Source: an uncultured Selenomonadales bacterium (GTDB lineage: Bacteria; Bacillota; Negativicutes; Acidaminococcales; Acidaminococcaceae). From it: DNA of 64,000 nt. Numbering within the stretch: position 1 is the first letter of the stretch; each line of letters opens with the position of its first letter. The notes beneath the pieces are model-generated. The model was not told the DNA's origin. It saw only the letters and a list, made by a program, of their open reading frames with translations, and searched no databases. The translations under genes and the position numbers were made by a program. The stretch lies in NCBI GenBank assembly GCA_900315345.1, contig OMYP01000011.1, forward strand, positions 1 to 64,000, written 5' to 3'. Shown here in pieces: positions 1 to 64,000 of the stretch.

Positions 1-23
1 TTATATCTTGCTGCATAGCAAAA

Positions 24-50
24 ACGCTGACAACACGAAGTCGTCAGCGT
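24..50 (-). terminator. Intrinsic terminator after the DUF362 gene
   Basis: An 8-bp perfect stem (ACGCTGAC at 24-31, GTCAGCGT at 43-50) with an 11-nt loop. On the minus strand it is followed by a short T run (complement of the A run at 20-24). It lies about 75 nt past the stop codon of the minus-strand gene ending at 128. Confidence 0.65.
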
Positions 51-127
51 CTCAAAACTTTATTTTATTTCATTGTCCTCTTGACGGGGAGCGGTTCACT
101 GGAACAGAGGCCTTTTGAATTGTTTAG

Positions 128-1168
128 TTAATCTACGGATACCATGCGGTAATGGCGTTTCCCTGCATTTATTTTCTCAGCGAATTCCAACACATTGACA
201 CTGTGATATTTTTCCCAGGCTGCCCTGGTGGCGTCGTCGTTCGCCGTGCCAAACTCAAAATCTACGGAAGCCTGGTCCACAGCTACCGGATCAAGGGAAG
301 CCAGAATTCCAATATTTTTTCGATCCTGGGCACCGGCGCATTTATCTTCTGCTTTAAAAGCATCCAGTACGTTGATGAAAGCCCAGCGTCCTTTTTTAAA
401 GTCCAGCGCAGCTTTGGCTGCGTCCGCAAAACACCGGGCCGTAGTATCGTCGTCAGCGCTTTGGTATGACCGGTCATTTTTCCCTGCGCTGTGGATCAGC
501 GCCTTACCGGAGATGGAGCCAAGACTCAGGGAAATGTTTTTGATGTTCCCGCCCAGCTGGGGAAGATAATGGGTTTTAAAACGATGCACCGCCACAAAGG
601 TATCATAGTTTTTGATGTGGGAACCGGTACGGGTAAACTTCAGGTGATGGCCTCCCTCCACCGGCATGTCAATATCCCCGTCCGCATCCAGTATGTCCAC
701 CGGACCGACTTTTGTGAATCCGTGCTTTTCCGCCATACCGTAATTCCCTTTTGCCGTGTGCCGGGGCGGGGTAAACCCGTTAGTATCCACAAAAGTTCCC
801 TGGGTATCCTTCACAAGTTCTGCCATCAGCACGGGGTCAAGGTACTGCTCCCCTTCCGCCCCAAAGGAAACTTTAATGGCTACCTTGCCTTTTTTCTCCT
901 GTCCCAGGGCTTTGTAAACCTTCATCAGACCTTTTGCCGAAACGTCTTTTGTATAATACACAATGGGGGCGTTTTCATTTTTTGTAAGGAAACGCAACGG
1001 CTTTCCGTTTACAGTAGGTTCAATATATTTCACGGAAGCCGTTGTTTTTGCCGGCTCTGCCGTAACGGACTTCGCCGGTTCACTCTTTTTACTGTCTGCC
1101 GCGCCGCAGGCAGTAAAAGTTAAGGCTGTGGCCAGCACTAGGCCGGCTGTTAACATTTTTTTAAGCAT
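128..1168 (-). CDS. DUF362 domain lipoprotein
   Basis: A predicted lipoprotein of about 346 residues with a DUF362 core. The N-terminus has a Lys-rich start, a hydrophobic stretch and a lipobox ending TFTAC, so the protein should be acylated and held on the outer face of the cytoplasmic membrane. DUF362 hallmarks are the central segment with an F-K-T-H motif and the C-terminal LASLDPVAVD stretch. Family members are often linked to iron-sulfur or redox proteins, but this copy has no Cys cluster beyond the lipobox and one or two isolated Cys, so the function is unknown. I use the ATG at 1168; a TTG at 1177 is also compatible with the AGGAG upstream. A second redox-type lipoprotein lies just upstream, separated by a terminator. 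Confidence 0.8.
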   Translation of the reverse strand: MLKKMLTAGLVLATALTFTACGAADSKKSEPAKSVTAEPAKTTASVKYIEPTVNGKPLRFLTKNENAPIVYYTKDVSAKGLMKVYKALGQEKKGKVAIKVSFGAEGEQYLDPVLMAELVKDTQGTFVDTNGFTPPRHTAKGNYGMAEKHGFTKVGPVDILDADGDIDMPVEGGHHLKFTRTGSHIKNYDTFVAVHRFKTHYLPQLGGNIKNISLSLGSISGKALIHSAGKNDRSYQSADDDTTARCFADAAKAALDFKKGRWAFINVLDAFKAEDKCAGAQDRKNIGILASLDPVAVDQASVDFEFGTANDDATRAAWEKYHSVNVLEFAEKINAGKRHYRMVSVD

Positions 1169-1209
1169 GGCAATCAAACTCCTGTCAGTACTCCGGAATG
1201 AAAAATAAC

Positions 1210-1240
1210 GGAAGCGCAGATTCAGTAAATTTGCGCTTCC
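1210..1240 (-). terminator. Intrinsic terminator after the lipoprotein flavodoxin
   Basis: A 9-bp stem, GGAAGCGCA (1210-1218) with TGCGCTTCC (1232-1240), followed on the minus strand by a T-rich tract (complement of AAAAATAA at 1201-1208). It lies 31 nt past the stop of the gene ending at 1272. Confidence 0.75.
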
Positions 1241-1271
1241 CTAAAAGAATTATTTCATCCGTTTTTCACTA

Positions 1272-1895
1272 TTATTTCAGCACGCCGTTTTCTTTCAGCC
1301 AGCCGTCAAGACCATCGGTGGAATTAGCAAGCAGTCCGTCTTTCACCTGGGCGCCTGCCATCGTTTTCCGCAAATCGGATACGCTGGATTCGATTCCGCT
1401 GCCGCCGCTTGTGGCAAAGGGAAGGATTACCTTGCCGGAAAAATCCTGACCTTCCACAAAAGTCTTTACGGCCATTGGTTCAATGTACCACCAGATGGGA
1501 TAACCCACCAGGATTACGTCATATTTTTTAACATCCGGCAGGGGACCGGCCAGTTTGGGACGGGCATTATCTGCTTTTTCCTTTTTCCCGATGTCAACAG
1601 TAGCATGATAATCCGTCGGATATGGAGTCTCAGGTTTTATTTCGAACAGATCCCCGCCTGTCTTGGTCTGGATTGTTTTAGCAAGATCACGTGTCCTGCC
1701 GCCCCAGGAAAAATACGCTACCAGAACTTTTTTCCCGCTGCCTGCAGGGGCCGGAGCTGCTTCCGCCTGTTTCACATTAGCAGCCGGCTTTGCATCCTTA
1801 CTGTCTGCCGACTTTTTTTCACCGCCGCAGCAGCCTGCCAGCGCAAAGAACATGCAGACAGCCAGCAGTGAAACCATAATTTTTTTCAACACCAT
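1272..1895 (-). CDS. Lipoprotein-anchored flavodoxin
   Basis: 207 residues. A signal peptide with lipobox (FALAGC) is followed by a low-complexity Lys/Ala linker and a flavodoxin-like domain from about residue 52. The FMN phosphate loop is seen as the strand VLVAYFSWGG plus the following T/R residues, and the aromatic loop as GYPIWWYIEP, both typical of the flavodoxin_4 family of putative electron carriers or quinone/azo reductases. An anchored, extracytoplasmic flavodoxin is less common than the cytosolic form. The start is supported by an AAAGGAG about 7 nt upstream. It stands alone between its own promoter and terminator. A perfect inverted repeat abuts the -35 box, which suggests control by a dedicated regulator not present in the window. 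Confidence 0.85.
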   Translation of the reverse strand: MVLKKIMVSLLAVCMFFALAGCCGGEKKSADSKDAKPAANVKQAEAAPAPAGSGKKVLVAYFSWGGRTRDLAKTIQTKTGGDLFEIKPETPYPTDYHATVDIGKKEKADNARPKLAGPLPDVKKYDVILVGYPIWWYIEPMAVKTFVEGQDFSGKVILPFATSGGSGIESSVSDLRKTMAGAQVKDGLLANSTDGLDGWLKENGVLK

Positions 1896-1928
1896 AAATC
1901 GCTCCTTTCGGTTTCCTTAATTAATAAC

Positions 1929-1977
1929 ATTGTAAAAGAAACCTTTTAAAATGTCTAATACTATGTTTTCATAGTAT
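1929..1977 (-). promoter_or_regulatory. Promoter with abutting inverted repeat (flavodoxin gene)
   Basis: Read on the minus strand: -35 TAGACA (1952-1957), a 17-bp spacer and -10 TACAAT (1929-1934). Immediately upstream of the -35 lies a perfect palindrome, ATACTATG-TTTT-CATAGTAT (1958-1977). That position is typical of an activator site (for example LysR or MerR type). The regulator's identity is unknown. Confidence 0.65.
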
Positions 1978-2077
1978 GCTATGCATTTCAGGCATGGTAT
2001 TAAAAATTATCGATATGCTTTACTGTTGTCGGAATAAAAGAAATGCGGATTAAATAAGTTGCCCCAAGGAACCGCTT

Positions 2078-2350
2078 TCAGTTTCTATATTGTTTCGCAA
2101 GTGAAAAGCCCCTTCCACGAACTTCGTTAACTTCTGAAATGGTGAAAAACGCTTCGGGATCCATCTCGGTAATCATTTCACAGACATAATACAGTTTTCT
2201 GCGGGGAATAACACATAGGATCCCCTTACCGGATGTTCCGGTAAATCCTTTTTCAATGGCAATCATGGTAGCGCCCGTATCCTCTTCAAGCAGCAGCTTC
2301 TCCCGGATCAGGTTATTTTTATCAGAAATAATGAGAAGCTGGATTTGCAT
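2078..2350 (-). CDS. Stand-alone DUF2179 (YitT C-terminal) domain protein
   Basis: 90 residues matching only the C-terminal, cytoplasmic DUF2179 domain of YitT-family membrane proteins: an opening strand ending LLIIS, a GATMI segment, the KGFTG turn, a VIPRRKL strand and the MDPEAFFTISEV segment before a conserved GRGF. Full YitT proteins have about 280 residues with five or six membrane helices before this domain. Nothing coding for helices is seen upstream, where the sequence turns AT-rich and contains the promoter of the next gene. It is either a genuine one-domain protein or a surviving fragment of a deleted yitT. The start has only a weak AGGG site. Confidence 0.65.
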   Translation of the reverse strand: MQIQLLIISDKNNLIREKLLLEEDTGATMIAIEKGFTGTSGKGILCVIPRRKLYYVCEMITEMDPEAFFTISEVNEVRGRGFSLAKQYRN

Positions 2351-2390
2351 TTTACCCTAAAAAAAACAAGCTTTTACTGAAATTTTCGTG

Positions 2391-2396
2391 TATAAT
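2391..2396 (+). promoter_or_regulatory. -10 element for the M20 amidohydrolase gene
   Basis: A perfect TATAAT lies 64 nt before the ATG at 2460 in an AT-rich stretch. No convincing -35 is seen at 16-18 bp spacing, so the exact promoter is uncertain. Confidence 0.45.
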
Positions 2397-2459
2397 AATT
2401 ATAGAATTTTCCAAAACAAAAAAAAAAGGCAATTCAAATTCTGAAAGGAGTATACTGCA

Positions 2460-3569
2460 ATGTCTAATGTACTGAATCACTATCAATACCTTCACAGTAT
2501 CCCGGAACCGGGCCTTCAGGAGTTTAAAACTTCGGACTATATTGCCGGAAAATTAACGGCAGCCGGGTTAAAAGTAACCCGGAACCTGGCCGGAACCACC
2601 GGTCTTGTCGCCGAATATGACAGCGGCGTCCCGGGGCCGGTGATGGGAATCCGGGCAGATATGGACGCCCTGACCCACATTATTGACGGCAAAAAAGAAT
2701 TCCGCCACACCTGCGGCCACGATGCCCATAGTTCCATGCTGCTGGCCGTAGCCGAAAAGATAATGGCAGAAAATATTGTAAAAAGGGGTCGTTTCAAGGC
2801 AGTATTTCAACCAGCAGAAGAACTGGGATCCGGCGCTCTGAAAATTGTAGAGAGTGGCATCCTGTCTGATGTAGATTACCTGATTGGCATGCATATCCGT
2901 CCCCTGCAGGAATGTCCTGCCGGTGGCGCCATCTGTGAGATGCGGTATTCCGCCGGCCAGCAGTTCCGGGTGCGCATCAGGGGAAAACAGTCCCATGGCG
3001 CAAGGCCTCATTTGGGCATCAACCCCATTGACGCCGGAACCTGTATCATTGCGGCAGTGAATGCTGTCCACATGGATCCCCGTATTCCCTTCAGCGTAAA
3101 ATGTACCCGGTTCCATGCGGATTCCGGCGTATTTAATTCGGTTCCCGAATTTGCAGACATTACCTTTGATATGCGGGCGCAAGACAACCCCACTATGAAA
3201 GAAATGCGGGAAAAGACACTCTGCGCCATTGAAAACGGGGCCAAAGCCGTAGGCGCCAAGCTGGAAGAAGTAGAATACCATAATAATTTCCCGGCGGCAG
3301 AAGGCTTTGATCCAGAGTTAGCGAAAATAGTTCGCACCTCTGTTGAAGAAGTTGTTGGCAAAGAGAACGCAATTCCTTTCTTTAATACATCCGGCGGAGA
3401 GGATTTCTTCTGCTACCCGGTAGAACTGCCTCATCTTAAGGTAGGATTCGTTGGGTTAGGAGTAGGCGCCGAACCTGGTCTGCACCATCAGGACATGCAT
3501 TTTGATACCAAGTATCTGGAAAACGGTGTCCGCATCCACGAAGCAATCATTAAAAAAATTCTGGGATGA
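2460..3569 (+). CDS. M20D-family amidohydrolase (N-acyl-amino-acid / aminobenzoyl-glutamate type)
   Basis: 369 residues, a cytosolic binuclear metal hydrolase of the HipO/AbgA (M20D) group that removes acyl groups from N-acyl amino acids or related amides. Visible family motifs are GIRADMDAL (first metal region), TCGHDAHSS (metal Cys/His), FQPAEE (catalytic and metal Glu pair), GMHIRP and a C-terminal GGEDF plus HHQDMHF. Length is normal for the family. The start is fixed by AAAGGAG 10 nt upstream. It is convergent with a second M20 peptidase (3755-4894) and shares a bidirectional terminator with it. Exact substrate cannot be read from the sequence. Confidence 0.88.
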   Translation: MSNVLNHYQYLHSIPEPGLQEFKTSDYIAGKLTAAGLKVTRNLAGTTGLVAEYDSGVPGPVMGIRADMDALTHIIDGKKEFRHTCGHDAHSSMLLAVAEKIMAENIVKRGRFKAVFQPAEELGSGALKIVESGILSDVDYLIGMHIRPLQECPAGGAICEMRYSAGQQFRVRIRGKQSHGARPHLGINPIDAGTCIIAAVNAVHMDPRIPFSVKCTRFHADSGVFNSVPEFADITFDMRAQDNPTMKEMREKTLCAIENGAKAVGAKLEEVEYHNNFPAAEGFDPELAKIVRTSVEEVVGKENAIPFFNTSGGEDFFCYPVELPHLKVGFVGLGVGAEPGLHHQDMHFDTKYLENGVRIHEAIIKKILG

Positions 3570-3691
3570 TAACCAAAAAAGCTATATTTCCAATGGCGAC
3601 AAGGATGTACAGAGAATTTAAACAGGCAATATGTTCCATGTATTGATGAGCAGTTCCTGACTAAAATTCTGGTGTAAAAATAAAAAACAAA

Positions 3692-3733
3692 GGACGGCGG
3701 TTTCCGTAATTAAGAAACGCCGTCCTCTTTTTT
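3692..3733 (+). terminator. Bidirectional terminator between two M20 genes
   Basis: A 12-bp GC-rich stem with one bulged G, left arm from 3692 (GGACGGCG) and right arm ending GCCGTCC at 3725, followed by CTTTTTT. The left flank is A-rich, so it can also end the converging minus-strand gene. Confidence 0.85.
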
Positions 3734-3754
3734 GTTAGAATATCGTAAACGATA

Positions 3755-4894
3755 TTACTTATACAGTTTTTCCTGAAGGTCAAGCAAAATTTTTTCCAGA
3801 CAGTGGAGGGATGGCTCTACAGAATTCAGTTCCAGATATTCCGCTTCGCTATGGCCGCCAGCACCGGTGGGACCGATGCCGTCTACCGTAGTGGCACCTG
3901 CTCCGGACATATGGTTGCCGTCGCTGCCGCCGCCGGCCTTTACCCATTCAGTTGACAGGCCGTAAGCGCGGCTGGCTGCGTCAATAATTTCAACCAATCC
4001 GGCTGTTTCTGGCGTGCTTGCCATAGGAGGCATACTGGAAATTGTTTTAATTTCCGTTTCTATTTCCGCAGCTTTGGCATGCTCCTGCAGTTTGGCAAAG
4101 GCTTCTTCCATAATGGAAATCTGAGCCTTATCCACTACCCGCAGGTCGATGTCCATAAAAGCATCCGCGGCTACGCTGTTGTAACCGCTGCCCCCATTTA
4201 CTACGCCGGTATTTACTGTCATACCTGTCTCAAAGTTAGTGAGTGCTGCCAGCTGCAGAACCCAGTAAGCCATTTCATTGATGGCGCTGCGTCCATCCTG
4301 AGGCGCGTTGCCGGCATGGGCCGCACGGCCTTTCAGCTTTACCTGGTAATGGCACACGCCTTTGCGTTCCAGTACTCTGGCGCCAGTGGCCCGGGCCGCT
4401 TCCAGTACAAGGCAATATTTACTGTGCGACCCCAGTTCCTGGAACCAGGACAGTACGTGTACGCTGCCGATTTCTTCTTCCGAATTAAACGCCAGGCAGA
4501 CTTTCAGTTCTTTCAGGCTTCCCGCTTCTTCCATCGCTTTTAATACATGGGTAGCCTGCAGGCAACAGCATTTCATATCGCTGACGCCGGGGCCGTAAGC
4601 CCGGTCGCCTTTTACCGAGAATGGACGAACCGCCACAGTGCCGTCCGGGAAAACCGTATCCATATGGCAGCAGAGGGTCACATCATAATCCGTATCATCC
4701 GTGTTAGTGATAACCAGCGGTTTAGCGCAGTCGGGGCCGCAATCGATACGTTTTACGCGCCACATGGGGCCGGTAAAATCTTTGGACAGATAATCTGCCA
4801 CTTTGTCAATGCCGGCAAAATTCTGGGCATTGCAGTCAATATTGACCAGATACTCCAGGTCTTTCATGTATTGTTCAATGTTATATGTTGTCAT
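3755..4894 (-). CDS. M20-family carboxypeptidase (glutamate carboxypeptidase-like)
   Basis: 379 residues, a zinc-dependent exopeptidase of the M20A / carboxypeptidase G2 group. Motifs in order: CHMDTV with the following PF (first metal His and Asp), the GPGVSDMK loop (bridging Asp), FNSEEEIGS (catalytic Glu and metal Glu), the RAAHAGN dimerisation-domain His, and GGGSDGN near the C-terminus with a final GGHSEAEY (last metal His). Such enzymes release C-terminal glutamate or hydrolyse small dipeptides. Immediately upstream on the same strand are yjiH-yjiG and, divergently, iadA, so a role in cleaving acidic or isopeptide-derived dipeptides is a reasonable inference. Confidence 0.87.
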   Translation of the reverse strand: MTTYNIEQYMKDLEYLVNIDCNAQNFAGIDKVADYLSKDFTGPMWRVKRIDCGPDCAKPLVITNTDDTDYDVTLCCHMDTVFPDGTVAVRPFSVKGDRAYGPGVSDMKCCCLQATHVLKAMEEAGSLKELKVCLAFNSEEEIGSVHVLSWFQELGSHSKYCLVLEAARATGARVLERKGVCHYQVKLKGRAAHAGNAPQDGRSAINEMAYWVLQLAALTNFETGMTVNTGVVNGGSGYNSVAADAFMDIDLRVVDKAQISIMEEAFAKLQEHAKAAEIETEIKTISSMPPMASTPETAGLVEIIDAASRAYGLSTEWVKAGGGSDGNHMSGAGATTVDGIGPTGAGGHSEAEYLELNSVEPSLHCLEKILLDLQEKLYK

Positions 4895-4927
4895 AGGAAC
4901 CTCGTAAAGTATCAGTTAAAGGAAAAG

Positions 4928-4959
4928 AAGTTGGGCAAAATTGCAAGTCTGCCCAACTT
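4928..4959 (-). terminator. Hairpin between yjiG and the M20 peptidase
   Basis: A perfect 10-bp stem, AAGTTGGGCA (4928-4937) with TGCCCAACTT (4950-4959), follows the yjiG stop on the minus strand. The trailing tract is T-rich but interrupted, so it may attenuate rather than fully stop transcription into the peptidase gene. Confidence 0.6.
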
Positions 4960-4976
4960 GTAAGTCAGCCAAAAAA

Positions 4977-5453
4977 TCAGAACATAACAATGAGGAGCTT
5001 CATCACCCACATGGCCAGCAATGCATTTAAAACGGCAATGCCTACCATGATTGCATAGTATTTGGAATTAACTTCCGCAGTACCCAGGCAGCGACCCAGA
5101 TACTGTACCATGGAACCCATCAGGTAAATGGCGGGCATCAGTACGGTGATATCCTTTGCATTTAACACATTGGAGCCTAACAGGCCGGCTGCGGCGCCAA
5201 TACCGCCGCCCATGGACATGAAAGAGGAAACCAGGACGGTTACCGCTTCGCCCGGCAGGCCCCACAGGGCCATAACCGGCGCAAAAACCTGGCCCATCAG
5301 TTTCAGCAGGCCGGTTACGTTTAACGCTTTGATAAGGATGAAGGCCATCAGGACGTTGGGCATCATGTTGCGGATACCGGTATCCCAACCTTTGCGGCAA
5401 CCTTCGATAAACAGGTCAATAATATTTTTCTTCTTTTGCTGCTCTGCCATCAT
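4977..5453 (-). CDS. yjiG: YjiG-family inner membrane protein
   Basis: 158 residues with about four hydrophobic segments and the SpoVM/nucleoside-recognition (Gate) type signature: an early MMPNVLMAF helix and a SFMSMGGGIGAAAG stretch. YjiG works with YjiH as a two-part membrane protein related to spore maturation proteins A/B; the transported compound is unknown. Its start overlaps the yjiH stop (ATGA), with AAGGAGG in front, so the two are translationally coupled. In E. coli yjiG-yjiH lie next to iadA, and the same gene association is kept here in a divergent arrangement, which supports a role in uptake or export linked to isoaspartyl dipeptide breakdown. Confidence 0.85.
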   Translation of the reverse strand: MMAEQQKKKNIIDLFIEGCRKGWDTGIRNMMPNVLMAFILIKALNVTGLLKLMGQVFAPVMALWGLPGEAVTVLVSSFMSMGGGIGAAAGLLGSNVLNAKDITVLMPAIYLMGSMVQYLGRCLGTAEVNSKYYAIMVGIAVLNALLAMWVMKLLIVMF

Positions 5454-6124
5454 GCCGCCTCCTTCGTTCCGTTCTTTTTGTGTTCATATTTCAGATAGAT
5501 ACGCATCAGGTTGGCGCCGAAGAATTTGAAAATCATGATCAGGCCAAAGGGTAAAATAATGGGGGTTACCAGCACGCTGAACAAAGCTGCGCCGGAAGAG
5601 AAAAAGTTGGTGATGGTGCCGTCACCGGAGAACTGGTACATGGCGAAGATGGTCTTTTCATCTTCATTAATGATGCCTTCGTTGTACATGGCTTTGATCA
5701 TGCCAGCGCCGGCGTCGGTGCTCTGGTAACTGGCAATCATGCCCAGGCCGCAGGCACCGGGGATACCCAGCAAAGGCCGCAGCAACGGTGATAACAGTTT
5801 CTGCGCTGCTTTCAAACCGCCTAAACCTTCAACCACATTGACAACGCCTAAAGCAAAGATAACAGCAGGCAACAGGGTCAACGCAAAGGCAAAGCCGTCC
5901 TGGGCGCCGTTACCGCCTGCACCGCGGAAGGTCAGGGCCTTACCGCTGGCCGCTGCAATTTTACCGAAGGTGCCATTTAATACAGTAAAATCACATACGC
6001 TGTACCATTCTTTACTGGTAGATAAAATACCGGAAAAGAAGATAATAGCGAACAGCAATGCAACATAGCTGTACCACTTGACTTCTTCTTCCTCTTGTTT
6101 CGGAACGGGTTTATTCTCGTTCAT
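5450..6124 (-). CDS. yjiH: YjiH-family membrane protein
   Basis: 224 residues. A short charged N-terminus is followed by membrane helices and a Gate-type domain (GMIASYQSTDAGAGM, then YQFSGDGTITNFF and a C-terminal helix). It pairs with the downstream yjiG with a 4-nt overlap. The ATG at 6124 has a good GAAGGAGG ribosome site. The 295-bp divergent region to iadA should hold the promoters of both. Function is inferred only from the conserved partnership with the isoaspartyl peptidase. Confidence 0.85.
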   Translation of the reverse strand: MNENKPVPKQEEEEVKWYSYVALLFAIIFFSGILSTSKEWYSVCDFTVLNGTFGKIAAASGKALTFRGAGGNGAQDGFAFALTLLPAVIFALGVVNVVEGLGGLKAAQKLLSPLLRPLLGIPGACGLGMIASYQSTDAGAGMIKAMYNEGIINEDEKTIFAMYQFSGDGTITNFFSSGAALFSVLVTPIILPFGLIMIFKFFGANLMRIYLKYEHKKNGTKEAA

Positions 6125-6419
6125 AATGGGATTCCTCCTTCTCTTTATTACCAGTTTTCTATATATACGCTATAACTAAGAAATATTTGAAAGCACTGCC
6201 ATCATTCTTTTGCGAGTCTGCACCGAAAACACGCAACAGATGTATGTCGGTTTTCAAGTTCCGAGGTTTTGAAAGGTTCAAACCATACGGTGGGATTTCT
6301 TTAGCGGAAACTGGTTGAGACATTATAACATTTAACGAAGGATTTACATAGTAATTTTTTATTAATTTTGTTAATTTGTATGATATAATGAAAAATATCA
6401 AAACAGAACGGAGGACCGC
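6125..6419. promoter_or_regulatory. Divergent control region between yjiH and iadA
   Basis: AT-rich near iadA, where an extended -10 (TG-A-TATAAT, 6381-6389) stands 31 nt before the iadA ATG. Toward yjiH there are imperfect dyads, for example GGTTTTGAA with TTCAAACC (about 6264-6283) and AACCA with TGGTT (about 6279-6315), which may be an operator or a folded leader. An 80-codon minus-strand reading frame crosses this region but has no ribosome site and is not called. Confidence 0.5.
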
Positions 6420-7583
6420 ATGATGATTAAATTATTAAAAAACGCGGAAGTGTACGCGCCCGCCTGCCTGGGGAAAAAAGATGTATTGGTAGCAGGCGAC
6501 AAAATCTGCCGTATCGATGACAACCTATCCGCTTACGAAGGACTGCCGGACGTAGAGGTTTTTGACCTTGCCGGAAAAAAGTTGCTGCCCGGTTACATTG
6601 ATATGCATGTGCATATTTGCGGTGGCGGCGGGGAACAGGGATTTTCTTCAAGAGTTCCAGCTTCAAAGCTTAGCATTTTTTTCCAAAATGGCATCACCAG
6701 CTGCGTAGGATTACTTGGGACGGACGGAGTTACCCGCAGCATAGAAGACCTGATTGCCAAAGCCCGGGCCCTTACTGAAGAAGGGATGACTGTTTATACA
6801 CTGACCAGTTGTTACCAGTATCCACCTAAAACCATGACAGGCAGCATCGAAAAGGATGTTGTGATGCTGACACCTATGATTGGCGTAAAGGTAGCTGTAT
6901 CTGACCACCGCAGTTCCAACCCGGACGGAAATGACCTGATCGCCATTGGCGTACAGGCCCGTCGGGCCGGCATGATCAGCGGAACGGCCGGTCTTGTGAC
7001 GATGCATATGGGCAGCGGCAAGGGACGTTTGAATCCTTTATTTGACGCGCTGGAAAAAAGCGATCTGCCTCTGAAACATTTCCTGCCAACCCACATGCTT
7101 CGCTGCCCGGAACTTATTGAAGACGGCGCCCGACTGGTGCGAATGGGCGGTTACATGGACTGCACGGCAGGCTCCGATGAAACAGAAGTAGTCAACAGCG
7201 CCAAACTGCTGTATAACCTGCTCCACATGGATGGAGTTACCACGGAAAACGTGACCATGTCCTCAGATGCTTTTGGAAGCCAACCCAAGTTTGACAGCAA
7301 AGGCGAATGCATTGGCTATACCTATGCATCACCTAAATACTTGCACAGAACAGTAAAATTACTGGTGGAAATGGGAATGCCCCTGGAAGAAGTGATAAAA
7401 CTGCTCACCTCCACTCCGGCAAAACTCATTGCAAAAGAAGGTATCAAAGGCTGCATAGCACCTGGGGCGGACGCAGATTTGTTAGTACTGGACAAAAATC
7501 TGGATATTAATGGGCTGTTTGCCAAAGGAAAAACCGCCATGAAGGATGGCGTCCTGTTCATGAAAGGACGTTTTGAAGAATAA
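6420..7583 (+). CDS. iadA: Isoaspartyl dipeptidase (beta-aspartyl-peptidase)
   Basis: 387 residues, a binuclear zinc amidohydrolase that hydrolyses beta-aspartyl (isoaspartyl) dipeptides formed during protein ageing. Visible motifs are the metal-binding DMHVH after the LLPGY strand, the GVKVAVSDHRSS segment whose Lys is the carbamylated bridging ligand in the family, LPTHM (metal His) and SSDAFGS (catalytic Asp). Length equals that of characterised IadA. It is preceded by GGAGG and an extended -10 promoter and is divergent from yjiH-yjiG, reproducing the known iadA/yjiGH association. A strong terminator follows at 7601. Confidence 0.93.
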   Translation: MMIKLLKNAEVYAPACLGKKDVLVAGDKICRIDDNLSAYEGLPDVEVFDLAGKKLLPGYIDMHVHICGGGGEQGFSSRVPASKLSIFFQNGITSCVGLLGTDGVTRSIEDLIAKARALTEEGMTVYTLTSCYQYPPKTMTGSIEKDVVMLTPMIGVKVAVSDHRSSNPDGNDLIAIGVQARRAGMISGTAGLVTMHMGSGKGRLNPLFDALEKSDLPLKHFLPTHMLRCPELIEDGARLVRMGGYMDCTAGSDETEVVNSAKLLYNLLHMDGVTTENVTMSSDAFGSQPKFDSKGECIGYTYASPKYLHRTVKLLVEMGMPLEEVIKLLTSTPAKLIAKEGIKGCIAPGADADLLVLDKNLDINGLFAKGKTAMKDGVLFMKGRFEE

Positions 7584-7600
7584 TCATTATTTATATATCG

Positions 7601-7640
7601 GAAAGGCCGGACGACAAATTTCGTCCGGCCTTTCGTGTTT
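7601..7640 (+). terminator. Strong bidirectional terminator after iadA
   Basis: A perfect 14-bp stem, GAAAGGCCGGACGA (7601-7614) with TCGTCCGGCCTTTC (7621-7634), a 6-nt loop, then GTGTTTTT. It separates iadA from the converging cobaltochelatase gene. Confidence 0.9.
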
Positions 7641-7699
7641 TTCAAAATAAAAAATATATAAAATTCAGTTCGCTTAAAAAATCAATACGTTTTTAAAAC

Positions 7700-8671
7700 T
7701 CAGTGAGGCATGCCGCTTGTCTGACCTTCTTCCTCCTGCTGCAATGCTTCCCAACTTTCCAGAGCCCGTTCCACGAAAATGTTCCGCACCGCTTCGTTTT
7801 CCCCCATGCCATGAATGTAGGGGATAACGGTAAAGCCTTCTTTTTCCAGAATGCTCTTGTGGGAGTCTTCGTCATCGCCTGCCATATCGTTATGGGCGTG
7901 ATCACCGGCCACCATCATCATAGGCATCAGGGTTACCCGCTGCACGCCTTCCTTCTTCAGTTCCGGTATTACATCTTCCAGCACCGGCATACCTTCTACG
8001 CTATATACATGGATATGGCCTTTTCCCAGCTTGTCCAGCCGGTCCTGGATCACCGTGTAGTAAGCGTTGGAAGGATGAGGGGTACCGTGGGTCATTATCA
8101 ACAGAGCTTCTTCATCCTCCAACTTCGGGAACTGGGTGGAAAAGGCTTCCACCACTTCCGCCACATCGTCCCGCTTTTCTTCCTGCCCCTGCCAGAACAG
8201 GAGAGGCAGCCCCATGGTCATTTTCTTGAACTGTTCCCGGTAGGTTTTGTAGATGCCGGTTTTATAGCTGTATTCCATGCCGGGAATAATATCCAGGGAG
8301 GCCAGAGCGATGCGTGTATACCCTTCCCCTTTCAGCTGCTCCAGGGCTTCTTCCGGGGTGGGAATCACAAGGCCTTCGTTGGCTTTGATGCGGTCAATGA
8401 TAATGTGGGAAGTGTAAGCCACTACAACCTTTACCTCCGGCAGGGCCTTCTGTATAGCCGCTACCGTAGCATCTATGGTCTTTTCCCGGGTTTCTTTCAT
8501 AGTGGTACCAAAAGACATAACCACCAGGGCGTCCTTGTCCGGCAAATTTTGCAGGGCTTCATTATTATATACCCGTACACCGATTTCCGATGCTTCCCGT
8601 AAGGCGGGGGTAGGATTCTTCACTTCGTCGCTGAGTTTGTAGCCAGTGTGGTTTCTGTGCATTCTGTTCAT
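7700..8671 (-). CDS. cbiK: Sirohydrochlorin cobaltochelatase (CbiK family)
   Basis: 323 residues, a class II chelatase of the CbiK type that inserts Co2+ into sirohydrochlorin (or precorrin-2) in anaerobic cobalamin synthesis. Seen: a VVMSFGTT first strand, the THGTPHPSN loop with a catalytic His, and a second metal site in GDHAHNDMAG. There is no signal peptide, so this is the cytosolic form. It begins directly after the stop of a 69-codon gene (no intergenic base), so the two are co-translated. No other cobalamin gene lies nearby, so it is an outlying member of that pathway. A related iron-chelatase role in haem synthesis cannot be excluded. Confidence 0.87.
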   Translation of the reverse strand: MNRMHRNHTGYKLSDEVKNPTPALREASEIGVRVYNNEALQNLPDKDALVVMSFGTTMKETREKTIDATVAAIQKALPEVKVVVAYTSHIIIDRIKANEGLVIPTPEEALEQLKGEGYTRIALASLDIIPGMEYSYKTGIYKTYREQFKKMTMGLPLLFWQGQEEKRDDVAEVVEAFSTQFPKLEDEEALLIMTHGTPHPSNAYYTVIQDRLDKLGKGHIHVYSVEGMPVLEDVIPELKKEGVQRVTLMPMMMVAGDHAHNDMAGDDEDSHKSILEKEGFTVIPYIHGMGENEAVRNIFVERALESWEALQQEEEGQTSGMPH

Positions 8672-8881
8672 TTATTTTCCCTCTTCTTCCCGTTTCATAT
8701 CCTCCAAAACCGCCACAAGGGCCAGTTTTGCTTCTTCCAGCCTGTCCAGGTCGTATACGATATCCCGCACCAGGAAGTCTTTGGTGTTCACGGTGTTGCT
8801 GATACTGTCGATCACTTCATCCATTCGCTTTAACACGCCGTAGAGGATATCCTGCCGGGTTACATTTCTTTCCGTATTCAA
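8672..8881 (-). CDS. Small helical protein encoded directly before cbiK
   Basis: A 69-residue acidic, probably all-helical protein that I do not recognise. It starts with TTG (no ATG fits), supported by AAAGGAG 8 nt upstream. Heptad-like spacing of Leu/Ile/Val through the sequence suggests a coiled coil or helical hairpin. The stop codon touches the cbiK start, so translation is almost certainly coupled and the protein may be a partner or chaperone of the chelatase. It is too small and lacks metal-binding residues to be an enzyme itself. Confidence 0.7.
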   Translation of the reverse strand: MNTERNVTRQDILYGVLKRMDEVIDSISNTVNTKDFLVRDIVYDLDRLEEAKLALVAVLEDMKREEEGK

Positions 8882-8977
8882 GTTGGCATCTCCTTTATAG
8901 AATAGATTGTTGTTTTAATTATACTAATTACTAATAAAAATAGCAAGTTATTTAATTTAAAGAATCACTGCTGCCAT

Positions 8978-9555
8978 TTATCCAGTAACTGCTTTATCTC
9001 TGAAAAAACGGTATCCGTATACAACGACGCGGAACATCCAGTCAGCAAACATGGCGTACCAAATCCACAAAACATTCTTATCCAAAAACACAACAAACAG
9101 GTATGCCAGCCCAACCCGGAACACCGCCATGGCAAAAACGGCAACTTTCATGGTAAACGCTGCTTTTCCCACTGCCCGAAAATGACGGACAACAACAATT
9201 CCCCTTTAACCAGAAACACAGCCGCAATACAAAGCATTACCGATGTACTGATAAACAGCAGCTGCCCTCCGCTACGGCTGGCAGATCCATAATCCCTGCT
9301 GCCGATAAACTGGGCGCAGACCACGGTACCTCCCGCAGTCAGCGCGAACAGAACCTGGATCACCAGCCAGTTTACAGAACCCACAAGGGATACGCCTGAT
9401 ACGGTTGCCTCCCCGACGTATGCCACCATCAGCACATCAGCCATGCCTACCAGCACAGATAACAACTGTTCAATAACCAACGGCCAAAGCAGATGGAATA
9501 ACTGATTCCTGCTGAACAGCAACTCCCTTTCAGAAATTTTTGCAAAAACTTTCAT
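8978..9555 (-). pseudogene. MATE exporter with large internal deletion and frame break
   Basis: The first 125 codons (from 9555) encode the N-terminal helices of a MATE multidrug exporter up to the LLSVIFG segment. The sequence then jumps, out of frame, to the last 65 or so codons of such a protein (AVGKAAFTMK through the FADWMFR helix), ending at 8978. The junction is near 9174-9182. A normal MATE protein has about 450 residues, so roughly 240-250 codons are gone. Neither fragment should work. The gene starts 10 nt after the tetR-family gene on the same strand, so it was once the regulator's partner. Confidence 0.88.
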
Positions 9556-9565
9556 TTAATTTAAG

Positions 9566-10207
9566 TCACTCCGTTTCAATCCCCTTCAGCAGCATACGCA
9601 AAAAAATAACATATTGCGAAATAAAATCCCGGGTGCCAAAACCGGCGTCCTGGAATATTTCAATGTGATGGGCCCTTTTAAATTCGAGGCTGGCGGGATA
9701 TAAAGTCATAGCGTAACTGTTTTCACATTCCACAAAGTAAGCTGCCTGTTCTTTCGTAAAATAAGGAAAGATGCGTTGGATCAATACGGTCAGCCTGTTA
9801 AAAGACGCATTCATTTCTAACCGGAAGCGCCGGTGCATCGCAGACGAAGCGTCTTTTAAAATGACTGTGTTCACAATGCTGAACAGTGCCAGCATACGTT
9901 GGTGACGCAGCAACATTCCCGCCCAGGCAAGGCAGAACCAGTCATTATCTTTTACAGTTCCCGTAAACGTTGACTCTGCGTCTTTTACCATTTTTTCAAT
10001 ATCCTGCAACAGCATAATCAGAAAGATATCTTCTTTACAATGGAAATAATTATACAGGTTCAGCCTTGTAAAATTCAGTTTCCGGCCAATCTGGGAAAAA
10101 GTCACTTTGTCGTAGCCTATTTCCGCATACAGTTCAGCTGCCGCATCTACGATCTGCTGTATCCGTACCTGTTTCTGCTCCTCGCGTCGCGCCCTGATAA
10201 AGTCCAT
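9566..10207 (-). CDS. TetR-family transcriptional regulator
   Basis: 213 residues. An N-terminal helix-turn-helix (IVDAAAELYAEIGYDKVTF then IGRKLNFTRLNLYNYF, residues about 18-60) is of the TetR type; the rest is an all-helical ligand domain. The ATG has a good AGGAAGGA site. It sits between an intact MATE exporter (upstream, 10283-11653) and a deleted MATE gene (downstream), all on the same strand. It therefore most likely represses these exporters in response to an exported compound. The palindrome over the promoter at 11730-11773 is a candidate binding site. The ligand is unknown. Confidence 0.87.
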   Translation of the reverse strand: MDFIRARREEQKQVRIQQIVDAAAELYAEIGYDKVTFSQIGRKLNFTRLNLYNYFHCKEDIFLIMLLQDIEKMVKDAESTFTGTVKDNDWFCLAWAGMLLRHQRMLALFSIVNTVILKDASSAMHRRFRLEMNASFNRLTVLIQRIFPYFTKEQAAYFVECENSYAMTLYPASLEFKRAHHIEIFQDAGFGTRDFISQYVIFLRMLLKGIETE

Positions 10208-10282
10208 AGCGATTCCTTCCTAATTTTAAAATGAATTATGCTTTGCTGCTTTTTAAAATAATGCTATAAGGTAATCGGAATG

Positions 10283-11653
10283 TTATCTCAATTCTCCCAG
10301 TTTTTCCATATGCTGCCTAATCTTCCTTTTCAAACGCTGCACTAAAACAGTAGCGCAACCCGCCCGAATCGACTGGTCCAAAAACAGCGCCAGCCAGACA
10401 CCATACAGCCCCCAGCCCATTACATACAGAAAAAAGGCGGTCAGGAGAGGACGGATCACGGTAACGGAAACAAAAGAATAAGTTGCCACAACCGCCGTCT
10501 TACCGCTGCCCCGCAGAATTCCTGCGCACACCAGGCCTTGTGCTTCCGGAAAACCCACCAAAGCTACGCCGAACATAATAATCCCACTCATGGCCAGCGC
10601 TGCAGGATCACGGGAATAAATCATAAAAATAGGTTCCCTAAACAGAACAATGATAAGGCAGCTCACCGCTGAAAAGATCAGCCCCCATTTGATGCCGACT
10701 TTCCGGAAAGCATGCCAGTCTTTCTCATTCTTTGCACCGCAGCTTTGGCCTGCCAGCACCATGCTGGCCTTGCCCAGCCCCAAAGCAAAATCCCAGTAAT
10801 AGTCACAAATACTCATGCAGATACTGTGTACGGCAAAAGGAATGGTGCCAAGCCCTGCAGCCATGCGGGCGAAAAGTACCATACCGATCCGTTCGAACCC
10901 CTGCTCGCTGAGAATGCTGCTAAATATCGGCAGGAATTCTTTAAAATACGTTCGGCTCGGGATAAAACTTCCACCCTGGGAAAAGTATTTATTTACATGC
11001 ATGACATAAATGGTGGCGCATAAAGTGAACAGGGTCCCCACTACCGTGCCGATAGCCGCCCCTGCGACCCCCAGCTTAGGGAAAGGGCCAATGCCAAAAA
11101 TCAGTAGGGCGTTTACTATAATATTCAGTATGTTTCCTGTTACATTGGTGCGCATGATAGCGCCCGTTTCCCCAAAACCCAGCTGCACCGCCTGCAGCAC
11201 GGATGTCATGGACGTGATAAAAACAGATATGACTGCAATCTTCGCATATGTAAGCGCCTGAGGAAGATAATCCGGTCCCGCCCCCATCAGCCATAAAATC
11301 TTCTGTAAAAAAAAGAAAAATACAATATGAAGCAGCCCCATAAAAACGAAGCTCAAGAATAGAGACTGACGCATCAGTTCAGACACGCCAGCCACATCTT
11401 TTGCCCCGGCCTTACGCGCCGTAAGCAGCGTAACGGCAGACGCAATGGAACGGGCAAAGCACAGCAGCACCATTCGGGGTTGCAGAAAAATACTTACAGC
11501 AGCAATGGAAACCGCTCCAAGGGATCCAACCATGATCAGATCTGCAGCGGCAAGCACGTTCATAAAAATACACTCAACGGAAGCCGGCATGGCAATATCC
11601 ATATACCGCTTTTCATAATCATTTTTTAAAAACCTGTCAAGTAAAGCCATCAT
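10283..11653 (-). CDS. MATE-family multidrug/cation exporter
   Basis: 456 residues with the two six-helix bundles of a MATE (MatE-MatE) transporter; cytoplasmic membrane. Family segments include the N-terminal AMPASVECIF helix, the GNILNIIVNALLIFG region before helix 6, and LRGSGKT in the second half. Such proteins use Na+ or H+ gradients to expel organic cations and drugs. First gene of a likely unit MATE-tetR-(MATE remnant), with a promoter and operator-like palindrome about 80-120 nt upstream. Two start ATGs are adjacent at 11653 and 11650; GAGGG supports either. Confidence 0.88.
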   Translation of the reverse strand: MMALLDRFLKNDYEKRYMDIAMPASVECIFMNVLAAADLIMVGSLGAVSIAAVSIFLQPRMVLLCFARSIASAVTLLTARKAGAKDVAGVSELMRQSLFLSFVFMGLLHIVFFFFLQKILWLMGAGPDYLPQALTYAKIAVISVFITSMTSVLQAVQLGFGETGAIMRTNVTGNILNIIVNALLIFGIGPFPKLGVAGAAIGTVVGTLFTLCATIYVMHVNKYFSQGGSFIPSRTYFKEFLPIFSSILSEQGFERIGMVLFARMAAGLGTIPFAVHSICMSICDYYWDFALGLGKASMVLAGQSCGAKNEKDWHAFRKVGIKWGLIFSAVSCLIIVLFREPIFMIYSRDPAALAMSGIIMFGVALVGFPEAQGLVCAGILRGSGKTAVVATYSFVSVTVIRPLLTAFFLYVMGWGLYGVWLALFLDQSIRAGCATVLVQRLKRKIRQHMEKLGELR

Positions 11654-11729
11654 TCCCTCTTTTTCTGAAATATATTTTCCTTATCTGCGACATTTTAATT
11701 ACACATTGATATTTATAAATTCACAGGGA

Positions 11730-11773
11730 ATCATAGCATAAAAGAGAATAAATTTCAATATGAAATTTATTCT
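11730..11773 (-). promoter_or_regulatory. Promoter overlapped by a 29-bp palindrome (MATE-tetR unit)
   Basis: On the minus strand, -35 TTGAAA (11753-11758), 17-bp spacer and -10 TATGAT (11730-11735). A perfect dyad, AGAATAAATTTCA (11745-11757) - ATA - TGAAATTTATTCT (11761-11773), covers the -35. The arrangement fits repression by a dimeric regulator, plausibly the TetR protein two genes downstream. That pairing is inference. Confidence 0.7.
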
Positions 11774-11909
11774 AAATAAAAAAAGAAACCCAATTACGAT
11801 GTCTCGAAATTGAGCTTCCTTATATTTTGTAATACGTCAGTATAAGAACACGGTTATGCCGTGACCTCATTCCCCGTAACCGGTCATGTTTTCAGTAAAA
11901 AACTCTCAT

Positions 11910-12701
11910 TTATTTCAATTTTCCAAAATATGTATTCTTCAACTGCATAAAAGCCGCCGTTGTCTTATACTTTTCCAGACCTGCGTTCACCTTATCCAGC
12001 ATTTCCTTATTGCCTTTGGATACGGCTATGGCAATACCGGTGTCCTTATTATCAGGCATCGTTGCCATAACAGCCAGCTTGCCATTGTAGTTATTGGTAA
12101 TAAAGAAGCGGGCGGTATAATGATCCATAATGGAAAAATCCGCTTTTTTATCCGCAACCAGCTTCAGGGCTTCTTCCGCGCCACCACATTCAGTCACTTT
12201 ATTGGAATATTTTTTGGCTGCCTTTACGTGGATACTTTCGGCTTCCACAGCAATAGATTTATCCTTCAATGTGTCCGCACCGCTGAATTTAGCGCCGGTA
12301 AGGCCTACCACCACATTAGGACTGTCAAGATAGGGTTCGGTAAAATCTACTTTTCCCTTGCGTTCTTCCGTAACGGTAAGGCAGGAAATCACCGCATCGA
12401 CCTTTTTATCGTTCAGGGCTGGCAGAAGCTTGTCGAAGTCCAGGTTCAAGAATTCCACCCGGCTGTAGCCCATCTCCTGGGCCACTCCTTGCATCAGCTC
12501 AATATCAAAACCTGTAAATGCCTTGGACGCTTCCTGATAATATTCAAAAGGCGGATAGTCTGCGTCAGTCCCCACCCGCAGTACGGTTTCCGCGGCAGCC
12601 TGCTTTTGGACAGGCGCTTCAGCCGTTTGGGTTCCGCCGCCGCAACCACCAAGGACTAACAGGCAGACAACAGCAAATATAAAGCACAGAATCTTTTTCA
12701 T
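11910..12701 (-). CDS. Amino-acid ABC transporter substrate-binding lipoprotein
   Basis: 263 residues, a family-3 solute-binding protein (SBP_bac_3, HisJ/GlnH type). A lipoprotein signal (LVLGGC) anchors it outside the membrane. The binding domain opens with VGTDADYPPFEY and carries the characteristic GFDIELM and FTEPYLDS segments. It would capture an amino acid for import, but no permease or ATPase gene is adjacent, so it is an orphan component that must work with a transporter encoded elsewhere. Several small inverted repeats (11849-11863 and CGGTTA/TAACCG at 11851/11877) lie past the stop and may form its terminator. Confidence 0.88.
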   Translation of the reverse strand: MKKILCFIFAVVCLLVLGGCGGGTQTAEAPVQKQAAAETVLRVGTDADYPPFEYYQEASKAFTGFDIELMQGVAQEMGYSRVEFLNLDFDKLLPALNDKKVDAVISCLTVTEERKGKVDFTEPYLDSPNVVVGLTGAKFSGADTLKDKSIAVEAESIHVKAAKKYSNKVTECGGAEEALKLVADKKADFSIMDHYTARFFITNNYNGKLAVMATMPDNKDTGIAIAVSKGNKEMLDKVNAGLEKYKTTAAFMQLKNTYFGKLK

Positions 12702-12831
12702 GGCTTGTCCTCTTTCTGTCTGCCGGACTTGCAGACATATCGTTCCTCATTTTACATATAATGATTGCCATGTTTCGTAAATGACAACTGTTTCCTGCCA
12801 CAGGCATAACACTTTTCCGCAAGGCAGGCAA

Positions 12832-12860
12832 GGGAACCGCTGATTTAATCAGCGGTTCCC
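12832..12860 (-). terminator. Stem-loop just after the P-type ATPase gene
   Basis: A perfect 13-bp GC-rich stem, GGGAACCGCTGAT (12832-12844) with ATCAGCGGTTCCC (12848-12860). It begins 8 nt past the ATPase stop on the minus strand. There is no T run after it, so it may protect the 3' end or terminate weakly. Confidence 0.55.
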
Positions 12861-12868
12861 AGGGCTTA

Positions 12869-15800
12869 TCAGAACTTCTTATACAGTACCCGGCAGGCGT
12901 TCAGCACGCAGAGCACAGATACGCCTGTGTCTGCGAATACAGCGGCCCACATGGATGCGTAGCCGAAGAGACCCGCCGCCATGATGATGACCTTGACCAC
13001 CAGGGCGAATACTACGTTCTGCCATGCTACGCTGTTGACGGCCTTGGCAATGGCAATGGCTTTAGGAATTGCGCTCATTTCGGAGTTCATGAAGACCACG
13101 TCCGCCGCTTCAATGGCTGCGTCCGCGCCGCTGCCCATAGCCGCACCTACGTCAGCACCGGCCAGTACCGGGGCATCGTTGATGCCGTCACCTACGAACA
13201 TGACTCCGCCGTACTTGTTGCGCAGATCGTTCATTTCTTTCAGCTTATCCTGGGGCAGCAATTCCGCGCGGACTTCCTGAATTCCTGCTTCCTTTGCCAC
13301 AGCTTCCGCTTCTTTCCGGGCGTCGCCGGTAAGCATAACGGTGGTGAGGCCCTGTTTGGTAATATCCGCAACAGCCTGTTTAGCATCGTCCTTTAACGTA
13401 TCGCGGATCAGCATACTGCCCAGGTAAGTCCCATTCTTTGCTACCAGTACTTCGCTGCCGTAGTCGGCGGCGCGGTAGCCGCTGAAGTCCACCTTATAAC
13501 GGTTCATGAGGCGGGTATTACCGGCCAGCAGGGTATCGTTGCCATAATAGGCCACCAGACCTTCCCCGGCGATTTCCTCAAACCGGTCCGGACGCTGGAT
13601 GTCCAGGTTCTTTTCTTTTGCCGCGTTTACAATACTTACCGCGATGGGATGGGTAGAGACCTGTTCTGCCCCGGCGGTTGCCTTCAACACTTCATCTTCG
13701 CTGACGCCGCCTGCAGTAACCACCTGCTGGAGCACAAAGTTACCCTTGGTAACGGTGCCGGTCTTATCCATAACTACAGCCGCTACGTTTTTCAGCATTT
13801 CCATGGCGTTACCGCCCTTGAACAGGATGCCCAGCTTAGAGCCGGCGCCGATGCCCGCGAAGAAGGACAGGGGCACGCTCAGTACCAAAGCACAAGGGCA
13901 GCTGATAACCAGGAAGGTCAGGGCGGTGTAGATCCATTTATGCCAGTCGCCTGTGATGAGGGAAGGCACAACGGCCACCAGGATGGCAAGGCCTACTACG
14001 ATAGGAGTGTATACCCGCGCGAAACGGGTGATAAATTTATCAATGTACGGTTTGTTGGCTGCTGCGTTTTCCACAGAATCCAGAATTTTAGTAACCATGG
14101 ATTCCTGAAGTTCTTTTTCCACACGGATCTTCAGCATGCCGGAGGTGTTCACGCAGCCGGACAGCACTTCGTCTCCGTAGGTTTTACGTACAGGTACCGG
14201 TTCGCCGGTAACCGGGGAAGTATCCAGCAGGCTTTCCCCTTCGATTACCACGCCGTCCAGAGGGATGCGGTCGCCAACGCGGACCAGCAGGATATCCCCT
14301 ACCCTAGCTTCCGCAGAAGGAATGACTTTTACATCGTCGCCGATGAGCAGGTTCACCACTTCCGGACGCATATCCACCGCGTCCATGATCTGGTCACGGC
14401 TGCGGTCTGCGGCGCGGTCCTGGAACCATTCACCTACGCGATAGAAGAAGATAACGCCAACCGCTTCTTCCCATGCTTTGATGGCAAAGGCGCCTAAGGT
14501 GGCTACGGTCATCAGGAAGTTTTCGTCAAAAAATTCGCCTTTGGTCAGGTTCTTCAGGGCTGTCAGTACAATCTTCCAGCCTAAGATCACATAGGCAATC
14601 ACCAGGAAGTACATATGGTATTCTTCCGGTACCAGGCCCAGCCATTCCGTTACAATAAAGATGAGGCCGCCTACTACCAGTTCGAACAGTTCCCGGGCGT
14701 TTTCGCTGAGGAAGGATTTCTTTTCTTTCTTCCGTTCCGGAACCGGTGCATTGTCCATCCGTTCCGCAATGGTCACACCGTCTTCCACCTTGTCGGTGAC
14801 AGCCTGCATCTTTGCCATCAGGCCGTCATAATTATCGGCTGTAACACGAAGCTGTCCGGTAGCGTAAACCAGCACCGCTTCTTTTACTTCCGGCATAGCT
14901 TTGATGGCATCCTCCACCTTGGTAGCGCAGGCTGCGCAGTCCAGTCCCTGGATATCGTAGGTGCGGTATTTGGCAGCGCCGAACTGCTCTTTTTCGGAAA
15001 TAGTTACGCCTTCTTCTGCCTTATCGGCTGCAGCCTGCATCAGCGGCAGCAGTCCGTCATAGCTGCGGGCACTGACCCGGAGCTGGCCTGTTTCGTAAAC
15101 CAGAATTGCTTCATCGACTATAGGCAGGGCAGCGATGGCGTCCTGCACTTTTACGGAGCAGGCAGCGCAGTCCAGTCCTTCCACTTTATAGGTACGGTAT
15201 TTTTTCTTGGCAACAGCGCGAACCCGTTCCGTAATGGTAACTCCGTCCTCGGCTTTTTCAGCTGCCGCCTGCATTTTTCCCAGCAGGTCGTCATAATTGT
15301 CGGCGGTAACACGAAGCTGCCCGGTCTCATAAACCAGGGTTGCCATCTTTACGCCGGGAATGGCGGCGATAGCGTCCTGCACCTTGATGGAGCAGGCAGC
15401 GCAGTCCAGGCCTGCCACATTATAAGTACGGAATTTATCGGACTGACCCGGTCCTTCGTCCCTGGGCACTACCGTTACGTAGGACAGGAAGGAACGGCAG
15501 ATTTCCTGGAACACCGGCAGCATGGCGTCCGGATTCTTGGCTGAAACACGGAGCTGTTTTGTACCGTAACTTACAGCTGCATAAGAAACCCCCGGCAGGG
15601 ATTTTATCTTATGTTCGATTTTTGCCGCGCAAATGGGACAGTCCAGATTGATAAGGCTGTACACCCGTTTTACGTCGTCCGCATCCGGCATCCGGCATTT
15701 GCAGTGGGCCAGACTTTCCCCGCAGAAATCGCAGTATTCTTCGTGAGAATTACAGGATTCGCAGTGGCAGTTATTAGGATGGCCCGCCACATGCCCTTCG

Positions 15801-16105
15801 TGGGTATAGGTTGCGTTATGGTGCACCAGCTCATGTTCGCTGTGGTCGTGAGTTGCGCAATCATCGCAGCCGCAGCTTCCATGATCATGGTCGTGTCCGT
15901 GGTCATGATCATGTCCGTGGTCATGGTCGTGTCCGTGGTCATGGTCATGTCCATGGTCATGGTCGTGTCCGTGATCGTGGTCATGCCCGTGGTCGTGGTC
16001 GTGGTCATGGTCGTGTCCGTGGTCATGGTCGTGATCATGATCGTGGTCATGGTCGTGATCATGATCGTGGTCGTGCAATGCTTTGTTTTTCAAATCTTCA
16101 GCCAT
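12869..16105 (-). CDS. P1B-type heavy-metal ATPase (Zn/Cd class) with four HMA domains and His-Asp tail
   Basis: About 1078 residues, a cytoplasmic-membrane efflux ATPase. Order: a strict His-Asp/His-Gly stretch (residues about 11-73), a Cys/His-rich zinc-binding-like segment (about 74-145), four HMA metal-binding domains (one CPIC, then two CAACS and one CAACA), eight membrane helices and the catalytic core. Core motifs are TGEP (phosphatase), CPC in the transport helix, DKTGTVT (phosphorylated Asp), an HP dipeptide and GDGINDAP. N-x7-K and DTG in the last helices are the Zn/Cd/Pb (P1B-2) signature. One or two HMAs are usual; four is many. The ATG at 16105 has AAGGTGG 8 nt upstream; GTG at 16117 is too close to it. 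An ArsR/SmtB-type operator lies upstream. Confidence 0.92.
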   Translation of the reverse strand: MAEDLKNKALHDHDHDHDHDHDHDHDHDHGHDHDHDHDHGHDHDHGHDHDHGHDHDHGHDHDHGHDHDHGHDHDHGSCGCDDCATHDHSEHELVHHNATYTHEGHVAGHPNNCHCESCNSHEEYCDFCGESLAHCKCRMPDADDVKRVYSLINLDCPICAAKIEHKIKSLPGVSYAAVSYGTKQLRVSAKNPDAMLPVFQEICRSFLSYVTVVPRDEGPGQSDKFRTYNVAGLDCAACSIKVQDAIAAIPGVKMATLVYETGQLRVTADNYDDLLGKMQAAAEKAEDGVTITERVRAVAKKKYRTYKVEGLDCAACSVKVQDAIAALPIVDEAILVYETGQLRVSARSYDGLLPLMQAAADKAEEGVTISEKEQFGAAKYRTYDIQGLDCAACATKVEDAIKAMPEVKEAVLVYATGQLRVTADNYDGLMAKMQAVTDKVEDGVTIAERMDNAPVPERKKEKKSFLSENARELFELVVGGLIFIVTEWLGLVPEEYHMYFLVIAYVILGWKIVLTALKNLTKGEFFDENFLMTVATLGAFAIKAWEEAVGVIFFYRVGEWFQDRAADRSRDQIMDAVDMRPEVVNLLIGDDVKVIPSAEARVGDILLVRVGDRIPLDGVVIEGESLLDTSPVTGEPVPVRKTYGDEVLSGCVNTSGMLKIRVEKELQESMVTKILDSVENAAANKPYIDKFITRFARVYTPIVVGLAILVAVVPSLITGDWHKWIYTALTFLVISCPCALVLSVPLSFFAGIGAGSKLGILFKGGNAMEMLKNVAAVVMDKTGTVTKGNFVLQQVVTAGGVSEDEVLKATAGAEQVSTHPIAVSIVNAAKEKNLDIQRPDRFEEIAGEGLVAYYGNDTLLAGNTRLMNRYKVDFSGYRAADYGSEVLVAKNGTYLGSMLIRDTLKDDAKQAVADITKQGLTTVMLTGDARKEAEAVAKEAGIQEVRAELLPQDKLKEMNDLRNKYGGVMFVGDGINDAPVLAGADVGAAMGSGADAAIEAADVVFMNSEMSAIPKAIAIAKAVNSVAWQNVVFALVVKVIIMAAGLFGYASMWAAVFADTGVSVLCVLNACRVLYKKF
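15888..16075 (-). repeat. Tandem repeat encoding His-Asp/His-Gly tail
   Basis: About 190 bp of near-tandem short units (mostly six-codon HDHDHG) inside the P-type ATPase gene, encoding about thirty His at every second position. It is a likely Zn/Ni/Cu chelating tail and a replication-slippage hotspot, so length should vary among strains. Confidence 0.88.
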
Positions 16106-16241
16106 AATGGAGTCCACCTTTCCTTGCGCTTAAGCTCCGGGTCTGGATACGAGAACCTGTTTCACAATTGCTCTTTACTGTTTCCAGCCCTGATATCCCC
16201 GAGGGGATAAGGTTTAATTATAATTTGTATTTGTTGCTTTT

Positions 16242-16274
16242 ATTATAACATATGAACAATTATTCAAATGTTAT
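16242..16274 (-). promoter_or_regulatory. ArsR/SmtB-type operator over the P-type ATPase promoter
   Basis: An imperfect dyad at 16245-16274 centred on TGAACAATTATTCA. Outer arms ATAACAT and ATGTTAT are perfect inverses, with a single mismatch between. This is the classic 12-2-12 type site bound by SmtB, ZiaR, CzrA and CadC repressors. A -10 TATAAT on the minus strand (16242-16247) overlaps it. No arsR-family gene is found in the window. Confidence 0.78.
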
Positions 16275-16360
16275 TTACATGTATTTCACATTTCTTTCAC
16301 AAATGCAATCTTCAGACTGTTTCATTTGTTACATTTTTATAAACTATTTAAATAGGAATC

Positions 16361-16399
16361 TTAATACAGATGCCGCGTTAACCGCAGCATCTGTATTAA
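16361..16399 (-). terminator. Terminator at the end of the peptide/nickel ABC operon
   Basis: A 13-bp stem, TTAATACAGATGC (16361-16373) with GCATCTGTATTAA (16387-16399), about 40 nt past the last gene of the minus-strand operon. A T run follows on the plus side (TTTTTA); on the minus side the tail is AT-rich. Confidence 0.65.
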
Positions 16400-16440
16400 T
16401 TTTTATCATCCAAAAAGCCCTACCCTAACGGTATCGTTGC

Positions 16441-17403
16441 CTATTTTCCAAACAGATGGCAGGCCACCTCGTGACCCGGCTCCAGTTCAACCAGTTTCGG
16501 TTTTTCTTTCATGCAGCGGTCCATGCAGTTGGGGCAACGGTTATGGAACGGGCAGCCGGTAGGCAGGTCTAGCGGGCTGGGCGGCTCGCCCTTGATGCTT
16601 TTGATCTTCTGCGAGAAATCCATCTTTACGTCAAAGACGGAATTCAGCAGTGCCTTGGAATAGGGATGACAGCACACATTGGAAAGGCCTTCGCCCGGCA
16701 TGACTTCCACAATGTTGCCCAGATACATGACCGCCACCTGATGGGCAAAGGATTCGATCAGGCCGATATCGTGACAGATAAATCCGATAGCGATATTCTT
16801 CTCCCGCTGCAGGCGGGTAATCAGTTCAATGACCGTTTTCTGTACGGAAACGTCCAGCGCGCTGGTGGCTTCGTCCATGACGATGAACTCCGGTTCCAGG
16901 GCAATGGCCCGGGCGATCGCCACACGCTGGCGCTGGCCGCCGGACATGTTATGGGGGAACCGGTCCGCAAAATCTCCGGGCAGTTCTACCAGTTCCAGCA
17001 GCTCACGCGCTTTTGCGTCCACTTCTGATTTGCTGATACGGTTATAATTCAGAAGGGGTTCGCAAACAATCTCTTTAATCTTCATCTTGGGATTAAAGGA
17101 TGTAGAGGGATCCTGGAAGACCATCTGGATATGCTGGCGGTTCTCATGGAGTTCCGAGCCCTTCATCTTGGTGATATCCTTCCCGTGGAAGAAGATCTCA
17201 CCTTCCGTAGGATAATCAAGCCATACCAGGAAACGCATGAAGGTACTTTTGCCACAGCCGGACTCGCCGACGAGGCCCAGGGTCTTTCCTTTATAGAATT
17301 TCAGGTTAATATCATCGCAGGCGGTAAGCATACGTCCGTCGTTGGTGGGAAAGCGGCGCGTCACATGGCGCGCGTCAATCAGCAGGTCTTTTTCATCAAA
17401 CAT
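16441..17403 (-). CDS. Peptide/nickel ABC transporter ATP-binding protein (OppF/DppF type)
   Basis: 320 residues. Walker A GESGCGKST, the signature SGGQRQR and Walker B FIVMDEATSALD are all present, followed by the C-terminal oligopeptide/dipeptide ATPase extension with its CPFHNRC cysteine motif. It energises import through the two permeases of the same operon. I start it at the ATG at 17403, preceded by GGGAGGT; it overlaps the upstream ATPase gene by 8 nt (ATGTTTGA), so translation is coupled. The longer open frame upstream has no ribosome site. Confidence 0.9.
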   Translation of the reverse strand: MFDEKDLLIDARHVTRRFPTNDGRMLTACDDINLKFYKGKTLGLVGESGCGKSTFMRFLVWLDYPTEGEIFFHGKDITKMKGSELHENRQHIQMVFQDPSTSFNPKMKIKEIVCEPLLNYNRISKSEVDAKARELLELVELPGDFADRFPHNMSGGQRQRVAIARAIALEPEFIVMDEATSALDVSVQKTVIELITRLQREKNIAIGFICHDIGLIESFAHQVAVMYLGNIVEVMPGEGLSNVCCHPYSKALLNSVFDVKMDFSQKIKSIKGEPPSPLDLPTGCPFHNRCPNCMDRCMKEKPKLVELEPGHEVACHLFGK

Positions 17404-18184
17404 AGCGTTTACCTCCCAGACTCGGTACCGCATCCAACAGCAGCTTGGTATATGGATTGGTGGACTGGTGGAGCACATAGTCGCGGTCGCCCTGGTCGAC
17501 GACCTCGCCGCGCTTCATAACCACGATCTTATCCCCCATATAGGCAGCTACGCCCAGATTATGGGTTACGATAATAATGCTGGTGCCGTATTCGTCGCGA
17601 AGCTCCATAAACTGCCGGACGATCTGCGCCTGGGTCGTTACGTCAAGGGCAGAAGTAGGTTCATCGGCTAACAACAGCTTGGGCTGGTATGTCATTCCCA
17701 TGGCAATGCCGACACGCTGACGCTGGCCGCCGGAAAGCTGGAACGGATAGGAACGCATGATGCGGTCGCCATCCGGCAGGCGCATCCGCTCGATGACTTC
17801 AATACCCTTATCCCAGGCATCCTTTCGTGAAATGTCTTCATGGGTAAGGATGTATTCTACATAACTGTCGCCGATGAGCCGGGTCTGGTTCATCATGGCG
17901 CCGCTGTCCTGGAAAATCATGGACACGTCGTGGCCACGCAGCTTACGCCATTCTTTCGGCGTCAGTTTCAACAAATCTGTGCCATCATATGTAATACTTC
18001 CGGCAGAAACCCTGCCCGCTCCGGGAAGCAGTCCCATGACTGCGCGGATCACCGTAGTTTTACCGCTGCCGGACTCGCCTACAATACTGCAGATCTGCCC
18101 TTTTTCCAGATTCAGGCTGCAGTTTTTTACCGTAAGGTTTTTACCATAGGAAATATCTACGTTTTTGATTTCTAATAATGACAT
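17396..18184 (-). CDS. Peptide/nickel ABC transporter ATP-binding protein (OppD/NikD type)
   Basis: 262 residues with Walker A GESGSGKTT, signature SGGQRQR and Walker B LLLADEPTSALD. It lacks the long C-terminal extension of OppD and is closer in length to NikD. It forms the ATPase pair with the following gene. Start has GGGAGGG 6 nt upstream; it follows the permease gene by 13 nt. Confidence 0.9.
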   Translation of the reverse strand: MSLLEIKNVDISYGKNLTVKNCSLNLEKGQICSIVGESGSGKTTVIRAVMGLLPGAGRVSAGSITYDGTDLLKLTPKEWRKLRGHDVSMIFQDSGAMMNQTRLIGDSYVEYILTHEDISRKDAWDKGIEVIERMRLPDGDRIMRSYPFQLSGGQRQRVGIAMGMTYQPKLLLADEPTSALDVTTQAQIVRQFMELRDEYGTSIIIVTHNLGVAAYMGDKIVVMKRGEVVDQGDRDYVLHQSTNPYTKLLLDAVPSLGGKRYV

Positions 18185-18197
18185 GATATTCCCTCCC

Positions 18198-19028
18198 TTA
18201 CTCTTCCCGCGGATCCAGAATATCCCGGAGATTATCGCCCAGCATATTGAAGATCACGACCGTAATAAAAATAGCAAGACCGGGATACACCATCAGCCAG
18301 GGCGCAGACTGCATAAAGTCGCGTCCTTCATTCAGCATGGAACCCCATTCCGGCGTGGGCGGCTGCGCGCCAAATCCCAGGAAGGACAAGGCCGCAAGTT
18401 CCATCATCATACCGCCGATATCCGTGGCTGCTGTAATGACAAGCGTTGTAATAGTATTCGGCAACATGTATTTCCAAAGCATGCGCCAGGTACTGGAACC
18501 GGTAACGATGGCTGCATACACATAATCCGTGTGACGGACTTTCAGCACCAGGGACCGGGCCATACGCGCATATTTAGGCCAGGTAACCAGCGCAATGGCG
18601 ATGATGGCGTTACGCATGCTGGCGCCCATCATACCGGCAACTGCAATGGCCAGTACCAGGCCCGGGAAGGCGATCATCATATCGGCGATACGCATAATGA
18701 TTGCGTCAACCCAGCCGCCAAAATAGCCGGCCAGCACGCCGAGGGCGGTGCCGATTACAAAAACAGCCAATACCAGGACAAATGTAGAGGCCAAAGAAAT
18801 TCGGGCTCCGTACAGGACGCGGGCATAAATGTCACGTCCCATTTTATCTGTACCGAAAAGGTGTTTAGAATCCGGCGCTATAATCGCATCCGCCAGATTG
18901 CCGGCTGTGGGATCGATACCACCGGCCAGAACCGGGGCAAAAACCGCGATAAGTACGACGATCACAGCCAATATGGAGAAAAGGACAAAGCCTTTATTGC
19001 TCAGAAACTTGTTCTTACTCGTATCCAT
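18198..19028 (-). CDS. Peptide/nickel ABC transporter permease (OppC/NikC type)
   Basis: 276 residues, about six membrane helices. The N-terminal half shows the OppC-family FGTDKMGRD motif and the C-terminal half carries the EAA loop region that contacts the ATPases (around the ALSFLGFG segment). It lies 4 nt after the first permease gene, with GGAGGT in front. Works as a heterodimer with the permease at 19033-19971. Confidence 0.9.
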   Translation of the reverse strand: MDTSKNKFLSNKGFVLFSILAVIVVLIAVFAPVLAGGIDPTAGNLADAIIAPDSKHLFGTDKMGRDIYARVLYGARISLASTFVLVLAVFVIGTALGVLAGYFGGWVDAIIMRIADMMIAFPGLVLAIAVAGMMGASMRNAIIAIALVTWPKYARMARSLVLKVRHTDYVYAAIVTGSSTWRMLWKYMLPNTITTLVITAATDIGGMMMELAALSFLGFGAQPPTPEWGSMLNEGRDFMQSAPWLMVYPGLAIFITVVIFNMLGDNLRDILDPREE

Positions 19029-19032
19029 ATCC

Positions 19033-19971
19033 TTACCTCCTCAACCGCATGCGGGGATCTACATAATTGTAGGAGATGTCGACCAGAAGGTTGATCATCA
19101 TATAGATGACAGAAACCCAGAGCACATACCCCTGAAGCAGGAAATAGTCCGCGGACATGATGGCGGATACCGCCAGATTGCCCAGACCCGGATATGAGAA
19201 GATGATTTCCACTACGCTGGTACCGCCCAACAGGGAGCCGATAGACAGGCCCAGCATGGTGATAAGCGGCAGCAGGGAGTTGGGAAGTACGTTGCCCCAC
19301 AGGATTTTGTTTTCGGATACGCCGCGGGCCCGGGCGCCGATGACATAATCAGAGTGCAGTTCTTCCAGCACCGCCGTACGAACCTGGCGGGTGTACTTGG
19401 CCGTCATGGCAACAGCCAGCGTTATAGCAGGAAGTATCAGCGATTTAAAATCCCCTGCGGAAGAAACGACCGGCAGAAGCCGCAGTTTAACGCAGAATAT
19501 CAGAATCAGCATCAGGCCGAACCAGAAGTTAGGAATGGACACGCCAAAAAAGGTAATTGCGCGTACCAGATAGTCAATGGGCTTGTTGTGATGCACCGCC
19601 GAAATTACGCCAAGCGGCACCGCAAATAAAAGCATGAGAATGGTGGATGCCAACGTAAGCTTCAGCGTCGGCCACAGGCGATCCAGCAAAAGTTCCGTAA
19701 CGGGCTTCTGCAACATGAAAGACTGTCCGAAATCGCCATGCAGGCAGTTAAAGATCCAATCCGTATACTGGGTGAAAAATGGTTTATCCAGACCCAGATT
19801 ATGGCGCATCTCTTCAATCATTTCCGAGGTGGGCATGATACCGCTTGCAGTGAACAGGTTGCGCGCAGGATCGCCCGGAGACAGGTAAGTTAATAAAAAA
19901 GTCAGAAAGCTGATGCCGATCAATACAATCACCATTTGCAGCAATCTGGAAATAATAGCGTTCTTATTCAT
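19033..19971 (-). CDS. Peptide/nickel ABC transporter permease (OppB/NikB type)
   Basis: 312 residues with an N-terminal membrane helix, the LSPGDPAR motif typical of OppB/DppB/NikB, and five further helices with the EAA loop (ARARGVSE). The ATG follows AGGAGAG. It is separated from the upstream binding-protein gene by a terminator and a set of periodic inverted repeats, so binding protein and membrane parts are probably made in different amounts. Confidence 0.9.
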   Translation of the reverse strand: MNKNAIISRLLQMVIVLIGISFLTFLLTYLSPGDPARNLFTASGIMPTSEMIEEMRHNLGLDKPFFTQYTDWIFNCLHGDFGQSFMLQKPVTELLLDRLWPTLKLTLASTILMLLFAVPLGVISAVHHNKPIDYLVRAITFFGVSIPNFWFGLMLILIFCVKLRLLPVVSSAGDFKSLILPAITLAVAMTAKYTRQVRTAVLEELHSDYVIGARARGVSENKILWGNVLPNSLLPLITMLGLSIGSLLGGTSVVEIIFSYPGLGNLAVSAIMSADYFLLQGYVLWVSVIYMMINLLVDISYNYVDPRMRLRR

Positions 19972-19993
19972 TGACTTCTCTCCTTGTCATAGG

Positions 19994-20045
19994 AACTGTT
20001 CATCAATAAATTGAACAGTTCACCAGATTAACTGTTCAATTTATT
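19994..20045 (-). promoter_or_regulatory. Three 9-bp sites in alternating orientation at 18-bp spacing
   Basis: AACTGTTCA (19994-20002), TGAACAGTT (20012-20020) and AACTGTTCA (20030-20038). The outer pair of each two can form mutually exclusive hairpins: a 10-bp stem 19993-20002/20012-20021 or a 16-bp stem 20005-20020/20030-20045. The block lies between the terminator after the binding-protein gene and the ribosome site of the first permease gene. It could be a protein-binding array or an RNA switch controlling the permease genes. Confidence 0.6.
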
Positions 20046-20094
20046 CTTCTCAGCTCCATAAGAGATTTCTTGCAGATTACAGAAAAAATTATAC

Positions 20095-20122
20095 AAAGGA
20101 TACGGCATAAGCCGTATCCTTT
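20095..20122 (-). terminator. Terminator/attenuator after the binding-protein gene
   Basis: A perfect 12-bp stem, AAAGGATACGGC (20095-20106) with GCCGTATCCTTT (20111-20122), tetraloop ATAA, followed on the minus strand by an AT-rich tail with six T. It lies inside the ABC operon, which would favour the binding protein over the membrane subunits. Confidence 0.8.
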
Positions 20123-20180
20123 TGTATTTACTGTTGCAACGCTTATAAGCGGATGATTGGCTTATTTCGCGCCGGCCGGC

Positions 20181-21761
20181 TTAATTTCGTCGGTGATCCA
20201 GTAGTAATCCAGCGGATACATATGGGCGGAAGCGACCTTGTCGTTGTAGATGATGCAGCTCTACCAGAACCGCAGCTTCATCGATCAGAATCTGCTGGCA
20301 CTGTAACATCAGCTCTTCGTAGCGCTTCTGGTCCATGGTAACCATCATTTCTTCATAAGCCTTGTCGTAAGCATCGCTCTTGAAGCCGCAGAAGTTGTCC
20401 TTGTTCTTGCTCCACCAGTTACCCATATAGGTTGTATTGGAACCAGCAATCATGGTGTTCCAGTTGTTGTTGTTCAGGTCATATTCGCCGGCAACCAGTT
20501 TGGTCCACTGGTCGTCAGAGCTGCCGTACTCACTCTTTACGCCAATGCCTACAGCCTTCAGATACTGAGTGTGGGCATCGGAGAAGTCGTTCAGCAGGCG
20601 GTTCGCATAGGAAACGTAACGGAGTTCGATATTTTTTCCGTTGAGTTCACGGATGCCGTCGCCGTTGGTATCTTTGATACCGGCGTCGTCCAGGATCTTC
20701 TTGGCGCCTTCCGGATCGTATTCATAGGGATTCTTCAGCTTGTCAAAGCCCATACCCAAAGAGCTGGGGATGACAGACGGGCCGGGAGTGTACAGACCGC
20801 CGATGGTGTTGGATTTGCAGATGGTCTTATAATCGATGGCTTTCAGCACAGCCTGGCGCAGAGCTTTGTTGGCCAGCGGACGGCCTTCACGCATGTTCAT
20901 CCAGCTGAAGCCGCAACGGGTGCCCGGTGCAATCTGCACAGTGAACTTTTTGTCAGCCTGCAGGGCCTTCAGGTCCGCAACGTTCATAATGTTTTCTGCC
21001 AGGTCGATCTGACCGGCGCGCAAAGCGTTAGCTTTGGCAGAAGCATCACCCATGAACAGGATGTTGACGGTTTCATACGGAGCCTTGCCGTTCCAGTAAT
21101 GGGGGTTTGCAACCAGTTCATAACCCACATGGTCTTTGAAGCTCTTAACCATGTAGGGGCCTGTTCCGATAATGCCGGTTTTCGGGTTTTTGGACCCAGT
21201 GTAATCCATAATGCTCATTGCGGGGTCAGCCAGATTAGCAGGCATGTTAGCATAAGCCTTTTCGGACTTAATAGTAATGGTGCCGGCCTTATCGTCAGCT
21301 GTTACGACAGCCTTCGCATCCAGGAACTTGGTGGGGTTGGTGGAACCCTTGGCGCCTTTTTCACGTACCCAGTCAAGGGATTCCTTAACCTTCGTAGCCG
21401 TCATTTCAACGCCGTTGCTGAATTTAACGCCCTTTTTCAGTTTGATGGTCCAGGTCTTGTTGCCGTCGCTGGGAGTAGCGGATTCCGCCAGTTGGGGAAT
21501 CGGTTTTACATTGTCGTCAAAGCGGAACAGAGTCTGACCGATACCAAAGCGGCTTACGTTCCATGCAGTGTTGGTCTGAAGGGTCGGATCGATCAGACCA
21601 TCGGAATACATCTGGCAGCCAAAGTTCAGTACTTTGACAGCAGCCTTGCCGCCATCTTTCGGAGCATCCTTCTTGTCACCGCCGCCGCAGCCGGCCAGCA
21701 GACCGCAGGTAACCAAACCTGCTACCAGTAAAGCGGCGGATTTTTTGGATAATTTTTTCAT
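20181..21761 (-). CDS. Peptide/nickel-type substrate-binding lipoprotein, C-terminus frameshifted
   Basis: About 526 residues, a family-5 binding protein (OppA/DppA/NikA type) with lipobox LLAGC and a typical TWTIKLKKGVKFSNG segment. It delivers the ligand to the ABC importer encoded downstream; peptide or nickel cannot be decided. I start at the ATG at 21761, with AAGGAAGGA upstream, which gives a normal signal peptide. The last 25-30 residues look wrong (a basic, Leu/Arg-rich tail). In another frame the same bases encode YNDKVASAHMYPLDYYW and further residues, ending at 20162, a normal C-terminus for the family. A single-base frameshift therefore lies near 20247-20262. It may be real or a sequencing error. 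Confidence 0.88.
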   Translation of the reverse strand: MKKLSKKSAALLVAGLVTCGLLAGCGGGDKKDAPKDGGKAAVKVLNFGCQMYSDGLIDPTLQTNTAWNVSRFGIGQTLFRFDDNVKPIPQLAESATPSDGNKTWTIKLKKGVKFSNGVEMTATKVKESLDWVREKGAKGSTNPTKFLDAKAVVTADDKAGTITIKSEKAYANMPANLADPAMSIMDYTGSKNPKTGIIGTGPYMVKSFKDHVGYELVANPHYWNGKAPYETVNILFMGDASAKANALRAGQIDLAENIMNVADLKALQADKKFTVQIAPGTRCGFSWMNMREGRPLANKALRQAVLKAIDYKTICKSNTIGGLYTPGPSVIPSSLGMGFDKLKNPYEYDPEGAKKILDDAGIKDTNGDGIRELNGKNIELRYVSYANRLLNDFSDAHTQYLKAVGIGVKSEYGSSDDQWTKLVAGEYDLNNNNWNTMIAGSNTTYMGNWWSKNKDNFCGFKSDAYDKAYEEMMVTMDQKRYEELMLQCQQILIDEAAVLVELHHLQRQGRFRPYVSAGLLLDHRRN

Positions 21762-21892
21762 AAAAAGTTCCTTCCTTTCCAAGTAAGGTAATAAATAATA
21801 AGGTGAAAAATCACCGTAATGCCAGATGCCTGTTACTGTTTGACCTTTATTTCCAGTGACAGCCTCTTATCTGTAACTTATACTATGAGTAT

Positions 21893-21921
21893 ATGCTATC
21901 ACATTAAAAATTGAATGTCAA
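21893..21921 (-). promoter_or_regulatory. Promoter of the peptide/nickel ABC operon
   Basis: A consensus -35 TTGACA (complement of 21916-21921), 17-bp spacer and -10 TAGCAT (complement of 21893-21898). A small dyad (ATACT-ATG-AGTAT, about 21880-21892) lies just downstream. About 130 nt of leader precede the binding-protein start. Confidence 0.6.
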
Positions 21922-21970
21922 TTACTTTTCATGCTTATTAGTACGCTTTATTATTAATTTCTTTTTTGTA

Positions 21971-23296
21971 TCAGGGCTTAACATACCAGGTTCCTTTCCG
22001 ATAGTACCAATACAGCATGGCCCCTGCCGTGCCCCAGGTTATGGGATAGACCGCCGCCAGCAGACGGATATCGTGGGCCAGCTGCATGAACCCGAACAGA
22101 ATCACCGTACGCAACAGGCACTGGTTAAAGAGCACGATATACATAGGAACCGTTGACAGCCCCGCTCCCCGTAGGGTATCCGCGAAAGTCTCCAGGAACA
22201 CATAAAAGAAGTAGAACGGGAACGCAATCCAGATAATTTTGATTCCCATATCGATAACCGCCGGATCGGAATAGAAGATACCGAAGGTTTCCCTGCCAAA
22301 ATACAGCAGGACAGCTGCCAGCGCAACGGAATAGGCCACGCCGAAAATCAGAGTGGTACGCAGGCCGCTTTTCACCCGGCCATAGAGCCGGGCTCCCACG
22401 TTCTGCCCCGTAAAGGTCATCATAGCCTGGCCCAGGGCACACAGGGGCATGTAGAACAAAAGCTCGATGCGGTAGTAAGCCGTAAAGGCCGCAATAGCCG
22501 TTACATCAAACCCGTTGATGAAATACTGAACAAACACATTGGACAGGGTAACCACTACCCCCTGTAGTCCCGCAGGCAGGCCGATGCGGACGATCTCCCG
22601 GGTCATGGGGCCGTCCACAGCCAGTTTGGAAATGCTCATGACCCCGCTTTTCAGCAGGTAGTAAACGGAAATGACGGCTGCCAGCACTTGGGACAGCACC
22701 GACGACCAGGCCACGGCCAGTATACCGTTCTCCATGTGCATGATAAACAGATAATTGGTAGCGACATGTATAATGCCGCATATCAGCTGGATCATCATAG
22801 GCGTCTGGGAATTACCCAAAGCACGCATAACCCCGGCCGCCATATTAAAGACCAGCATAAAGGTCAGCCCCAGAAAAAAGACCTGCACATAATCAAGGGC
22901 ATCCTGGAAAATGCTGGCGGGGGTATTCACCGCGCTTAAAAAAGCGGAACCGGTAACCTCGCCGATCACGGTCAGCAAAATGCCGCCAATCAGGCCCAGC
23001 ATCATGGAAGTATGGATGGATTTGCTGAGCTGTACCTCTTCTTTACGGCCAAAGGCCTGGGCGATGACCACACCGGCGCCGATGCTGATGCCCGTAAACA
23101 GATTGACCAGAGCCGAATTCAGCAGTACGCTGGCCCCCACCGCCGCGGAAGCACCTGCTCCCAGATAGTTGCTGACAAAGAGGATGTCTACAGTAGTATA
23201 CAGTTGTTGGATAAGGCTGGCCCCCAGCAGGGGCAACGCAAACCATAACAGCTTGCGGGCAATGGGGCCGCTGGTAAGATCAAGGGTTTTTGCCAA
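21971..23296 (-). CDS. MATE-family exporter
   Basis: 441 residues with two MatE bundles, cytoplasmic membrane; N-terminus PIARKLLWFALPLLGASLIQ, inter-repeat segment AAGVMRALGNSQTPM, second repeat starting near REIVRIGLPAG. Members export drugs or metabolites by Na+/H+ antiport. The start codon is TTG at 23296: an in-frame stop lies just upstream and AGGTGA precedes it. It follows the aspartoacylase-like gene by 49 nt and is probably co-transcribed, so it might export a product of that enzyme; this is inference. Confidence 0.87.
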   Translation of the reverse strand: MAKTLDLTSGPIARKLLWFALPLLGASLIQQLYTTVDILFVSNYLGAGASAAVGASVLLNSALVNLFTGISIGAGVVIAQAFGRKEEVQLSKSIHTSMMLGLIGGILLTVIGEVTGSAFLSAVNTPASIFQDALDYVQVFFLGLTFMLVFNMAAGVMRALGNSQTPMMIQLICGIIHVATNYLFIMHMENGILAVAWSSVLSQVLAAVISVYYLLKSGVMSISKLAVDGPMTREIVRIGLPAGLQGVVVTLSNVFVQYFINGFDVTAIAAFTAYYRIELLFYMPLCALGQAMMTFTGQNVGARLYGRVKSGLRTTLIFGVAYSVALAAVLLYFGRETFGIFYSDPAVIDMGIKIIWIAFPFYFFYVFLETFADTLRGAGLSTVPMYIVLFNQCLLRTVILFGFMQLAHDIRLLAAVYPITWGTAGAMLYWYYRKGTWYVKP

Positions 23297-23345
23297 TGGT
23301 AGTCACCTGAATTAAAAAATATTTACAGTTTAGATATTAACCGCA

Positions 23346-24416
23346 TTATTTCTTCTTTGCGGTTTTCGTTTTTTCCACCGTTTCTTCTTTACTAACTTTT
23401 TCCGGCAGGGCATGGGTGTGAACGTGGGTATGGGGAGCCTGGGGTACGTAACCTTCAGGCAGCTCCGCGTAAGCGCAAAGGGTACGCCCCTGGGTAATGG
23501 AAAGAGCCGGAGTCATATACAGCATGACGCCGCTGAACTTAGCGTGAAATTCATCCTGCTTCTCCCCAAAGAAGTCAGTAGTATAACCCAGCAGTTCCCC
23601 CTCTTCTACCATTTCGCCGCCGTGTTTCGCGTGATACCAGCAGGCCGGCTGAGTTGCTTCCAGATATTCAATCTTGGTCAGCTCCTGAGGTACGAATGTA
23701 TGGAAATGACCATGGTCAAAATCGGGGGTCATGCCCACATGCTGCAGTACGTGCATCACATCGTCTTTGTACTCATCAATGTCCTCCCTACAGCAGAACC
23801 CGGTGCCACCCCGCTCTACCAGGATACTGGGCACTCCATGAAGGGCTGCGCAGTTATAAGCCCCCGTGGTAGCGGTTGAGCGCACCATGTATTCCACGTT
23901 CAGCTGGCTGGCCAGCTCCCGGGATTTGTTGTTGACCTCTTCCGAAGCGTTTCCGGGGAAATACACATAAGGGTGCAGATCCTCCTGAAGATCGCCGCTG
24001 TGCAAATCAAGGTAGTAGTCCGCTTTAAGGATGAATTCCCGTAGCAGAAAATCCGCCAGCTTGTAGGTACGGCTCAGGGACGCGTTACCGGGGAATACAC
24101 GGTTCAGATTCAACCCGTCCTCGGGGCAGATTTCCGCCATTCGGGCCCAAAAGGCCGAAACATTTACGGGGTGCATGATGATGAGACAGCCGTGGATATC
24201 CTCAGGTGTCAGTTCTTTGCCCAGCTCCATGGAGGCGGCAATCCCCGGATACTCGCTGCCGTGGACGCCGGCCGTGACCAGCACAGTGGGACCGTCGTAT
24301 TTCCCGTTAATAAAGGTAACGGGGATAATGTTCAAGGTATGGGGCACGTCAACGTAGGTGCGTAACTTGGTGCAGGGCTCAATGTGATGGTTTGCAAAGC
24401 AGACAGTGTGTAACAT
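23346..24416 (-). CDS. Succinylglutamate desuccinylase/aspartoacylase-family deacylase
   Basis: 356 residues, a zinc carboxypeptidase-fold enzyme of the AstE/AspA family that removes an acyl group from an N-acyl amino acid or similar amide. Zinc ligands are seen in GVHGSEYPG (His and Glu); NLNRVFPG is the substrate Arg loop and YLDLHSGD holds the third ligand. A beta-barrel C-terminal domain follows, ending in a His/Lys-rich tail (HTHVHTH) that could bind metal. The start has AGGGGG upstream. Followed by a MATE exporter in the same unit. Confidence 0.85.
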   Translation of the reverse strand: MLHTVCFANHHIEPCTKLRTYVDVPHTLNIIPVTFINGKYDGPTVLVTAGVHGSEYPGIAASMELGKELTPEDIHGCLIIMHPVNVSAFWARMAEICPEDGLNLNRVFPGNASLSRTYKLADFLLREFILKADYYLDLHSGDLQEDLHPYVYFPGNASEEVNNKSRELASQLNVEYMVRSTATTGAYNCAALHGVPSILVERGGTGFCCREDIDEYKDDVMHVLQHVGMTPDFDHGHFHTFVPQELTKIEYLEATQPACWYHAKHGGEMVEEGELLGYTTDFFGEKQDEFHAKFSGVMLYMTPALSITQGRTLCAYAELPEGYVPQAPHTHVHTHALPEKVSKEETVEKTKTAKKK

Positions 24417-24717
24417 ATTTCCCCCTAATATGAATTATACTTTTCTTTAAATTGACTATTAATAATATCTAATACTAATAACACTTTAAATATATTATCA
24501 GATTCATTTCTATTTTTCAATACGCATCATGAAAAATATCCTCATTGTTTTGGTTAGCCATTGCTAATCAGTTGGTTAAAAATTACCTCCCCATTTTTAA
24601 CAAACAGGGAGGGAATATACTTTAAAACGCAACGGCTAATTTACTTTTCTGCAAACATTATCTCGTCAATTTCCGTTCTTTTAACAACCACGGATCAATT
24701 CATCACTCAACAGCCAA
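24417..24717. promoter_or_regulatory. Intergenic region with promoter, TTAG-N6-CTAA box and hairpins
   Basis: 301 bases without a gene. For the deacylase gene there is a good minus-strand promoter: -35 TTGAAA (complement of 24515-24520), 17-bp spacer, -10 TAATAT (complement of 24492-24497). Upstream at 24554-24567 is TTAGCCATTGCTAA, the same palindrome form as the boxes before feoA. At 24575-24601 GTTAAAAAT and ATTTTTAAC form a 9-bp stem that competes with a CCTCCC/GGGAGG pairing; one of these may end the upstream iron-binding-protein transcript. Confidence 0.55.
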
Positions 24718-25749
24718 TCATTTCATAATTTCGGCAAATTTATCCTTTACCATCTTTTCTTCAACCGCCAGTTTATTCCAGTTGACTGACAGGGAATGAA
24801 TCAGCAGATTGTTGAGCTTTTGCGCTCCGGCAGGCTCCCGTACCCCGTATTTCACCGGGTGCATATAAGCCAGGCTCATGGCGCTCTGCCCTTCCTTACT
24901 CAGCCACCAGTCCACCAGCTTTTTAGCCCCCTCCGGATTTGCCGTATCCTTCATGATGCAAATATATCCGGGTACCAGTATGCTGCCTTCCTCCGGATAG
25001 ATGATGGTGGCGTTTACGCCCTGGGTCATTTTCTGCTTCAGGGTGTTTTCCTCCATAGTGATGGTAATGGGATATTCGCCCTTAGCAAATTTTTCCCGCA
25101 TTTCATTGGTTTTGCTTACCACTACGCCATTGGCCTTCAACTTCTGCCAATACTCCCAGCCGAACTTATCCGACAGGGCAGATACGGTTGCAAGCGCCGT
25201 TGCCGCAACTCTTGGATCCGGCATGGCTACCAGTCCTTTATACTTGGGATCCAGCAAGTCCTTCCAACTCTTGGGAGGTTCTTTTACCTTATCATTATTT
25301 ACAGCAATCACCATAGCGCTGAAACGGATAGGCGTGTACGCCCCGTCCGCGTCCACAGGCAGCGCCAGTTCCGCGGCTTCCGGGGACTTATAGTTCAGCA
25401 GTTTCCCTTCCTTCTTCATCTGCACATAGAAGCCCGGATCCGAAATCATTACAATATCTGCTTTTGCTTTGCCGCCTGCCAGTTCACCGGCAATCCGTTC
25501 CTTGACTTTTTCGCTGCCTTCCGTATGCCAGTCGACCTTGATTTCCTTCAACTGCTGTTCCACAACGGGCTTAGCCATTTCCTTTACCATCCCGTTATAA
25601 ACGGAGGTGTATACCGTCAGATTGGTTGCCGGCTTAGCCGCAGCCTTCTGTTCCTTCGGCGCCTTTTTTTCCGCGCCGCCGCAACCGGTAACAACCAGCA
25701 TTCCCACTGCCAGCAGGGAAGCCGCTATTCCTGCATAAAGCTTTTTCAT
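24718..25749 (-). CDS. Ferric-iron-type ABC substrate-binding lipoprotein
   Basis: 343 residues, an AfuA/FbpA-like binding protein (SBP_bac_6/13 class). It has a lipobox (VVTGC), a linker, then LTVYTSVYNG, a stretch ADIVMISDPG and the WKDLLDPKYKG segment typical of the family, which binds Fe3+, other oxyanion complexes or 2-aminoethylphosphonate. Start ATG at 25749 with AAAGGAG. No permease or ATPase gene is adjacent, so it is a lone component. A TTAG-N6-CTAA site lies beyond its 3' end, not in its promoter. Confidence 0.85.
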   Translation of the reverse strand: MKKLYAGIAASLLAVGMLVVTGCGGAEKKAPKEQKAAAKPATNLTVYTSVYNGMVKEMAKPVVEQQLKEIKVDWHTEGSEKVKERIAGELAGGKAKADIVMISDPGFYVQMKKEGKLLNYKSPEAAELALPVDADGAYTPIRFSAMVIAVNNDKVKEPPKSWKDLLDPKYKGLVAMPDPRVAATALATVSALSDKFGWEYWQKLKANGVVVSKTNEMREKFAKGEYPITITMEENTLKQKMTQGVNATIIYPEEGSILVPGYICIMKDTANPEGAKKLVDWWLSKEGQSAMSLAYMHPVKYGVREPAGAQKLNNLLIHSLSVNWNKLAVEEKMVKDKFAEIMK

Positions 25750-25833
25750 GGTCTTTACTCCTTTACATTGCACGATAACACTGTAAACAGCGCCCAACAT
25801 TTGAATGATTACTCATATGTTTCCTATGTGATG

Positions 25834-25862
25834 ATAGTAACATACTTTTTAGTGCTTGTAAA
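25834..25862 (-). promoter_or_regulatory. Promoter of the iron-type binding-protein gene
   Basis: Minus strand: -35 TTTACA (complement of 25857-25862), 17-bp spacer, -10 TACTAT (complement of 25834-25839). A GATAATAA stretch upstream faintly resembles one hexamer of a Fur box but is not convincing. Confidence 0.6.
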
Positions 25863-25887
25863 GAGTTATTATCAAAAGTAAATGAAA

Positions 25888-25926
25888 CACTCCGGAACGC
25901 AACATATTTTCCGCAAATCCGGAGTG
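25888..25926 (-). terminator. Hairpin after the UbiX-like gene
   Basis: A 9-bp stem, CACTCCGGA (25888-25896) with TCCGGAGTG (25918-25926), lies about 70 nt past the stop of the minus-strand gene ending at 25996. The trailing tract is only moderately T-rich. Confidence 0.55.
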
Positions 25927-25995
25927 CAGCAATTATTTTGTAAGAAACGCCCATGTACTCTGCAATTTATTCGAATTAATATTATTAAGTCAGTT

Positions 25996-26562
25996 CTACT
26001 GCTTTTCAGCCTCCCACGGCTTCATCTTTGCATATACCAGGCCAAATTGCATCAAAACTTTTCCTATTATATGGTGTATCTGATCTTCCACCGACGCCGC
26101 TCCGTTATAGAAGGTCAGCATCGGAGGTATAATCGTGCATCCGTACAGGGCCGCCTGCTCCATGTTATGCAGATGTATCTTGCCCAAAGGCATTTCACGG
26201 GGACACAGTACAACCCGCCGGTTTTCTTTCAGGCATACATCTGCTGCCCGCAACAGTAAGTTATCCGCATAACCTGATACTATGCCCGCCAGAGTCTTCA
26301 TGCTGCAAGGCAAAACGATCATGCCATCTGTAATGAAAGTACCGCTGGCAATGGAAGCCGCCACTTCTTCTTCTCCATACATCATATCAGCCAGAGATGT
26401 CAAAGCGGTTAAAGGCAGATTGGTTTCATAATCCCATGTCACCTTTGCCGCCTTTGTAACTACCAGATGAACCTGACACTCCGTAACCTCTTTCAATGCC
26501 TGCAACAGATAATAACTCATGATTACACCGGAGGCACCGGTAACCCCAACAATAATACGCAT
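25996..26562 (-). CDS. ubiX: UbiX-family flavin prenyltransferase
   Basis: 188 residues. A Rossmann-like flavoprotein that joins dimethylallyl phosphate to FMN to make prenyl-FMN, the cofactor of UbiD decarboxylases. Seen: IVGVTGASG at the N-terminus (FMN phosphate loop), LPCSMKTLAGI, and CPREMPLGKIHLHNM near the prenyl site. The ATG at 26562 is chosen because the open frame ahead of it lacks a ribosome site and the family starts here. It follows the UbiD gene by about 120 nt, so cofactor supply and enzyme are made together. Confidence 0.9.
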   Translation of the reverse strand: MRIIVGVTGASGVIMSYYLLQALKEVTECQVHLVVTKAAKVTWDYETNLPLTALTSLADMMYGEEEVAASIASGTFITDGMIVLPCSMKTLAGIVSGYADNLLLRAADVCLKENRRVVLCPREMPLGKIHLHNMEQAALYGCTIIPPMLTFYNGAASVEDQIHHIIGKVLMQFGLVYAKMKPWEAEKQ

Positions 26563-26681
26563 TTCAACCTTCTTCCGCCCGGGCAGAAAAAAGAACATGC
26601 CGGGCTTTTCTGTTTTAAATAACCGGATTCAATATTCATTTTTAAGAAAATGACGGTTCGTTCAGGGGTTTTCACTTTATC

Positions 26682-28022
26682 CTATACAATATCGTACCGG
26701 CTCAAATCCACATCCTGGAATGCTACTTTTTTGTTACGTTCCTCCTGTCCCGGCTTCACGGTACAGTCAAAGCCAAACTTCGTTCCCACACTGTAATCCG
26801 TTGCCGGGTTCAGTTCGTGACAGGCCGCGTGTTTTATGACTACCATATCTTCCGCAACATTGCAACGTGTGGTAATAGCCCGCATTACATCTTCTGCATC
26901 AAAAATATCCACGTCCGAATTAACTACCGTAACCATGCTCATGGGCGGGAAAGCTGCAAAAGCTGCAAGAATAGCATTCTTCCCCATTCCGGGCCGGGTA
27001 GGTTCCATCTGGACAACACAACCGAAGAAACCGCAGTTGCCGTGGGACAAGTGTACGTTTTTCACACCGCCAACCATTTTTGATACTGCGGCCAGAATCG
27101 CCGCTTCCGCCGTGCAGCCTACAGAATTCCAAACTTCCTTCCCCGGCAACAGGGTGGACATAATAGGCTCTTTCCGGTTTGTTATGGCTGTAACGTCCAC
27201 CACCCACCGGTCATCTCTCTGGGCGTAAAAGCCGCTGACCTCTCCAAATGGACCTTCGGGTTCCCGGATATCGGGAAGCATCCGCCCCTCAATGACCACT
27301 TCCGCATCGGCCAGACCTTCCACTTCAACCGTTTTGCTACGGGATAACCGTACCGCTTCGCCCCCGTTCAGGGCGGCCGCGACTCCCAATTCATCTTCGT
27401 CGATGCCGGTACCAGGATACGTAGCGCACACATACACTGCAGGGTCCACCCCATTGTTAATAGTTATTTCCAATGGCTGCCCTTTCGCCTCGGCCCGTTC
27501 ATAATAGCTGCGCAGGTGCCGCCCCACATCCATCAACATGGCCAGACGGTTTTCCCCGGTGATCATCATGCGGTGGATCGAAGTATTGCGAACGCCGGTA
27601 TCCGGGTCTTTGGCAATAACAATACAGTTGCTGAAATAGGCGCCTCCGTCTTCCAGGGCCAGGGTAGGTACAGTAAGTTCGTACAGATTGGGCGCCAGAG
27701 TAACTTCTTCCTGGCAGGGCGGATTATCCACAACTATTGGCGGCACCGGTTTTTCCTGAAAACTCTTTCCGGCTCTGGCAAAAAATCCCGGAACATCCCC
27801 TGCCTTTATGCCAAACAGGGAACCGATGACGTCCCGGTTCCACCACAACCCGCAGGCAACAGGATATTTTTGTCCTCTGACTTTGTCAAAGACAACTACC
27901 TTCTCTTTTCCTTCAAATTTTTTGGCAATACCTGCAAGTTCATGAACCGGGTTCACTTCACTTTTTACGTGAACTACCTTTCCCTGCCGTTCCAGCATGG
28001 CAATGACACTTCGAAAATCCAT
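26682..28022 (-). CDS. UbiD-family prenyl-FMN-dependent decarboxylase
   Basis: 446 residues. UbiD enzymes reversibly decarboxylate aromatic or alpha,beta-unsaturated acids using prenyl-FMN. The conserved Arg region (TSIHRMM) and the Glu pair in EPEGPFGEV are present, along with the N-terminal VVFDKVRG and the C-terminal trimer region. The ATG at 28022 follows GGAGGGG. Paired with the downstream ubiX-type gene. The substrate is not evident; there are no menaquinone or phenol genes nearby, and the trp operon ends just upstream on the same strand. Confidence 0.9.
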   Translation of the reverse strand: MDFRSVIAMLERQGKVVHVKSEVNPVHELAGIAKKFEGKEKVVVFDKVRGQKYPVACGLWWNRDVIGSLFGIKAGDVPGFFARAGKSFQEKPVPPIVVDNPPCQEEVTLAPNLYELTVPTLALEDGGAYFSNCIVIAKDPDTGVRNTSIHRMMITGENRLAMLMDVGRHLRSYYERAEAKGQPLEITINNGVDPAVYVCATYPGTGIDEDELGVAAALNGGEAVRLSRSKTVEVEGLADAEVVIEGRMLPDIREPEGPFGEVSGFYAQRDDRWVVDVTAITNRKEPIMSTLLPGKEVWNSVGCTAEAAILAAVSKMVGGVKNVHLSHGNCGFFGCVVQMEPTRPGMGKNAILAAFAAFPPMSMVTVVNSDVDIFDAEDVMRAITTRCNVAEDMVVIKHAACHELNPATDYSVGTKFGFDCTVKPGQEERNKKVAFQDVDLSRYDIV

Positions 28023-28150
28023 GTCGATCCCCTCCAAAATATTACATATTATGAACACAAATAACCCATCGACCTATAATGCTTCAGCAATTCTGAAGAC
28101 CTTTGGTATACAGTCGTTCTATCATTCATTATTGTAAAAGCCATTGCTTT

Positions 28151-28936
28151 TTAATCCTCGCAATGCTTCACTGCGTCCGCCATTTTCTTTACATATTCTT
28201 TTACCGGTTCCACACAGTCCCTTCCATATTGGGCGATAATCTTGATAATGGCGCTTCCCACGATAGCTCCATCGCTGAGGCGGGCCATTTCAGCCGCCTG
28301 TTCCGGCGTAGCGATACCGAAACCTACGGCTGCAGGAGTGTCTGTTACTTGCCGGATTTTTTTGTAAATAGTACCGATATCCGTTGTAATCTCGCTACGC
28401 ACGCCGGTGACCCCCAGACTGGAAACGATATACACATACCCTTTGGCGTCTCTGGCGATCCGCTGGATACGGTCTTCCGAGGTAGGGGCAATCATAGTAA
28501 TGCGGTCCACCCCGTATTTATCACAGGCTTCTTCCAGTTCCCCCCGTTCTTCGTAGGGAACATCCGGCACGATAGTTCCGTCTACCCCCACTTCAGCGCA
28601 ACGGGCATAAAACTTATCTGTACCGTAGTGGAATATAGGGTTGGCGTAGGTCAGGAATACCAGGGGTATATCCGTTTCTTTCCGAACCTCCTTGATCATA
28701 TCAAAGACCTTATCCGTAGTACAGCCTGCGGAAAGTGCCCGCAGATCGGCTTCCTGGATAACCGGCCCCTCCGCCATGGGATCACTGAAGGGGATTCCCA
28801 GCTCGATCAGCGTGGCCCCCGCTTCTTCCATAGCTAAAATCAGCTTTTTCGTTGTTTCCAGATCCGGATCCCCTGCTGTAATAAAGGGAACAAATATCTT
28901 TCTGTGCTGCCTCAACACGGCTGCTAACTTACTCAT
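28151..28936 (-). CDS. trpA: Tryptophan synthase alpha chain
   Basis: 261 residues, TIM barrel that cleaves indole-3-glycerol phosphate to indole and glyceraldehyde 3-phosphate. The catalytic Glu is in [13 protein letters not shown], the catalytic Asp in VPDVPYEE, and phosphate is bound by GVTGVR and GFGIATPEQ. Starts at the ATG at 28936, overlapping the trpB stop by 8 nt (ATGAGTAA), so the two subunits are translationally coupled. Last gene of the trp operon. Confidence 0.95.
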
Positions 28937-30113
28937 GCAAATCCCTCCCCAGATATCTGGCAATGGCTGCCACGTCTTTATCTCCCCTGCCAGAGAGATT
29001 GACCACGATAATTTTATCTTTATCCATAGTAGGCGCTAACTTCATGGCATACGCCAGTGCATGGGCGCTCTCCACCGCAGGAATGATGCCTTCCGTTTTT
29101 GACAGGTACATAAAAGCGTCCACGGATTCCTGATCCGTAGCGGGCACATATTCTGCCCTTCCAATATCGTGGAGATAGGCGTGTTCCGGCCCAATACCCG
29201 GATAATCCAGTCCGGCAGATATGGAATACACGGGAGCGATCTGTCCGTACTCATCCTGCAGGAACAGGGACTTCATACCGTGAAAGATGCCTTCTGATCC
29301 CCGGGCGATGGTAGCCGCCGTCCGCTCCGTGTCCACCCCTTCCCCTGCGGCTTCCACACCAATGAGCCGCACGCTGGTATCCGGTATGAAATCATAGAAC
29401 AGCCCCATGGCGTTGGAACCACCCCCTACACAGGCGATGACCGCATCCGGAAGCCGTCCTTCTTTTTCCAGCATCTGGGCTTTAACTTCTTCCCCGATAA
29501 CCTTCTGGAAATCCCGCACCATTTCCGGATAGGGATGTGGACCCATAACCGACCCCAGTACATAGTAAGTATCCTGTACCCGGGCCGTCCATACCCGCAG
29601 GGCTTCGTTGACAGCATCCTTCAGGGTGCCTGTACCGGTGGTTACAGGAACGACCTTTGAGCCCAGCAGTTCCATGCGGAATACATTGAGAGCCTGGCGT
29701 TCGCAGTCTTCCTTTCCCATGTAAACGGTGCATTCCATCCCCATCAGGGCTGCCACCGTGGCCGTTGCCACGCCGTGCTGCCCGGCTCCAGTCTCCGCGA
29801 TGACGTGTTTCTTTCCCATGCGTTGGGCCAGCAGACACTGGCCTAGCACATTGTTGATCTTATGGGCGCCGGTATGGTTCAGGTCTTCCCGTTTCAGGTA
29901 AATTTTTGCACCGCCAAGATCCTTCGTCATTTTTTCTGCGTAATACAGCATGCTGGGGCGGTTAGCGTAATCCCGGTACAATTGCCGCAGTTCAGCCCAA
30001 AAAGTTTCATCGTTCTTGTAAAACTCATACGCTTTTTCCAGTTCCAGCACTGCGTTCATCAGTGTTTCCGGAATGTACTGGCCACCGTGGATACCGAATC
30101 TTCCTTTTGTCAT
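28929..30113 (-). CDS. trpB: Tryptophan synthase beta chain
   Basis: 394 residues, PLP enzyme joining indole and serine. The PLP lysine is in HTGAHKINN, the phosphate-binding loop in GGGSNAMG, and the ammonia/serine site in ETGAGQHG. The ATG at 30113 follows AAGGAAG. An open frame continues 23 codons upstream into the palindromic repeat at 30157, but the family begins here. Separated from trpF by that repeat. Confidence 0.95.
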
Positions 30114-30156
30114 GGTATGCTTCCTTTCTGTTATGTAAAATTGAAGTTTGTGTTCA

Positions 30157-30312
30157 TAAGTTATGCTGTCAGGCAAAGGCATCGCAAACCCGTCACCGAT
30201 TGCTATTCCATGGACTCATTCGCCTGTGGCTTCGAACGGCGAATTTCATCTCATGGAATAACGCAATCGCCTCCGACGGTTTGCTCATGCCTTTTCCTGA
30301 CAGCATAACTTA
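30157..30312. repeat. Palindromic intergenic element inside the trp operon (full copy)
   Basis: A 156-bp element with 17-bp perfect terminal inverted repeats (TAAGTTATGCTGTCAGG at 30157-30173; its inverse at 30296-30312). The imperfect pairing continues inward for most of its length (for example CGATTGC with GCAATCG and ATTCCATG with CATGGAAT), so the whole can fold into one long hairpin. Its first 80 bp recur exactly at 41324-41403. It lies between trpF and trpB. It resembles a MITE or bacterial interspersed palindrome; no target duplication is clear. Confidence 0.85.
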
Positions 30313-30329
30313 GACACATAAATTCTGAT

Positions 30330-30983
30330 TTATCCATATCGAATCACATTCATGAATTTTTCCATTTTCAAAGAATCTTTAAAACCGTTAGTCTCAATAC
30401 CACTAGATACATCTATTCCATAAAAGAATGGGGTCAATGCAGCATCTGCCTGAACTTCCTGCACGATATCCGAAACGTTTTCCGAATCCAGTCCCCCGGC
30501 AAGGAAAAATGGTTTGTCTATGTTAAGACCATTTAATAAGGAAAGGGAAAAGGTTTTTCCGGTTCCTCCATAGGTATCGGGAAAGAATGTATCGAAAAGG
30601 TAATAATCCGCAAGGCCGGCCTGTGCTATAAGTTCCGCATTCTGTTCTGCCCCACCCGGCTGAAGCCGGATCGCTTTAATGATTTTTGCCTTTGTCAGTT
30701 TTTTCAATTTCTCAATATAGTCTGCATTTTCATCCCCGTGCAGCTGCAGCATGTCGACAATACCGCTGTTTGCAAGAAAAGCAGCTTCTTCAACATGCAT
30801 ATTGACCAGCACTCCTACTGTTTTAATGTCTTTATCCAATATTAATTTAAAATAAGAAGCCTGTTCCAACGTAACCTGCCGTTTGCTTTTTGCAAGCACA
30901 AAGCCTGCAAAATCCGGTTTCAGCCTATTGACTGCTTCTACATCTTCTGCTCTGCGTATACCGCAGAATTTAACCTTAACCAT
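30330..30983 (-). CDS. trpF: Phosphoribosylanthranilate isomerase
   Basis: 217 residues, TIM barrel for the Amadori rearrangement in tryptophan synthesis. The catalytic Cys is in KFCGIRR at the N-terminus, the catalytic Asp in YYLFDTFF, and the phosphate loop in FFLAGGL. The ATG at 30983 is chosen because GAGG lies 6 nt before it and it overlaps the trpC stop by 8 nt; an ATG at 30995 also exists. Confidence 0.94.
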   Translation of the reverse strand: MVKVKFCGIRRAEDVEAVNRLKPDFAGFVLAKSKRQVTLEQASYFKLILDKDIKTVGVLVNMHVEEAAFLANSGIVDMLQLHGDENADYIEKLKKLTKAKIIKAIRLQPGGAEQNAELIAQAGLADYYLFDTFFPDTYGGTGKTFSLSLLNGLNIDKPFFLAGGLDSENVSDIVQEVQADAALTPFFYGIDVSSGIETNGFKDSLKMEKFMNVIRYG

Positions 30984-31785
30984 ATTCTGCCTCATGCCTT
31001 AACGCATTCTTGAACCTTTCCAGCATCCCACACGGGTCTCCGCTTCGCATCAATGTTTCTCCAATCAAAACGCCATTAAATTCCGCTTCTTTCAGCCTGC
31101 GGATATCTCCTTCTGTCCGGATACCGCTTTCCGCAACACAGATTTTGTCTGCCGGAATTTCTTTCCGCAACCCCAGACAGGTGTTCATATCCACAGAAAA
31201 ATCCTTCAGGTTACGGTTATTGATACCGATAATTACAGCCCCGCTCTGCAACGCAGTTTCTACTTCCCCGGCATCATGGGTTTCCACCAGGGAGTCCAGA
31301 CCCACACTTTCCGCCGCCAGCCGGTATTCTTTCAACTGCGTCGGGGACAGGATTGCGCAGATCAGTAAAACCGACGCCGCCCCCAGTATCTTTGCTTCGT
31401 AAATCTGGTAAAGGCTTACTGTAAAATCCTTACGCAACACCGGAATGGAGACCCGTTCTGCTATTTCCTTCAGATATTTATCCGAGCCCAGAAAATATTC
31501 CGGTTCCGTAAGGCAGGAAATCGCCGCTGCACCACCTTTTTCATAGGCTTTCGCGATATCCAGATAGGGAAACTCTTTTACAATCATTCCTTTAGACGGC
31601 GATGCCTTTTTGCATTCGCAGATAAAATTCAGGCCCGGTTGTTGAAGGCTTTTCATAAATTTTTTGGCAAAATTTTCATTTTTATAAATCAGTTCCGCTT
31701 CTTCCCGCACAGCCGCAAATCCTTTTTTCTTTTCAAGGACTGCCACACGCTCTTTTGCCGCATTCGCCAATGTATCTAAAATCAC
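30976..31785 (-). CDS. trpC: Indole-3-glycerol phosphate synthase
   Basis: 269 residues, TIM barrel closing the indole ring. Seen: the catalytic Lys in FICECKKASPSKG, the Glu/Asn pair in GINNRNL, and the C-terminal phosphate site VAESGI and GVLIGETLM. It follows trpD by 2 nt and overlaps trpF, so the operon is tightly coupled. Confidence 0.95.
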   Translation of the reverse strand: MILDTLANAAKERVAVLEKKKGFAAVREEAELIYKNENFAKKFMKSLQQPGLNFICECKKASPSKGMIVKEFPYLDIAKAYEKGGAAAISCLTEPEYFLGSDKYLKEIAERVSIPVLRKDFTVSLYQIYEAKILGAASVLLICAILSPTQLKEYRLAAESVGLDSLVETHDAGEVETALQSGAVIIGINNRNLKDFSVDMNTCLGLRKEIPADKICVAESGIRTEGDIRRLKEAEFNGVLIGETLMRSGDPCGMLERFKNALRHEAEYG

Positions 31786-31787
31786 GA

Positions 31788-32813
31788 TTATTCCTCCGGC
31801 CGGTTGCTTGCTTCTACAAACTTCTCCAGCGTATCCAGCGCCCTGCCTGAATCAATCAGCTCCGCAGCAAGGTCTATACCTTCTTTCATGGTGGCAGCCT
31901 TACTGCCGATATACAGAGCGGCCCCTGCATTCAGTAACACTGCATTACGCTTGTGGCTCTTTTCCCCCTGTAATATTTTGCGGGTAATCCGGGCATTTTC
32001 TTCCGGCGTACCGCCTTTCAGTTCTTCCTTGCTGCAACGCGTAAAGCCAAAATCTTCCGGTGCAATCGTATATGATTTATACCAGCCATCCTGTATTTCA
32101 CAAATAGTGGTCGGTGAGCTAAGGGAAATTTCATCCAGCTTGTCCTGGCCATACACTACCATGCCCCGCTTTACCCCAAGACTGGTCAGCACCCGTGCCA
32201 GAGGTTCCGCCAGGTATCCGTCATACACCCCCAGCAGCTGCATGGATGGGGATGTCGGGTTGGTAAGGGGCCCCAAAATATTAAACACTGTCCGGAAACC
32301 CAGCTCTTTACGGATTGGGCCCACATACTTCATGGAAGTATGGTATTTCTGTGCAAAGAAAAAGCACATGCCTACTTCCTTTAACAGTTCCACGCACCTT
32401 GCCGGACTTTGGTTGATGTTCACGCCTAACGCTTCCAGGCAGTCCGCCGTTCCGCACAGGGAAGAAGCCGCCCGGTTCCCGTGTTTGGCCACCTTCATAC
32501 CTCCTGCCGCCGCAACCAGTGCTGACGTAGTAGAAATATTAAAACTCTGTGCATTGTCCCCACCGGTGCCCACGATTTCAAACACATCCATACCTGTATC
32601 AACCCTTGTTGCATGGGCCCGCATGGCAGCCGCACATCCGGCGATTTCATCCGTAGTCTCCGCCCGGGCGCTTTTGGTAGACAGCGCTGCCAGGAACGCC
32701 GCATTTTGCGTTGGCGTAGTTTCCCCGCTCATGATCTCGTTCATTACAGTATAGGCTTCTTCATAAGTAAGGTCTTCCTTGCTGACGATTTTGACAATGG
32801 CTTCCTTGATCAT
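31788..32813 (-). CDS. trpD: Anthranilate phosphoribosyltransferase
   Basis: 341 residues, transfers phosphoribose from PRPP to anthranilate. The PRPP motif [11 protein letters not shown], the KHGNRAASS anthranilate segment and the acidic metal site are present. The ATG at 32813 follows GAGGGGG. A longer open frame runs back through the T-box leader but is non-coding. First gene of the operon; the anthranilate synthase genes trpE and trpG are absent from the window. Confidence 0.95.
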
Positions 32814-32949
32814 ATCGTTTACCCCCTCACAATGGTTTTGAATAAAGACCTTGCTTTTATCTGTGCGACTGATACTGTCAAAGAATTGCCGACGAATCAT
32901 TTCTTTATAGTATCCTCTGCCATTACAGGTTCTTCTGTATTCCCAAAAG

Positions 32950-33285
32950 TCCAAACAAAAAACCTGTCCTCGCATATCACAAGGACAGGTCAAAATTTTA
33001 AACCTGCGGTACCACCTTGATTCACGGCTTGCGCCGTGCCCTCTGCAGATGCCAACACATCCTCCTTCCCTAACGCGGACGAAACGTTGCGTCATACTCC
33101 CGATATACCTTCCGGCATCGCTGGCTGATCCACTGCGATACTGTACCTTTCCCGGTTTCAGCGCACCCTCAACGGTCCATTTACCAACCAGCTTCTCTGC
33201 CCGGCTCCCAGCCCCCCGGACTCTCTGTAAGCGCTTATATTGGCTTGATCTCCGTCTCAACGGTTTTGTGGTCAATATTCACTTT
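32950..33285 (-). ncRNA. T-box leader of the trp operon
   Basis: On the minus strand the leader contains the T-box sequence AAGGTGGTACCGC (complement of 33006-33018), followed by a terminator: 9-bp stem AGGACAGGT/ACCTGTCCT (32961-32989) and a T run. Upstream lie stem-I elements such as AGAGAG and GCTGGGAGCC. A UGG triplet followed by A (complement of 33130-33132) sits where the specifier should be, matching tRNA-Trp. Uncharged tRNA-Trp would stabilise the antiterminator and turn on trpDCFBA. The specifier assignment is by eye. Confidence 0.9.
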
Positions 33286-33291
33286 AGGTGC

Positions 33292-33320
33292 AGTTTAGCA
33301 CCGGAAAGCGTTTCCGTCAA
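33292..33320 (-). promoter_or_regulatory. trp operon promoter with palindromic spacer
   Basis: Minus strand: -35 TTGACG (complement of 33315-33320), 17-bp spacer, -10 TAAACT (complement of 33292-33297). The spacer contains CGGAAACGCTTTCCG (33302-33316), a 6-3-6 dyad resembling a LacI/CcpA-family cre site. Transcription would start just before the T-box leader. Confidence 0.55.
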
Positions 33321-33472
33321 ACTTTTTTTGATTATGCAGGTGAATTTTTATAATTTTATTTACAAGTGTAACGTATGTTACGATTTTTTCAAAAATTACT
33401 TTTAGAACTTATAATCCGGAAAAGAAAAAATATTTGAAAAAGCCTGATACGGATTTATAACAGCAAAAATAT

Positions 33473-33502
33473 TTGTTATAATATGACAGGATTGTTTATA
33501 AT
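33473..33502 (+). promoter_or_regulatory. glyA promoter(s)
   Basis: Two TATAAT boxes, at 33477-33482 and 33497-33502. The second has TTGTTA (33473-33478) at 18-bp spacing as its -35. Transcription would begin near 33509, giving a leader of about 185 nt. Confidence 0.55.
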
Positions 33503-33526
33503 GCAAATCTGTTTTACAGAGCTGTA

Positions 33527-33640
33527 GAAAGAAAATTTTCTTCTCTGGTCCGAAAACATTTTACAGGTGAACTTCAGCCTGTTGAACACTGAAAAGCGAA
33601 AACGACTGCAGGGCGCAGAAAAGATGCGCACACGCAGTTT
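33527..33640 (+). other. Structured leader of glyA, type not recognised
   Basis: Three potential stems: AGAA-rich dyad around 33527-33547, ACAGG/CCTGT around 33563-33582, and a nested hairpin ACTGC (33605-33609)/GCAGT (33634-33638) enclosing GCGCA (33613-33617)/TGCGC (33625-33629). It does not match, by eye, the ZTP, glycine, THF or SAM riboswitch patterns often found before glyA. Confidence 0.4.
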
Positions 33641-33693
33641 ATGGATTATAAAATGAATTTTTTTGCTTTATGTATTAAAGAAAGGGGAACTGT

Positions 33694-34950
33694 ATGTTAC
33701 TGGAAAAAGCAGAATTGAAAGTTGTTGACAAGGAAATCTTTGACGCCATTGAAATGGAAAAACTGCGCCAGCAGAGCAACCTGGAAATGATCGCCTCGGA
33801 GAACCACACCAGCGTTGCAGTCATGGAAGCAATGGGCAGCGTCATGACCAATAAGTATGCGGAAGGTTATCCGGCCCACCGTTATTACGGTGGCTGCCAG
33901 TGCGTGGATATAGCGGAAAGCCTGGCTATTGAACGAGCAAAGGAACTGTTCGGGGCCGAACATGCCAATGTGCAGCCCCATTCCGGCGCCCAGGCCAACA
34001 TGGCTGTTTATTTTGCCCTGCTGAATGCCGGGGATACCGTAATGGGCATGGATCTTTCCAACGGAGGACATCTTACCCACGGAAGCCCGGTGAACGCCTC
34101 CGGCAAGCTGTATCATTTTATTTCTTACGGCGTAAACAGTCAGACCCAGCTCATCGATTACGATGAAGTACGAGAGCTGGCACTGAAACATAAACCGAAA
34201 ATGATCGTTGCCGGAGCAAGCGCTTATCCCCGCATAATCGATTTCAAACGGTTTGCGGAAATTGCCCATGAAGTGGGCGCCTATCTGTTTGTAGACATGG
34301 CTCATATTGCCGGCCTGGTGGCCGCAGGCTTCCATCCCAGTCCGGTACCTTACGCTGACGTAGTGACTACTACCACACACAAAACCCTCCGGGGACCCCG
34401 GGGCGGACTGATCCTCTGCAGGGAAAAATATGCTAAAGCCATTGACAAAGCTGTATTCCCCGGCATGCAGGGCGGGCCCCTGATGCATGTTATCGCCGCT
34501 AAGGCCGTTGCCCTGAAGGAAGCACTGCAGCCTGACTTCAAAGTGTACGCGGAACAGATCGTGAAAAACTGTCATGCCTTGTGCGACGAACTGGTAAAGG
34601 GAGGCTTCAACCTGGTTTCCGGCGGCAGCGACAACCACCTGATCCTGATTGACGTACGGAACAAGCACCTTACGGGCAAGGCCGCAGAAAAAGTACTGGA
34701 TGCCGTTCATATTACCGTAAACAAAAATACGGTTCCTAATGAAACGGAAAGCCCCTTTGTTACCAGCGGTATCCGTCTTGGAACAGCGGCGTTGACTACC
34801 AGGGGCATGAAGGAAGAGCAGATGCGCGTCATCGGACAGGTAATGGCCGATGCTCTCACACATCCCGAAGACGAGGCTGTAATAGCCGACTGCAACAAAC
34901 GAATTGCGGAACTGTGCAGGCAGTTCCCCCTGTATCCGGAAATTGAGTAA
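33694..34950 (+). CDS. glyA: Serine hydroxymethyltransferase
   Basis: 418 residues, PLP enzyme interconverting serine and glycine with tetrahydrofolate, cytosolic homodimer or tetramer. Family motifs: [33 protein letters not shown], and [14 protein letters not shown], which holds the PLP lysine. Normal length. AAGGGG precedes the ATG. It is the only plus-strand gene between 7.6 and 53.5 kb and is flanked by the divergent trp operon and convergent gltB. Confidence 0.96.
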
Positions 34951-35063
34951 CTCCTGATTCCATCTGTAACAAAACATAAGAACAGGGATTATTGTTTCAT
35001 TCTTATACACGTTCATCAGCGTGCATACTCATGTAAATATTATATTTTAAATTTTCCTAATTG

Positions 35064-35106
35064 AAACCGGCGCAACTGTGTTTTAAACACAGCTGCGCCG
35101 GTTTTT
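35064..35106 (+). terminator. Bidirectional terminator between glyA and gltB
   Basis: A 17-bp stem with one mismatch, left arm AAACCGGCGCAACTGTG (35064-35080), right arm from CACAGC to GGTTT (35088-35104), followed by TTTTT. The left flank is A-rich for the opposite direction. Confidence 0.88.
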
Positions 35107-35129
35107 ATAATATTTAACTATATATCCTG

Positions 35130-38100
35130 CTATTTATTCCCCAATGCAAAGGCCATAGCCCGGGCTTCTTCTTCCCCGTGACCTTCTGCCCGGAAACGGG
35201 AAATATTCTGCATCATGGCTTTATAATCCCTGGGAATGACTTTAGTAAAACGTGGCAGCGTCTCTTCCCAGTTTTCCAGCAGCCGCTTTGCCAGCGGGCT
35301 TCCGGTATACTCCGCATGACGCTCAAGAACGGATTTTACCTCTTCCTGTTCCGCAGGGTCTTCCACCTTTTCCAGTTCCACTAGATCCCGGTTGCAAAGT
35401 GCCGGCTTCAGATCCAGCACGTAGGCTGTACCGCCGGACATACCTGCGGCAAAATTGCGCCCGGTACGCCCCAGTATATACACCTTGCCACCTGTCATGT
35501 ATTCGCAGCCGTGGTTGCCAATGCCTTCCACCACCGCCGTGGCACCGCTGTTGCGGACGCAGAACCGTTCCCCTGCCTGGCCGTTCACATAGACTTCGCC
35601 GCCCGTGGCCCCAAAGCAGGCTACGTTGCCGGTAATAATATTATCTTCTGCTGCATAAGAAGCTTCCCGGGGAGGGAATACCATAATGCGCCCGCCGGAC
35701 AGCCCCTTTCCCAGATAATCGTTGGCATCCCCTTCCAGGGACAGTGTCAGTCCTTTGGGAATAAAAGCGCCGAAGCTCTGGCCTGCAGATCCTACAAAAG
35801 ACAGCTGGATGGTATCTTCCGGCAGTCCCGCTTCCCCGTAACGCCGGGTAATCTCGCTGCCCAGTATGGTACCCGTCACCCGGTTGGTATTCTGGATCCG
35901 CAGCCGGGCCCGGATGGCCTTCCCGTTATCCAGAGCCGGTTTGCACATACGCACCAGTTTGGCCATGTCCAATGTTTCGCCGATACCGTGCTTTTGCTTT
36001 GTCAGGCAGCGATGGCCCACTTCCGCATCGGTATAGGGACGGTACAACAGCTTGTCCAGATCCACTTCCGCCGCCTTCCAGTTGACCCCGCTTTCCCGCT
36101 GTTTCAGCCGGTCGGAACGGCCTACCATCTCGTTCACGGTGCGGAAGCCAAGGCGGGCCATAATCTCGCGCAGGTCCTGGGCCACGAATTTCAGATAGTT
36201 GATTACATACTCCGGCTTTCCGTTAAACCGTTTCCGCAGCTTTTCATCCTGTGTGCAGATGCCGAATGGACAGGTATTCAGATTGCAGACCCTGAGCATA
36301 TGGCATCCAAGGGCAATCAGGGGGCCGGTACCGAAGGCAAACAGCTCCGCCCCAAACAGTGCGGCCATGGCCACATCCCGGCCAGTCAGTATCTTACCGT
36401 CAACTTCGATCTTCACCCGATCCCGAAGCCTGTTCAGCAATAAGGTCTGCTGTACTTCCGCCAGCCCCAGTTCCCAGGGAATGCCTGCATGGCGCATGCT
36501 GGACCGTGGGGATGCGCCGGTGCCGCCGTCGAAACCGCTGACGGTAATTCCATCTGCTTTGGCCTTGACCACGCCGGCTGCAATAGTGCCGATGCCGGAA
36601 CCAGCCGTTAGTTTTACGCTGATAGCCGCGTCTTTATTGGCATTCTTCAAATCGAAGATCAGCTCTGACAAATCTTCAATAGAATAGATATCATGATGGG
36701 GCGGAGGTGAGATCAGGGATACCCCCGGCGTAGAGTGGCGCGTCTTGCCGATATCCGGGAACACCTTGCTGCCCGGCAAATGACCGCCTTCTCCGGGCTT
36801 GGCTCCCTGGGCACATTTGATCTGAAGTTCCCGTCCGTTTACCAAATAGTTGCTGGTAACGCCGAACCGGGCGGTTGAAACCTGCTTTACCCCATCGCTG
36901 GGATCGTCCCCGTTTTCCCGTTTCACAAAGCGGGCCGGGTCTTCCCCGCCTTCCCCGCAGTTACTCATGGAACCAATGCGGTTCATGGCAATGGCGATGC
37001 ATTCGTGGGCTTCCTTGCTCAGAGCCCCGTAACTCATGGCTCCGGTACGGAAATGATGCAGGATGGATTCTACCGGTTCCACCTCTTCAATTGGAATGCT
37101 GCAACCGGGCGGGCACTGGAATTCCAACAGGTCACGCAACCGGTAGACGGCGCCCTTGTCCACAATCTTTGCAAACTCTTTATAAGCTTTGTAATCTTCT
37201 TCTTTGCAGGCCTTCTGCAGAGAGCTGATAGCCTGGGGATCTAAAATGTGGGGCTGGTCCCCGCCCTTATGGTAGGCATAATAATCACCGCCAGGCAGGT
37301 CTCCGTCATCCTTATAGGCCGCTTCATGACGCAGCCGGGTTTCTTTGGCAATCTCGTCCAGTCCCAGACCCTCAATGCGGGATGGTGTGTTGATAAAATA
37401 TTTTTGTATAAGCTCCTGTTTAAGCCCCACCGCCTCAAAAATCTGGGCGCCGTGATAGCTTTTCACAGTAGAGATGCCCATCTTCGCCATAACTGCCAGA
37501 ATACCGCTGACAGCCGCTTTCATATAATTGTCCTGGGCCTGTTCCCCGTCCAGTCCCGGCAGAAGTTTCCCTTCCGCCGCCAGGGCTTTTACCGTATCCA
37601 AAGCCAGATAAGGATTGATGGCCGTAATGCCGTAACCGATCAGGGTACAGAAGTGATGAGTCTCACGGGGTTCCCCGGATTCCAGTACCAGGCCCACGTC
37701 AGAACGCACCGTCTTTTTAATCAGGTAATTGTGTACCGCCGCCGAAGCCAGCAGGGCCGGCACCGCCGCCATCCGGGAATTAACGCCCCGGTCAGATAAC
37801 ACCAGGATATTGGCTCCGTTCCGGATAGCCCGGTAAGCGTCAATGCAGATGGATTCAATAGCAGTTTCCATAGCTTCCGTGCCTCCGTTCACCGGGTACA
37901 GCATGGAAAGAGTTACTGCCCGCAGTGTATTGGTCTGAAGGTTTTTGATAACTGCCATCTCCTTATTTGTCAGCAGGGGACGCTTCACTTCCAGAGCCGC
38001 CGTTCCTGTTTCATCAGGATCCATAATGTTGGCTACGTTGCCGATCATCACACGGGAAGAAGTGACGATACTTTCCCGTACACCGTCAATAGGCGGATTA

Positions 38101-39698
38101 GTCACCTGGGCAAAATTCTGCTGGAAATAATCGTACAGCATCTGGGGTTTTTCCGACAGCACCGGCAGAGGCGCGTCAATTCCCATTGCCCCTACAGGAT
38201 CCTTCCCCATGCGGGCCATAGGAACGATCATCTGGGTAATATCTTCTTTTGTATAGCCAAAGACTTTTTGCTGTTCTTTGAGATCAAAGGGAAGGAAGGA
38301 ATCATTTATACCACTGCCCCGCTCTTCCACCAGCCGGTCCATTTCAACAATATGTTCTTTGCACCACTCCCCGTAAGGATGAGCGGTAGCCAGTATATGC
38401 TTCAGCTCTTCATCTTCCACGATGCGCTGTTCCGCTGTATTGACCAGGAACAGTTTTCCAGGCTCCAGGCGTCCCTTGCGGACGATCTGGTCCGGCGCCA
38501 CCGGCACAGCGCCGGCTTCCGAGCTCAACACGACCCGGTCGTCTTTCGTCACATAGTAACGGGCCGGGCGAAGTCCGTTCCGATCCAGCATGCCGCCAAT
38601 TACTGTTCCGTCGCAGAAGCAGATGGCTGCCGGGCCGTCCCAGGGTTCCATCATAAAGGTCTGGTACCGATAAAAATCCCGTTTTTCCTGGCACATGGAC
38701 GGATCCTTTTCCCAGGGTTCCGGAATCATGGTAACCATGGCATGGGCCAGGGAATGGCCTGTCATCATCAGGTACTCCAGGCAGTTGTCGAACATGGCGG
38801 AATCGCTGCCGGAATCGTCCACCACCGGGAACACCTTTTCCATATCCGGGAAAAAGGGCGACTTTGCCTTGCTTTCCCGGGCATTCAGCCAGTTCACGTT
38901 GCCCCGGATGGTATTGATTTCCCCGTTATGTACGATATAGCGGTTCGGATGGGCCCTTGCCCAGCTGGGAAACGTATTGGTACTGAAACGGGAATGGACC
39001 AGGGCCATGGCCGTAGTAAAATCCAGATCCGAAAGGTCCAGGTAAAAATGCCGCAGCTGCAGGGAGGTAAGCATGCCTTTATATACGATAGTACGTGAAG
39101 ATAAGCTTGCAATGTAAAAATCTGTTCCCATCTGCTGGCTTTCAGGGATGATCTCCTTTTCAGCCACCTTACGAATAATGTACAGTTTCCGTTCAAAATC
39201 CATCTGGCTTTTTATTTCCGGCGATTTCCCGATGAACACCTGGATAATCCGGGGGCGGATGGACTTGGCCGCTTCCCCGATGATGCTTTCGTCGATGGGC
39301 ACTTCCCGCCATCCCAGCACAGACTGTCCCTCTGCCCTGACAATATTTTCAAAGGCTTCCATCTGCTTTTTACGGAAGGATTCATACCGGTGGGCAAAGA
39401 TCATGCCCACACCGTATTCCCCTGCTTCAGGCAAAGAAAAGCCCAGAACCTCGCATTCACGCACAAAAAACTCATGGGGTATCTGCACCAGGATGCCGGC
39501 GCCGTCGCCGCTTTTCTGGTCCGCCCCTTCCGCGCCGCGATGGTTCAGGTTCTCTAAAATCTTCAGTGCATCATCCATGATGCCGTAGGATTTTTCCCCT
39601 TTAATGTTAACCACAAAACCAATCCCGCAGGCATCGTGTTCAAACGATGGATCATACAGTCCCTGGGGCGCAGGTAAATCTCTTAAACACCGTTCCAT
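35130..39698 (-). CDS. gltB: Glutamate synthase large subunit
   Basis: 1522 residues, makes glutamate from glutamine and 2-oxoglutarate. A short propeptide ends before Cys24 (DACGIGFV), the N-terminal nucleophile of the glutaminase domain (about 24-430). Then come the central domain, the FMN/synthase domain (about 800-1190) with GGTGASPRSS and the 3Fe-4S cysteines of CNLNTCPFGIC, and the GXGXG domain (about 1260-1460). All parts are intact. No gltD (NADPH-oxidising small subunit) is adjacent, so electrons may come from a distant GltD-like protein or from ferredoxin. The start overlaps a weak GGGGGA site; the promoter is at 39791-39819. Confidence 0.95.
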   Translation of the reverse strand: MERCLRDLPAPQGLYDPSFEHDACGIGFVVNIKGEKSYGIMDDALKILENLNHRGAEGADQKSGDGAGILVQIPHEFFVRECEVLGFSLPEAGEYGVGMIFAHRYESFRKKQMEAFENIVRAEGQSVLGWREVPIDESIIGEAAKSIRPRIIQVFIGKSPEIKSQMDFERKLYIIRKVAEKEIIPESQQMGTDFYIASLSSRTIVYKGMLTSLQLRHFYLDLSDLDFTTAMALVHSRFSTNTFPSWARAHPNRYIVHNGEINTIRGNVNWLNARESKAKSPFFPDMEKVFPVVDDSGSDSAMFDNCLEYLMMTGHSLAHAMVTMIPEPWEKDPSMCQEKRDFYRYQTFMMEPWDGPAAICFCDGTVIGGMLDRNGLRPARYYVTKDDRVVLSSEAGAVPVAPDQIVRKGRLEPGKLFLVNTAEQRIVEDEELKHILATAHPYGEWCKEHIVEMDRLVEERGSGINDSFLPFDLKEQQKVFGYTKEDITQMIVPMARMGKDPVGAMGIDAPLPVLSEKPQMLYDYFQQNFAQVTNPPIDGVRESIVTSSRVMIGNVANIMDPDETGTAALEVKRPLLTNKEMAVIKNLQTNTLRAVTLSMLYPVNGGTEAMETAIESICIDAYRAIRNGANILVLSDRGVNSRMAAVPALLASAAVHNYLIKKTVRSDVGLVLESGEPRETHHFCTLIGYGITAINPYLALDTVKALAAEGKLLPGLDGEQAQDNYMKAAVSGILAVMAKMGISTVKSYHGAQIFEAVGLKQELIQKYFINTPSRIEGLGLDEIAKETRLRHEAAYKDDGDLPGGDYYAYHKGGDQPHILDPQAISSLQKACKEEDYKAYKEFAKIVDKGAVYRLRDLLEFQCPPGCSIPIEEVEPVESILHHFRTGAMSYGALSKEAHECIAIAMNRIGSMSNCGEGGEDPARFVKRENGDDPSDGVKQVSTARFGVTSNYLVNGRELQIKCAQGAKPGEGGHLPGSKVFPDIGKTRHSTPGVSLISPPPHHDIYSIEDLSELIFDLKNANKDAAISVKLTAGSGIGTIAAGVVKAKADGITVSGFDGGTGASPRSSMRHAGIPWELGLAEVQQTLLLNRLRDRVKIEVDGKILTGRDVAMAALFGAELFAFGTGPLIALGCHMLRVCNLNTCPFGICTQDEKLRKRFNGKPEYVINYLKFVAQDLREIMARLGFRTVNEMVGRSDRLKQRESGVNWKAAEVDLDKLLYRPYTDAEVGHRCLTKQKHGIGETLDMAKLVRMCKPALDNGKAIRARLRIQNTNRVTGTILGSEITRRYGEAGLPEDTIQLSFVGSAGQSFGAFIPKGLTLSLEGDANDYLGKGLSGGRIMVFPPREASYAAEDNIITGNVACFGATGGEVYVNGQAGERFCVRNSGATAVVEGIGNHGCEYMTGGKVYILGRTGRNFAAGMSGGTAYVLDLKPALCNRDLVELEKVEDPAEQEEVKSVLERHAEYTGSPLAKRLLENWEETLPRFTKVIPRDYKAMMQNISRFRAEGHGEEEARAMAFALGNK

Positions 39699-39790
39699 AG
39701 TGAATCCCCCTCAATAAAAAATGAATAAAACTTATTATTATTTATCATTGCAAATTATCTTCCTGCAATAGAAAATAAAAATTATGTTTC

Positions 39791-39859
39791 ATTATAACAG
39801 GCGTTGTGTGGGTTTACAAGAATTCCTGACGATTATGGGGAAAGAATATTGTATACAAT
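39791..39859 (-). promoter_or_regulatory. gltB promoter and upstream palindrome
   Basis: Minus strand: -35 TTGTAA (complement of 39814-39819), 17-bp spacer, -10 TATAAT (complement of 39791-39796). About 30 bp further upstream is a perfect 12-bp palindrome ATTGTATACAAT (39848-39859), the form often bound by GntR-family regulators, and beside it GTGTA/TACAC arms at 39865-39882. Confidence 0.6.
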
Positions 39860-39896
39860 TTGCAGTGTATAATATTTTACACTTTTCAACAAAAAA

Positions 39897-39918
39897 CGCC
39901 CCGGATCAAACCGGAGCG
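39897..39918 (-). terminator. Terminator after the phosphoesterase gene
   Basis: An 8-bp stem with one mismatch, CGCCCCGG (39897-39904) with CCGGAGCG (39911-39918), followed on the minus strand by six T (complement of 39891-39896). About 45 nt past the stop at 39962. Confidence 0.75.
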
Positions 39919-39961
39919 AGGGAATCTGTGATAAATTAAAATCTATCTGTGCATATAATTC

Positions 39962-41287
39962 TTATTTTCTTACTTCTGTTTCATCTATCTTCGTGCCATC
40001 CGGCAAGAAGCAACTGAATTTGATGGAATCCTCACCTGCTTCCATAACCATATAGTTGTCTGTTTCCGGCTGGGGCGCGATGGCCTCGTCCAATGCATGA
40101 CGCTTCCACAGATTCGGGTAGCGCACATCCCCAGCCACACCGGTCAGGATATACAGGGGACCTTTGGTATCTCTTTTAAAATCGTAAATACGGCCGCGGT
40201 TCCGGTACGTATGCAGATGGGCGGTCAGTACTGCGTCTACGTTATATTTGTCAAAGAGAGGCATGAATATCTTTCCTTCTCCGGAGAATCCCTCAGCCCG
40301 CGGTGTCTTTCTCGTCAGGAAGCCGTACTGCAGCACATCCTTATGCATCAGCACCACTTTCCATTTCTTTTTTGTCTTTTCCATATCAGACTTAAACCAG
40401 GCAAGCTGATCCTGCAGCAGATTCGGCTGGAACTTCTCCATTTCCCGCATCTGGGTATTCAGCACCGTAAAATGCACGTCTCCGTAATCGAAGGAATAAA
40501 ACTGGTTTTTATAGGGCTCCGGTGCCCCCTCCGGCAGACTGAAGTAATGGAGATAGGCCAGCGGCATCCTCACCTTCCAGTCCGTGGTATACGTTTCGTG
40601 GTTTCCCATAACAGGCGCGGCAGGAATACGGTTGATCATGGGACTAATCCGGGTAAACCATTCGTTCCATTGAAAAGCGTGTTCCCCGTTGTCCACCAGG
40701 TCTCCCATAGTAATAAAGAACTGTGCGTCCTGATTCCGTTTCCATGCAGGCATAGCCACACCTTCCCAGGTTTTGTAATCAGCGCTTTGACTGTCCGGGA
40801 AGATTAAAGCTTTGTACGTATTTCCTTTTGCCGTATCAAAGGGGTACCATTCACTCCGCTTGTCTGCATAGCCCAGACGGTATTCATACTGGATTCCCGG
40901 TTGCAGATTATTCAGCGTAACCGTATGCACCCGGGAAGTTTTTCCGTTATCAGTAAATTTGTCATTGATCCGTTCTTTTTGCGTAAATATTTCAGACTGC
41001 TCTTTACCAACCGTGCGATACTCAACAAACGCATCTTTTTCTTCCGGTTCCGACTGCCACATAACCGTCCGCGATGTCGTGCTGTCTGCCGTGATTACCT
41101 GCCGTTGATTAAATGCGTCGGTTCTGTTAAAAGAAATATAATTTTCTTTTGCTTTTTCCCCGCTGGTCTGTTTCGCCCCATTGCCGCATCCAAGCAGTAA
41201 TGCGCCGAACATGATGACAAATATCAATAAGGCCATTACGATAAGCGCTGCTGTAAGAATATTATAAAACCGTTTGCTTTTTTTCAT
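39962..41287 (-). CDS. Calcineurin-like phosphoesterase with purple-acid-phosphatase-type N-terminal domain
   Basis: 441 residues, exported and membrane-anchored. It has one N-terminal helix (about 10-34, with LLLGC as a possible lipobox), a fibronectin-III-like domain (about 50-155, ending YEYRLGY), then a metallophosphatase domain. Metal motifs: GDLVDNG, GNHET, LMHKD and HLHTY. In the first motif (FPDSQS) the usual Asp-x-His is Asp-x-Gln. Likely hydrolyses phosphate esters outside the cell; substrate unknown. It lies downstream of dinB with a partial palindromic repeat between. Confidence 0.85.
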   Translation of the reverse strand: MKKSKRFYNILTAALIVMALLIFVIMFGALLLGCGNGAKQTSGEKAKENYISFNRTDAFNQRQVITADSTTSRTVMWQSEPEEKDAFVEYRTVGKEQSEIFTQKERINDKFTDNGKTSRVHTVTLNNLQPGIQYEYRLGYADKRSEWYPFDTAKGNTYKALIFPDSQSADYKTWEGVAMPAWKRNQDAQFFITMGDLVDNGEHAFQWNEWFTRISPMINRIPAAPVMGNHETYTTDWKVRMPLAYLHYFSLPEGAPEPYKNQFYSFDYGDVHFTVLNTQMREMEKFQPNLLQDQLAWFKSDMEKTKKKWKVVLMHKDVLQYGFLTRKTPRAEGFSGEGKIFMPLFDKYNVDAVLTAHLHTYRNRGRIYDFKRDTKGPLYILTGVAGDVRYPNLWKRHALDEAIAPQPETDNYMVMEAGEDSIKFSCFLPDGTKIDETEVRK

Positions 41288-41323
41288 ACATAGACTCCAG
41301 ATAAATTGAAGTTTAACTGTGCC

Positions 41324-41403
41324 TAAGTTATGCTGTCAGGCAAAGGCATCGCAAACCCGTCACCGATTGCTATTCCATGGACTCATTCGCCTGTGGCTTC
41401 GAA
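41324..41403. repeat. Partial copy of the palindromic element
   Basis: 80 bp identical to 30157-30236, between dinB and the phosphoesterase gene. The right half of the element, including the inverted terminal repeat, is missing or replaced. Short flanking matches (AATTGAAGTTT before; AATTCT-TATTTAT-like after, next to the dinB stop) suggest both copies share a wider context. Confidence 0.88.
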
Positions 41404-41449
41404 ACTCGGGACTTCTTACCTTGCCGCATAATTATATGCACAGAAATTC

Positions 41450-42616
41450 TTATTTATTCTTCCCCACAATACCGCGCTTGATTATGTTTTCCCCAAATTT
41501 GCTTTTCAGCGAGTCAATGGCCCGGTTCCGTCTTTGCATCCGTTCATCTTCCGCAAAGCCCAGTACCGGTTCGTCTTCCGGCCGGAACAGGTTGCTCACC
41601 GATACGCCCAACAGGCGCACCCCCGGTTTTACGTTGATCTTCCGCAACATCTGTTCCGCCAGAGAAAAAATCTCTTCATCCCAGGCGATCAGCCTGTCAC
41701 CGGTAGAACTGCGGGTAATGGTATGAAAGTCCGCAAATTTCACTTTCAGCGTCACCGTATGCCCGGCCAGATTCTCCCGACGCAGACGCCAGCCTACCTG
41801 CCCGCTCAGATCCAGAACCTCGTCCCGGCAGGATTCAAAATCCGTAAGGTCGTAATCAAAGGTGTTTTCCTTGCCGATGGATTTTGCTTCTTCTTCATTA
41901 ACAACCGGCCGTTCGTCCAGTCCCCGGGCCAGCCTCTTTACCTGCTCCGCGTTAATGCCGAAGACCTTGCGTAAAATTGTAACATCCGCTGAAGCGAGCT
42001 GCCCGATTTTCTCAATTCCGAACTGTTTCAGTTTGTCTTCTGCGCTGCGTCCAATACCAAAAATTTTAGTTACCGGCATAGGCGCCAGCATCGTTTCAGC
42101 CTCTTCAGGCGTAATTTTTACAAAGCCGTGGGGTTTATCCATATCCGATGCCAGCTTTGCTAGAAACTTATTCGGAGCCAGGCCTACAGACGCACTGAGC
42201 TTCAGCTCTTCCTGAATCCGGTCCTGCACCTGATGGGCAATGGTTTCCGCTCCACCCAAACGCTCCATACCGGTTAAATCAAGAAACGCCTCGTCTATGG
42301 AAAGCTGCTCTACCAAAGGCGAAGTTTCCCGGAAAATGGCCATGATCTTTCCCGAAATTTCCGCATACCGGTGGGGCCGGACCGGCAGATACACACCGTG
42401 GGGGCAAAGCCGCCGGGCTTCAAAAAGAGGCATGGCAGAATGAACGCCAAATTTACGGGCCTCATAGGAGCAAGTTGACACAACGCCCCGGGCCGAACGG
42501 CCGCCGACAATCACAGGCAGGCCTTTCAGATCCGGGTTGTCTAAAATTTCCACGGAAGCATAAAAAGCATCCATATCCACATGCATGATCCAGCGCTGAT
42601 GTTCGGATTGTTTCAT
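41450..42616 (-). CDS. dinB: DNA polymerase IV (Y-family)
   Basis: 388 residues, error-prone translesion polymerase. Catalytic motifs DMDAFYASVE and SIDEAFLDLT carry the metal acidic residues; the steric-gate Phe/Tyr follows the first. The helix-hairpin-helix IFGIGRSAEDKL and the little-finger domain are present. The C-terminus ends without an obvious QLxLF-type clamp-binding motif, which is unusual but not disabling by itself. It starts 6 nt after the FAH-family gene and is probably co-transcribed with it. Confidence 0.93.
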   Translation of the reverse strand: MKQSEHQRWIMHVDMDAFYASVEILDNPDLKGLPVIVGGRSARGVVSTCSYEARKFGVHSAMPLFEARRLCPHGVYLPVRPHRYAEISGKIMAIFRETSPLVEQLSIDEAFLDLTGMERLGGAETIAHQVQDRIQEELKLSASVGLAPNKFLAKLASDMDKPHGFVKITPEEAETMLAPMPVTKIFGIGRSAEDKLKQFGIEKIGQLASADVTILRKVFGINAEQVKRLARGLDERPVVNEEEAKSIGKENTFDYDLTDFESCRDEVLDLSGQVGWRLRRENLAGHTVTLKVKFADFHTITRSSTGDRLIAWDEEIFSLAEQMLRKINVKPGVRLLGVSVSNLFRPEDEPVLGFAEDERMQRRNRAIDSLKSKFGENIIKRGIVGKNK

Positions 42617-42622
42617 AACCTT

Positions 42623-43468
42623 TTATTCCACATAATTTCTCAGCACACCGATGCCTTCGATCTCACACTCCACCACATCTCCCGGTTTCAGGAACGTAGG
42701 AGGCGTCATGCCCATGCCTACCCCGGCAGGAGTACCGGTAGCAATAACTGTCCCGGCTTTCAACGTCATGCCTTCCGACAGCATGACAATAATATCACTA
42801 ATACCTGTAATAAGATTAGCCGTACTGGAGTCCTGCCGCACCTGCCCGTTTACCCGGCAGGCAATTTTTTTTTGGGGAGGGAATTCCAGCTCATCCGCTG
42901 ATACAATACAGGGCCCCATGGGGGTAAAACCGTCAAGACTCTTGCCGAAATACCACTGCTTATGACGGGTCTGCAGGTTTCGGGCACTGACATCGTTTAC
43001 GATGGTATAACCGAAAATGTAGTCCTGCACCTCATCCTTCTGAACATTTTTCGCATCTTTCCCAATGATAACGCCCAGTTCACATTCGTAGTCAAGAGAA
43101 TCCACCAGCCCTGTGTAAGCGGGAATGGGCGCGTCTGTTCCCTGTGAATAGGCCACTCTTTTGGAAAAGAAAATGGGATAGGGCCTCTCCCCGCCAAAAT
43201 TTTCTTTGGAAAAACGTGACGCCTCTTCCGCATGGGCCGTATAGTTAATGCCAAGGCATAATACATCCTGCAACGGATACGGGATAGGCGAAAGAAGTTT
43301 AACCGCATTTCTATCCACTTTCGCCGCCTCTGCAGGAATTTCTGTGATCCCGTCAGCTGCAATCAACGCGTTCATATCCTGATACTCTTCCAGAACAAAC
43401 AATTCTTTTCCGTCCGGACTGGCCGCAACTTTTTCTTTTCCGTTGAACAAAATAGTGTAATAACGCAT
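42623..43468 (-). CDS. Fumarylacetoacetate hydrolase-family protein
   Basis: 281 residues. The FAH fold is shown by LGINYTAHAEE, YECELGVIIGKDAKN (metal-binding Glu residues), GYTIVNDVSARN, the KSLDGFTPMGP segment and GTPAGVGMG near the end. Such enzymes hydrolyse acylpyruvates or decarboxylate oxaloacetate-like acids with Mg2+. The exact substrate cannot be told. The ATG at 43468 follows GGAGGGG; four upstream codons are not needed. Confidence 0.87.
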   Translation of the reverse strand: MRYYTILFNGKEKVAASPDGKELFVLEEYQDMNALIAADGITEIPAEAAKVDRNAVKLLSPIPYPLQDVLCLGINYTAHAEEASRFSKENFGGERPYPIFFSKRVAYSQGTDAPIPAYTGLVDSLDYECELGVIIGKDAKNVQKDEVQDYIFGYTIVNDVSARNLQTRHKQWYFGKSLDGFTPMGPCIVSADELEFPPQKKIACRVNGQVRQDSSTANLITGISDIIVMLSEGMTLKAGTVIATGTPAGVGMGMTPPTFLKPGDVVECEIEGIGVLRNYVE

Positions 43469-43550
43469 ATTCCCCTCCAAAAATCAATTTGTTCTATTTT
43501 ATGAAAACCTTGTTTAATATTATACCACACTGCCGACAGAAAAGAAAAAC

Positions 43551-43575
43551 CGGCATCCGTTCTGTTCGAATGCCG
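43551..43575 (-). terminator. Terminator of the NRPS/partner-switching cluster
   Basis: A 9-bp stem with one mismatch, CGGCATCCG (43551-43559) with CGAATGCCG (43567-43575), then T-rich on the minus strand (complement of AAAGAAAAAC). It follows the MATE-HATPase stop by about 50 nt. Confidence 0.75.
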
Positions 43576-43626
43576 ATTTTCCTACTGTACAGTATTTCAG
43601 GCTCTTTCTATTCGCTTTTATTGCTG

Positions 43627-45390
43627 TTAAACCGTAATGGTTATAGTATTGAACCCGTGGTAACTGCGATACAGATACTGGCGGGCATGGCTTTTCACCA
43701 CATGAAGGCTCAGTGCCCTTACATCAATTTCCTCATCCCGTTCCGACCGGTCTGTCACTTTTTCCTGGGAAAGGTTAAAGGGATCGAATTTCTGGGCATT
43801 GTCCCGCAGGTGGATCTTGAAGGTCCCGTCTTCCTGGGCAATGAGGGTCAGCTGGGTCAGCACCGGTTCGTCGCCCTTCCGGCTGCCGGCCCGTTCGTTC
43901 ATTACGCCGCAGATTTCCTCCATGGCCAAACGGATGGTATTGCGGGCATGATCATCGGCTCCCCAGCTTGCCGCGAAGTTTTCCGCTTCATCCAACTGGG
44001 CAGCCACATCCTCAACCTTTCCTAAAAATGAAGCGTTGTAGACCCGGGCCGGGTCGATGGTATGCCGTTCACCTTTACTGCGTTTATAAAAATAAAGTAT
44101 GATCAACGTAACAATTTCTGCCAGGGGATACACCAGCCAGAAAAAGTAAAATCCATACTGGGACAGCAGGAAAGCCAGAGGCAGGCTGGCGCCCAGACGG
44201 CGCATAAATACTACCAGAAAGGCCCCCGTTTCATCTTCCTCCGACTGCAAATAATTCTGCAACAGCAGGGCCACTCCCATAAAGATGGTCCCGATACAGA
44301 AGATCCGGGCCGCATAATAGGCCATGCCCGCATCTGATACGTCTTCCAGGCCGAACAGCAAATCCAGTATTTGGGGATAGATTACCACCAGCACCGTTCC
44401 CAGAACGCCCCATACAAAGGAATACAGCAGAGCGTACTTGAATACCCGATGCAGCTCCCCGGTATTGCATTCAGCAAAGAATGTGGAAAACAGCGGTTGG
44501 GACGTTTTCCCTATAAATTCAAACAGGAAGATAAAGAGCACCGATAAGTTTTCAATAATGCTGAAGACTGCGACCCCTTCTGTCCCGGACATATCGGCCA
44601 GCATGTGGATAGCAATCAGGGAGAATACGGCGTCAAACACATACTCGAAAGAAGTGGCAAAGCCCAGGCGCAGAGGCTTGACAGCCTCGTTAAAGGCGCA
44701 GGTGCGGCGCTGGAAGCTCAGGTTCCCGTCTTTACGCAACATAATGTACCCAAGCGAGATCAGAACGGCAGCAGCATTTGAGAAGAAAAAGCCGAAACTG
44801 CAACCGGCAATACCCCAGTTAAAATGGAACAGCAGCAGGTAACTGATGATAAGGTTCACGACCCCGCTGGCAGTCTGTATGGAAGTGGACAGGGTATCCG
44901 CATCGTCGTTGCGCATGTACGCCGTAAGAACTTCCATTAAAATTTCGAAAGGAATACCCAGCAGGATGTAAAACAGGTAACTCTTTGCCATCTGGAAAAC
45001 CACACCGTCTTCCGGGGTGGTTCCCAGAAAATACAGGACCTGGTCTTCAAACAGGAGGCCTCCTGCGGTTATGACAAACCCGGCCACGGCAGCCAGTCGC
45101 AGGAAAAAGTTAAAAACGCCTAAAGCATCCTCCTTCTTCCCCTCGTGCATCAGGTTACTATACACGATGGCGCCTCCCATGGACAGGCCAAACACAAAAA
45201 AGGTGGCCAGAAGGAAGAGAGGCGAAATGAAACCGATGGCAGCCAGACCGTCCATGCCGATGCCATGACCAACCAGAATCGTGTCGCCGATTTCTGCCAA
45301 AGCTAGGCCTACTGCAGCGAAAGGAGCCGGAAGCACCGCCCTCATAAACATCTTACGGGTAAAATAGGCATGATCTATGGCCTTTTCCAA
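43627..45390 (-). CDS. MATE exporter fused to an RsbW-like HATPase domain
   Basis: 587 residues. Residues 1 to about 445 form a MATE transporter (N-terminal PAPFAAVGLALAEIGDT; repeat region MRNDDADTLSTS). Residues about 455-587 resemble the anti-sigma/HATPase_c_2 domain of RsbW and SpoIIAB: a helix RLAMEEICGV in the N-box position, a DNAQKFDPF G1-like loop and a final RALSLHVV where the G2 box should be. Key residues are altered: Val stands where the N-box Asn is expected, and the Gly residues of G1 and G2 are Ala or Ser, so ATP binding may be lost. It is the last gene of the cluster with an NRPS, a STAS fusion and a PP2C phosphatase. A likely role is regulated export of the peptide product. 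Confidence 0.82.
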   Translation of the reverse strand: MEKAIDHAYFTRKMFMRAVLPAPFAAVGLALAEIGDTILVGHGIGMDGLAAIGFISPLFLLATFFVFGLSMGGAIVYSNLMHEGKKEDALGVFNFFLRLAAVAGFVITAGGLLFEDQVLYFLGTTPEDGVVFQMAKSYLFYILLGIPFEILMEVLTAYMRNDDADTLSTSIQTASGVVNLIISYLLLFHFNWGIAGCSFGFFFSNAAAVLISLGYIMLRKDGNLSFQRRTCAFNEAVKPLRLGFATSFEYVFDAVFSLIAIHMLADMSGTEGVAVFSIIENLSVLFIFLFEFIGKTSQPLFSTFFAECNTGELHRVFKYALLYSFVWGVLGTVLVVIYPQILDLLFGLEDVSDAGMAYYAARIFCIGTIFMGVALLLQNYLQSEEDETGAFLVVFMRRLGASLPLAFLLSQYGFYFFWLVYPLAEIVTLIILYFYKRSKGERHTIDPARVYNASFLGKVEDVAAQLDEAENFAASWGADDHARNTIRLAMEEICGVMNERAGSRKGDEPVLTQLTLIAQEDGTFKIHLRDNAQKFDPFNLSQEKVTDRSERDEEIDVRALSLHVVKSHARQYLYRSYHGFNTITITV

Positions 45391-45527
45391 GAAGAATCCC
45401 TCTTTTCCTAAAAAATCCTAAAACAAAAATAATAATAATATAAAGAACGCTGGTCAATTTGAATGTACACTTGGCTGCTCTTCTTTTTCTGTCAGCACTT
45501 CACGAAAACTGTCTGTAATTAGATTTT

Positions 45528-48500
45528 CTATTTATTCTCCGCCAGCTTTTTAACAATTTCTCCCACGGTTTTCCCGGCAGCCATGGAGTGGATGGCCAGG
45601 GCGTAGTCAGACAGGAAACGATTTATGAAATCTTCGCTGTATTCCAGCGTGTTATAGGTCAGGTTCACATAAAAATCATCCTTGCGGCGATGGAGGAAGA
45701 ATTCAAACACTTCTTCTTCAAAGTCTTCGATTTCTTCATAGCGGGCCTTGCCGCCACAGAAATCGAATTCACCGTCAATGTCTTCCCCCTGATAGGAGAA
45801 AGCCGCAATCAGAGGCACCGCATCCCCTTCATAAAGAGCATGGCGACGGCACAGCATAATATTTTCCTGAGTCTCTTTCACAAACCGGGCTGCAGTCATG
45901 TCATCCTGCCAGCGGACACACAGGGGGTAATGCCTGTAAATGGCCCCCATAGTGCGTTCATACCGAATATCGTCACGGCCATTGTAAATGGTGAGGACTG
46001 CCGCTGCCTTTTCCCCGTTTGCCAGACTCTGGAGCAGGCCGAAAGCCGCGGCCAGAATGGTTCCGTCCGTAACGCCCTGGGCCTTGGTAAAGGCATCCAC
46101 TGCCGCCAGATCAATATGCAGGGGCACCGTTTTATCAACGGTTTTATTTTCTTCTTTCGGATCCAGATCCCCGGGCAGTTCCCCGGCCCGTTCCGTAAAG
46201 GAACGGATAAAATCCTGATTCCACTGCTGTTCTTTCTGATACTCCGGCGTGCCTGTAACGTCCTCTATGTCGTCATAATAATCAAGGATACTATACTCTT
46301 CCGGCTTCAGTGTTTCACCTAAGTACGCTCCATTTACATCTTCCAGGAAGATATTAATGGAGTCCCCGTCGATAATGGGATGCAGGAAGTCAAAATAGAA
46401 CTCTTTGCTTTCGCTTCCATCCGTTTCTTTTATTACAAAAAGACGCATGCTGAACATACGGGTTTCCGGACGGTTCATGGATTGCCGCAGCTTCGGTTTC
46501 AGTCCTTCGTATTCCTCACGCGTCACTTTTTCCACTACAGGCTTCAGGTTCGCAAGATCCCCGCTCTTCCAGCGAAGAGTTCCGTCTTTTGCAGCAGTCA
46601 GTCTGGCGTCCACTGCAGGATGGGCCAGCAGCGTTTTTTCCACGGCACCTGCCAGTCGTTCCATGTCCGTTTCCGGCGCCAGGAATACGGTAGCGTCGCA
46701 GTGAAGCCCATAGCCTTCTTCCAGTTCGTTGCCCCATTCATAGTGGAGTTCCTGAAGAGGGCCAAAGAAATGAGTATCACGTTTTATCGTTTTTAATGCA
46801 GTCTTATCATCCCGAAGAGCAAGGAGCTTCGCAATCCCGGCGGGGGTCTTGCCTTCATAGACAAGGTTGAAGTTCAGCTTCAGATCCCGGCATTCCGCAA
46901 GGAGACGAACCACACTAAGGCTGTCACCGCCAGCTTCAAAGAAATCTTCTTCCGCGCTGACCCGTTCCATGCCCAGAGCCGCGGCAAATCCTTTTGCCAG
47001 CAGGGCTTCCGTATCATTTTTCGGCGCCACGTACGGGGTTTCACTGACATATACTTCCGGCTTTGGCAACGCTTTCCGGTTCAGTTTCCCGTTCTGGTTC
47101 CGGGGAATGGCGTCCAGCTGGACAATAGCCGCCGGTACCATATAAGGGGGTTTCCTTTCCCGGATAAAGGCTGCCAGAGCTTCCCGGTCAATGGGTTCGT
47201 CCGAAACCACATAGGCAGCGATAAATTTGCCTCCTGCCGGATTGTCGCAGGCAACCACTGCTGCGTTTTTCACGGCAGGGAAATCGTGGACGACCCCTTC
47301 CACTTCCGCCAGCTCAACACGGAAGCCACGGATCTTCACCAGACCGTCCCGCCGTCCCACAAATTCAATGTTTCCATCCAGGCGATAGCGGGCGATGTCC
47401 CCCGTCCGGTATGCCGTTTCGTAATCAGGCTTCTTTGAGAAGGGGTTCGGCACAAAAGCCTCGGCGGTCTTCTCCGGACGGTTCAGGTAGCCCCCAGCCA
47501 CCTGGATACCGGCGACCCACAGCTCGCCCAAAGCCCCGGGGGGAACCCGGCGGCCTGCATTATCCACAATATAGATATCCGTATTGTCCATAGGAATGCC
47601 AATGGGGATATCCGGTTCATACTCTGTCATACTGTAGCAGGTGATGGATACCGTTGCCTCCGTAGGTCCGTATTCATTGGCCACAATATAAGGATGAACC
47701 GGCTTGAAAGGCACCAGGGTCTCGCCCCCGACCACGATATATTTTAATTCAGGACAGTCCATGGACAGGGCAAACTGCCGCCCTACCTGGCTGGGCAGGT
47801 CCGCAATATAGACATGATGTTTCTTTATAATTTCTGCCAAAGCCGGCAGGTCCAGTTTCTTTTCTTCCGGAATCACAACTATGCCGGCTCCTACTGTCAG
47901 TGCCGGATACATATCCGCCAGAGAGCCGTCAAATCCATAGCTGTTGTAACAGGTTACACGGTGCTTCGCCGTAGGTGAAAAGTAACGGCGATACCAGGCC
48001 GCATAGGCCACGATATTTTTCTGCAGCAACCGCACCCCTTTAGGCACCCCGGTGGTACCGGAAGTATAAATCAGCATAAACAAATCGTCCTGAAGAGGCA
48101 CTGCAATTTTCTCCAAAGCAGCTTTCTCCGGCAATTCCAGAGACTGGATTTCTGATATGCGAAGCACCTTGCCGTCAAACTCCGGGAAATTCCCCAGCCG
48201 GGACAACAGTTCATCGGCGATAATAATCAACCTGGCGCCGGCATCTTTCACCATAAAGGATAACCGCTCATCAGGATAGTTGGGATCCAGCGGTTCGTAA
48301 GCGCAACCAGCCCGCATTACGCCCAGAGATGCGATTACCATATATTCAGAACGGGGAATGAAGACTGCTACGGTATCCCCCCGTCCCAGGCCCTGCCTTG
48401 CGATATAACCGGCCAGCCGGGAAGCCAGATCTTTCACCTGGGCATAGGTATAGGAGCGTTCTTCGTAAATCACCGCCGTATTATCCGGATACTCAGCAGC

Positions 48501-49166
48501 CCGTTCCCAGAACTGTTCTACAATGGTTTTGGACTGGTCGTATGCATGGACGTTATCGTTAAAGCTTTCCAGTGTCTCCATGGTCTCTGCCGCGGTAACC
48601 TGCACATCCCCCAAGGTTTTTGCCACCGGCAGGCTCCGCAGAATTTCACGCAGGGAAAGGGCCATCACCCGGATAAAAGGTTCTGTATATAACGAATCCA
48701 GATAGGAAATTTCAAGTTTCCCAGGTACCGCGCTGAAAGAAATCCCAAAGCCATCCTTCTGTTCAGCCGGGATCTCTACGCCGGCAGAAAAGGCAACGCC
48801 CCGGCCCGCTTCTGTTCCCAAAAGCTCCCAGGCCTCTTTGTCTTCCCACGTATAGGAAGCGCCGGTTTCCAACATGACGCATACCGCTTCTTTCAGCGCA
48901 GCCGGTTCCATATCCAGCTTCCATTCCTGACGCAACGGCTGCCATCCTGCTCCGTTCCATACAAGGAAACCCGCTTCCGTTAAGCCGCCGTATTCTCCCA
49001 GTAGCAGTAATACCCCTGCCGCCAGCTCTTCAGCTTTCGAACCGGTATCTGCAGGAATCGAAAACGTGGCCCACGCCCCTCCGGAAACCTCCCGTCTTTC
49101 CGGAACCGGAAGGCAGTCCGGCATTTCTGATCCAAAATAGGTTGTGCACCATTCTGTTTTATTCAT
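45528..49166 (-). CDS. Nonribosomal peptide synthetase (partial C - A - PCP - C)
   Basis: 1212 residues. Residues 1-200 look like the C-terminal half of a condensation domain. An adenylation domain spans about 215-700 (YTSGTTGVPKG, NEYGPTEATV, RTGDIARY, and the final NGKLNRKAL lysine). A carrier domain follows at 715-785 with the phosphopantetheine Ser749 in GGDSL. A full condensation domain spans about 800-1212, where LHPIIDG keeps the second (catalytic) His of HHxxxDG at 929. By hand alignment the substrate pocket reads D-G-A-D-V-G-E-V-S-K, nearest to codes for basic amino acids. No thioesterase is present. The ATG at 49166 follows AAAGG. The partner condensation domain is in the upstream STAS fusion gene. 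Confidence 0.88.
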   Translation of the reverse strand: MNKTEWCTTYFGSEMPDCLPVPERREVSGGAWATFSIPADTGSKAEELAAGVLLLLGEYGGLTEAGFLVWNGAGWQPLRQEWKLDMEPAALKEAVCVMLETGASYTWEDKEAWELLGTEAGRGVAFSAGVEIPAEQKDGFGISFSAVPGKLEISYLDSLYTEPFIRVMALSLREILRSLPVAKTLGDVQVTAAETMETLESFNDNVHAYDQSKTIVEQFWERAAEYPDNTAVIYEERSYTYAQVKDLASRLAGYIARQGLGRGDTVAVFIPRSEYMVIASLGVMRAGCAYEPLDPNYPDERLSFMVKDAGARLIIIADELLSRLGNFPEFDGKVLRISEIQSLELPEKAALEKIAVPLQDDLFMLIYTSGTTGVPKGVRLLQKNIVAYAAWYRRYFSPTAKHRVTCYNSYGFDGSLADMYPALTVGAGIVVIPEEKKLDLPALAEIIKKHHVYIADLPSQVGRQFALSMDCPELKYIVVGGETLVPFKPVHPYIVANEYGPTEATVSITCYSMTEYEPDIPIGIPMDNTDIYIVDNAGRRVPPGALGELWVAGIQVAGGYLNRPEKTAEAFVPNPFSKKPDYETAYRTGDIARYRLDGNIEFVGRRDGLVKIRGFRVELAEVEGVVHDFPAVKNAAVVACDNPAGGKFIAAYVVSDEPIDREALAAFIRERKPPYMVPAAIVQLDAIPRNQNGKLNRKALPKPEVYVSETPYVAPKNDTEALLAKGFAAALGMERVSAEEDFFEAGGDSLSVVRLLAECRDLKLNFNLVYEGKTPAGIAKLLALRDDKTALKTIKRDTHFFGPLQELHYEWGNELEEGYGLHCDATVFLAPETDMERLAGAVEKTLLAHPAVDARLTAAKDGTLRWKSGDLANLKPVVEKVTREEYEGLKPKLRQSMNRPETRMFSMRLFVIKETDGSESKEFYFDFLHPIIDGDSINIFLEDVNGAYLGETLKPEEYSILDYYDDIEDVTGTPEYQKEQQWNQDFIRSFTERAGELPGDLDPKEENKTVDKTVPLHIDLAAVDAFTKAQGVTDGTILAAAFGLLQSLANGEKAAAVLTIYNGRDDIRYERTMGAIYRHYPLCVRWQDDMTAARFVKETQENIMLCRRHALYEGDAVPLIAAFSYQGEDIDGEFDFCGGKARYEEIEDFEEEVFEFFLHRRKDDFYVNLTYNTLEYSEDFINRFLSDYALAIHSMAAGKTVGEIVKKLAENK

Positions 49167-49308
49167 AATTACAAAACCTTTCTTAATCCGAGATATAATA
49201 TCTTTTACAAAAATCGTTACGCAGCCGTCTGCAACAGCCACCGCTTTTGGATTGCCTCATTTCCTATCCCGGGGTAATCCTGCCATTGACTCATATTGCG
49301 GCAGCAAC

Positions 49309-50904
49309 TTATTGCAGCAGCGACGTCACTTCACAGCTTTCATCCATCAACGCCTTAACCATCGACTCCATAACAGCGGCAAAATTCTGCATGGCTTTTT
49401 CCGAATACCTGTGGTTATCGTAGTCCAGCACTAGGGAATAGGTACCGTCATCATGGGAGTTCATTTCTATATCCAGAGAATTTTCCGCCGCTGAAATTTC
49501 ATTGGCAGGCATCTCCACAATGAAGCAATCCTTACCATCTAACGACATTTCACCCCGCCGACCCATGGTCCCTTTCTGGAGAATAAAGCTGGCGCAGCCG
49601 TCCCCTAATGCTTCTTCGTAGATCAGGTCCAGGCTCTTGCGGTATTTCATTCCCTCTTTCACCTGAGCCTCCAGTTGCCGTAAAAAGTCACCGGCGGTGA
49701 TGGGCTCGGTGAAATCCCAGCGGGCCGGGAACTGATCCAGCATCAGGCCCATAAGGCGGCGCTCCGACGAATTGATGCGGCCGTTGTGGATCCAGCCCAG
49801 GATGGCTTCCTTCCGCCCTGTGGCCTTTGCCAGGGCCAGCAAAGAAGCCCCCAGGAAGAATGTGTTTTCATTGAAGTCCTTGCCCCGGAAGAACATCTTC
49901 TCAAATTCCGGAAAGGGAACCTCGATCTCATGCTCCGGCGTGAGGCTTTCCCCGTCCAGATCCGCCGGGGGAAGGTGTTTCTCCTCATCAAAATCCGACA
50001 GCATCTTCCGCCAGTAGGTATGCCCTTCCTCCAATTCATCGGGCGGAATCTGGGATTCTTCCCTTATATATGCCGCATAGCTGGAGGAATGGTATTTTGT
50101 CTTTGCCGCGTCCTGTTGCCCGGCATCATGGTACCGCTTCGCCAGTTCCCGCCAGAACAGCATAGCAATGGCCGTGCCGTCCATAATTGCATGGTAAAAG
50201 TCCACATACAGGTATTTTCCCGTAGCCGTCTGCATAATGTAGAGCCGGTACAGGGGGTGGTTAATCAGTTCATAGGGCTGCTTTACTTCCTGCTTCCGCT
50301 GTACAAAGGCTTCGTCTGACATAATTTCCACCCGGGCTTTTTCCAGTTCCCCGTCAAAGCGCTGGCAAATATCGCCGGTTTCCGGATGGATCACCAGGCG
50401 GCAACGGAAAACATCATGATTGGCCAGGACGCCGTTTGCCGCCCCGGCCAGACGCTCCAGATCAATGGAGGGATCCAGTTCTATCAAAGCGCCGGTGTTC
50501 ATCATCGTAGACCGGGCCATGAGGAAATGGGTATCCACCATCCACCGCTGCACCGGACGCAAAGGATAAAAGGCGGTTTCCTCTCCTTCGTTTTCCCGCT
50601 GCACGATGGTGAGCAGGCTGTCAAAATGGGTTGTGCGGAAAACGCTCATCACGTCCTCTGTAGGATAGAGAATTTTAAGCTCCGCGCCCTGCCGCATCAG
50701 GTTTTTCTTGGCCATAAACAAAGAACGAAGCCCGGCAGAAGAAATATATTCCACCTGCGAAAAATCCAGCAAGACCTGTTTCATGCCCTTTGCCTGTTCC
50801 GCAATTGCCTTATCCAGTTCCGCTGTCTCCAGAATACTGATTTTACCGTTCAGTTCCAGGGTAAGGGCCGTTCCCTCTGCCCTGGGGTTGATCTGTAATG
50901 CCAT
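49309..50904 (-). CDS. STAS domain fused to an NRPS condensation domain
   Basis: 531 residues. Residues 1 to about 105 are an anti-sigma-antagonist-type STAS domain (as in SpoIIAA and RsbV). The conserved phospho-acceptor region is VEYISSAGLRSL; Ser56 aligns with SpoIIAA Ser58. From about 113 to 531 it is a condensation domain beginning YPLRPVQRW, with YHAIMDG (catalytic His238, first His replaced by Tyr). This joins a signalling switch directly to a peptide-bond-forming domain. Start: ATG at 50904 with GAGGG; GTG at 50919 is possible. Flanked by the PP2C phosphatase gene (47 nt upstream) and the A-PCP-C synthetase. Confidence 0.87.
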   Translation of the reverse strand: MALQINPRAEGTALTLELNGKISILETAELDKAIAEQAKGMKQVLLDFSQVEYISSAGLRSLFMAKKNLMRQGAELKILYPTEDVMSVFRTTHFDSLLTIVQRENEGEETAFYPLRPVQRWMVDTHFLMARSTMMNTGALIELDPSIDLERLAGAANGVLANHDVFRCRLVIHPETGDICQRFDGELEKARVEIMSDEAFVQRKQEVKQPYELINHPLYRLYIMQTATGKYLYVDFYHAIMDGTAIAMLFWRELAKRYHDAGQQDAAKTKYHSSSYAAYIREESQIPPDELEEGHTYWRKMLSDFDEEKHLPPADLDGESLTPEHEIEVPFPEFEKMFFRGKDFNENTFFLGASLLALAKATGRKEAILGWIHNGRINSSERRLMGLMLDQFPARWDFTEPITAGDFLRQLEAQVKEGMKYRKSLDLIYEEALGDGCASFILQKGTMGRRGEMSLDGKDCFIVEMPANEISAAENSLDIEMNSHDDGTYSLVLDYDNHRYSEKAMQNFAAVMESMVKALMDESCEVTSLLQ

Positions 50905-50951
50905 TTGGCTTGCCCTCACTTTCAGTAATTTATAATTATTTATCCCAATAT

Positions 50952-53108
50952 TTATCCCAAATACCGCAATCCAACCATAGTTATATCATCGGACTGCTCC
51001 GCCGTTCCGGCGAAGGCGCCTACATCCTTCCGGACTGTTTCCAGGATTTCCCGCACCGCAACCGCGCCGCCGATCCGGTCCAGGCTCTCTTTAAGTCGTC
51101 CTTCGGAATACAGCTGGCCGGCCGGATCCATCGCCTCAGTTACGCCGTCCGTATACAGGAACAGCATATCCCCGGGAGCGAGTTTCAGCCGTTCTTCACG
51201 GTACGAAGTTTCCTCGTCAATGCCCAGGACCACCCCTCCGCTTTTCATCGGCAGGTACACAAAACGATCCGTTGCCTTATAAAACGCCAGAGGCGGATTA
51301 TGCCCGCAGTTCACAAAGTTCATTATGCCGGTCTTTAGATCCAGCACTCCCACAAAAGCAGTGACAAATAACATTTCTTCGTTATTTGAGCAAATCTGCC
51401 GGTTTGCTTTCTCCACCAAACCGGCTATGTTGGTTTTCCCATCTACATACATTAAGGCGCTTTTCAGAATCGTTTTGGAAATGGCCATAAAGAGGGCTGC
51501 CGGGACTCCTTTTCCGGAAACGTCGGCAATAGTAATTCCAAGCCGGCGTTCATCCAGCATATAGAAGTCATAAAAATCACCGCCCACTTCTTTTGCCGGA
51601 TCCATGGACGCAAACAGTTCAAAACGGGAGTTCCCCACAAAATCCGGTTCCAGATGTGGAAGCATCCCCTTTTGGATGTTGGTGGCCACAGAAAGCTCTG
51701 TGGCAATTCGTTCTTTTTCCGCCGTGACTTTTGAAAGATTCGAAATATAGGTTTTCAGGTCCGCGCTCATGTTATTCACACTGTCCGCCAGCTCTTCTAT
51801 TTCGTCCCCTGTTTTCACGTCCAGCGTTTTGTCCAGATCCCCCTGGGCAATCTGCTTCACGCCGTCCTGCAGTTCTAATATGGGTTTGACGAATCGTCTG
51901 GCTGCCCATGTACTGAAAGCAACCCCTCCTGCCAGCAGCAGCGCCATTACAGCAGCCATAGCGGTTCCGTATGAAGCAAGACTCCCCCTCATCTCTCCCC
52001 TGAAATTTTCCGTCCATTCGCGAATGCCCTTGGCTGCTTCCTTTGCAGGCGCCAGCGTGGCCTCTTTTTCTACCAGTGTACCAAAGCTCCAGCCCGTCTG
52101 TTTTATCGGTGCATAGGCCAGATAATATTCTGTTCCGTCAACAGAGACCACCTCAACTCCTGTCTTCCCGTCCACCATTGCCGATACAATCCGGGTAAAA
52201 GAGTTCTGTCCCGACTTACGAAGATCCCGGCCGTCCGGTGTAAAGGACAGGACGCCGTCCTTTTTGGAAGACGCAATAATCTCCCCGTTCCTGCCAATCA
52301 CAATAGATTGCTCACTGGCGCCTGTAACAGCTGTCGCCATGATTTCATCGTAAATTGCCCGGGCATCCATATCCATACCGATGACCCCTGCAAAACCCGC
52401 TGCGTCATAATACGGCGCAACGCAGGAAATACAGGGATTCCCTGTTTCGGTATCTATATACGTATCCGTAAATACAGGACCGGAAGCTTCTTTCCCCAGC
52501 TTATACCAAACCCTATCCCTTACATCATAAGAAGAACGATACGGCTCCTCTGTGAGAAAAGGTTTATTCTGGCTTTTCTTAACCCTGATGGTATATCCGT
52601 TTCGGGAACCCAAGAACACGATCGGATAATATTCGTTCATTTGTATAAAGGAGTCGGCGATTTTTGATTCAATATCAATTTCTTTCTGCAAAGCCGGGGA
52701 CACCCCCTGCCGTACAAGGGCCGGACTGTAATGAATATAAGGTTTGCCCGGAGGAACATCAGTGTACAACGCATTGGGAAGCGAATCTGCGCCGGATCCG
52801 ATTCCTTTCTTCAACAAATTATTCATATTATCTGCAAGATATTTGGTATCTTCCGCAGCTTCCACCATTTCGCGATTCATATCCTGCGCCCGGACCCGGG
52901 TAATTTCTTCCATATGTTTTTGGATTTGTTTTTCTACCAGTTCCTCTGCATATTCAGAAGCACTGGAACTCAGGGCATCTGCCTCTGAATTCAGAGTCTT
53001 ACTGGCATTGTACAGTCCAACTGTAAAGAACAGTGCCAGCAGCAGAAAGGTCAGCAGAATTCCGGAAAGAACCAGCAGTAAAACCTTTTTTCTTATGTCG
53101 AGCTTCAA
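50952..53108 (-). CDS. Membrane sensor PP2C (SpoIIE-type) phosphatase with Cache and HAMP domains
   Basis: 718 residues. Transmembrane helix at about 8-33; extracytoplasmic double-Cache sensor (about 35-375, with RDRVWYK and TYIDTETGNPCIS); second helix about 388-410; HAMP (about 408-462); then the SpoIIE/RsbU serine phosphatase domain to the end. Metal-binding motifs EVGGDFYDFY, ADVSGKGVPAALFM, NCGHNPP, LYTDGVTEA and SDDITM are intact. It should dephosphorylate a STAS-domain partner in response to a small extracellular ligand. First gene of the NRPS cluster; the STAS fusion is the next gene. Confidence 0.92.
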   Translation of the reverse strand: MKLDIRKKVLLLVLSGILLTFLLLALFFTVGLYNASKTLNSEADALSSSASEYAEELVEKQIQKHMEEITRVRAQDMNREMVEAAEDTKYLADNMNNLLKKGIGSGADSLPNALYTDVPPGKPYIHYSPALVRQGVSPALQKEIDIESKIADSFIQMNEYYPIVFLGSRNGYTIRVKKSQNKPFLTEEPYRSSYDVRDRVWYKLGKEASGPVFTDTYIDTETGNPCISCVAPYYDAAGFAGVIGMDMDARAIYDEIMATAVTGASEQSIVIGRNGEIIASSKKDGVLSFTPDGRDLRKSGQNSFTRIVSAMVDGKTGVEVVSVDGTEYYLAYAPIKQTGWSFGTLVEKEATLAPAKEAAKGIREWTENFRGEMRGSLASYGTAMAAVMALLLAGGVAFSTWAARRFVKPILELQDGVKQIAQGDLDKTLDVKTGDEIEELADSVNNMSADLKTYISNLSKVTAEKERIATELSVATNIQKGMLPHLEPDFVGNSRFELFASMDPAKEVGGDFYDFYMLDERRLGITIADVSGKGVPAALFMAISKTILKSALMYVDGKTNIAGLVEKANRQICSNNEEMLFVTAFVGVLDLKTGIMNFVNCGHNPPLAFYKATDRFVYLPMKSGGVVLGIDEETSYREERLKLAPGDMLFLYTDGVTEAMDPAGQLYSEGRLKESLDRIGGAVAVREILETVRKDVGAFAGTAEQSDDITMVGLRYLG

Positions 53109-53202
53109 CAGAAGTACCTCCGTCCGGACTATGCGTTAACAATAGCAAATTAAAAACTGATATGGTTTATCCGATTAAACAAAAATCATTCTTAATTATT
53201 TT

Positions 53203-53231
53203 ATTATAACAGGATGTAAAGAAAAAAAACA
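53203..53231 (-). promoter_or_regulatory. Candidate promoter of the PP2C/NRPS cluster
   Basis: Minus strand: -10 TATAAT (complement of 53203-53208) with a weak -35 TGTTTT (complement of 53226-53231) at 17 bp. About 90 nt of leader precede the phosphatase start. Confidence 0.5.
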
Positions 53232-53270
53232 TATTTATTTACGGAAAACGCCGAAAAAACTAAAATACCG

Positions 53271-53459
53271 TTAGGTTAGCCTTGACAAACCAGTAAGAGT
53301 AGTTTATTATTTAGTTAGTCTCGGCTAACAAAGATTCTAGAAGGCTGGGATTTGTTTTTGCACAACAAGTTAGCTTTAGCTAATTTTAAAGCTTAATTCC
53401 CTGTCAGCGACTCAGGAAAGCAGGGATTTATTTTTAGCCGACGGTTAGCTTCAACTAAC
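53271..53459 (+). promoter_or_regulatory. feo promoter with four iron-box-like repeats
   Basis: A strong promoter: TTGACA (53282-53287), 17-bp spacer, TATTAT (53305-53310). Box 1 (53271-53282), TTAGGTTAGCCT, equals the first half of the DtxR/IdeR consensus and overlaps the -35. Box 2 (53315-53328), box 3 (53370-53383) and box 4 (53445-53458) all have the form TTAG-N6-CTAA; box 3 is TTAGCTTTAGCTAA. Repression by a DtxR-family iron sensor is the likely function (inference). Confidence 0.75.
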
Positions 53460-53515
53460 TTATTTCCTCTAACTTATATAGAAACAAACCCTGTATTTCC
53501 GAGGAGGCATTCATC

Positions 53516-53728
53516 ATGTTACCACTTCCCACCGCACAGGAAGGCGAAGTAATTGAAATCAAAAAGATCAGCGGCAACGACAGTACCCGTCTGCATCTGG
53601 CGGAAATGGGCTTTACAGTAGGCACTAAAATTACCGTAGTCACCTGTATGGGAGGCAATATGATCCTGCAGGTGAGGGATTCCCGGGTTGCCTTGGACGA
53701 GTCCATGGCGCGACGGATCATGTACTGA
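53516..53728 (+). CDS. feoA: FeoA-domain protein (first copy)
   Basis: 70 residues, an SH3-like FeoA protein that helps FeoB import Fe2+ from the cytoplasmic side. Typical features are the opening basic LPxAQEGE turn, the LAEMGFTVGTKITV strand pair and the final DESMARRI helix. The ATG follows GAGGAGG. First gene of the feo operon. Confidence 0.92.
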   Translation: MLPLPTAQEGEVIEIKKISGNDSTRLHLAEMGFTVGTKITVVTCMGGNMILQVRDSRVALDESMARRIMY

Positions 53729-53831
53729 TCCCCATGACGTTCTGTAATGATAATAAAATTTTTAAGATATATTTATGCGAAGCCAGTCTGACACATCGGA
53801 ACTGGTATGCAACACAGAGAGGAGACACAAA

Positions 53832-54050
53832 ATGACTTTGAATGAAGTACCGGTTGGCGGCGTCTGCGTCGTAACCAAACTGAACGGGGAAGGAAAACTT
53901 CGTCGGCGCATCATGGATATGGGCATTACCAAAGGAGTGGAGATCAAAGTAGTAAAGATCGCACCCCTGGGGGATCCTATGGAATTGAATGTAAGAGGAT
54001 ATGAACTGTCCATCCGCAAAAACGAAGCGGAAAGTATAGAAGTACGGTAA
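53832..54050 (+). CDS. feoA: FeoA-domain protein (second copy)
   Basis: 72 residues, a second FeoA-like protein divergent from the first, with KLRRRIMDMGITKGVEIKV and a RGYELSIRKNEAE C-terminus. The ATG at 53832 has GAGGAG 8 nt upstream; the longer open frame ahead is leader. Two FeoA proteins preceding FeoB is a common Firmicute arrangement. Confidence 0.92.
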   Translation: MTLNEVPVGGVCVVTKLNGEGKLRRRIMDMGITKGVEIKVVKIAPLGDPMELNVRGYELSIRKNEAESIEVR

Positions 54051-54141
54051 TTTTTAACCGGTCAGTATTTTGTTTCGCCGCATCCCTCACAAAACATAAA
54101 TAGCGACGAAACCACATTTAAATTTTAGGAGACACAACATA

Positions 54142-56289
54142 ATGGATATCAAAATCGCCTTAGCAGGCAACCCCAACTGCGGCAAAACAACACTGTTCAA
54201 TGAACTCACCGGCAGTTCCCAGTATGTAGGCAACTGGCCCGGCGTAACCGTAGAAAAAAAAGAAGGCCGTCTGAAAGGCCATGACAATGTAATCATTCAG
54301 GATCTTCCCGGCATTTATTCCCTTTCTCCTTATACGCTGGAAGAAACCGTAACCCGTAAATATCTTATCAATGAAAAGCCGGATGTAATCCTGAACATCA
54401 TCGACGGTACCAACCTGGAACGGAACCTGTACCTGACCACCCAACTGATCGAAGTAGGCCTGCCGGTAGTCATCGCCATCAATATGATGGACCTGGTTGA
54501 CAAAAACGGCGACACCATTAATCTGCAGAAGCTGTCCGCTGAAATCGGAGCCCCGGTATACCCTATCAGCGCCCTGGAAGGAAAAGGCTGCCAGGATGTT
54601 GCGGAAGCGGCAGTTAAGGTGGCAGAAAACCATCAGGTGTTCAAAGCATCGGAACTGCCCCACGTATTTACGGGCAGCGTAGAGCACGCCCTGGCCCATA
54701 TTGAAGAAAGCATCAGCGACAAGGTGGATAAGAAAAACCTGCGCTGGTATGCTATCAAACTGTTTGAACGTGACGAACAGGTGCTGGGTGATTTAAATCT
54801 TCATGCCGGCCTGGCCGCCCATCTGGAAGAACACATCAAAGATTGTGAGACGGAAATGGATGACGATGCGGAAAGCATCATCACCAACCAGCGGTACGAA
54901 TACATCGGCAGCATCATCGACGCCTGCATCACCAAGAACCGTCCCAAGCACGCCCTCACCATGTCCGACAAAATCGACCAGGTGGTAACCAACCGGTTCC
55001 TGGGCCTGCCTATCTTCTTTGCTATCATGACCCTGATGTATTACATTTCCATCACTACCGTTGGCGGCTGGATGACCGACTGGACAAACGATGTGTTCTT
55101 CGGGGAAATCGTTACCGATGCGGCAAACGGCATGCTGGAATCCATGGCCGCGCCGGAATGGCTCAGCGGTCTGGTAGTTGACGGCATCATCGGCGGCGTT
55201 GGCACAGTACTTGGTTTCGTTCCCCAGATCTTACTGATTTTCTTCTTTATGTCCCTGCTGGAAGACTCCGGCTACATGGCTCGCGTGGCTTTCATCATGG
55301 ACCGTATCTTCCGTCAGTTCGGTCTCTCCGGCAAGTCCTTCATCCCCGTGCTCATCGGCATGGGCTGCGGCGTACCGGCTATCATGGCCGCCCGTACCAT
55401 TGAAGAAGAACGGGACCGCCGCATGACCATCCTGCTGGCCACCTTCATCCCCTGCGGCGCCAAAGCGGAAATCATCGGCATGATCACTGCCGTGTTCTTC
55501 CCGGATTCCGTCTTCATGGCTCCCGGTATGTACTTTTTAGGCCTGGCCATCATCGTGCTGGCCGGTATTGCACTGAAAAAGACCTCCTGGTTTGCCGGGG
55601 AACCGGCGCCTTTCGTTATGGAACTGCCCGCCTATCACATGCCTTCCATTAAAGGCGTGCTGATCCACATGTGGGAACGGGCCCGGGGCTTCATCATCAA
55701 AGCCGGCATGATCATCTTCCCCATCTGCGTATTGCTGTGGTTCATGCAGACCTACAACTTCAGTTTTGAAATGGTCGAAGAAGTGGAAGAATCCATGCTG
55801 GGCGTGTTTGGTAACAGCATTTCCTGGATCTTCGCTCCTATCGGCCTGGGAGACTGGAAAGCCACCGTGGCTTCCATTGCCGCTTTCCTTGCCAAAGAAG
55901 ATGCGGTTGGCGTACTGGCCATGCTGGCCGGAGCTGCGGAAGATGCGGAAGAAGCACAGGTTATGGAAGCGCTGGGCAAACTGATGCCTCCTATGGCAGC
56001 TTTCTCCTATATGATCCTGAACCTGTTTGACCCGCCCTGCCTGGTTGCCATGGCTACATGCTACCGGGAAATGGGCAGCCGGAAGTGGGGCCTCTTCGCC
56101 ATCTGCTTCCAGGCAATCCTGGGTTACTCCCTGGCCTTTGTGTTCTACAACTTAGGCAGCTGGTATGTAGGGGACGTTCCCTTCGGACCCATGCAGGGTA
56201 TTGCCCTGTTCCTTGTGCTGGTAGCGCTGTACTTTATCTTCCGTCCGGCCAAGCCCTATGTGAAGCCGAAAGAAGAAGCACACGCATAA
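54142..56289 (+). CDS. feoB: Ferrous iron transporter FeoB
   Basis: 715 residues. The N-terminal G domain has GNPNCGKTTLFN (G1), DLPGIYSL (G3), NMMD (G4) and SALEGKG (G5), followed by the GDI-like helical domain. From about residue 290 the membrane part has two Gate domains with the conserved LIGMGCGVPAI and FIPCGAKAEI cysteine-containing motifs implicated in Fe2+ passage. Complete. GGAGA precedes the ATG. Confidence 0.96.
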   Translation: MDIKIALAGNPNCGKTTLFNELTGSSQYVGNWPGVTVEKKEGRLKGHDNVIIQDLPGIYSLSPYTLEETVTRKYLINEKPDVILNIIDGTNLERNLYLTTQLIEVGLPVVIAINMMDLVDKNGDTINLQKLSAEIGAPVYPISALEGKGCQDVAEAAVKVAENHQVFKASELPHVFTGSVEHALAHIEESISDKVDKKNLRWYAIKLFERDEQVLGDLNLHAGLAAHLEEHIKDCETEMDDDAESIITNQRYEYIGSIIDACITKNRPKHALTMSDKIDQVVTNRFLGLPIFFAIMTLMYYISITTVGGWMTDWTNDVFFGEIVTDAANGMLESMAAPEWLSGLVVDGIIGGVGTVLGFVPQILLIFFFMSLLEDSGYMARVAFIMDRIFRQFGLSGKSFIPVLIGMGCGVPAIMAARTIEEERDRRMTILLATFIPCGAKAEIIGMITAVFFPDSVFMAPGMYFLGLAIIVLAGIALKKTSWFAGEPAPFVMELPAYHMPSIKGVLIHMWERARGFIIKAGMIIFPICVLLWFMQTYNFSFEMVEEVEESMLGVFGNSISWIFAPIGLGDWKATVASIAAFLAKEDAVGVLAMLAGAAEDAEEAQVMEALGKLMPPMAAFSYMILNLFDPPCLVAMATCYREMGSRKWGLFAICFQAILGYSLAFVFYNLGSWYVGDVPFGPMQGIALFLVLVALYFIFRPAKPYVKPKEEAHA

Positions 56290-56308
56290 AATTTGCAAAG
56301 GAGTCACT

Positions 56309-56482
56309 ATGAACTTCGCATCATCCATTCTTTTCGCTGTAATCGCGGCAGCCTTCGCTTACACCTTCTATCATTTAGTTAAAAAGGTGTACGGCGCTTT
56401 GAAGAACGATCCAAAAGAAACCGGATGCAACTGCTGCAGCGGAAAATGTTCCCATTGCAATCACTGCGGGAAAGTACAATAA
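56309..56482 (+). CDS. Small Cys-rich FeoB-associated membrane protein
   Basis: 57 residues: one N-terminal transmembrane helix (about 4-24) and a cytoplasmic Cys-rich tail with seven Cys in paired and CxxC patterns (CNCC, CSHCNHC). It matches the FeoB-associated Cys-rich membrane protein family. AAAGGAG precedes the ATG, 20 nt after feoB. It may handle or sense Fe2+ at the transporter; this role is inferred from family context. Confidence 0.85.
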   Translation: MNFASSILFAVIAAAFAYTFYHLVKKVYGALKNDPKETGCNCCSGKCSHCNHCGKVQ

Positions 56483-56551
56483 TTTAAATTTTGGTTAATA
56501 ATTTAATACATAAAACGTCCTGCAAATTTACAGGATGGGTAACACAAAATC

Positions 56552-56592
56552 AAAATCCAGTCTGGCCCATTAAAAGCCGGACTGGATTTTTT
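56552..56592 (+). terminator. Bidirectional terminator after the feo operon
   Basis: A 15-bp stem containing one G-U pair, AAAATCCAGTCTGGC (56552-56566) with GCCGGACTGGATTTT (56576-56590), followed by T. Convergent with the LUD gene, whose side is A-rich. Confidence 0.88.
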
Positions 56593-56653
56593 TAATCAAA
56601 AAATATTTTTTTATTTGAAGCACCGATGGAACATATACTTCAGAATTCTCTTC

Positions 56654-57259
56654 TTAATACCCCATATCCTCATCGATCAGTACCACTTCCATATCCGTAT
56701 GGTTCATCTTGCGCCAGTAAATGACCTGGGCGCTGCAGATGCGTTGGGGACTGCGGCAGTCATAACAATGATCCATTTTGAAAGCGCAAGGGGTTTTGTA
56801 TTTGTGCCGCTGCGCGTTCATGGGAGCTGCCACATTCCTGGCCCGGTATGCCGCTTCTTCCAATGTGGGGCAGATCTTGTTACGGCTGATGACAAAATAC
56901 ACCTTACGATGGCCATACAGGGAACCGGCAATCCGGTTTCCCGTTCCGTCGATGTTTACAATCTCACCGGTTTCAGCCAGCCCATTAGCCGACAGCAGGA
57001 AGATTTCCGTAGTCAGACAGTCCCGGGCCGTAGAGTAGAAGCCTTTCCCTTCCCGGGGAAACATGGGATGATACACATCGTTATGGGTCTGCAGCATTTC
57101 AAACAGATGCATGGACAACAGGGTTTCCGAATCCCCAAAGCCTACTGTTTTTCCATCAATTTTTTCATTAAGATATTCTGCCGCTTCCTTTGCGGTACTG
57201 AAACAGCTCACTTCATAGCCGCGCTTTTTCAATGCTTCGGCAGTTTTTGTAAAATCCAT
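56654..57259 (-). CDS. LUD-domain protein (LutC/YkgG-like)
   Basis: 201 residues, LUD (lactate utilization) fold, related to LutC/YkgG. Seen: VGFGDSETL, the FLLSANGLAETGEIVNIDGTGNR core in which family members bind, and VISRNKICP. A C-terminal Cys cluster (CYDCRSPQRIC) may bind a metal, a feature of the stand-alone LUD subgroup. There are no lutA/lutB neighbours. It follows the PII-like gene by 15 nt and is the last gene of that unit. Confidence 0.85.
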   Translation of the reverse strand: MDFTKTAEALKKRGYEVSCFSTAKEAAEYLNEKIDGKTVGFGDSETLLSMHLFEMLQTHNDVYHPMFPREGKGFYSTARDCLTTEIFLLSANGLAETGEIVNIDGTGNRIAGSLYGHRKVYFVISRNKICPTLEEAAYRARNVAAPMNAQRHKYKTPCAFKMDHCYDCRSPQRICSAQVIYWRKMNHTDMEVVLIDEDMGY

Positions 57260-57274
57260 GATTCAGCCTCCCTG

Positions 57275-57961
57275 CTACTCTTCGTTATCGTCCCCCATGT
57301 TGATGCCCGCCACGTCAGTCACCGGCAGGGAGAAAACGATAGACTGGGCCGGCGTATCCATGCCGGCGTTCTTCATGATGGCAGACATAATCGCATTGCG
57401 CTGGCTCTTCTTCGTCACAATAAAAGTCATATCCTTTTCCGACGCCAGCGATACGCCGAAGAACAGTTCCGCCTGGTTCATGCCGGTGCCCCGGGCGTGT
57501 ATCACCGTGCCGCCGTAAGCGCCGGCCGCCCGGGCCGCATCCATGACAAGATCGTTATGTCCCTGGTTGCTGACCACCACCAATAATTCCATCGTCGTAT
57601 CTTTCATTACCGATTCTTCTCCTTTTTGATAATCCTGTCCGGATATCAGGAATGCCAGTTCCCGTTTTCCGCCGATGCTGCTCATGGGAATAATGAATGA
57701 GATTCCCGTGTCCGGCATATCAATGTACATCTTTTTCCGCAAATACCGTTTCGTTTCTTTCCAGACCTCGCCGGTAATCACTCCCATTCCCACGGCTTTT
57801 TCCGACCGGTCCAGACCCAGCACATCAAGGATCTCATCCTTTGCCGTACCGTATCCTAAAGAAATGAACCCTATTGGCATGTTATTTTCGTCATAAGCCG
57901 CTAAAAATTCTGGAAGCTTTGCCCGGCTTGTGATGGTAATTATAATATATAATTCACTCAC
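57275..57961 (-). CDS. Tandem PII-like regulatory protein
   Basis: 228 residues made of two PII-like (GlnB-fold) halves, about 1-115 and 120-228. The second half has the PII strand order with VSNQGHNDLVMDAARAAGA and the T-loop-base HARGTG. No uridylylated Tyr is evident. It lies 13 nt after the DUF1538 gene, and PII-like proteins are typical companions of DUF1538 transporters, so it probably gates that transporter in response to a nucleotide. This role is inferred from context. Confidence 0.82.
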   Translation of the reverse strand: MSELYIIITITSRAKLPEFLAAYDENNMPIGFISLGYGTAKDEILDVLGLDRSEKAVGMGVITGEVWKETKRYLRKKMYIDMPDTGISFIIPMSSIGGKRELAFLISGQDYQKGEESVMKDTTMELLVVVSNQGHNDLVMDAARAAGAYGGTVIHARGTGMNQAELFFGVSLASEKDMTFIVTKKSQRNAIMSAIMKNAGMDTPAQSIVFSLPVTDVAGINMGDDNEE

Positions 57962-57974
57962 AGTCCGCTACCTC

Positions 57975-59498
57975 CTACAGATCGATGATATCGTAATCGC
58001 CATAACCTTCCAGGGTATTTTCCACCACTTCCGGTTTGGGCGCCTGTTTCGCTTTCAGCTTATAAGCCAGGCCCAGACACTGAATGGCTATCAGCGGCGT
58101 CATAGCTACCATGGTCACCACGCCGAAAGCGTCCGTAACCACGTTGCCCCCTACAGTCATACAGGCACCCATAGCAAAAGGCAGTAAAAACGTTGCCGTC
58201 ATAGGACCGGAAGCAACACCGCCGGAATCAAAGGCGATGGCGGTAAAAACCGGAGGCACCACAAAGGACAACAGCAGGGCGATGGCGTAACCGGGTATGA
58301 GCATATAAAACAGATGGATCCCTGTCAGCACCCGCACCATGGCAAGGCCCACCGAAACCGCCACTCCGATGGACAGGCTGCGTTGCAACGCCGTCCCGCT
58401 GATGGCGCCGTCGGTGATGTCCTCTACCTGCCGCATCAATACATACACCGCCGGTTCCGCTTTGATGATGAAGTACCCGATGAGCATACCGATGGGAATG
58501 ATGATCCAGTTATAAGGCAGCGTGGCCAGGATGCTTCCCAGGTCGAAACCAGCGGGAATAAAGCCCACGTTAGCGCCCGTAAGGAAGAGAACAAGCCCAA
58601 TATACGTAAAAATAATGCCGTTAAAAATACGCACCAGTGATTTCTTTTCCAGATGCAAAAAGATCAGCTGGAAAATACCGAAGAAGATGGCGATGGGAAG
58701 GATCGCCTGTGCAATTTCATGGATCTGATCCGGAAGCGCATCTAAAAACATTCCGCTCAGTTGCAGGGACGTAAGCACCCGGGGAACCACAATGGGCGAA
58801 AAATCCGCATTCTCCGGCCGGAAGATAAGACTTAACAATAACACTGCGATAATGGGTCCAACGGAACAGAGGGCGATAAGGCCAAAGCTGTCCTGGGAAG
58901 ATTGTTTGGTACCCCGCAGGGTAGACACGCCTACGCCAAAAGCCATAATAAAAGGCACCGTCATGGGACCGGTGGTAACACCGCCGGAGTCAAAGGCCAC
59001 CGCCAGAAAATCCGGCGGCGCAAAAAAGGCCAACGCAAAAGCTATGCCGTAAAAGAGCAACAGCAACCGCTGCAGGGCGATTCCCGTCACCATACGGATC
59101 AGGGCCATTAACAGGAAAAATGCCACGCCTCCCGACACAGAAAGGATCAGCACACTGTTGGGAATGGACTGTACCTGGTTGGCCAGCACCTGCAGGTCCG
59201 GTTCGGAAATCGTAATCATAAACCCCAGCAGGAATCCCAGCGGCAAAATCAGGCTGAGCCTGCGGGTTTTTGTTATTCGGGCTCCTACCTGTTTCCCCAT
59301 GGGCTCCATGGCCTGCTCCGCGCCGATGGTGAAGAACACCATGCCGATCATCAGCAGGATACAGCCATAAAAGAAAACCATGACCACATGGGTTGGCATG
59401 GGCACAACGGTCACAGACAGGATCAGGACGATTGCTACCACAGGAACAATAGCCTGAACCACTTCACTGAGTTTTTCCTTCATTATTTCTTTCAGCAA
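57975..59498 (-). CDS. DUF1538 family membrane transporter (fused two-repeat form)
   Basis: 507 residues with about twelve helices in two homologous halves, each carrying the signature AFDSGGV followed by T/S-x-GPMT (at about residues 170 and 425). In some bacteria the halves are separate proteins reported to act as a cation/proton antiporter (UmpAB); transfer of that function here is by homology only. The start is TTG at 59498, supported by AGGGGGA; the next ATG lacks a good site. It lies between a GTPase gene (28 nt) and the PII-like gene. Confidence 0.83.
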   Translation of the reverse strand: MLKEIMKEKLSEVVQAIVPVVAIVLILSVTVVPMPTHVVMVFFYGCILLMIGMVFFTIGAEQAMEPMGKQVGARITKTRRLSLILPLGFLLGFMITISEPDLQVLANQVQSIPNSVLILSVSGGVAFFLLMALIRMVTGIALQRLLLLFYGIAFALAFFAPPDFLAVAFDSGGVTTGPMTVPFIMAFGVGVSTLRGTKQSSQDSFGLIALCSVGPIIAVLLLSLIFRPENADFSPIVVPRVLTSLQLSGMFLDALPDQIHEIAQAILPIAIFFGIFQLIFLHLEKKSLVRIFNGIIFTYIGLVLFLTGANVGFIPAGFDLGSILATLPYNWIIIPIGMLIGYFIIKAEPAVYVLMRQVEDITDGAISGTALQRSLSIGVAVSVGLAMVRVLTGIHLFYMLIPGYAIALLLSFVVPPVFTAIAFDSGGVASGPMTATFLLPFAMGACMTVGGNVVTDAFGVVTMVAMTPLIAIQCLGLAYKLKAKQAPKPEVVENTLEGYGDYDIIDL

Positions 59499-59526
59499 TG
59501 GATTTATCCCCCTGAAAAATTGAAGT

Positions 59527-60678
59527 CTATTTTTTCTGCATACTCTCTATAATCGCCTCATAGGTCTTCACGACCCGACGGCTCAGGTTTTCCCGGATAC
59601 TTTTGGCGGAACGAAGCAGGCTGGCAGCCACATCAAAGGCAAGCCCTACGGATAGCCCTTTACTGTATTCGTACCCTTTCACGTAGGTGATGCGGCTGAA
59701 CTCCGGACGCCACCGCCTGTCCAGAGGTTTTTTGCCTCCGGCTGCCTGCAGATATTCATTGGCCTCCGCCTCCAGCTTATCCCCGTCTGCGTCAATGGCT
59801 CCGAAAGTGTTCAGCAGATCGTAATTGACCAAATCGATAAGCTGCCTTGCGGAATTATTATTCAGCACGAAACTGATCTTTCCGTTGGCCAGCAAAAGCA
59901 GGCTGCGTTCCTTCCAGGCTCCCAGCTTCTGCAACACATTCATTTTATAAATGGCGGGCAGCCGCTTTTCAATATCGTCCGCCAGATTGTACTGGGCCGC
60001 TTCCAGCACTTCAGTGCGGCCAAACCGGGAAATGGCGTCTCCGGCCAGTGTTTCCCCGGCCACGCTTGCCACCGGAATGATTTCCAGTTGCGGATCATAA
60101 TGCAACCGTTTCACCAGTTCATCCCGCAGGTATTCCTTCATGCCGGCAATTTTTTCCTGCTTGCGGAATCCATCCTCCGAATTGGTCAGCACCACGATCA
60201 TTTTGCAGCCCGACTGGAGCAGGGGAACGATGATCTCATCGATCTCTGCATCCTCAATGCGGGCCGTGCTGGCGGAAAAGCAGTAATACACCGCATGGAA
60301 CCAGTTGTTGATATGAGGGGATGTATTGCGTTTGCGCACCAGGGCCAGCACTTCCTTCCGCCACTCCGGCAGGGAATCCGCTTCGATGCCCCAGGTATCG
60401 AACACATGGTACGCCGTTCCGTTACGGGTAATTAAATTTTCGTGGATGCCCTTTCCTGTTTTGGGAAGCCCCGCCCCCACAGGCAGGTCAAAACCGTACA
60501 GGTAATTTAACAGGGAGGTTTTTCCCACACCGGTCTTCCCAAGCACAAGAATGTTCCGTACCGTAGGCCGGTGCACTTTTTTCTGTTTTTCTTCTGATAG
60601 ATTTTCTTTTCCGTTGGAAGCCGCCTCTTTTTTATTGGGGATTTTGCTTCCTGTCCGGTTCCAGATTTTTACCATCAT
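59527..60678 (-). CDS. P-loop GTPase of unknown role (first of a tandem pair)
   Basis: 383 residues. G1 GKTGVGKTS, a DTWG Walker B/G3, and VLTNSED in the G4 position (Asn-Ser-Glu-Asp rather than NKxD). After the G domain a long helical region follows with no clear membrane helix. I can name it only as a YfjP/Era-like or DUF697-associated GTPase. It shares architecture with the GTPase encoded next (60816-61931). Upstream in the same unit as the DUF1538 transporter. Confidence 0.75.
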   Translation of the reverse strand: MMVKIWNRTGSKIPNKKEAASNGKENLSEEKQKKVHRPTVRNILVLGKTGVGKTSLLNYLYGFDLPVGAGLPKTGKGIHENLITRNGTAYHVFDTWGIEADSLPEWRKEVLALVRKRNTSPHINNWFHAVYYCFSASTARIEDAEIDEIIVPLLQSGCKMIVVLTNSEDGFRKQEKIAGMKEYLRDELVKRLHYDPQLEIIPVASVAGETLAGDAISRFGRTEVLEAAQYNLADDIEKRLPAIYKMNVLQKLGAWKERSLLLLANGKISFVLNNNSARQLIDLVNYDLLNTFGAIDADGDKLEAEANEYLQAAGGKKPLDRRWRPEFSRITYVKGYEYSKGLSVGLAFDVAASLLRSAKSIRENLSRRVVKTYEAIIESMQKK

Positions 60679-60815
60679 ATGTTACCTGTCATAACTTTCG
60701 TCTTATATCAGCCTTGTAAACAAAGGATAACGTTTTACGCAAATCCTTTTGCGGTTATGTCAGCCGCAATCGCGATTTCATCTGCATTCAGAAAATATTT
60801 GCAGTCCATTCGCAA

Positions 60816-61931
60816 TTATTTCTTATAGTATTTCTGAATCAGCTGCATGATCACGTCCATGGCAAAGGCAGATGTAATATCCACCTTTTCCCCTTTGGAC
60901 ATACGGGAAGCAGTTTTATAGCAGACTTCGTTCACCGCCCTGCCGAAAGCATACGTAAAAGAAGTAGCCACGCCGCTGTTCACCACCGCCGCGGCAATGG
61001 AACCGGCGCCGGGTACCAGCTTCAGCAGGGAACGGGAGAAGATGCGTCCTGTGTTGGCAACCACTACATTGATAAATACTTCCTTGATTTTATCAGTACC
61101 CCGGTCGATGCCCCAAAAATTGAAAAGATGGGTGGCCATGGTAGTCTGAATGGCAATCAACGCCGCGGAATCCGTCATGGGCAGGGGACACACCACCGCC
61201 CCGGCGGCTGCGGCCACATAACGATGGATCAGCTTGTCCGCCTGGATGTGTTTGATGTGGAGTTCCTGCCCCAACGCCTGGGCAAAGGCCAGCTGCAGCC
61301 CCGCGTCAAGATGGTCCACGGACCAGTTCAACAGTTCGTTCCACTGCATTTTGTCCTCCGGTACACGGGGATCGATGCTCACCATAAAGAACGCCGTATC
61401 CGGCAGTTTTTTCTGAAGCACCCCTTTCATCTCGTCCAGCTCCACCATGGTAGCCGCGTCGATCTGGGTCAGCACCACGCAGACTTCCGTTAAACCGGCC
61501 AGGGCCGCAATGGCGTCCAGGTCCGTAGGGGTGACCCGCTTATTGGCCGCGGAAATACAGTACCAGGCCAGATGCACATGCTTCTGGACATCGCTTTTGC
61601 CATTGGCCTCTTTGACAAAACCGATCACGTCTTTATAAAACTTCTGCTGTTTGTCTTCCCCTACTTCATAACCAAGGGTGTCGTACAGCACCACATCGCA
61701 GGTTTCCGGCTCGTACCGGGTGATCCGGTCTGTCATGGGTTTGCCGCTGCCGGTCTTGGCCACGTCCATGCCGAAGAGGTGGTTGATGAGGCTGCTCTTG
61801 CCCACACCGGTGCCGCCTGTCACAAGGACGCTGGGCTTCTTAACATTTTTGCGGATCTTGTTCAGCACTTTGTCGTAATCAAAATATTGGAGTTTATCAA
61901 TTAATTTTTTTACGTCGTCTTCTTTCAACAC
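60816..61931 (-). CDS. P-loop GTPase with DUF697-like C-terminus (second of a tandem pair)
   Basis: 371 residues. G1 GGTGVGKSS, G3 DTLGYE, G4-like VLTQID. The C-terminal half has alternating hydrophobic Ala/Gly-rich stretches (AAAAGAVVCPLPMTDS and LVPGAGSIAAAV) typical of DUF697, thought to dip into the membrane. A GTG start at 61931 is preferred: GGAGG lies 6 nt before it, while the ATG at 62006 has no ribosome site. First gene of the GTPase-DUF1538-PII-LUD unit. Confidence 0.78.
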   Translation of the reverse strand: MLKEDDVKKLIDKLQYFDYDKVLNKIRKNVKKPSVLVTGGTGVGKSSLINHLFGMDVAKTGSGKPMTDRITRYEPETCDVVLYDTLGYEVGEDKQQKFYKDVIGFVKEANGKSDVQKHVHLAWYCISAANKRVTPTDLDAIAALAGLTEVCVVLTQIDAATMVELDEMKGVLQKKLPDTAFFMVSIDPRVPEDKMQWNELLNWSVDHLDAGLQLAFAQALGQELHIKHIQADKLIHRYVAAAAGAVVCPLPMTDSAALIAIQTTMATHLFNFWGIDRGTDKIKEVFINVVVANTGRIFSRSLLKLVPGAGSIAAAVVNSGVATSFTYAFGRAVNEVCYKTASRMSKGEKVDITSAFAMDVIMQLIQKYYKK

Positions 61932-62039
61932 AATCCACCTCCGACCTGTATTTCTTCTTCCAGTTTTTTCCAATTCTTTCGGATACATGCATTCTGCATT
62001 TTCCAAACTATTGCAGACGCAAATAAAAGTTTTCGAGCC

Positions 62040-62921
62040 TTACTTTACAAATCTTTTTATCCTGCTGTACACGCGCAGGGCATTTTCAAAATAAAATTCG
62101 TTCCAGTGATCTTCCGGAACAATTTTCCCCAGGTTCCGGATATTATCCGGAATGTTAATCAGGGGCCAGTCGCTGCCGTACATAATTTTATCCCACAGTT
62201 CATGGTACTCCAGCCACATGCGCACATACTGCTGGAATCCACTGATTTCTTTTTCCCGTTTCGTTGTGAGGCGGTGTTCCCACAGGCCGGAAAAATCGAT
62301 GAACACGTTTTCATTTTTGGAAGCCACTTCAATGGCATCCGGCACCCAAGGGTTCCCCACATGGCAGATCACAAACCGCACCTCCGGATGTTCGCTGGCG
62401 GCTTCGTCCACCGTCAGGGGGTGTGAGTAGCGCAGTCGGCCGTGATGGTTGGCCGTCTCCCCGCTGTGCATGGCAACAGGCACATCGTAAGCCTTCGCCA
62501 GTTCGAACAAAGGCTCGTGACGTTTATCATACAGGTACACGTTTTGGTAGCCCATGTAAAACTTAATGCCCAGGCAATGGGGATCCCGCTGCAGGTAATA
62601 CTCAAGTTCCATGGCGGTCTTTTCTGCATTCTCCGGCGTGATCTCTTCGCTCTGCACACCTAAACAGTAGCCAACATTTTCCGGCTGGTTGTAAGGCGCC
62701 TCACAGAAAGGCTCTCCGCCCAGATTGATAAGCCGGGGAACCACGCCGCCGTAACGGCAGGGGGCATCGTAGCTGTTCCCCATGGCCACGGCAAAAGCAA
62801 TTTCATTTTCATCGCAGATCTTCTGCCAGCCCGCCCGGGAATTTTCATGGTCAGCCAGCTTCGCCAGTTCGTCAAAGCCGTCAATATTAAAATAATGCAT
62901 ATGGGCATCAATAATTTTCAT
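62040..62921 (-). CDS. Amidohydrolase 2 family TIM-barrel hydrolase
   Basis: 293 residues, metal-dependent hydrolase/decarboxylase fold (amidohydrolase_2, as in ACMSD or gamma-resorcylate decarboxylase). Metal ligands appear in DAHMHYF, AMHSGET, ICHVGNPW and GSDWP. The substrate cannot be inferred. Preceded by the Rrf2 regulator gene on the same strand, about 90 nt away. Confidence 0.82.
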   Translation of the reverse strand: MKIIDAHMHYFNIDGFDELAKLADHENSRAGWQKICDENEIAFAVAMGNSYDAPCRYGGVVPRLINLGGEPFCEAPYNQPENVGYCLGVQSEEITPENAEKTAMELEYYLQRDPHCLGIKFYMGYQNVYLYDKRHEPLFELAKAYDVPVAMHSGETANHHGRLRYSHPLTVDEAASEHPEVRFVICHVGNPWVPDAIEVASKNENVFIDFSGLWEHRLTTKREKEISGFQQYVRMWLEYHELWDKIMYGSDWPLINIPDNIRNLGKIVPEDHWNEFYFENALRVYSRIKRFVK

Positions 62922-63014
62922 TGTGAAACCTCTTCACGTTTCCCAATCTGTCATGAAGTGGGCCTTTTTATCAATATTCTTTACGATACAAATTCAGAAT
63001 ATGCCAGCGCAGCT

Positions 63015-63494
63015 TCATGCTTCCGGAGTCTCTTCTTTTGTCTGGGTAAAGCCCAGCTTCCGGTTCTTCTTCATTTCTTTCCGCAGATCCTTCACCAGAT
63101 CCTGGAGGGTAATGTCGTCCATATCTTTCTGCAGGTTCCGCTTGAATTTCCGCAGCCTGCCGTCCATAACTGCATGGATGTTGGCCCCTACCGGGCAATC
63201 CGGATTGGGGTTCTCGTGAAAGTGGAACAGCTCTTCCTTTTTATCCTCTACGGCGCAGAAAATATCCCACAGGGAAATTTTTTTCGGATCCTTTGCCAGG
63301 GATGCGCCCCCTACTCCGGCTTCCACTGTAACCAGCCCTGCGTCCTTCAGCTGGCCCAAAGTCTTGCGGATGATGACCGGGTTCACATTGACGCTGCTTC
63401 CCAGAAAGTTAGACGTGGTTTTAAACTGTCCTTCAAATTCATTGACCGCCAGCAAAATATGCACGGCAATGGTAAAACGGGAAGAAAATTGCAT
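63015..63494 (-). CDS. Rrf2-family transcriptional regulator
   Basis: 159 residues. N-terminal winged helix beginning MQFSSRFTIAVHILL with recognition segment VNPVIIRKTLGQLKDAGLV; wing GVGGASLAKDP. There are only two Cys, far apart, so it lacks the three-Cys Fe-S site of IscR/NsrR and belongs with the CymR/YwnA type. The ATG at 63494 follows GGAGGGAG. Divergent from the flavoprotein gene at 63740, which it probably controls. Confidence 0.87.
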   Translation of the reverse strand: MQFSSRFTIAVHILLAVNEFEGQFKTTSNFLGSSVNVNPVIIRKTLGQLKDAGLVTVEAGVGGASLAKDPKKISLWDIFCAVEDKKEELFHFHENPNPDCPVGANIHAVMDGRLRKFKRNLQKDMDDITLQDLVKDLRKEMKKNRKLGFTQTKEETPEA

Positions 63495-63609
63495 GACGTC
63501 TCCCTCCATTTTTTCAAAGCTTTCCTTAAGGAACCACTGACTCATTCGTATGCACTCTTACTCTGCATCAGCATAAAAACTCATTTAATCACTGTTTCCT
63601 TAATATAAT

Positions 63610-63638
63610 ATTTTATCATTCGTCAGTTGTAAGGTCAA
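63610..63638 (-). promoter_or_regulatory. Promoter of the Rrf2 gene
   Basis: Minus strand: -35 TTGACC (complement of 63633-63638), 17-bp spacer, -10 TAAAAT (complement of 63610-63615). Divergent from the extended -10 at 63700. Confidence 0.6.
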
Positions 63639-63699
63639 CGAATACAGCAACTTCTCAAAAATATTTCACGGATTTTTTTCGCAGGAATATTTGAAAACG

Positions 63700-63708
63700 T
63701 GATATACT
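63700..63708 (+). promoter_or_regulatory. Extended -10 promoter of the flavoprotein gene
   Basis: TG-A-TATACT, 32 nt before the ATG at 63740, without a good -35. Same extended -10 form as before iadA. Confidence 0.5.
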
Positions 63709-63739
63709 TAACAAAACGCACAACGAAAGGGGACTCATC

Positions 63740-64000
63740 ATGGCAGAAAAATTAAAAGTGTTGATCCTTAACGGCAGTCCGCGAGCCAACGGCAATACCA
63801 GCATCGCCGTCCGGGAACTGCAGAAAGTTCTGGAAGAAAACAATGTGGAAGCAGAAACCATCCAGATTGGCAAAGAAGCCATTCGGGGCTGCGTAGCCTG
63901 CGGTTATTGCGGGGAACACGGGAAATGCGTGTTCAAGGATGCCGTAAACGAAATTGCCCCCAAGTTTGAAGCGGCAGACGGTCTGGTCATCGCCAGCCCG
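63740..64000 (+). CDS. NADPH-dependent FMN-reductase/flavodoxin-like protein (partial, runs off the window)
   Basis: The first 87 codons of a flavoprotein. The N-terminal strand and loop VLILNGSPRANGNT is the FMN phosphate-binding signature of the NADPH-dependent FMN reductase/iron-sulfur flavoprotein family. The GCVACGYCGEHGKC stretch holds four Cys that in this family may bind a cluster, followed by a VFKDAV helix. The ATG has AAAGGGG upstream. The C-terminus lies beyond 64000. Confidence 0.87.
   Translation, partial: MAEKLKVLILNGSPRANGNTSIAVRELQKVLEENNVEAETIQIGKEAIRGCVACGYCGEHGKCVFKDAVNEIAPKFEAADGLVIASP

Follow-up and report, generated by a model that had tools for sequence, protein, structure and literature searches.

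STAS and degenerate RsbW-like domains fused to a condensation enzyme and a MATE exporter in a conserved gene cluster of rumen Negativicutes

A four-gene cluster of a rumen Negativicute (Succiniclasticum-like) encodes a sensor PP2C phosphatase, a condensation enzyme whose STAS domain has a phosphorylatable serine, a synthetase of one module, and a MATE transporter carrying an RsbW-like domain deficient in kinase residues, and these form a conserved unit. With middling confidence, we propose that the cluster is a partner-switch-regulated module for synthesis and export, in which a separate RsbW and the SpoIIE phosphatase would set the state of the STAS domain and the STAS-condensation (STAS-C) protein would dock on the pseudokinase of the exporter.

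The locus and its conservation

The cluster occupies positions 43627-53108, on the minus strand, of the window (the whole stretch of 64,000 nucleotides that was analyzed). All four predicted ORFs were present, in the order dCache-HAMP-SpoIIE phosphatase, STAS-condensation fusion, half-C/A/PCP/C synthetase, and MATE-HATPase fusion, and their domains, including STAS, condensation, and HATPase, matched Pfam profiles above the curated cutoffs. A terminator-like hairpin of 17 pairs, the strongest stem found in a consensus scan for intrinsic terminators, lies 44 nt past the MATE-HATPase stop codon (43583-43543, minus strand) and marks the putative end of the operon. The upstream boundary is the intergenic region (53109-53539) that separates the cluster from the divergent feoA-feoA-feoB genes and holds three TTAG-N6-CTAA palindromes, at 53315, 53370, and 53445. 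A link to iron was rejected, since the feo genes adjoin the cluster only in three genomes (G000, G001, and G011) and the divergent feoAAB genes and palindromes are absent from most cluster loci. As originally predicted, no sigma-factor gene was found among the neighbors of the cluster, and none was recognized by eye beside the RsbV-RsbW pair of the genome.

The four genes are kept together in other genomes, with the order PP2C-(STAS)-STAS-C-NRPS-MATE/HATPase at 12 loci besides the window, in Succiniclasticum, Selenomonas, and relatives. These gene orders were read from all ORFs; the longest nonoverlapping ORFs hid STAS-C and RsbW at some loci. The pairwise distances of the four proteins correlate (r = 0.90 to 0.97; 12 to 13 loci). 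A sister genome (G010) carries a deletion scar where ~96 bp of the PP2C start is joined to the region upstream of a STAS-RsbW-SpoIIE trio. Judging from this junction, all four genes were lost together in one deletion, and therefore they behave as a unit.

The composition of the cluster is nevertheless variable, as many relatives encode the C protein and the MATE-HATPase but lack the NRPS. The constant core, as read from these gene orders, is (STAS-)C plus MATE-HATPase, with the NRPS, the phosphatase, and even the STAS being optional. The NRPS and MATE genes of the original prediction are real, but the system is wider than peptide synthesis. In relatives with only the C domain, the MATE still has a HATPase-like tail in the absence of any STAS, which may mean that the tail serves a different purpose. 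There, a polyamine-type ABC uptake operon (PotABCD-like) follows the C gene, a link that was rejected for the window because NRPS-bearing clusters have no adjoining pot genes. Outside Negativicutes, we found STAS/MATE-HATPase/SpoIIE operons that lack both an NRPS and a condensation domain.

The phosphatase, the STAS-condensation fusion, and the synthetase

The phosphatase gene (50952-53108, minus strand) encodes dCache_1 (52083-52937; Pfam E value, 1.4e-23), HAMP (51753-51908; 2.3e-14), and SpoIIE/PP2C (50964-51554; 5.3e-45) domains, the last of which was refound by a whole-genome search. The acidic metal-binding motifs of PP2C (VGGDFYD, ADVSGKG, YTDG, and SDD) are intact in the translation, as read by eye. 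The best NCBIfam match was SiaA (NF038263), with 89.2 bits against an equivalog cutoff of 700 bits, which places the protein outside that equivalog. An amino-acid-binding motif of dCache domains has been described (PMC10104139), and its R.WY part is found in the window copy. Despite this, the position of D173 in the motif is not conserved in the phosphatase family; therefore, the prediction of an amino acid ligand was dropped and no ligand is claimed.

The second gene (49309-50919, minus strand) fuses a STAS domain (50590-50904; E value, 6e-13) to a condensation domain (49339-50574; 1.1e-39), and its AF2 model (pLDDT, 82.7) matched C-domain folds in the PDB. The window protein retains the phosphorylation site Ser61 and, in the YHAIMDG motif of the C domain, H243, D247, and G248; the HxxxDG motif is invariant in 25 of 25 aligned sequences. 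The phosphoserine is conserved in all 32 STAS-C proteins, and the 8-residue loop around it holds 4 of the 10 invariant STAS positions (hypergeometric P = 0.0025), making Ser61 and its loop the best conserved part of an otherwise variable domain. With the PP2C catalytic residues and the STAS phosphoserine both kept, these two proteins fit the roles of switch partners first assigned to them.

This conservation argues against an unlikely alternative, in which STAS and HATPase would be a static dimerization pair tethering the condensation enzyme to the exporter, with no role for phosphorylation and with other targets for the phosphatase. Such a tether would agree with the degeneracy of the HATPase domain (see below) and with loci where STAS-C and MATE occur without a local SpoIIE, i.e., Anaerovibrio, G011, and the second copies of Selenomonas, but it leaves unexplained why the phospho-loop is so well kept. 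It also fits poorly with the position of the PP2C gene, which in most NRPS-bearing loci directly precedes STAS-C or its STAS/RsbW genes.

The synthetase gene (45528-49241, minus strand) encodes an adenylation domain (47058-48524; AMP-binding, 2.2e-74; AMP-binding_C, 5.8e-13), a PCP (46821-46988; PP-binding, 5.6e-7) with the serine motif GGDSL, and a condensation domain (45579-46718; 1.9e-25) with the catalytic motif LHPIIDG. On these domains it qualifies as an NRPS, as it does by its score against TIGR01733 (369.7 bits; cutoff, 317.4) and its PDB matches (LgrA, TycA, and SrfA-C). The predicted A-PCP-C architecture was right but incomplete, since an extra half-C domain (48537-49166) of ~200 amino acids precedes it, which matches a condensation-domain C-lobe and lacks the catalytic half (hhalign against C profiles; E values, 1e-8 to 3e-9). 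The true start is likely the methionine of MNKTEWC, at 49166. In the specificity pocket of the adenylation domain, D278 and E322 are conserved, which makes basic amino acids candidate substrates. The 2.3-Mb genome holds two condensation domains, both in the cluster. No thioesterase or reductase domain was found in the synthetase or in adjacent genes, and the product would be released via the terminal C domain.

The HATPase domain of the exporter and the stand-alone kinases

The exporter (43627-45390, minus strand) combines a MATE domain (44071-45390; MatE E value, 1.1e-23) with a HATPase domain (43633-44019; HATPase_c_2, 1.2e-7). It belongs to the MATE family by its MatE repeats, its fold (AF2 pLDDT, 83.6; PDB match to the MATE 6fhz, TM score of 0.86), and the nearly invariant Asp of TM1 (D36). 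A sequence search of the tail against the PDB gave no match, and the fold search with the full model returned solely MATE-type folds among the best 50 listed; the HATPase assignment therefore rests on Pfam, on profile comparison, and on the beta-alpha-alpha-beta-beta...alpha-beta-beta order predicted in the AF2 model.

The original prediction took this domain for the RsbW-type kinase of the switch; in such a model, it would phosphorylate and release STAS-C, and the local SpoIIE would reset it. The HATPase_c_2 match above the cutoff is in its favor, but the ATP-binding boxes of the window copy are degenerate: the Asn of the N box is replaced by Val, the G1 glycine by Ala (DNAQKF), and G2 reads RALSLHV. 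Among the Negativicute MATE-linked HATPase domains, 41 of 44 lack the N-box Asn, and the G2 glycines are lost or altered. None of the 44 has all three boxes (N, G1, and G2), against 6 of 6 nearby stand-alone RsbW-like proteins, and no RsbW-type kinase with the three boxes intact was found inside the four-gene cluster of the window. We thus rejected the domain as the switch kinase; it is apparently devoid of kinase activity and is probably a docking site. The Selenomonas copies, which retain G1 and some of G2 (RGIGLHM), may still bind nucleotides. Further afield, a MATE-HATPase of an unrelated class (L210), adjoining STAS and SpoIIE, retains EEIVVN and IGGLGIYLVKK, which makes it probable that the wider family includes an active MATE-kinase; the near-intact copy of G375 was found, among 20 genomes of its order, in the query genome only. 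A kinase role for the Negativicute exporter is improbable, all the more so as a canonical RsbW is encoded separately.

This separate kinase takes several forms. The genome of the window has a canonical STAS-RsbW pair, with intact boxes, away from the cluster. In four Succiniclasticum genomes, STAS-RsbW-SpoIIE2 directly follows MATE-HATPase, and one locus (L088) has the order PP2C-STAS-RsbW-STAS-C-NRPS, where an apparent 257-aa fusion was rejected as a frame artifact, STAS and RsbW being separate genes. RsbW is present in 7/7 cluster-positive and 3/7 cluster-negative genomes of the genus (Fisher test ignoring kinship; P = 0.07), a co-occurrence that is only suggestive; the rpoB tree of the genus was poorly resolved, with one aberrant row. 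The STAS-RsbW-SpoIIE trio is found independently of the cluster in G010, G013, and G011. Since G010 kept it after losing the cluster and RsbW occurs in 3/7 cluster-negative genomes, the trio is not dedicated to the cluster. As a decoy or sensor input, the fused STAS would report synthesis or export load to the stand-alone RsbV-RsbW-SpoIIE network instead of being controlled by it. This reading would suit both the independence of the trio and its adjacency in four genomes, but it is very unlikely, as it accounts neither for the cognate RsbW-like fold of the exporter nor for the STAS-MATE/HATPase-SpoIIE operons without NRPS.

A model of phosphorylation-controlled docking

In the reading that we favor, the stand-alone RsbW, encoded in trans here and in cis in relatives, would phosphorylate Ser61 of the STAS domain, and an extracellular signal received by the dCache domain would lead SpoIIE to remove this phosphate. 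SpoIIAA and RsbV bind SpoIIAB and RsbW, respectively. By analogy, the unphosphorylated STAS would bind the HATPase pseudokinase, bringing the condensation enzyme and, by way of this enzyme, the A-PCP synthetase to the mouth of the exporter. Docking would open or license the exporter, placing production at the site of export, and would persist until the separate kinase acts, because the domain of the exporter could not phosphorylate the bound STAS. We infer this docking and control of transport from sequence features. Several observations weigh against the model: RsbW occurs in some cluster-negative genomes and the trio outlives the cluster in G010, the local phosphatase is absent in G011, C-only relatives have a HATPase-like tail but no STAS, and the Selenomonas copies may bind nucleotides. 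More tentatively, an RsbW-fold pseudokinase on a transporter could be a general architecture, a phospho-controlled docking port that gates the exporter and recruits an enzyme, extending from the NRPS clusters of rumen Negativicutes to the STAS-MATE/HATPase-SpoIIE operons of other Firmicutes, with a C-only, MATE, and PotABCD-like branch making and exporting polyamine conjugates.

Implications and comparison with known systems

If the model is correct, a partner switch acts posttranslationally on a natural-product enzyme and its exporter, with switch domains built into both, and RsbW folds can turn into pseudokinase docking ports. Such a system would offer a direct way into the coupling of synthesis to secretion in bacteria, and it would point to an uncharacterized metabolite that is conserved among abundant rumen bacteria. 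It can be tested directly through its natural variants, which come with or without phosphatase, kinase, STAS, or NRPS and, outside Negativicutes, include a MATE-kinase that looks active. None of the papers searched contained "MATE" together with "condensation domain" and "STAS domain."

The best-known role of partner switching is to free sigma factors. The cluster shares a sensor PP2C, a phosphoserine STAS antagonist, and the RsbW fold with RsbU-RsbV-RsbW and SpoIIE-SpoIIAA-SpoIIAB of Bacillus, and a canonical trio of the RsbU-RsbV-RsbW type exists in the same genomes, but the cluster has no sigma factor, its STAS sits on a condensation domain, and its degenerate RsbW fold sits on a MATE. It thus appears to be a new variant of partner switching. 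SolL, MbnM, and ClbM are likewise MATE-fold transporters encoded beside a synthetase; we know of no HATPase tail or switch genes for them, and the window exporter scores far below the NCBIfam cutoffs of SolL and MbnM. Stand-alone and starter C domains, such as those of SgcC5 and RzmA, have the same fold and HxxxDG motif but not the N-terminal STAS. In Bordetella, BtrU-BtrV-BtrW also switches secretion and not a sigma factor, acting on type III secretion through free-standing proteins (PMC8256260), whereas the switch domains of the cluster are covalent parts of enzyme and transporter. SiaABCD of Pseudomonas (PMC7647112, PMC8457831) shares the membrane sensor PP2C, SiaA being the best NCBIfam match of the phosphatase, and a phospho-protein that activates an enzyme by binding, but this enzyme is a diguanylate cyclase, and the switch is not fused to its output.

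Cluster organization and surroundings

The four minus-strand open reading frames of the original prediction are all present, and each of the domains listed for them scores above its Pfam cut-off; the functions given here for all cluster proteins are predictions. They comprise a dCache-HAMP-SpoIIE/PP2C phosphatase (50952-53108), a STAS-condensation fusion (STAS-C, 49309-50919), a synthetase (NRPS, 45528-49241), and a MATE exporter with an RsbW-like HATPase tail (MATE/HATPase, 43627-45390). The genome contains two condensation (C) domains in total, the STAS-linked one and that at the C-terminus of the synthetase, and both keep the active-site histidine and aspartate (YHAIMDG and LHPIIDG, respectively). 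Approximately 200 residues at the N-terminus of the synthetase match the C-lobe of condensation domains alone (hhalign E 1e-8 to 3e-9), so that the catalytic half is absent there.

The operon is closed by a hairpin of 17 pairs (43583-43543), and its flanking genes are ordinary: FAA hydrolase, DNA polymerase IV, phosphoesterase, and gltB on one side and divergent feoAAB on the other. The gap upstream of the MATE/HATPase gene, in which a promoter-like site lies (10/12, 45457-45429), spans 137 nt (45391-45527); its counterpart in the near relative G001 (L061) measures 26 nt. Ahead of the divergent feoA-feoA-feoB genes lie three TTAG-N6-CTAA palindromes (53315-53458), adjoined by a sigma-70-like promoter (11/12, 53282-53310). 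These palindromes, four in the whole window versus 0.75 expected, look like DtxR/MntR-type metal-regulator boxes.

The four genes behave as a single unit. For 12 to 13 loci, the pairwise distances of their proteins give correlations of r = 0.90 to 0.97. A deletion scar in genome G010 (L192:4786-4920, G010:C19), flanked by the phosphoesterase gene and by a trio of STAS, RsbW, and SpoIIE genes, retains ~96 bp from the start of the phosphatase gene, fused to the region that immediately precedes the trio's STAS gene; it represents removal of the whole cluster. The trio was retained despite this deletion and therefore has functions of its own. G010 is a sister of S. ruminis that naturally lacks the cluster.

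The exporter tail as a putative pseudokinase

The HATPase tail had been read as an RsbW-type kinase, which its motifs make unlikely. When 44 MATE-linked HATPase domains were aligned with 6 stand-alone RsbW-like proteins, all from one group of genomes, the N-box asparagine is found in 6/6 stand-alone proteins versus 3/44 tails; these three tails, from Anaerovibrio, lack the G2 box, and none of the aligned Negativicute copies has all three ATP-binding boxes (N-box, G1, and G2). The boxes of the window tail read EEICGV, RDNAQKF, and RALSLHV, and those of the stand-alone RsbW of the same genome EEILVN, ADHGRPF, and GGFGIFL. Judging from these motifs, the exporter HATPase probably lacks kinase activity. 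The least eroded tails are Selenomonas copies from full clusters, which may bind nucleotide. Structure prediction for the window protein is confident (pLDDT 83.6), with a MATE part that matches solved structures of that family (TM 0.86).

A search of 398 genomes across the phylum for MATE proteins that align along the full model, tail included, found three genomes outside Negativicutes (G075, G304, and G375); G192, a relative of G075, has the same operon. The gene orders are STAS - MATE/HATPase - dCache-SpoIIE (L208 and L209; L208:4512-8704 in G075), STAS - unknown - MATE/HATPase - SpoIIE (L210:8096-13386, G375), and MATE/HATPase - SpoIIE (L211), with no NRPS in these four neighbourhoods. The L210 protein keeps the N-box (EEIVVN) and G2 (IGGLGIYLVKK), although it has RDDAVRF as G1; it is thus a MATE joined to a probably active RsbW and may be a MATE-kinase. 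Accordingly, the Negativicute tail looks like a derived pseudokinase, a direction of change that we infer.

Distribution and locus classes

The near relatives of the window genome are Succiniclasticum/Acidaminococcaceae of ruminants. Full-length STAS-C relatives occur in 6/13 other genomes of the genus and also in Selenomonadaceae. Neighbourhood classes were drawn from 75 named loci; many of the loci compared are MAG contigs. Class 1 (PP2C - STAS-C - NRPS - MATE/HATPase) includes L074, L075, L076, and L078 to L082, and, with an additional free STAS gene, L084, L086, L098, and L135. Class 2, found in Schwartzia and relatives (L089 and L090), is the same without the NRPS. Class 3 (Selenomonas second copies and Anaerovibrio) has STAS-C and a MATE with a more divergent tail and no adjoining phosphatase, and class 4 (Selenomonadaceae and Quinella) a bare C domain and MATE. 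Profile comparison links the class 3 and class 4 tails to the window HATPase as homologues (E-values: T1-T2, 2e-8; T1-T3, 1.5e-8; T2-T3, 3e-37; the HMMs come from small sequence sets and the E-values relate to small databases). Since the classes range from the full cluster to bare C plus MATE with homologous tails, the invariable core is (STAS-)C plus MATE-HATPase, and the NRPS is dispensable.

In Selenomonas sp. RGIG9219, a diverged second set of STAS, C/A/PCP/C synthetase, and SpoIIE lies directly upstream of the standard cluster (L098:537-7274), which suggests module duplication. Second-copy STAS-C and MATE pairs of Selenomonas/Anaerovibrio (L093, L140, L099, and relatives; families F10 and F7) adjoin genes for two DUF6056 membrane proteins and an RND pump of the AcrB type. 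The full cluster also occurs on a contig that bears the label Fretibacterium (Synergistota; L079), where the STAS-C is 64% identical to the window copy and the NRPS reading frame is broken or incomplete; either this MAG contig is mis-binned or horizontal transfer took place.

Switch parts, possible kinase supply, and predicted product

The remaining switch parts are retained. By motif alignment, Ser61 of the STAS domain corresponds to the SpoIIAA/RsbV phosphorylation site and is serine in 32/32 STAS-C proteins; an alignment of 16 proteins has 10 invariant STAS positions, four of which fall inside the phospho-loop of eight residues (p 0.0025). The condensation motif shows no variation among 25 aligned proteins, and the cluster phosphatase retains its acidic motifs. 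Further switch components are encoded elsewhere in the window's genome, namely a second protein of the dCache-SpoIIE type and a canonical pair of STAS and RsbW. Counterparts of these STAS, RsbW, and SpoIIE genes directly follow MATE-HATPase in four Succiniclasticum genomes, and L088 has the order PP2C-STAS-RsbW-STAS-C-NRPS. RsbW is present in 7/7 cluster-positive versus 3/7 cluster-negative genomes of the genus, a co-occurrence that is only suggestive (Fisher p 0.07).

The most likely mechanism is RsbW/SpoIIE-controlled STAS docking on the putative MATE pseudokinase. RsbW would phosphorylate STAS-C on its STAS domain and SpoIIE would remove the phosphate; dephosphorylated STAS-C would then dock on the exporter, bringing synthesis to it and putatively gating export. 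The A-domain pocket, whose positions we take from motif alignment to GrsA, is nearly constant in all class-1 synthetases (D235 G236 [A/T/G]239 D278 I299 [V/G]301 E322 V330 [S/A]331), which therefore probably make the same product. Its two acidic residues tentatively hint at a basic amino acid. No TE or reductase was found with the synthetase, and release by its terminal C domain is assumed.

In 14 loci of rumen Selenomonadaceae/Quinella (L105, L106, L108, L109, L113, L119, L128-L131, L134, L139, L142, and L147), a PotA-like gene comes directly after a bare C gene, at a distance of -3 to 272 nt, in most cases with PotB/C/D-like genes beyond it, and a MATE-HATPase gene often lies just upstream. 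The best NCBIfam models for the Pot-like genes are spermidine/putrescine transporters, below equivalog cut-offs. Because these genes adjoin bare C genes and amine-accepting condensation domains such as VibH exist, this branch may make polyamine conjugates. Polyamines occur on peptidoglycan in Negativicutes (PMC10628300), and a tie to this branch is speculation.

Comparison with known systems

Partner switching has non-sigma outputs in Bordetella BtrUVW and Vibrio SypA (PMC8256260) and in SiaABCD (PMC8457831, PMC7647112). Among the open-access papers searched, we found none that describes fusions of switch domains to both a condensation enzyme and its exporter. Two features that define classical RsbUVW systems are a functional kinase within the cluster and a sigma factor; the window cluster has no sigma factor and probably no functional kinase and is therefore not classified as one, although it plausibly works like an RsbUVW system.

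Follow-up and report, generated by a model that had tools for sequence, protein, structure and literature searches.

The window, the whole stretch of 64,000 nucleotides that was analysed, carries four genes of the same strand which encode, in this order, a sensor PP2C phosphatase, a STAS domain fused to an NRPS condensation domain (STAS-C), an NRPS module with the domains A-T-C, and a MATE exporter with a HATPase_c_2 tail (Table 1). The term operon is used here for this four-gene set as judged from gene order and strand. The locus is best read as a partner switch on a split synthetase, in which a predicted phosphorylation would govern the docking of the synthetase to the exporter of its putative product. 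This suggests that the synthesis and export of a molecule may be controlled directly on the enzyme. The first-pass annotation was confined to the fusion gene and covered only a part of the four-gene system.

In the proposed mechanism, which is held with somewhat less than even confidence, the partner switch would act on the enzyme itself and its output would be the unphosphorylated STAS-C docked on the exporter tail. The switch protein is here fused to a biosynthetic enzyme, and a sigma factor would not be its target. Phosphorylation of the STAS domain on Ser56 would be the task of a GHKL-type kinase, for which the canonical HATPase encoded on contig C31 of the same genome is the most likely candidate, and the membrane phosphatase encoded just upstream would reverse it. 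This phosphatase would sense an extracellular ligand, which in the window species is probably an amino acid. In the presumed direction of the switch, it is the unphosphorylated STAS domain that would bind the HATPase-like tail of the MATE exporter from the same operon and thereby recruit the condensation domain together with the A-T-C synthetase to this transporter. The signal would in this way switch the coupled synthesis and export of a small, presumably amino-acid-derived product. A phosphorylation-gated synthesis-export complex, in which the exporter tail serves as a pseudokinase dock, the condensation enzyme carries the switch and the amino-acid-sensing phosphatase decides on the assembly, with control through enzyme and location and not through transcription, appears possible, if rather doubtful.

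Table 1. Features of the four-gene set in the window, by position.
Feature	Position	Strand	Remarks and basis
MATE-family exporter with C-terminal HATPase_c_2 tail	43627..45390	-	587 aa
HATPase_c_2 tail of the exporter	43627..44052	-	residues 447-587; N-box Asn replaced (MEEICGVMNE), G2 box degenerate
NRPS module A-T-C	45528..49241	-	1237 aa as listed; Pfam
STAS-C fusion protein	49309..50904	-	531 aa; start ATG at 50904; Pfam, homologues, fold model
Condensation domain	49312..50583	-	residues 108-531 of STAS-C; motif FYHAIMDG (H238, D242, G243)
STAS domain	50593..50904	-	residues 1-104 of STAS-C; Pfam, model, PDB alignment
Ser56 codon	50737..50739	-	predicted phospho-acceptor; Ser in 39 of 39 STAS-bearing homologues
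Membrane sensor phosphatase dCache_1 - HAMP - SpoIIE/PP2C	50952..53108	-	718 aa; Pfam

The STAS-condensation fusion and its spread

The fusion of a STAS domain to a condensation domain, proposed in the first-pass annotation, was confirmed by a Pfam profile search, in which both domains scored above their gathering scores (Condensation E 1.1e-39, STAS E 6e-13), and by its recurrence in homologues. A GTG at 50919, upstream of the assigned ATG, is a possible start of a longer form. The same STAS/C junction was found in eight other proteins with 48-87% identity to STAS-C and, since the fusion recurs in many genomes, a chance ORF or a misassembly could be ruled out. In the AlphaFold2 model of STAS-C (mean pLDDT 86.3, pTM 0.72), the order of strands and helices is STAS-like at residues 1-101, so that a STAS-like fold is predicted. 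The matches listed from the structure comparison of this model are condensation-domain entries and bear on the condensation domain, not on the STAS fold; the condensation domain matches solved structures of its kind (Z about 29-33 among the 50 entries listed, where rows within 1 are tied).

Ser56 aligns with the Ser of the RsbV DSTG motif in the PDB alignment (6m36_B), as had been claimed beforehand; this Ser we take to be Ser56 of RsbV, corresponding to Ser58 of SpoIIAA. A loss of the Ser in most homologues, named beforehand as the observation that would speak against a switch, was not found: Ser56 is one of only 7 invariant columns in the 104-residue STAS domain of the 39 distinct STAS-C proteins, and the residue preceding it is variable (Ser in 27, Ala in 12). 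In the model, it is the first residue of the helix 56-71, which is the expected place for a phospho-acceptor. Judged by alignment and model, Ser56 looks like a functional phospho-acceptor. STAS-C thereby corresponds to the antagonist of an RsbU/V/W-type partner switch, a STAS domain with Ser or Thr at the phospho-acceptor position.

By whole-genome search, the condensation-domain family was detected in 86 of 380 genomes of the class at E <= 1e-30, and 38 matches in 35 of these genomes, counted by eye from the listing, start inside the STAS part. Across the phylum, 5 of 398 genomes match, all of the same class, and in the genus of the window the family is present in 6 of 13 other genomes. When named genomes were scanned, 74 loci were revealed, almost all of which are labelled Negativicutes (e.g., Succiniclasticum, Selenomonas, Schwartzia, and Quinella), many of them from ruminants. 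The exceptions are one locus labelled Lachnospiraceae and one labelled Fretibacterium, and these MAG labels may be wrong. The latter MAG, labelled Fretibacterium (Synergistota), has almost the whole operon, in which only the A-T-C gene is shortened, reflecting either horizontal transfer or a binning error. According to the record titles, STAS-C is also present in the cultured rumen species Succiniclasticum ruminis DSM 9236, Selenomonas ruminantium ATCC 12561, and Schwartzia succinivorans DSM 10502, and the system is therefore amenable to testing. In most of the Selenomonadaceae genomes examined, ORFs of approximately 600-700 residues with a weak and often split condensation-family match were seen (e.g., G242:C13:295031-296245).

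The alignment of 85 homologous proteins, from which ORFs with less than 38% identity to the condensation domain and identical duplicates were left out, includes 46 relatives without a STAS domain, two of which are cut at the N-terminal side by a contig end. The switch is thus not essential to this enzyme family. The condensation-domain tree was built from rows of at least 380 residues that are not marked as partial. Its 40 STAS-less proteins show strong clustering, and its outgroup branch is too long for the root to be placed or for STAS gain and loss to be put in order. The tree label "divergent MATE" for locus L044 arises only from its contig end.

Gene neighbourhood, sensor phosphatase and kinase candidates

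The MATE gene follows the STAS-C gene, directly or behind the A-T-C gene, in 37 of the 39 loci, and the other two run off their contigs. In the divergent group of homologues, the STAS-C and MATE genes mostly overlap by 4 bp. A PP2C gene lies within 400 bp upstream of STAS-C in 19/39 loci including the window, where the distance is 47 bp. The A-T-C gene is found within 8 kb downstream in 19/39 loci, again including the window and with most of the close homologues among them. STAS-less condensation proteins adjoin MATE genes in 17 of 46 cases; condensation enzyme and exporter can therefore be linked without the switch.

Some further arrangements were observed. Divergent STAS-C/MATE pairs and STAS-less C/MATE pairs adjoin genes for DUF6056 membrane proteins with no NRPS (L048, 4166-7143; L057, 926-2353 and 7982-10370), and in L057 a family 2 glycosyltransferase (GT2) gene also adjoins a C/MATE pair in place of an NRPS. 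At 2197-6247 of L057, three consecutive condensation-type genes are followed by a MATE gene, with neither STAS nor an NRPS module. Directly upstream of a STAS-C operon, L055 encodes another NRPS-like protein of 1302 aa, accompanied by separate STAS and PP2C genes (537-7274).

The phosphatase of the proposed partner switch was identified by its SpoIIE match (E 5.3e-45); patterns for the PP2C catalytic motifs were scored across 28 phosphatases from these loci as one group. In its dCache_1 sensor domain, the residues Y194, R199, W201, Y202, Y217, and D246 occur at the exact spacing of the PctA amino-acid motif, which is given as Y, R, W, Y, Y, and D at positions 121, 126, 128, 129, 144, and 173 in the accessible part of PMC10104139. 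This PctA numbering was used for the motif check of the PP2C sensors; the excerpt available from PMC11237719 places three residues between the first aromatic residue and the Arg, which is one off the PctA numbering of PMC10104139. The window phosphatase thus has the residues of a dCache_1 amino-acid sensor, and all six are present in only 3 of the 28 PP2C proteins. Its nearest relative, L030 (= locus L021, 3088-5292), shares 75% in the phosphatase domain and 47% overall. A sensor part that differs strongly while the catalytic domain is kept suggests a sensor swap. The sensor thus varies and the output stays; the amino-acid signal is a lead for the window species only, in which the sensed ligand is probably an amino acid.

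In the exporter's HATPase_c_2 tail, the Mg-binding Asn of the N-box is replaced in the window protein; none of the 21 close homologues has it, and 12 of the 15 divergent ones lack it as well (kept in 3/15). The catalytic-base Glu is kept in 20/21 and the G1 Asp in 19/21 close homologues, and standalone HATPases keep all box residues checked (5/5). A GHKL kinase with intact N, G1, and G2 boxes was not found in the operon. Due to the loss of the N-box Asn, the operon does not hold a complete pair of kinase and antagonist in the classical sense, the tail is unlikely to be an ordinary Ser56 kinase, and the likely kinase is a separate canonical HATPase encoded elsewhere in the genome. We read the tail as a putative STAS-binding module whose kinase function would be lost or weak. 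Against the PDB, phmmer revealed no meaningful match of the tail. With Pfam, HATPase_c_2 was detected in 17/18 MATE proteins beside close STAS-C, in 5/15 beside divergent STAS-C, and in 1/16 beside STAS-less condensation proteins, where the sets leave out 3/21 close proteins (L039, L132, and L135) and 1/17 (L082, masked run). The tail decays where the STAS domain is absent, as expected if both are partners, and this trend is confounded by phylogeny, so that kinship could be the other explanation.

The genome of the window contains 2 STAS, 2 HATPase_c_2, and 3 SpoIIE-family proteins. The canonical HATPase (HATPase2; C31:28091-28420) retains the Asn and the glycines and weakly matches RsbW (6m36_A); with it, a kinase of the type required for a partner switch is present in the genome. 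It is adjoined on contig C31 by the second STAS protein (STAS2), and this pair is unlinked to the operon in the window genome. In four sister genomes (L032, L033, L036, and L037), the exporter gene is followed directly by those for STAS2, HATPase2, and a second PP2C, whereas the STAS2/HATPase2 pair of L044 is located between PP2C and STAS-C. The earlier proposal that a switch controls the NRPS gains from this context, namely the phosphatase gene directly upstream, the HATPase tail of the exporter, and the canonical HATPase and second STAS elsewhere; it has to be revised in so far as the HATPase of the same operon looks degenerate and the kinase is probably another protein.

A STAS domain that is a tether only, docking the condensation enzyme constitutively to the exporter tail and conserving Ser56 for binding, is an unlikely explanation. 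The resemblance of the tail to a non-catalytic binding module, the almost constant vicinity of STAS-C and MATE genes, and the missing linkage of the canonical kinase in the window genome agree with it, but a passive tether would need neither the adjacent SpoIIE-family phosphatase in about half of the loci nor the canonical kinase and second STAS linked in five loci, which would be superfluous.

Condensation domain and A-T-C synthetase

In the motif FYHAIMDG of the condensation domain, a Tyr replaces the first His of HHxxxDG, and the second His and the DG are retained. The catalytic His that had been noted in YHAIMDG is therefore present. His, Asp, and Gly are found in 85 of the 85 aligned homologues, a count that is not independent, because DFYHAIM was one of the two patterns of the collection scan. 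With the Condensation fold and the active-site His of HHxxxDG, this part of STAS-C has the hallmarks of an NRPS condensation domain, and peptide-bond formation is its putative activity.

The A-T-C protein comprises an adenylation domain, a carrier domain (FFEAGGDSL), and a second condensation domain (LHPIIDG). Pfam detected no thioesterase in the protein. Its relatives suggest that translation starts not at the listed GTG but at an ATG about 25 codons further on. The adenylation code, read by eye as D-G-A-D-V-G-E-V-S-K at what we take to be the GrsA positions, hints at a basic residue as the putative substrate.

The genome of the window (98% complete) contains exactly 2 Condensation domains, both in the four-gene set, and its 2 PP-binding domains over the cut-off belong to the A-T-C protein (T domain) and to an ACP-like ORF of 79 aa. 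As no other condensation or NRPS carrier domains are present, it is very probable that in this genome the condensation domain of STAS-C works for the A-T-C module. This pairing does not hold family-wide: an NRPS adenylation domain over the TIGR01733 cut-off is absent in 9 of 27 examined genomes with a relative of the condensation-domain family, and three of these 9 genomes carry STAS-C (G110, G245, and G259).

Such genomes also agree with a quite unlikely reading, according to which the condensation domain is an acyltransferase whose substrate is linked to a lipid or to the surface, the MATE/MOP transporter is its partner in this, and the link to A-T-C is secondary. It would further account for the Tyr in place of the first His and for the DUF6056, GT2, and MATE genes, instead of NRPS genes, next to the examined divergent STAS-C and STAS-less loci. 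However, the only NRPS carrier and the only other condensation domain of the window genome are located in the same operon, and A-T-C follows STAS-C in nearly half of the loci, including most close homologues.

Among the homologues, the mean pairwise identity is 58% for the condensation domain, compared with 43% for the STAS domain. As the condensation domain is better conserved than the STAS domain and keeps its catalytic motif, it could be ruled out as a decayed passenger. No SigB/F/G-type sigma factor over the TIGR02980 cut-off was detected in the window genome (best 140.9 vs 234.35 bits), so that the output of the classical sigma-B/F subtype was not found. A classical expression switch, in which STAS-C titrates an anti-sigma factor and the condensation domain is a passenger or a sensor of the biosynthetic state, is for these two reasons improbable, although STAS, HATPase, and PP2C are parts of sigma-B/F switches and the regulation of NRPS expression was proposed for similar genes of Methanobrevibacter ruminantium in the part of Leahy et al. 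(PMC2812497) that is at hand.

Comparison with known systems

If true, the preferred reading of a partner switch on a split synthetase would provide a signal-gated, direct handle on small-molecule production via a switch built into the condensation enzyme and a partner domain built into the exporter, and would show in nature how a synthetase can be docked to its transporter. For NRPS enzymes, the control that is usually described is transcriptional. The switches RsbU-RsbV-RsbW and SpoIIE-SpoIIAA-SpoIIAB of Bacillus have a sigma factor as output and a kinase with intact N, G1, and G2 boxes. Their three domain families are those of the window system, and the Ser likewise begins the helix, but, unlike STAS-C and the MATE-HATPase protein of the window, they are not known to be fused to biosynthesis or transport.

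Known STAS fusions are the SulP/SLC26 transporters and the STAS-glycosyltransferase all4160 of Anabaena, according to the consulted sections of PMC8256260. As in STAS-C, the STAS domain is covalently attached to a transporter or an enzyme, but not to a condensation domain, and those sections describe no PP2C/HATPase circuit linked with a synthetase for these fusions. In the open-licence part of PubMed Central, no paper on a STAS-condensation fusion was found, nor, in the text portions accessible, one on a MATE-HATPase fusion. The main text of a rumen gene-cluster survey (PMC8241843), as far as available, does not mention STAS or anti-sigma. The parts of the switch are known; for the covalent fusion of two of them to biosynthetic and export proteins, no report was found among the open-licence papers.

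By its description, the nearest published locus is mru0066-0071 of Methanobrevibacter ruminantium M1, which has a further NRPS locus, mru0512-0516 (Leahy et al., 2010; PMC2812497, in excerpt). There, one NRPS gene has as neighbours a MatE exporter gene and genes for serine phosphatases and for an anti-sigma factor antagonist (STAS), and another cluster encodes an anti-sigma kinase besides an acyltransferase, an antagonist, and a phosphatase. Like the window, these loci belong to a rumen organism and combine an NRPS with switch genes, in one case together with an exporter. In contrast to the window, and again compared by description, the genes are separate, the NRPS has two modules, and the signalling was read as acting on expression; neither a STAS-C nor a MATE-HATPase fusion is reported for them in the excerpted text of PMC2812497.

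A partner switch with an enzyme as output is known from SiaABCD of Pseudomonas aeruginosa, which comprises, in the available portions of PMC7647112 (see also PMC8457831), the PP2C SiaA, the kinase SiaB, and the antagonist SiaC, which is phosphorylated on Thr. In NCBIfam, the window phosphatase matches SiaA best, although the score is far below the cut-off. An enzyme would be the output of the window circuit too, but SiaC is a free protein that acts on a diguanylate cyclase by binding it, whereas STAS-C contains antagonist and enzyme in one polypeptide.
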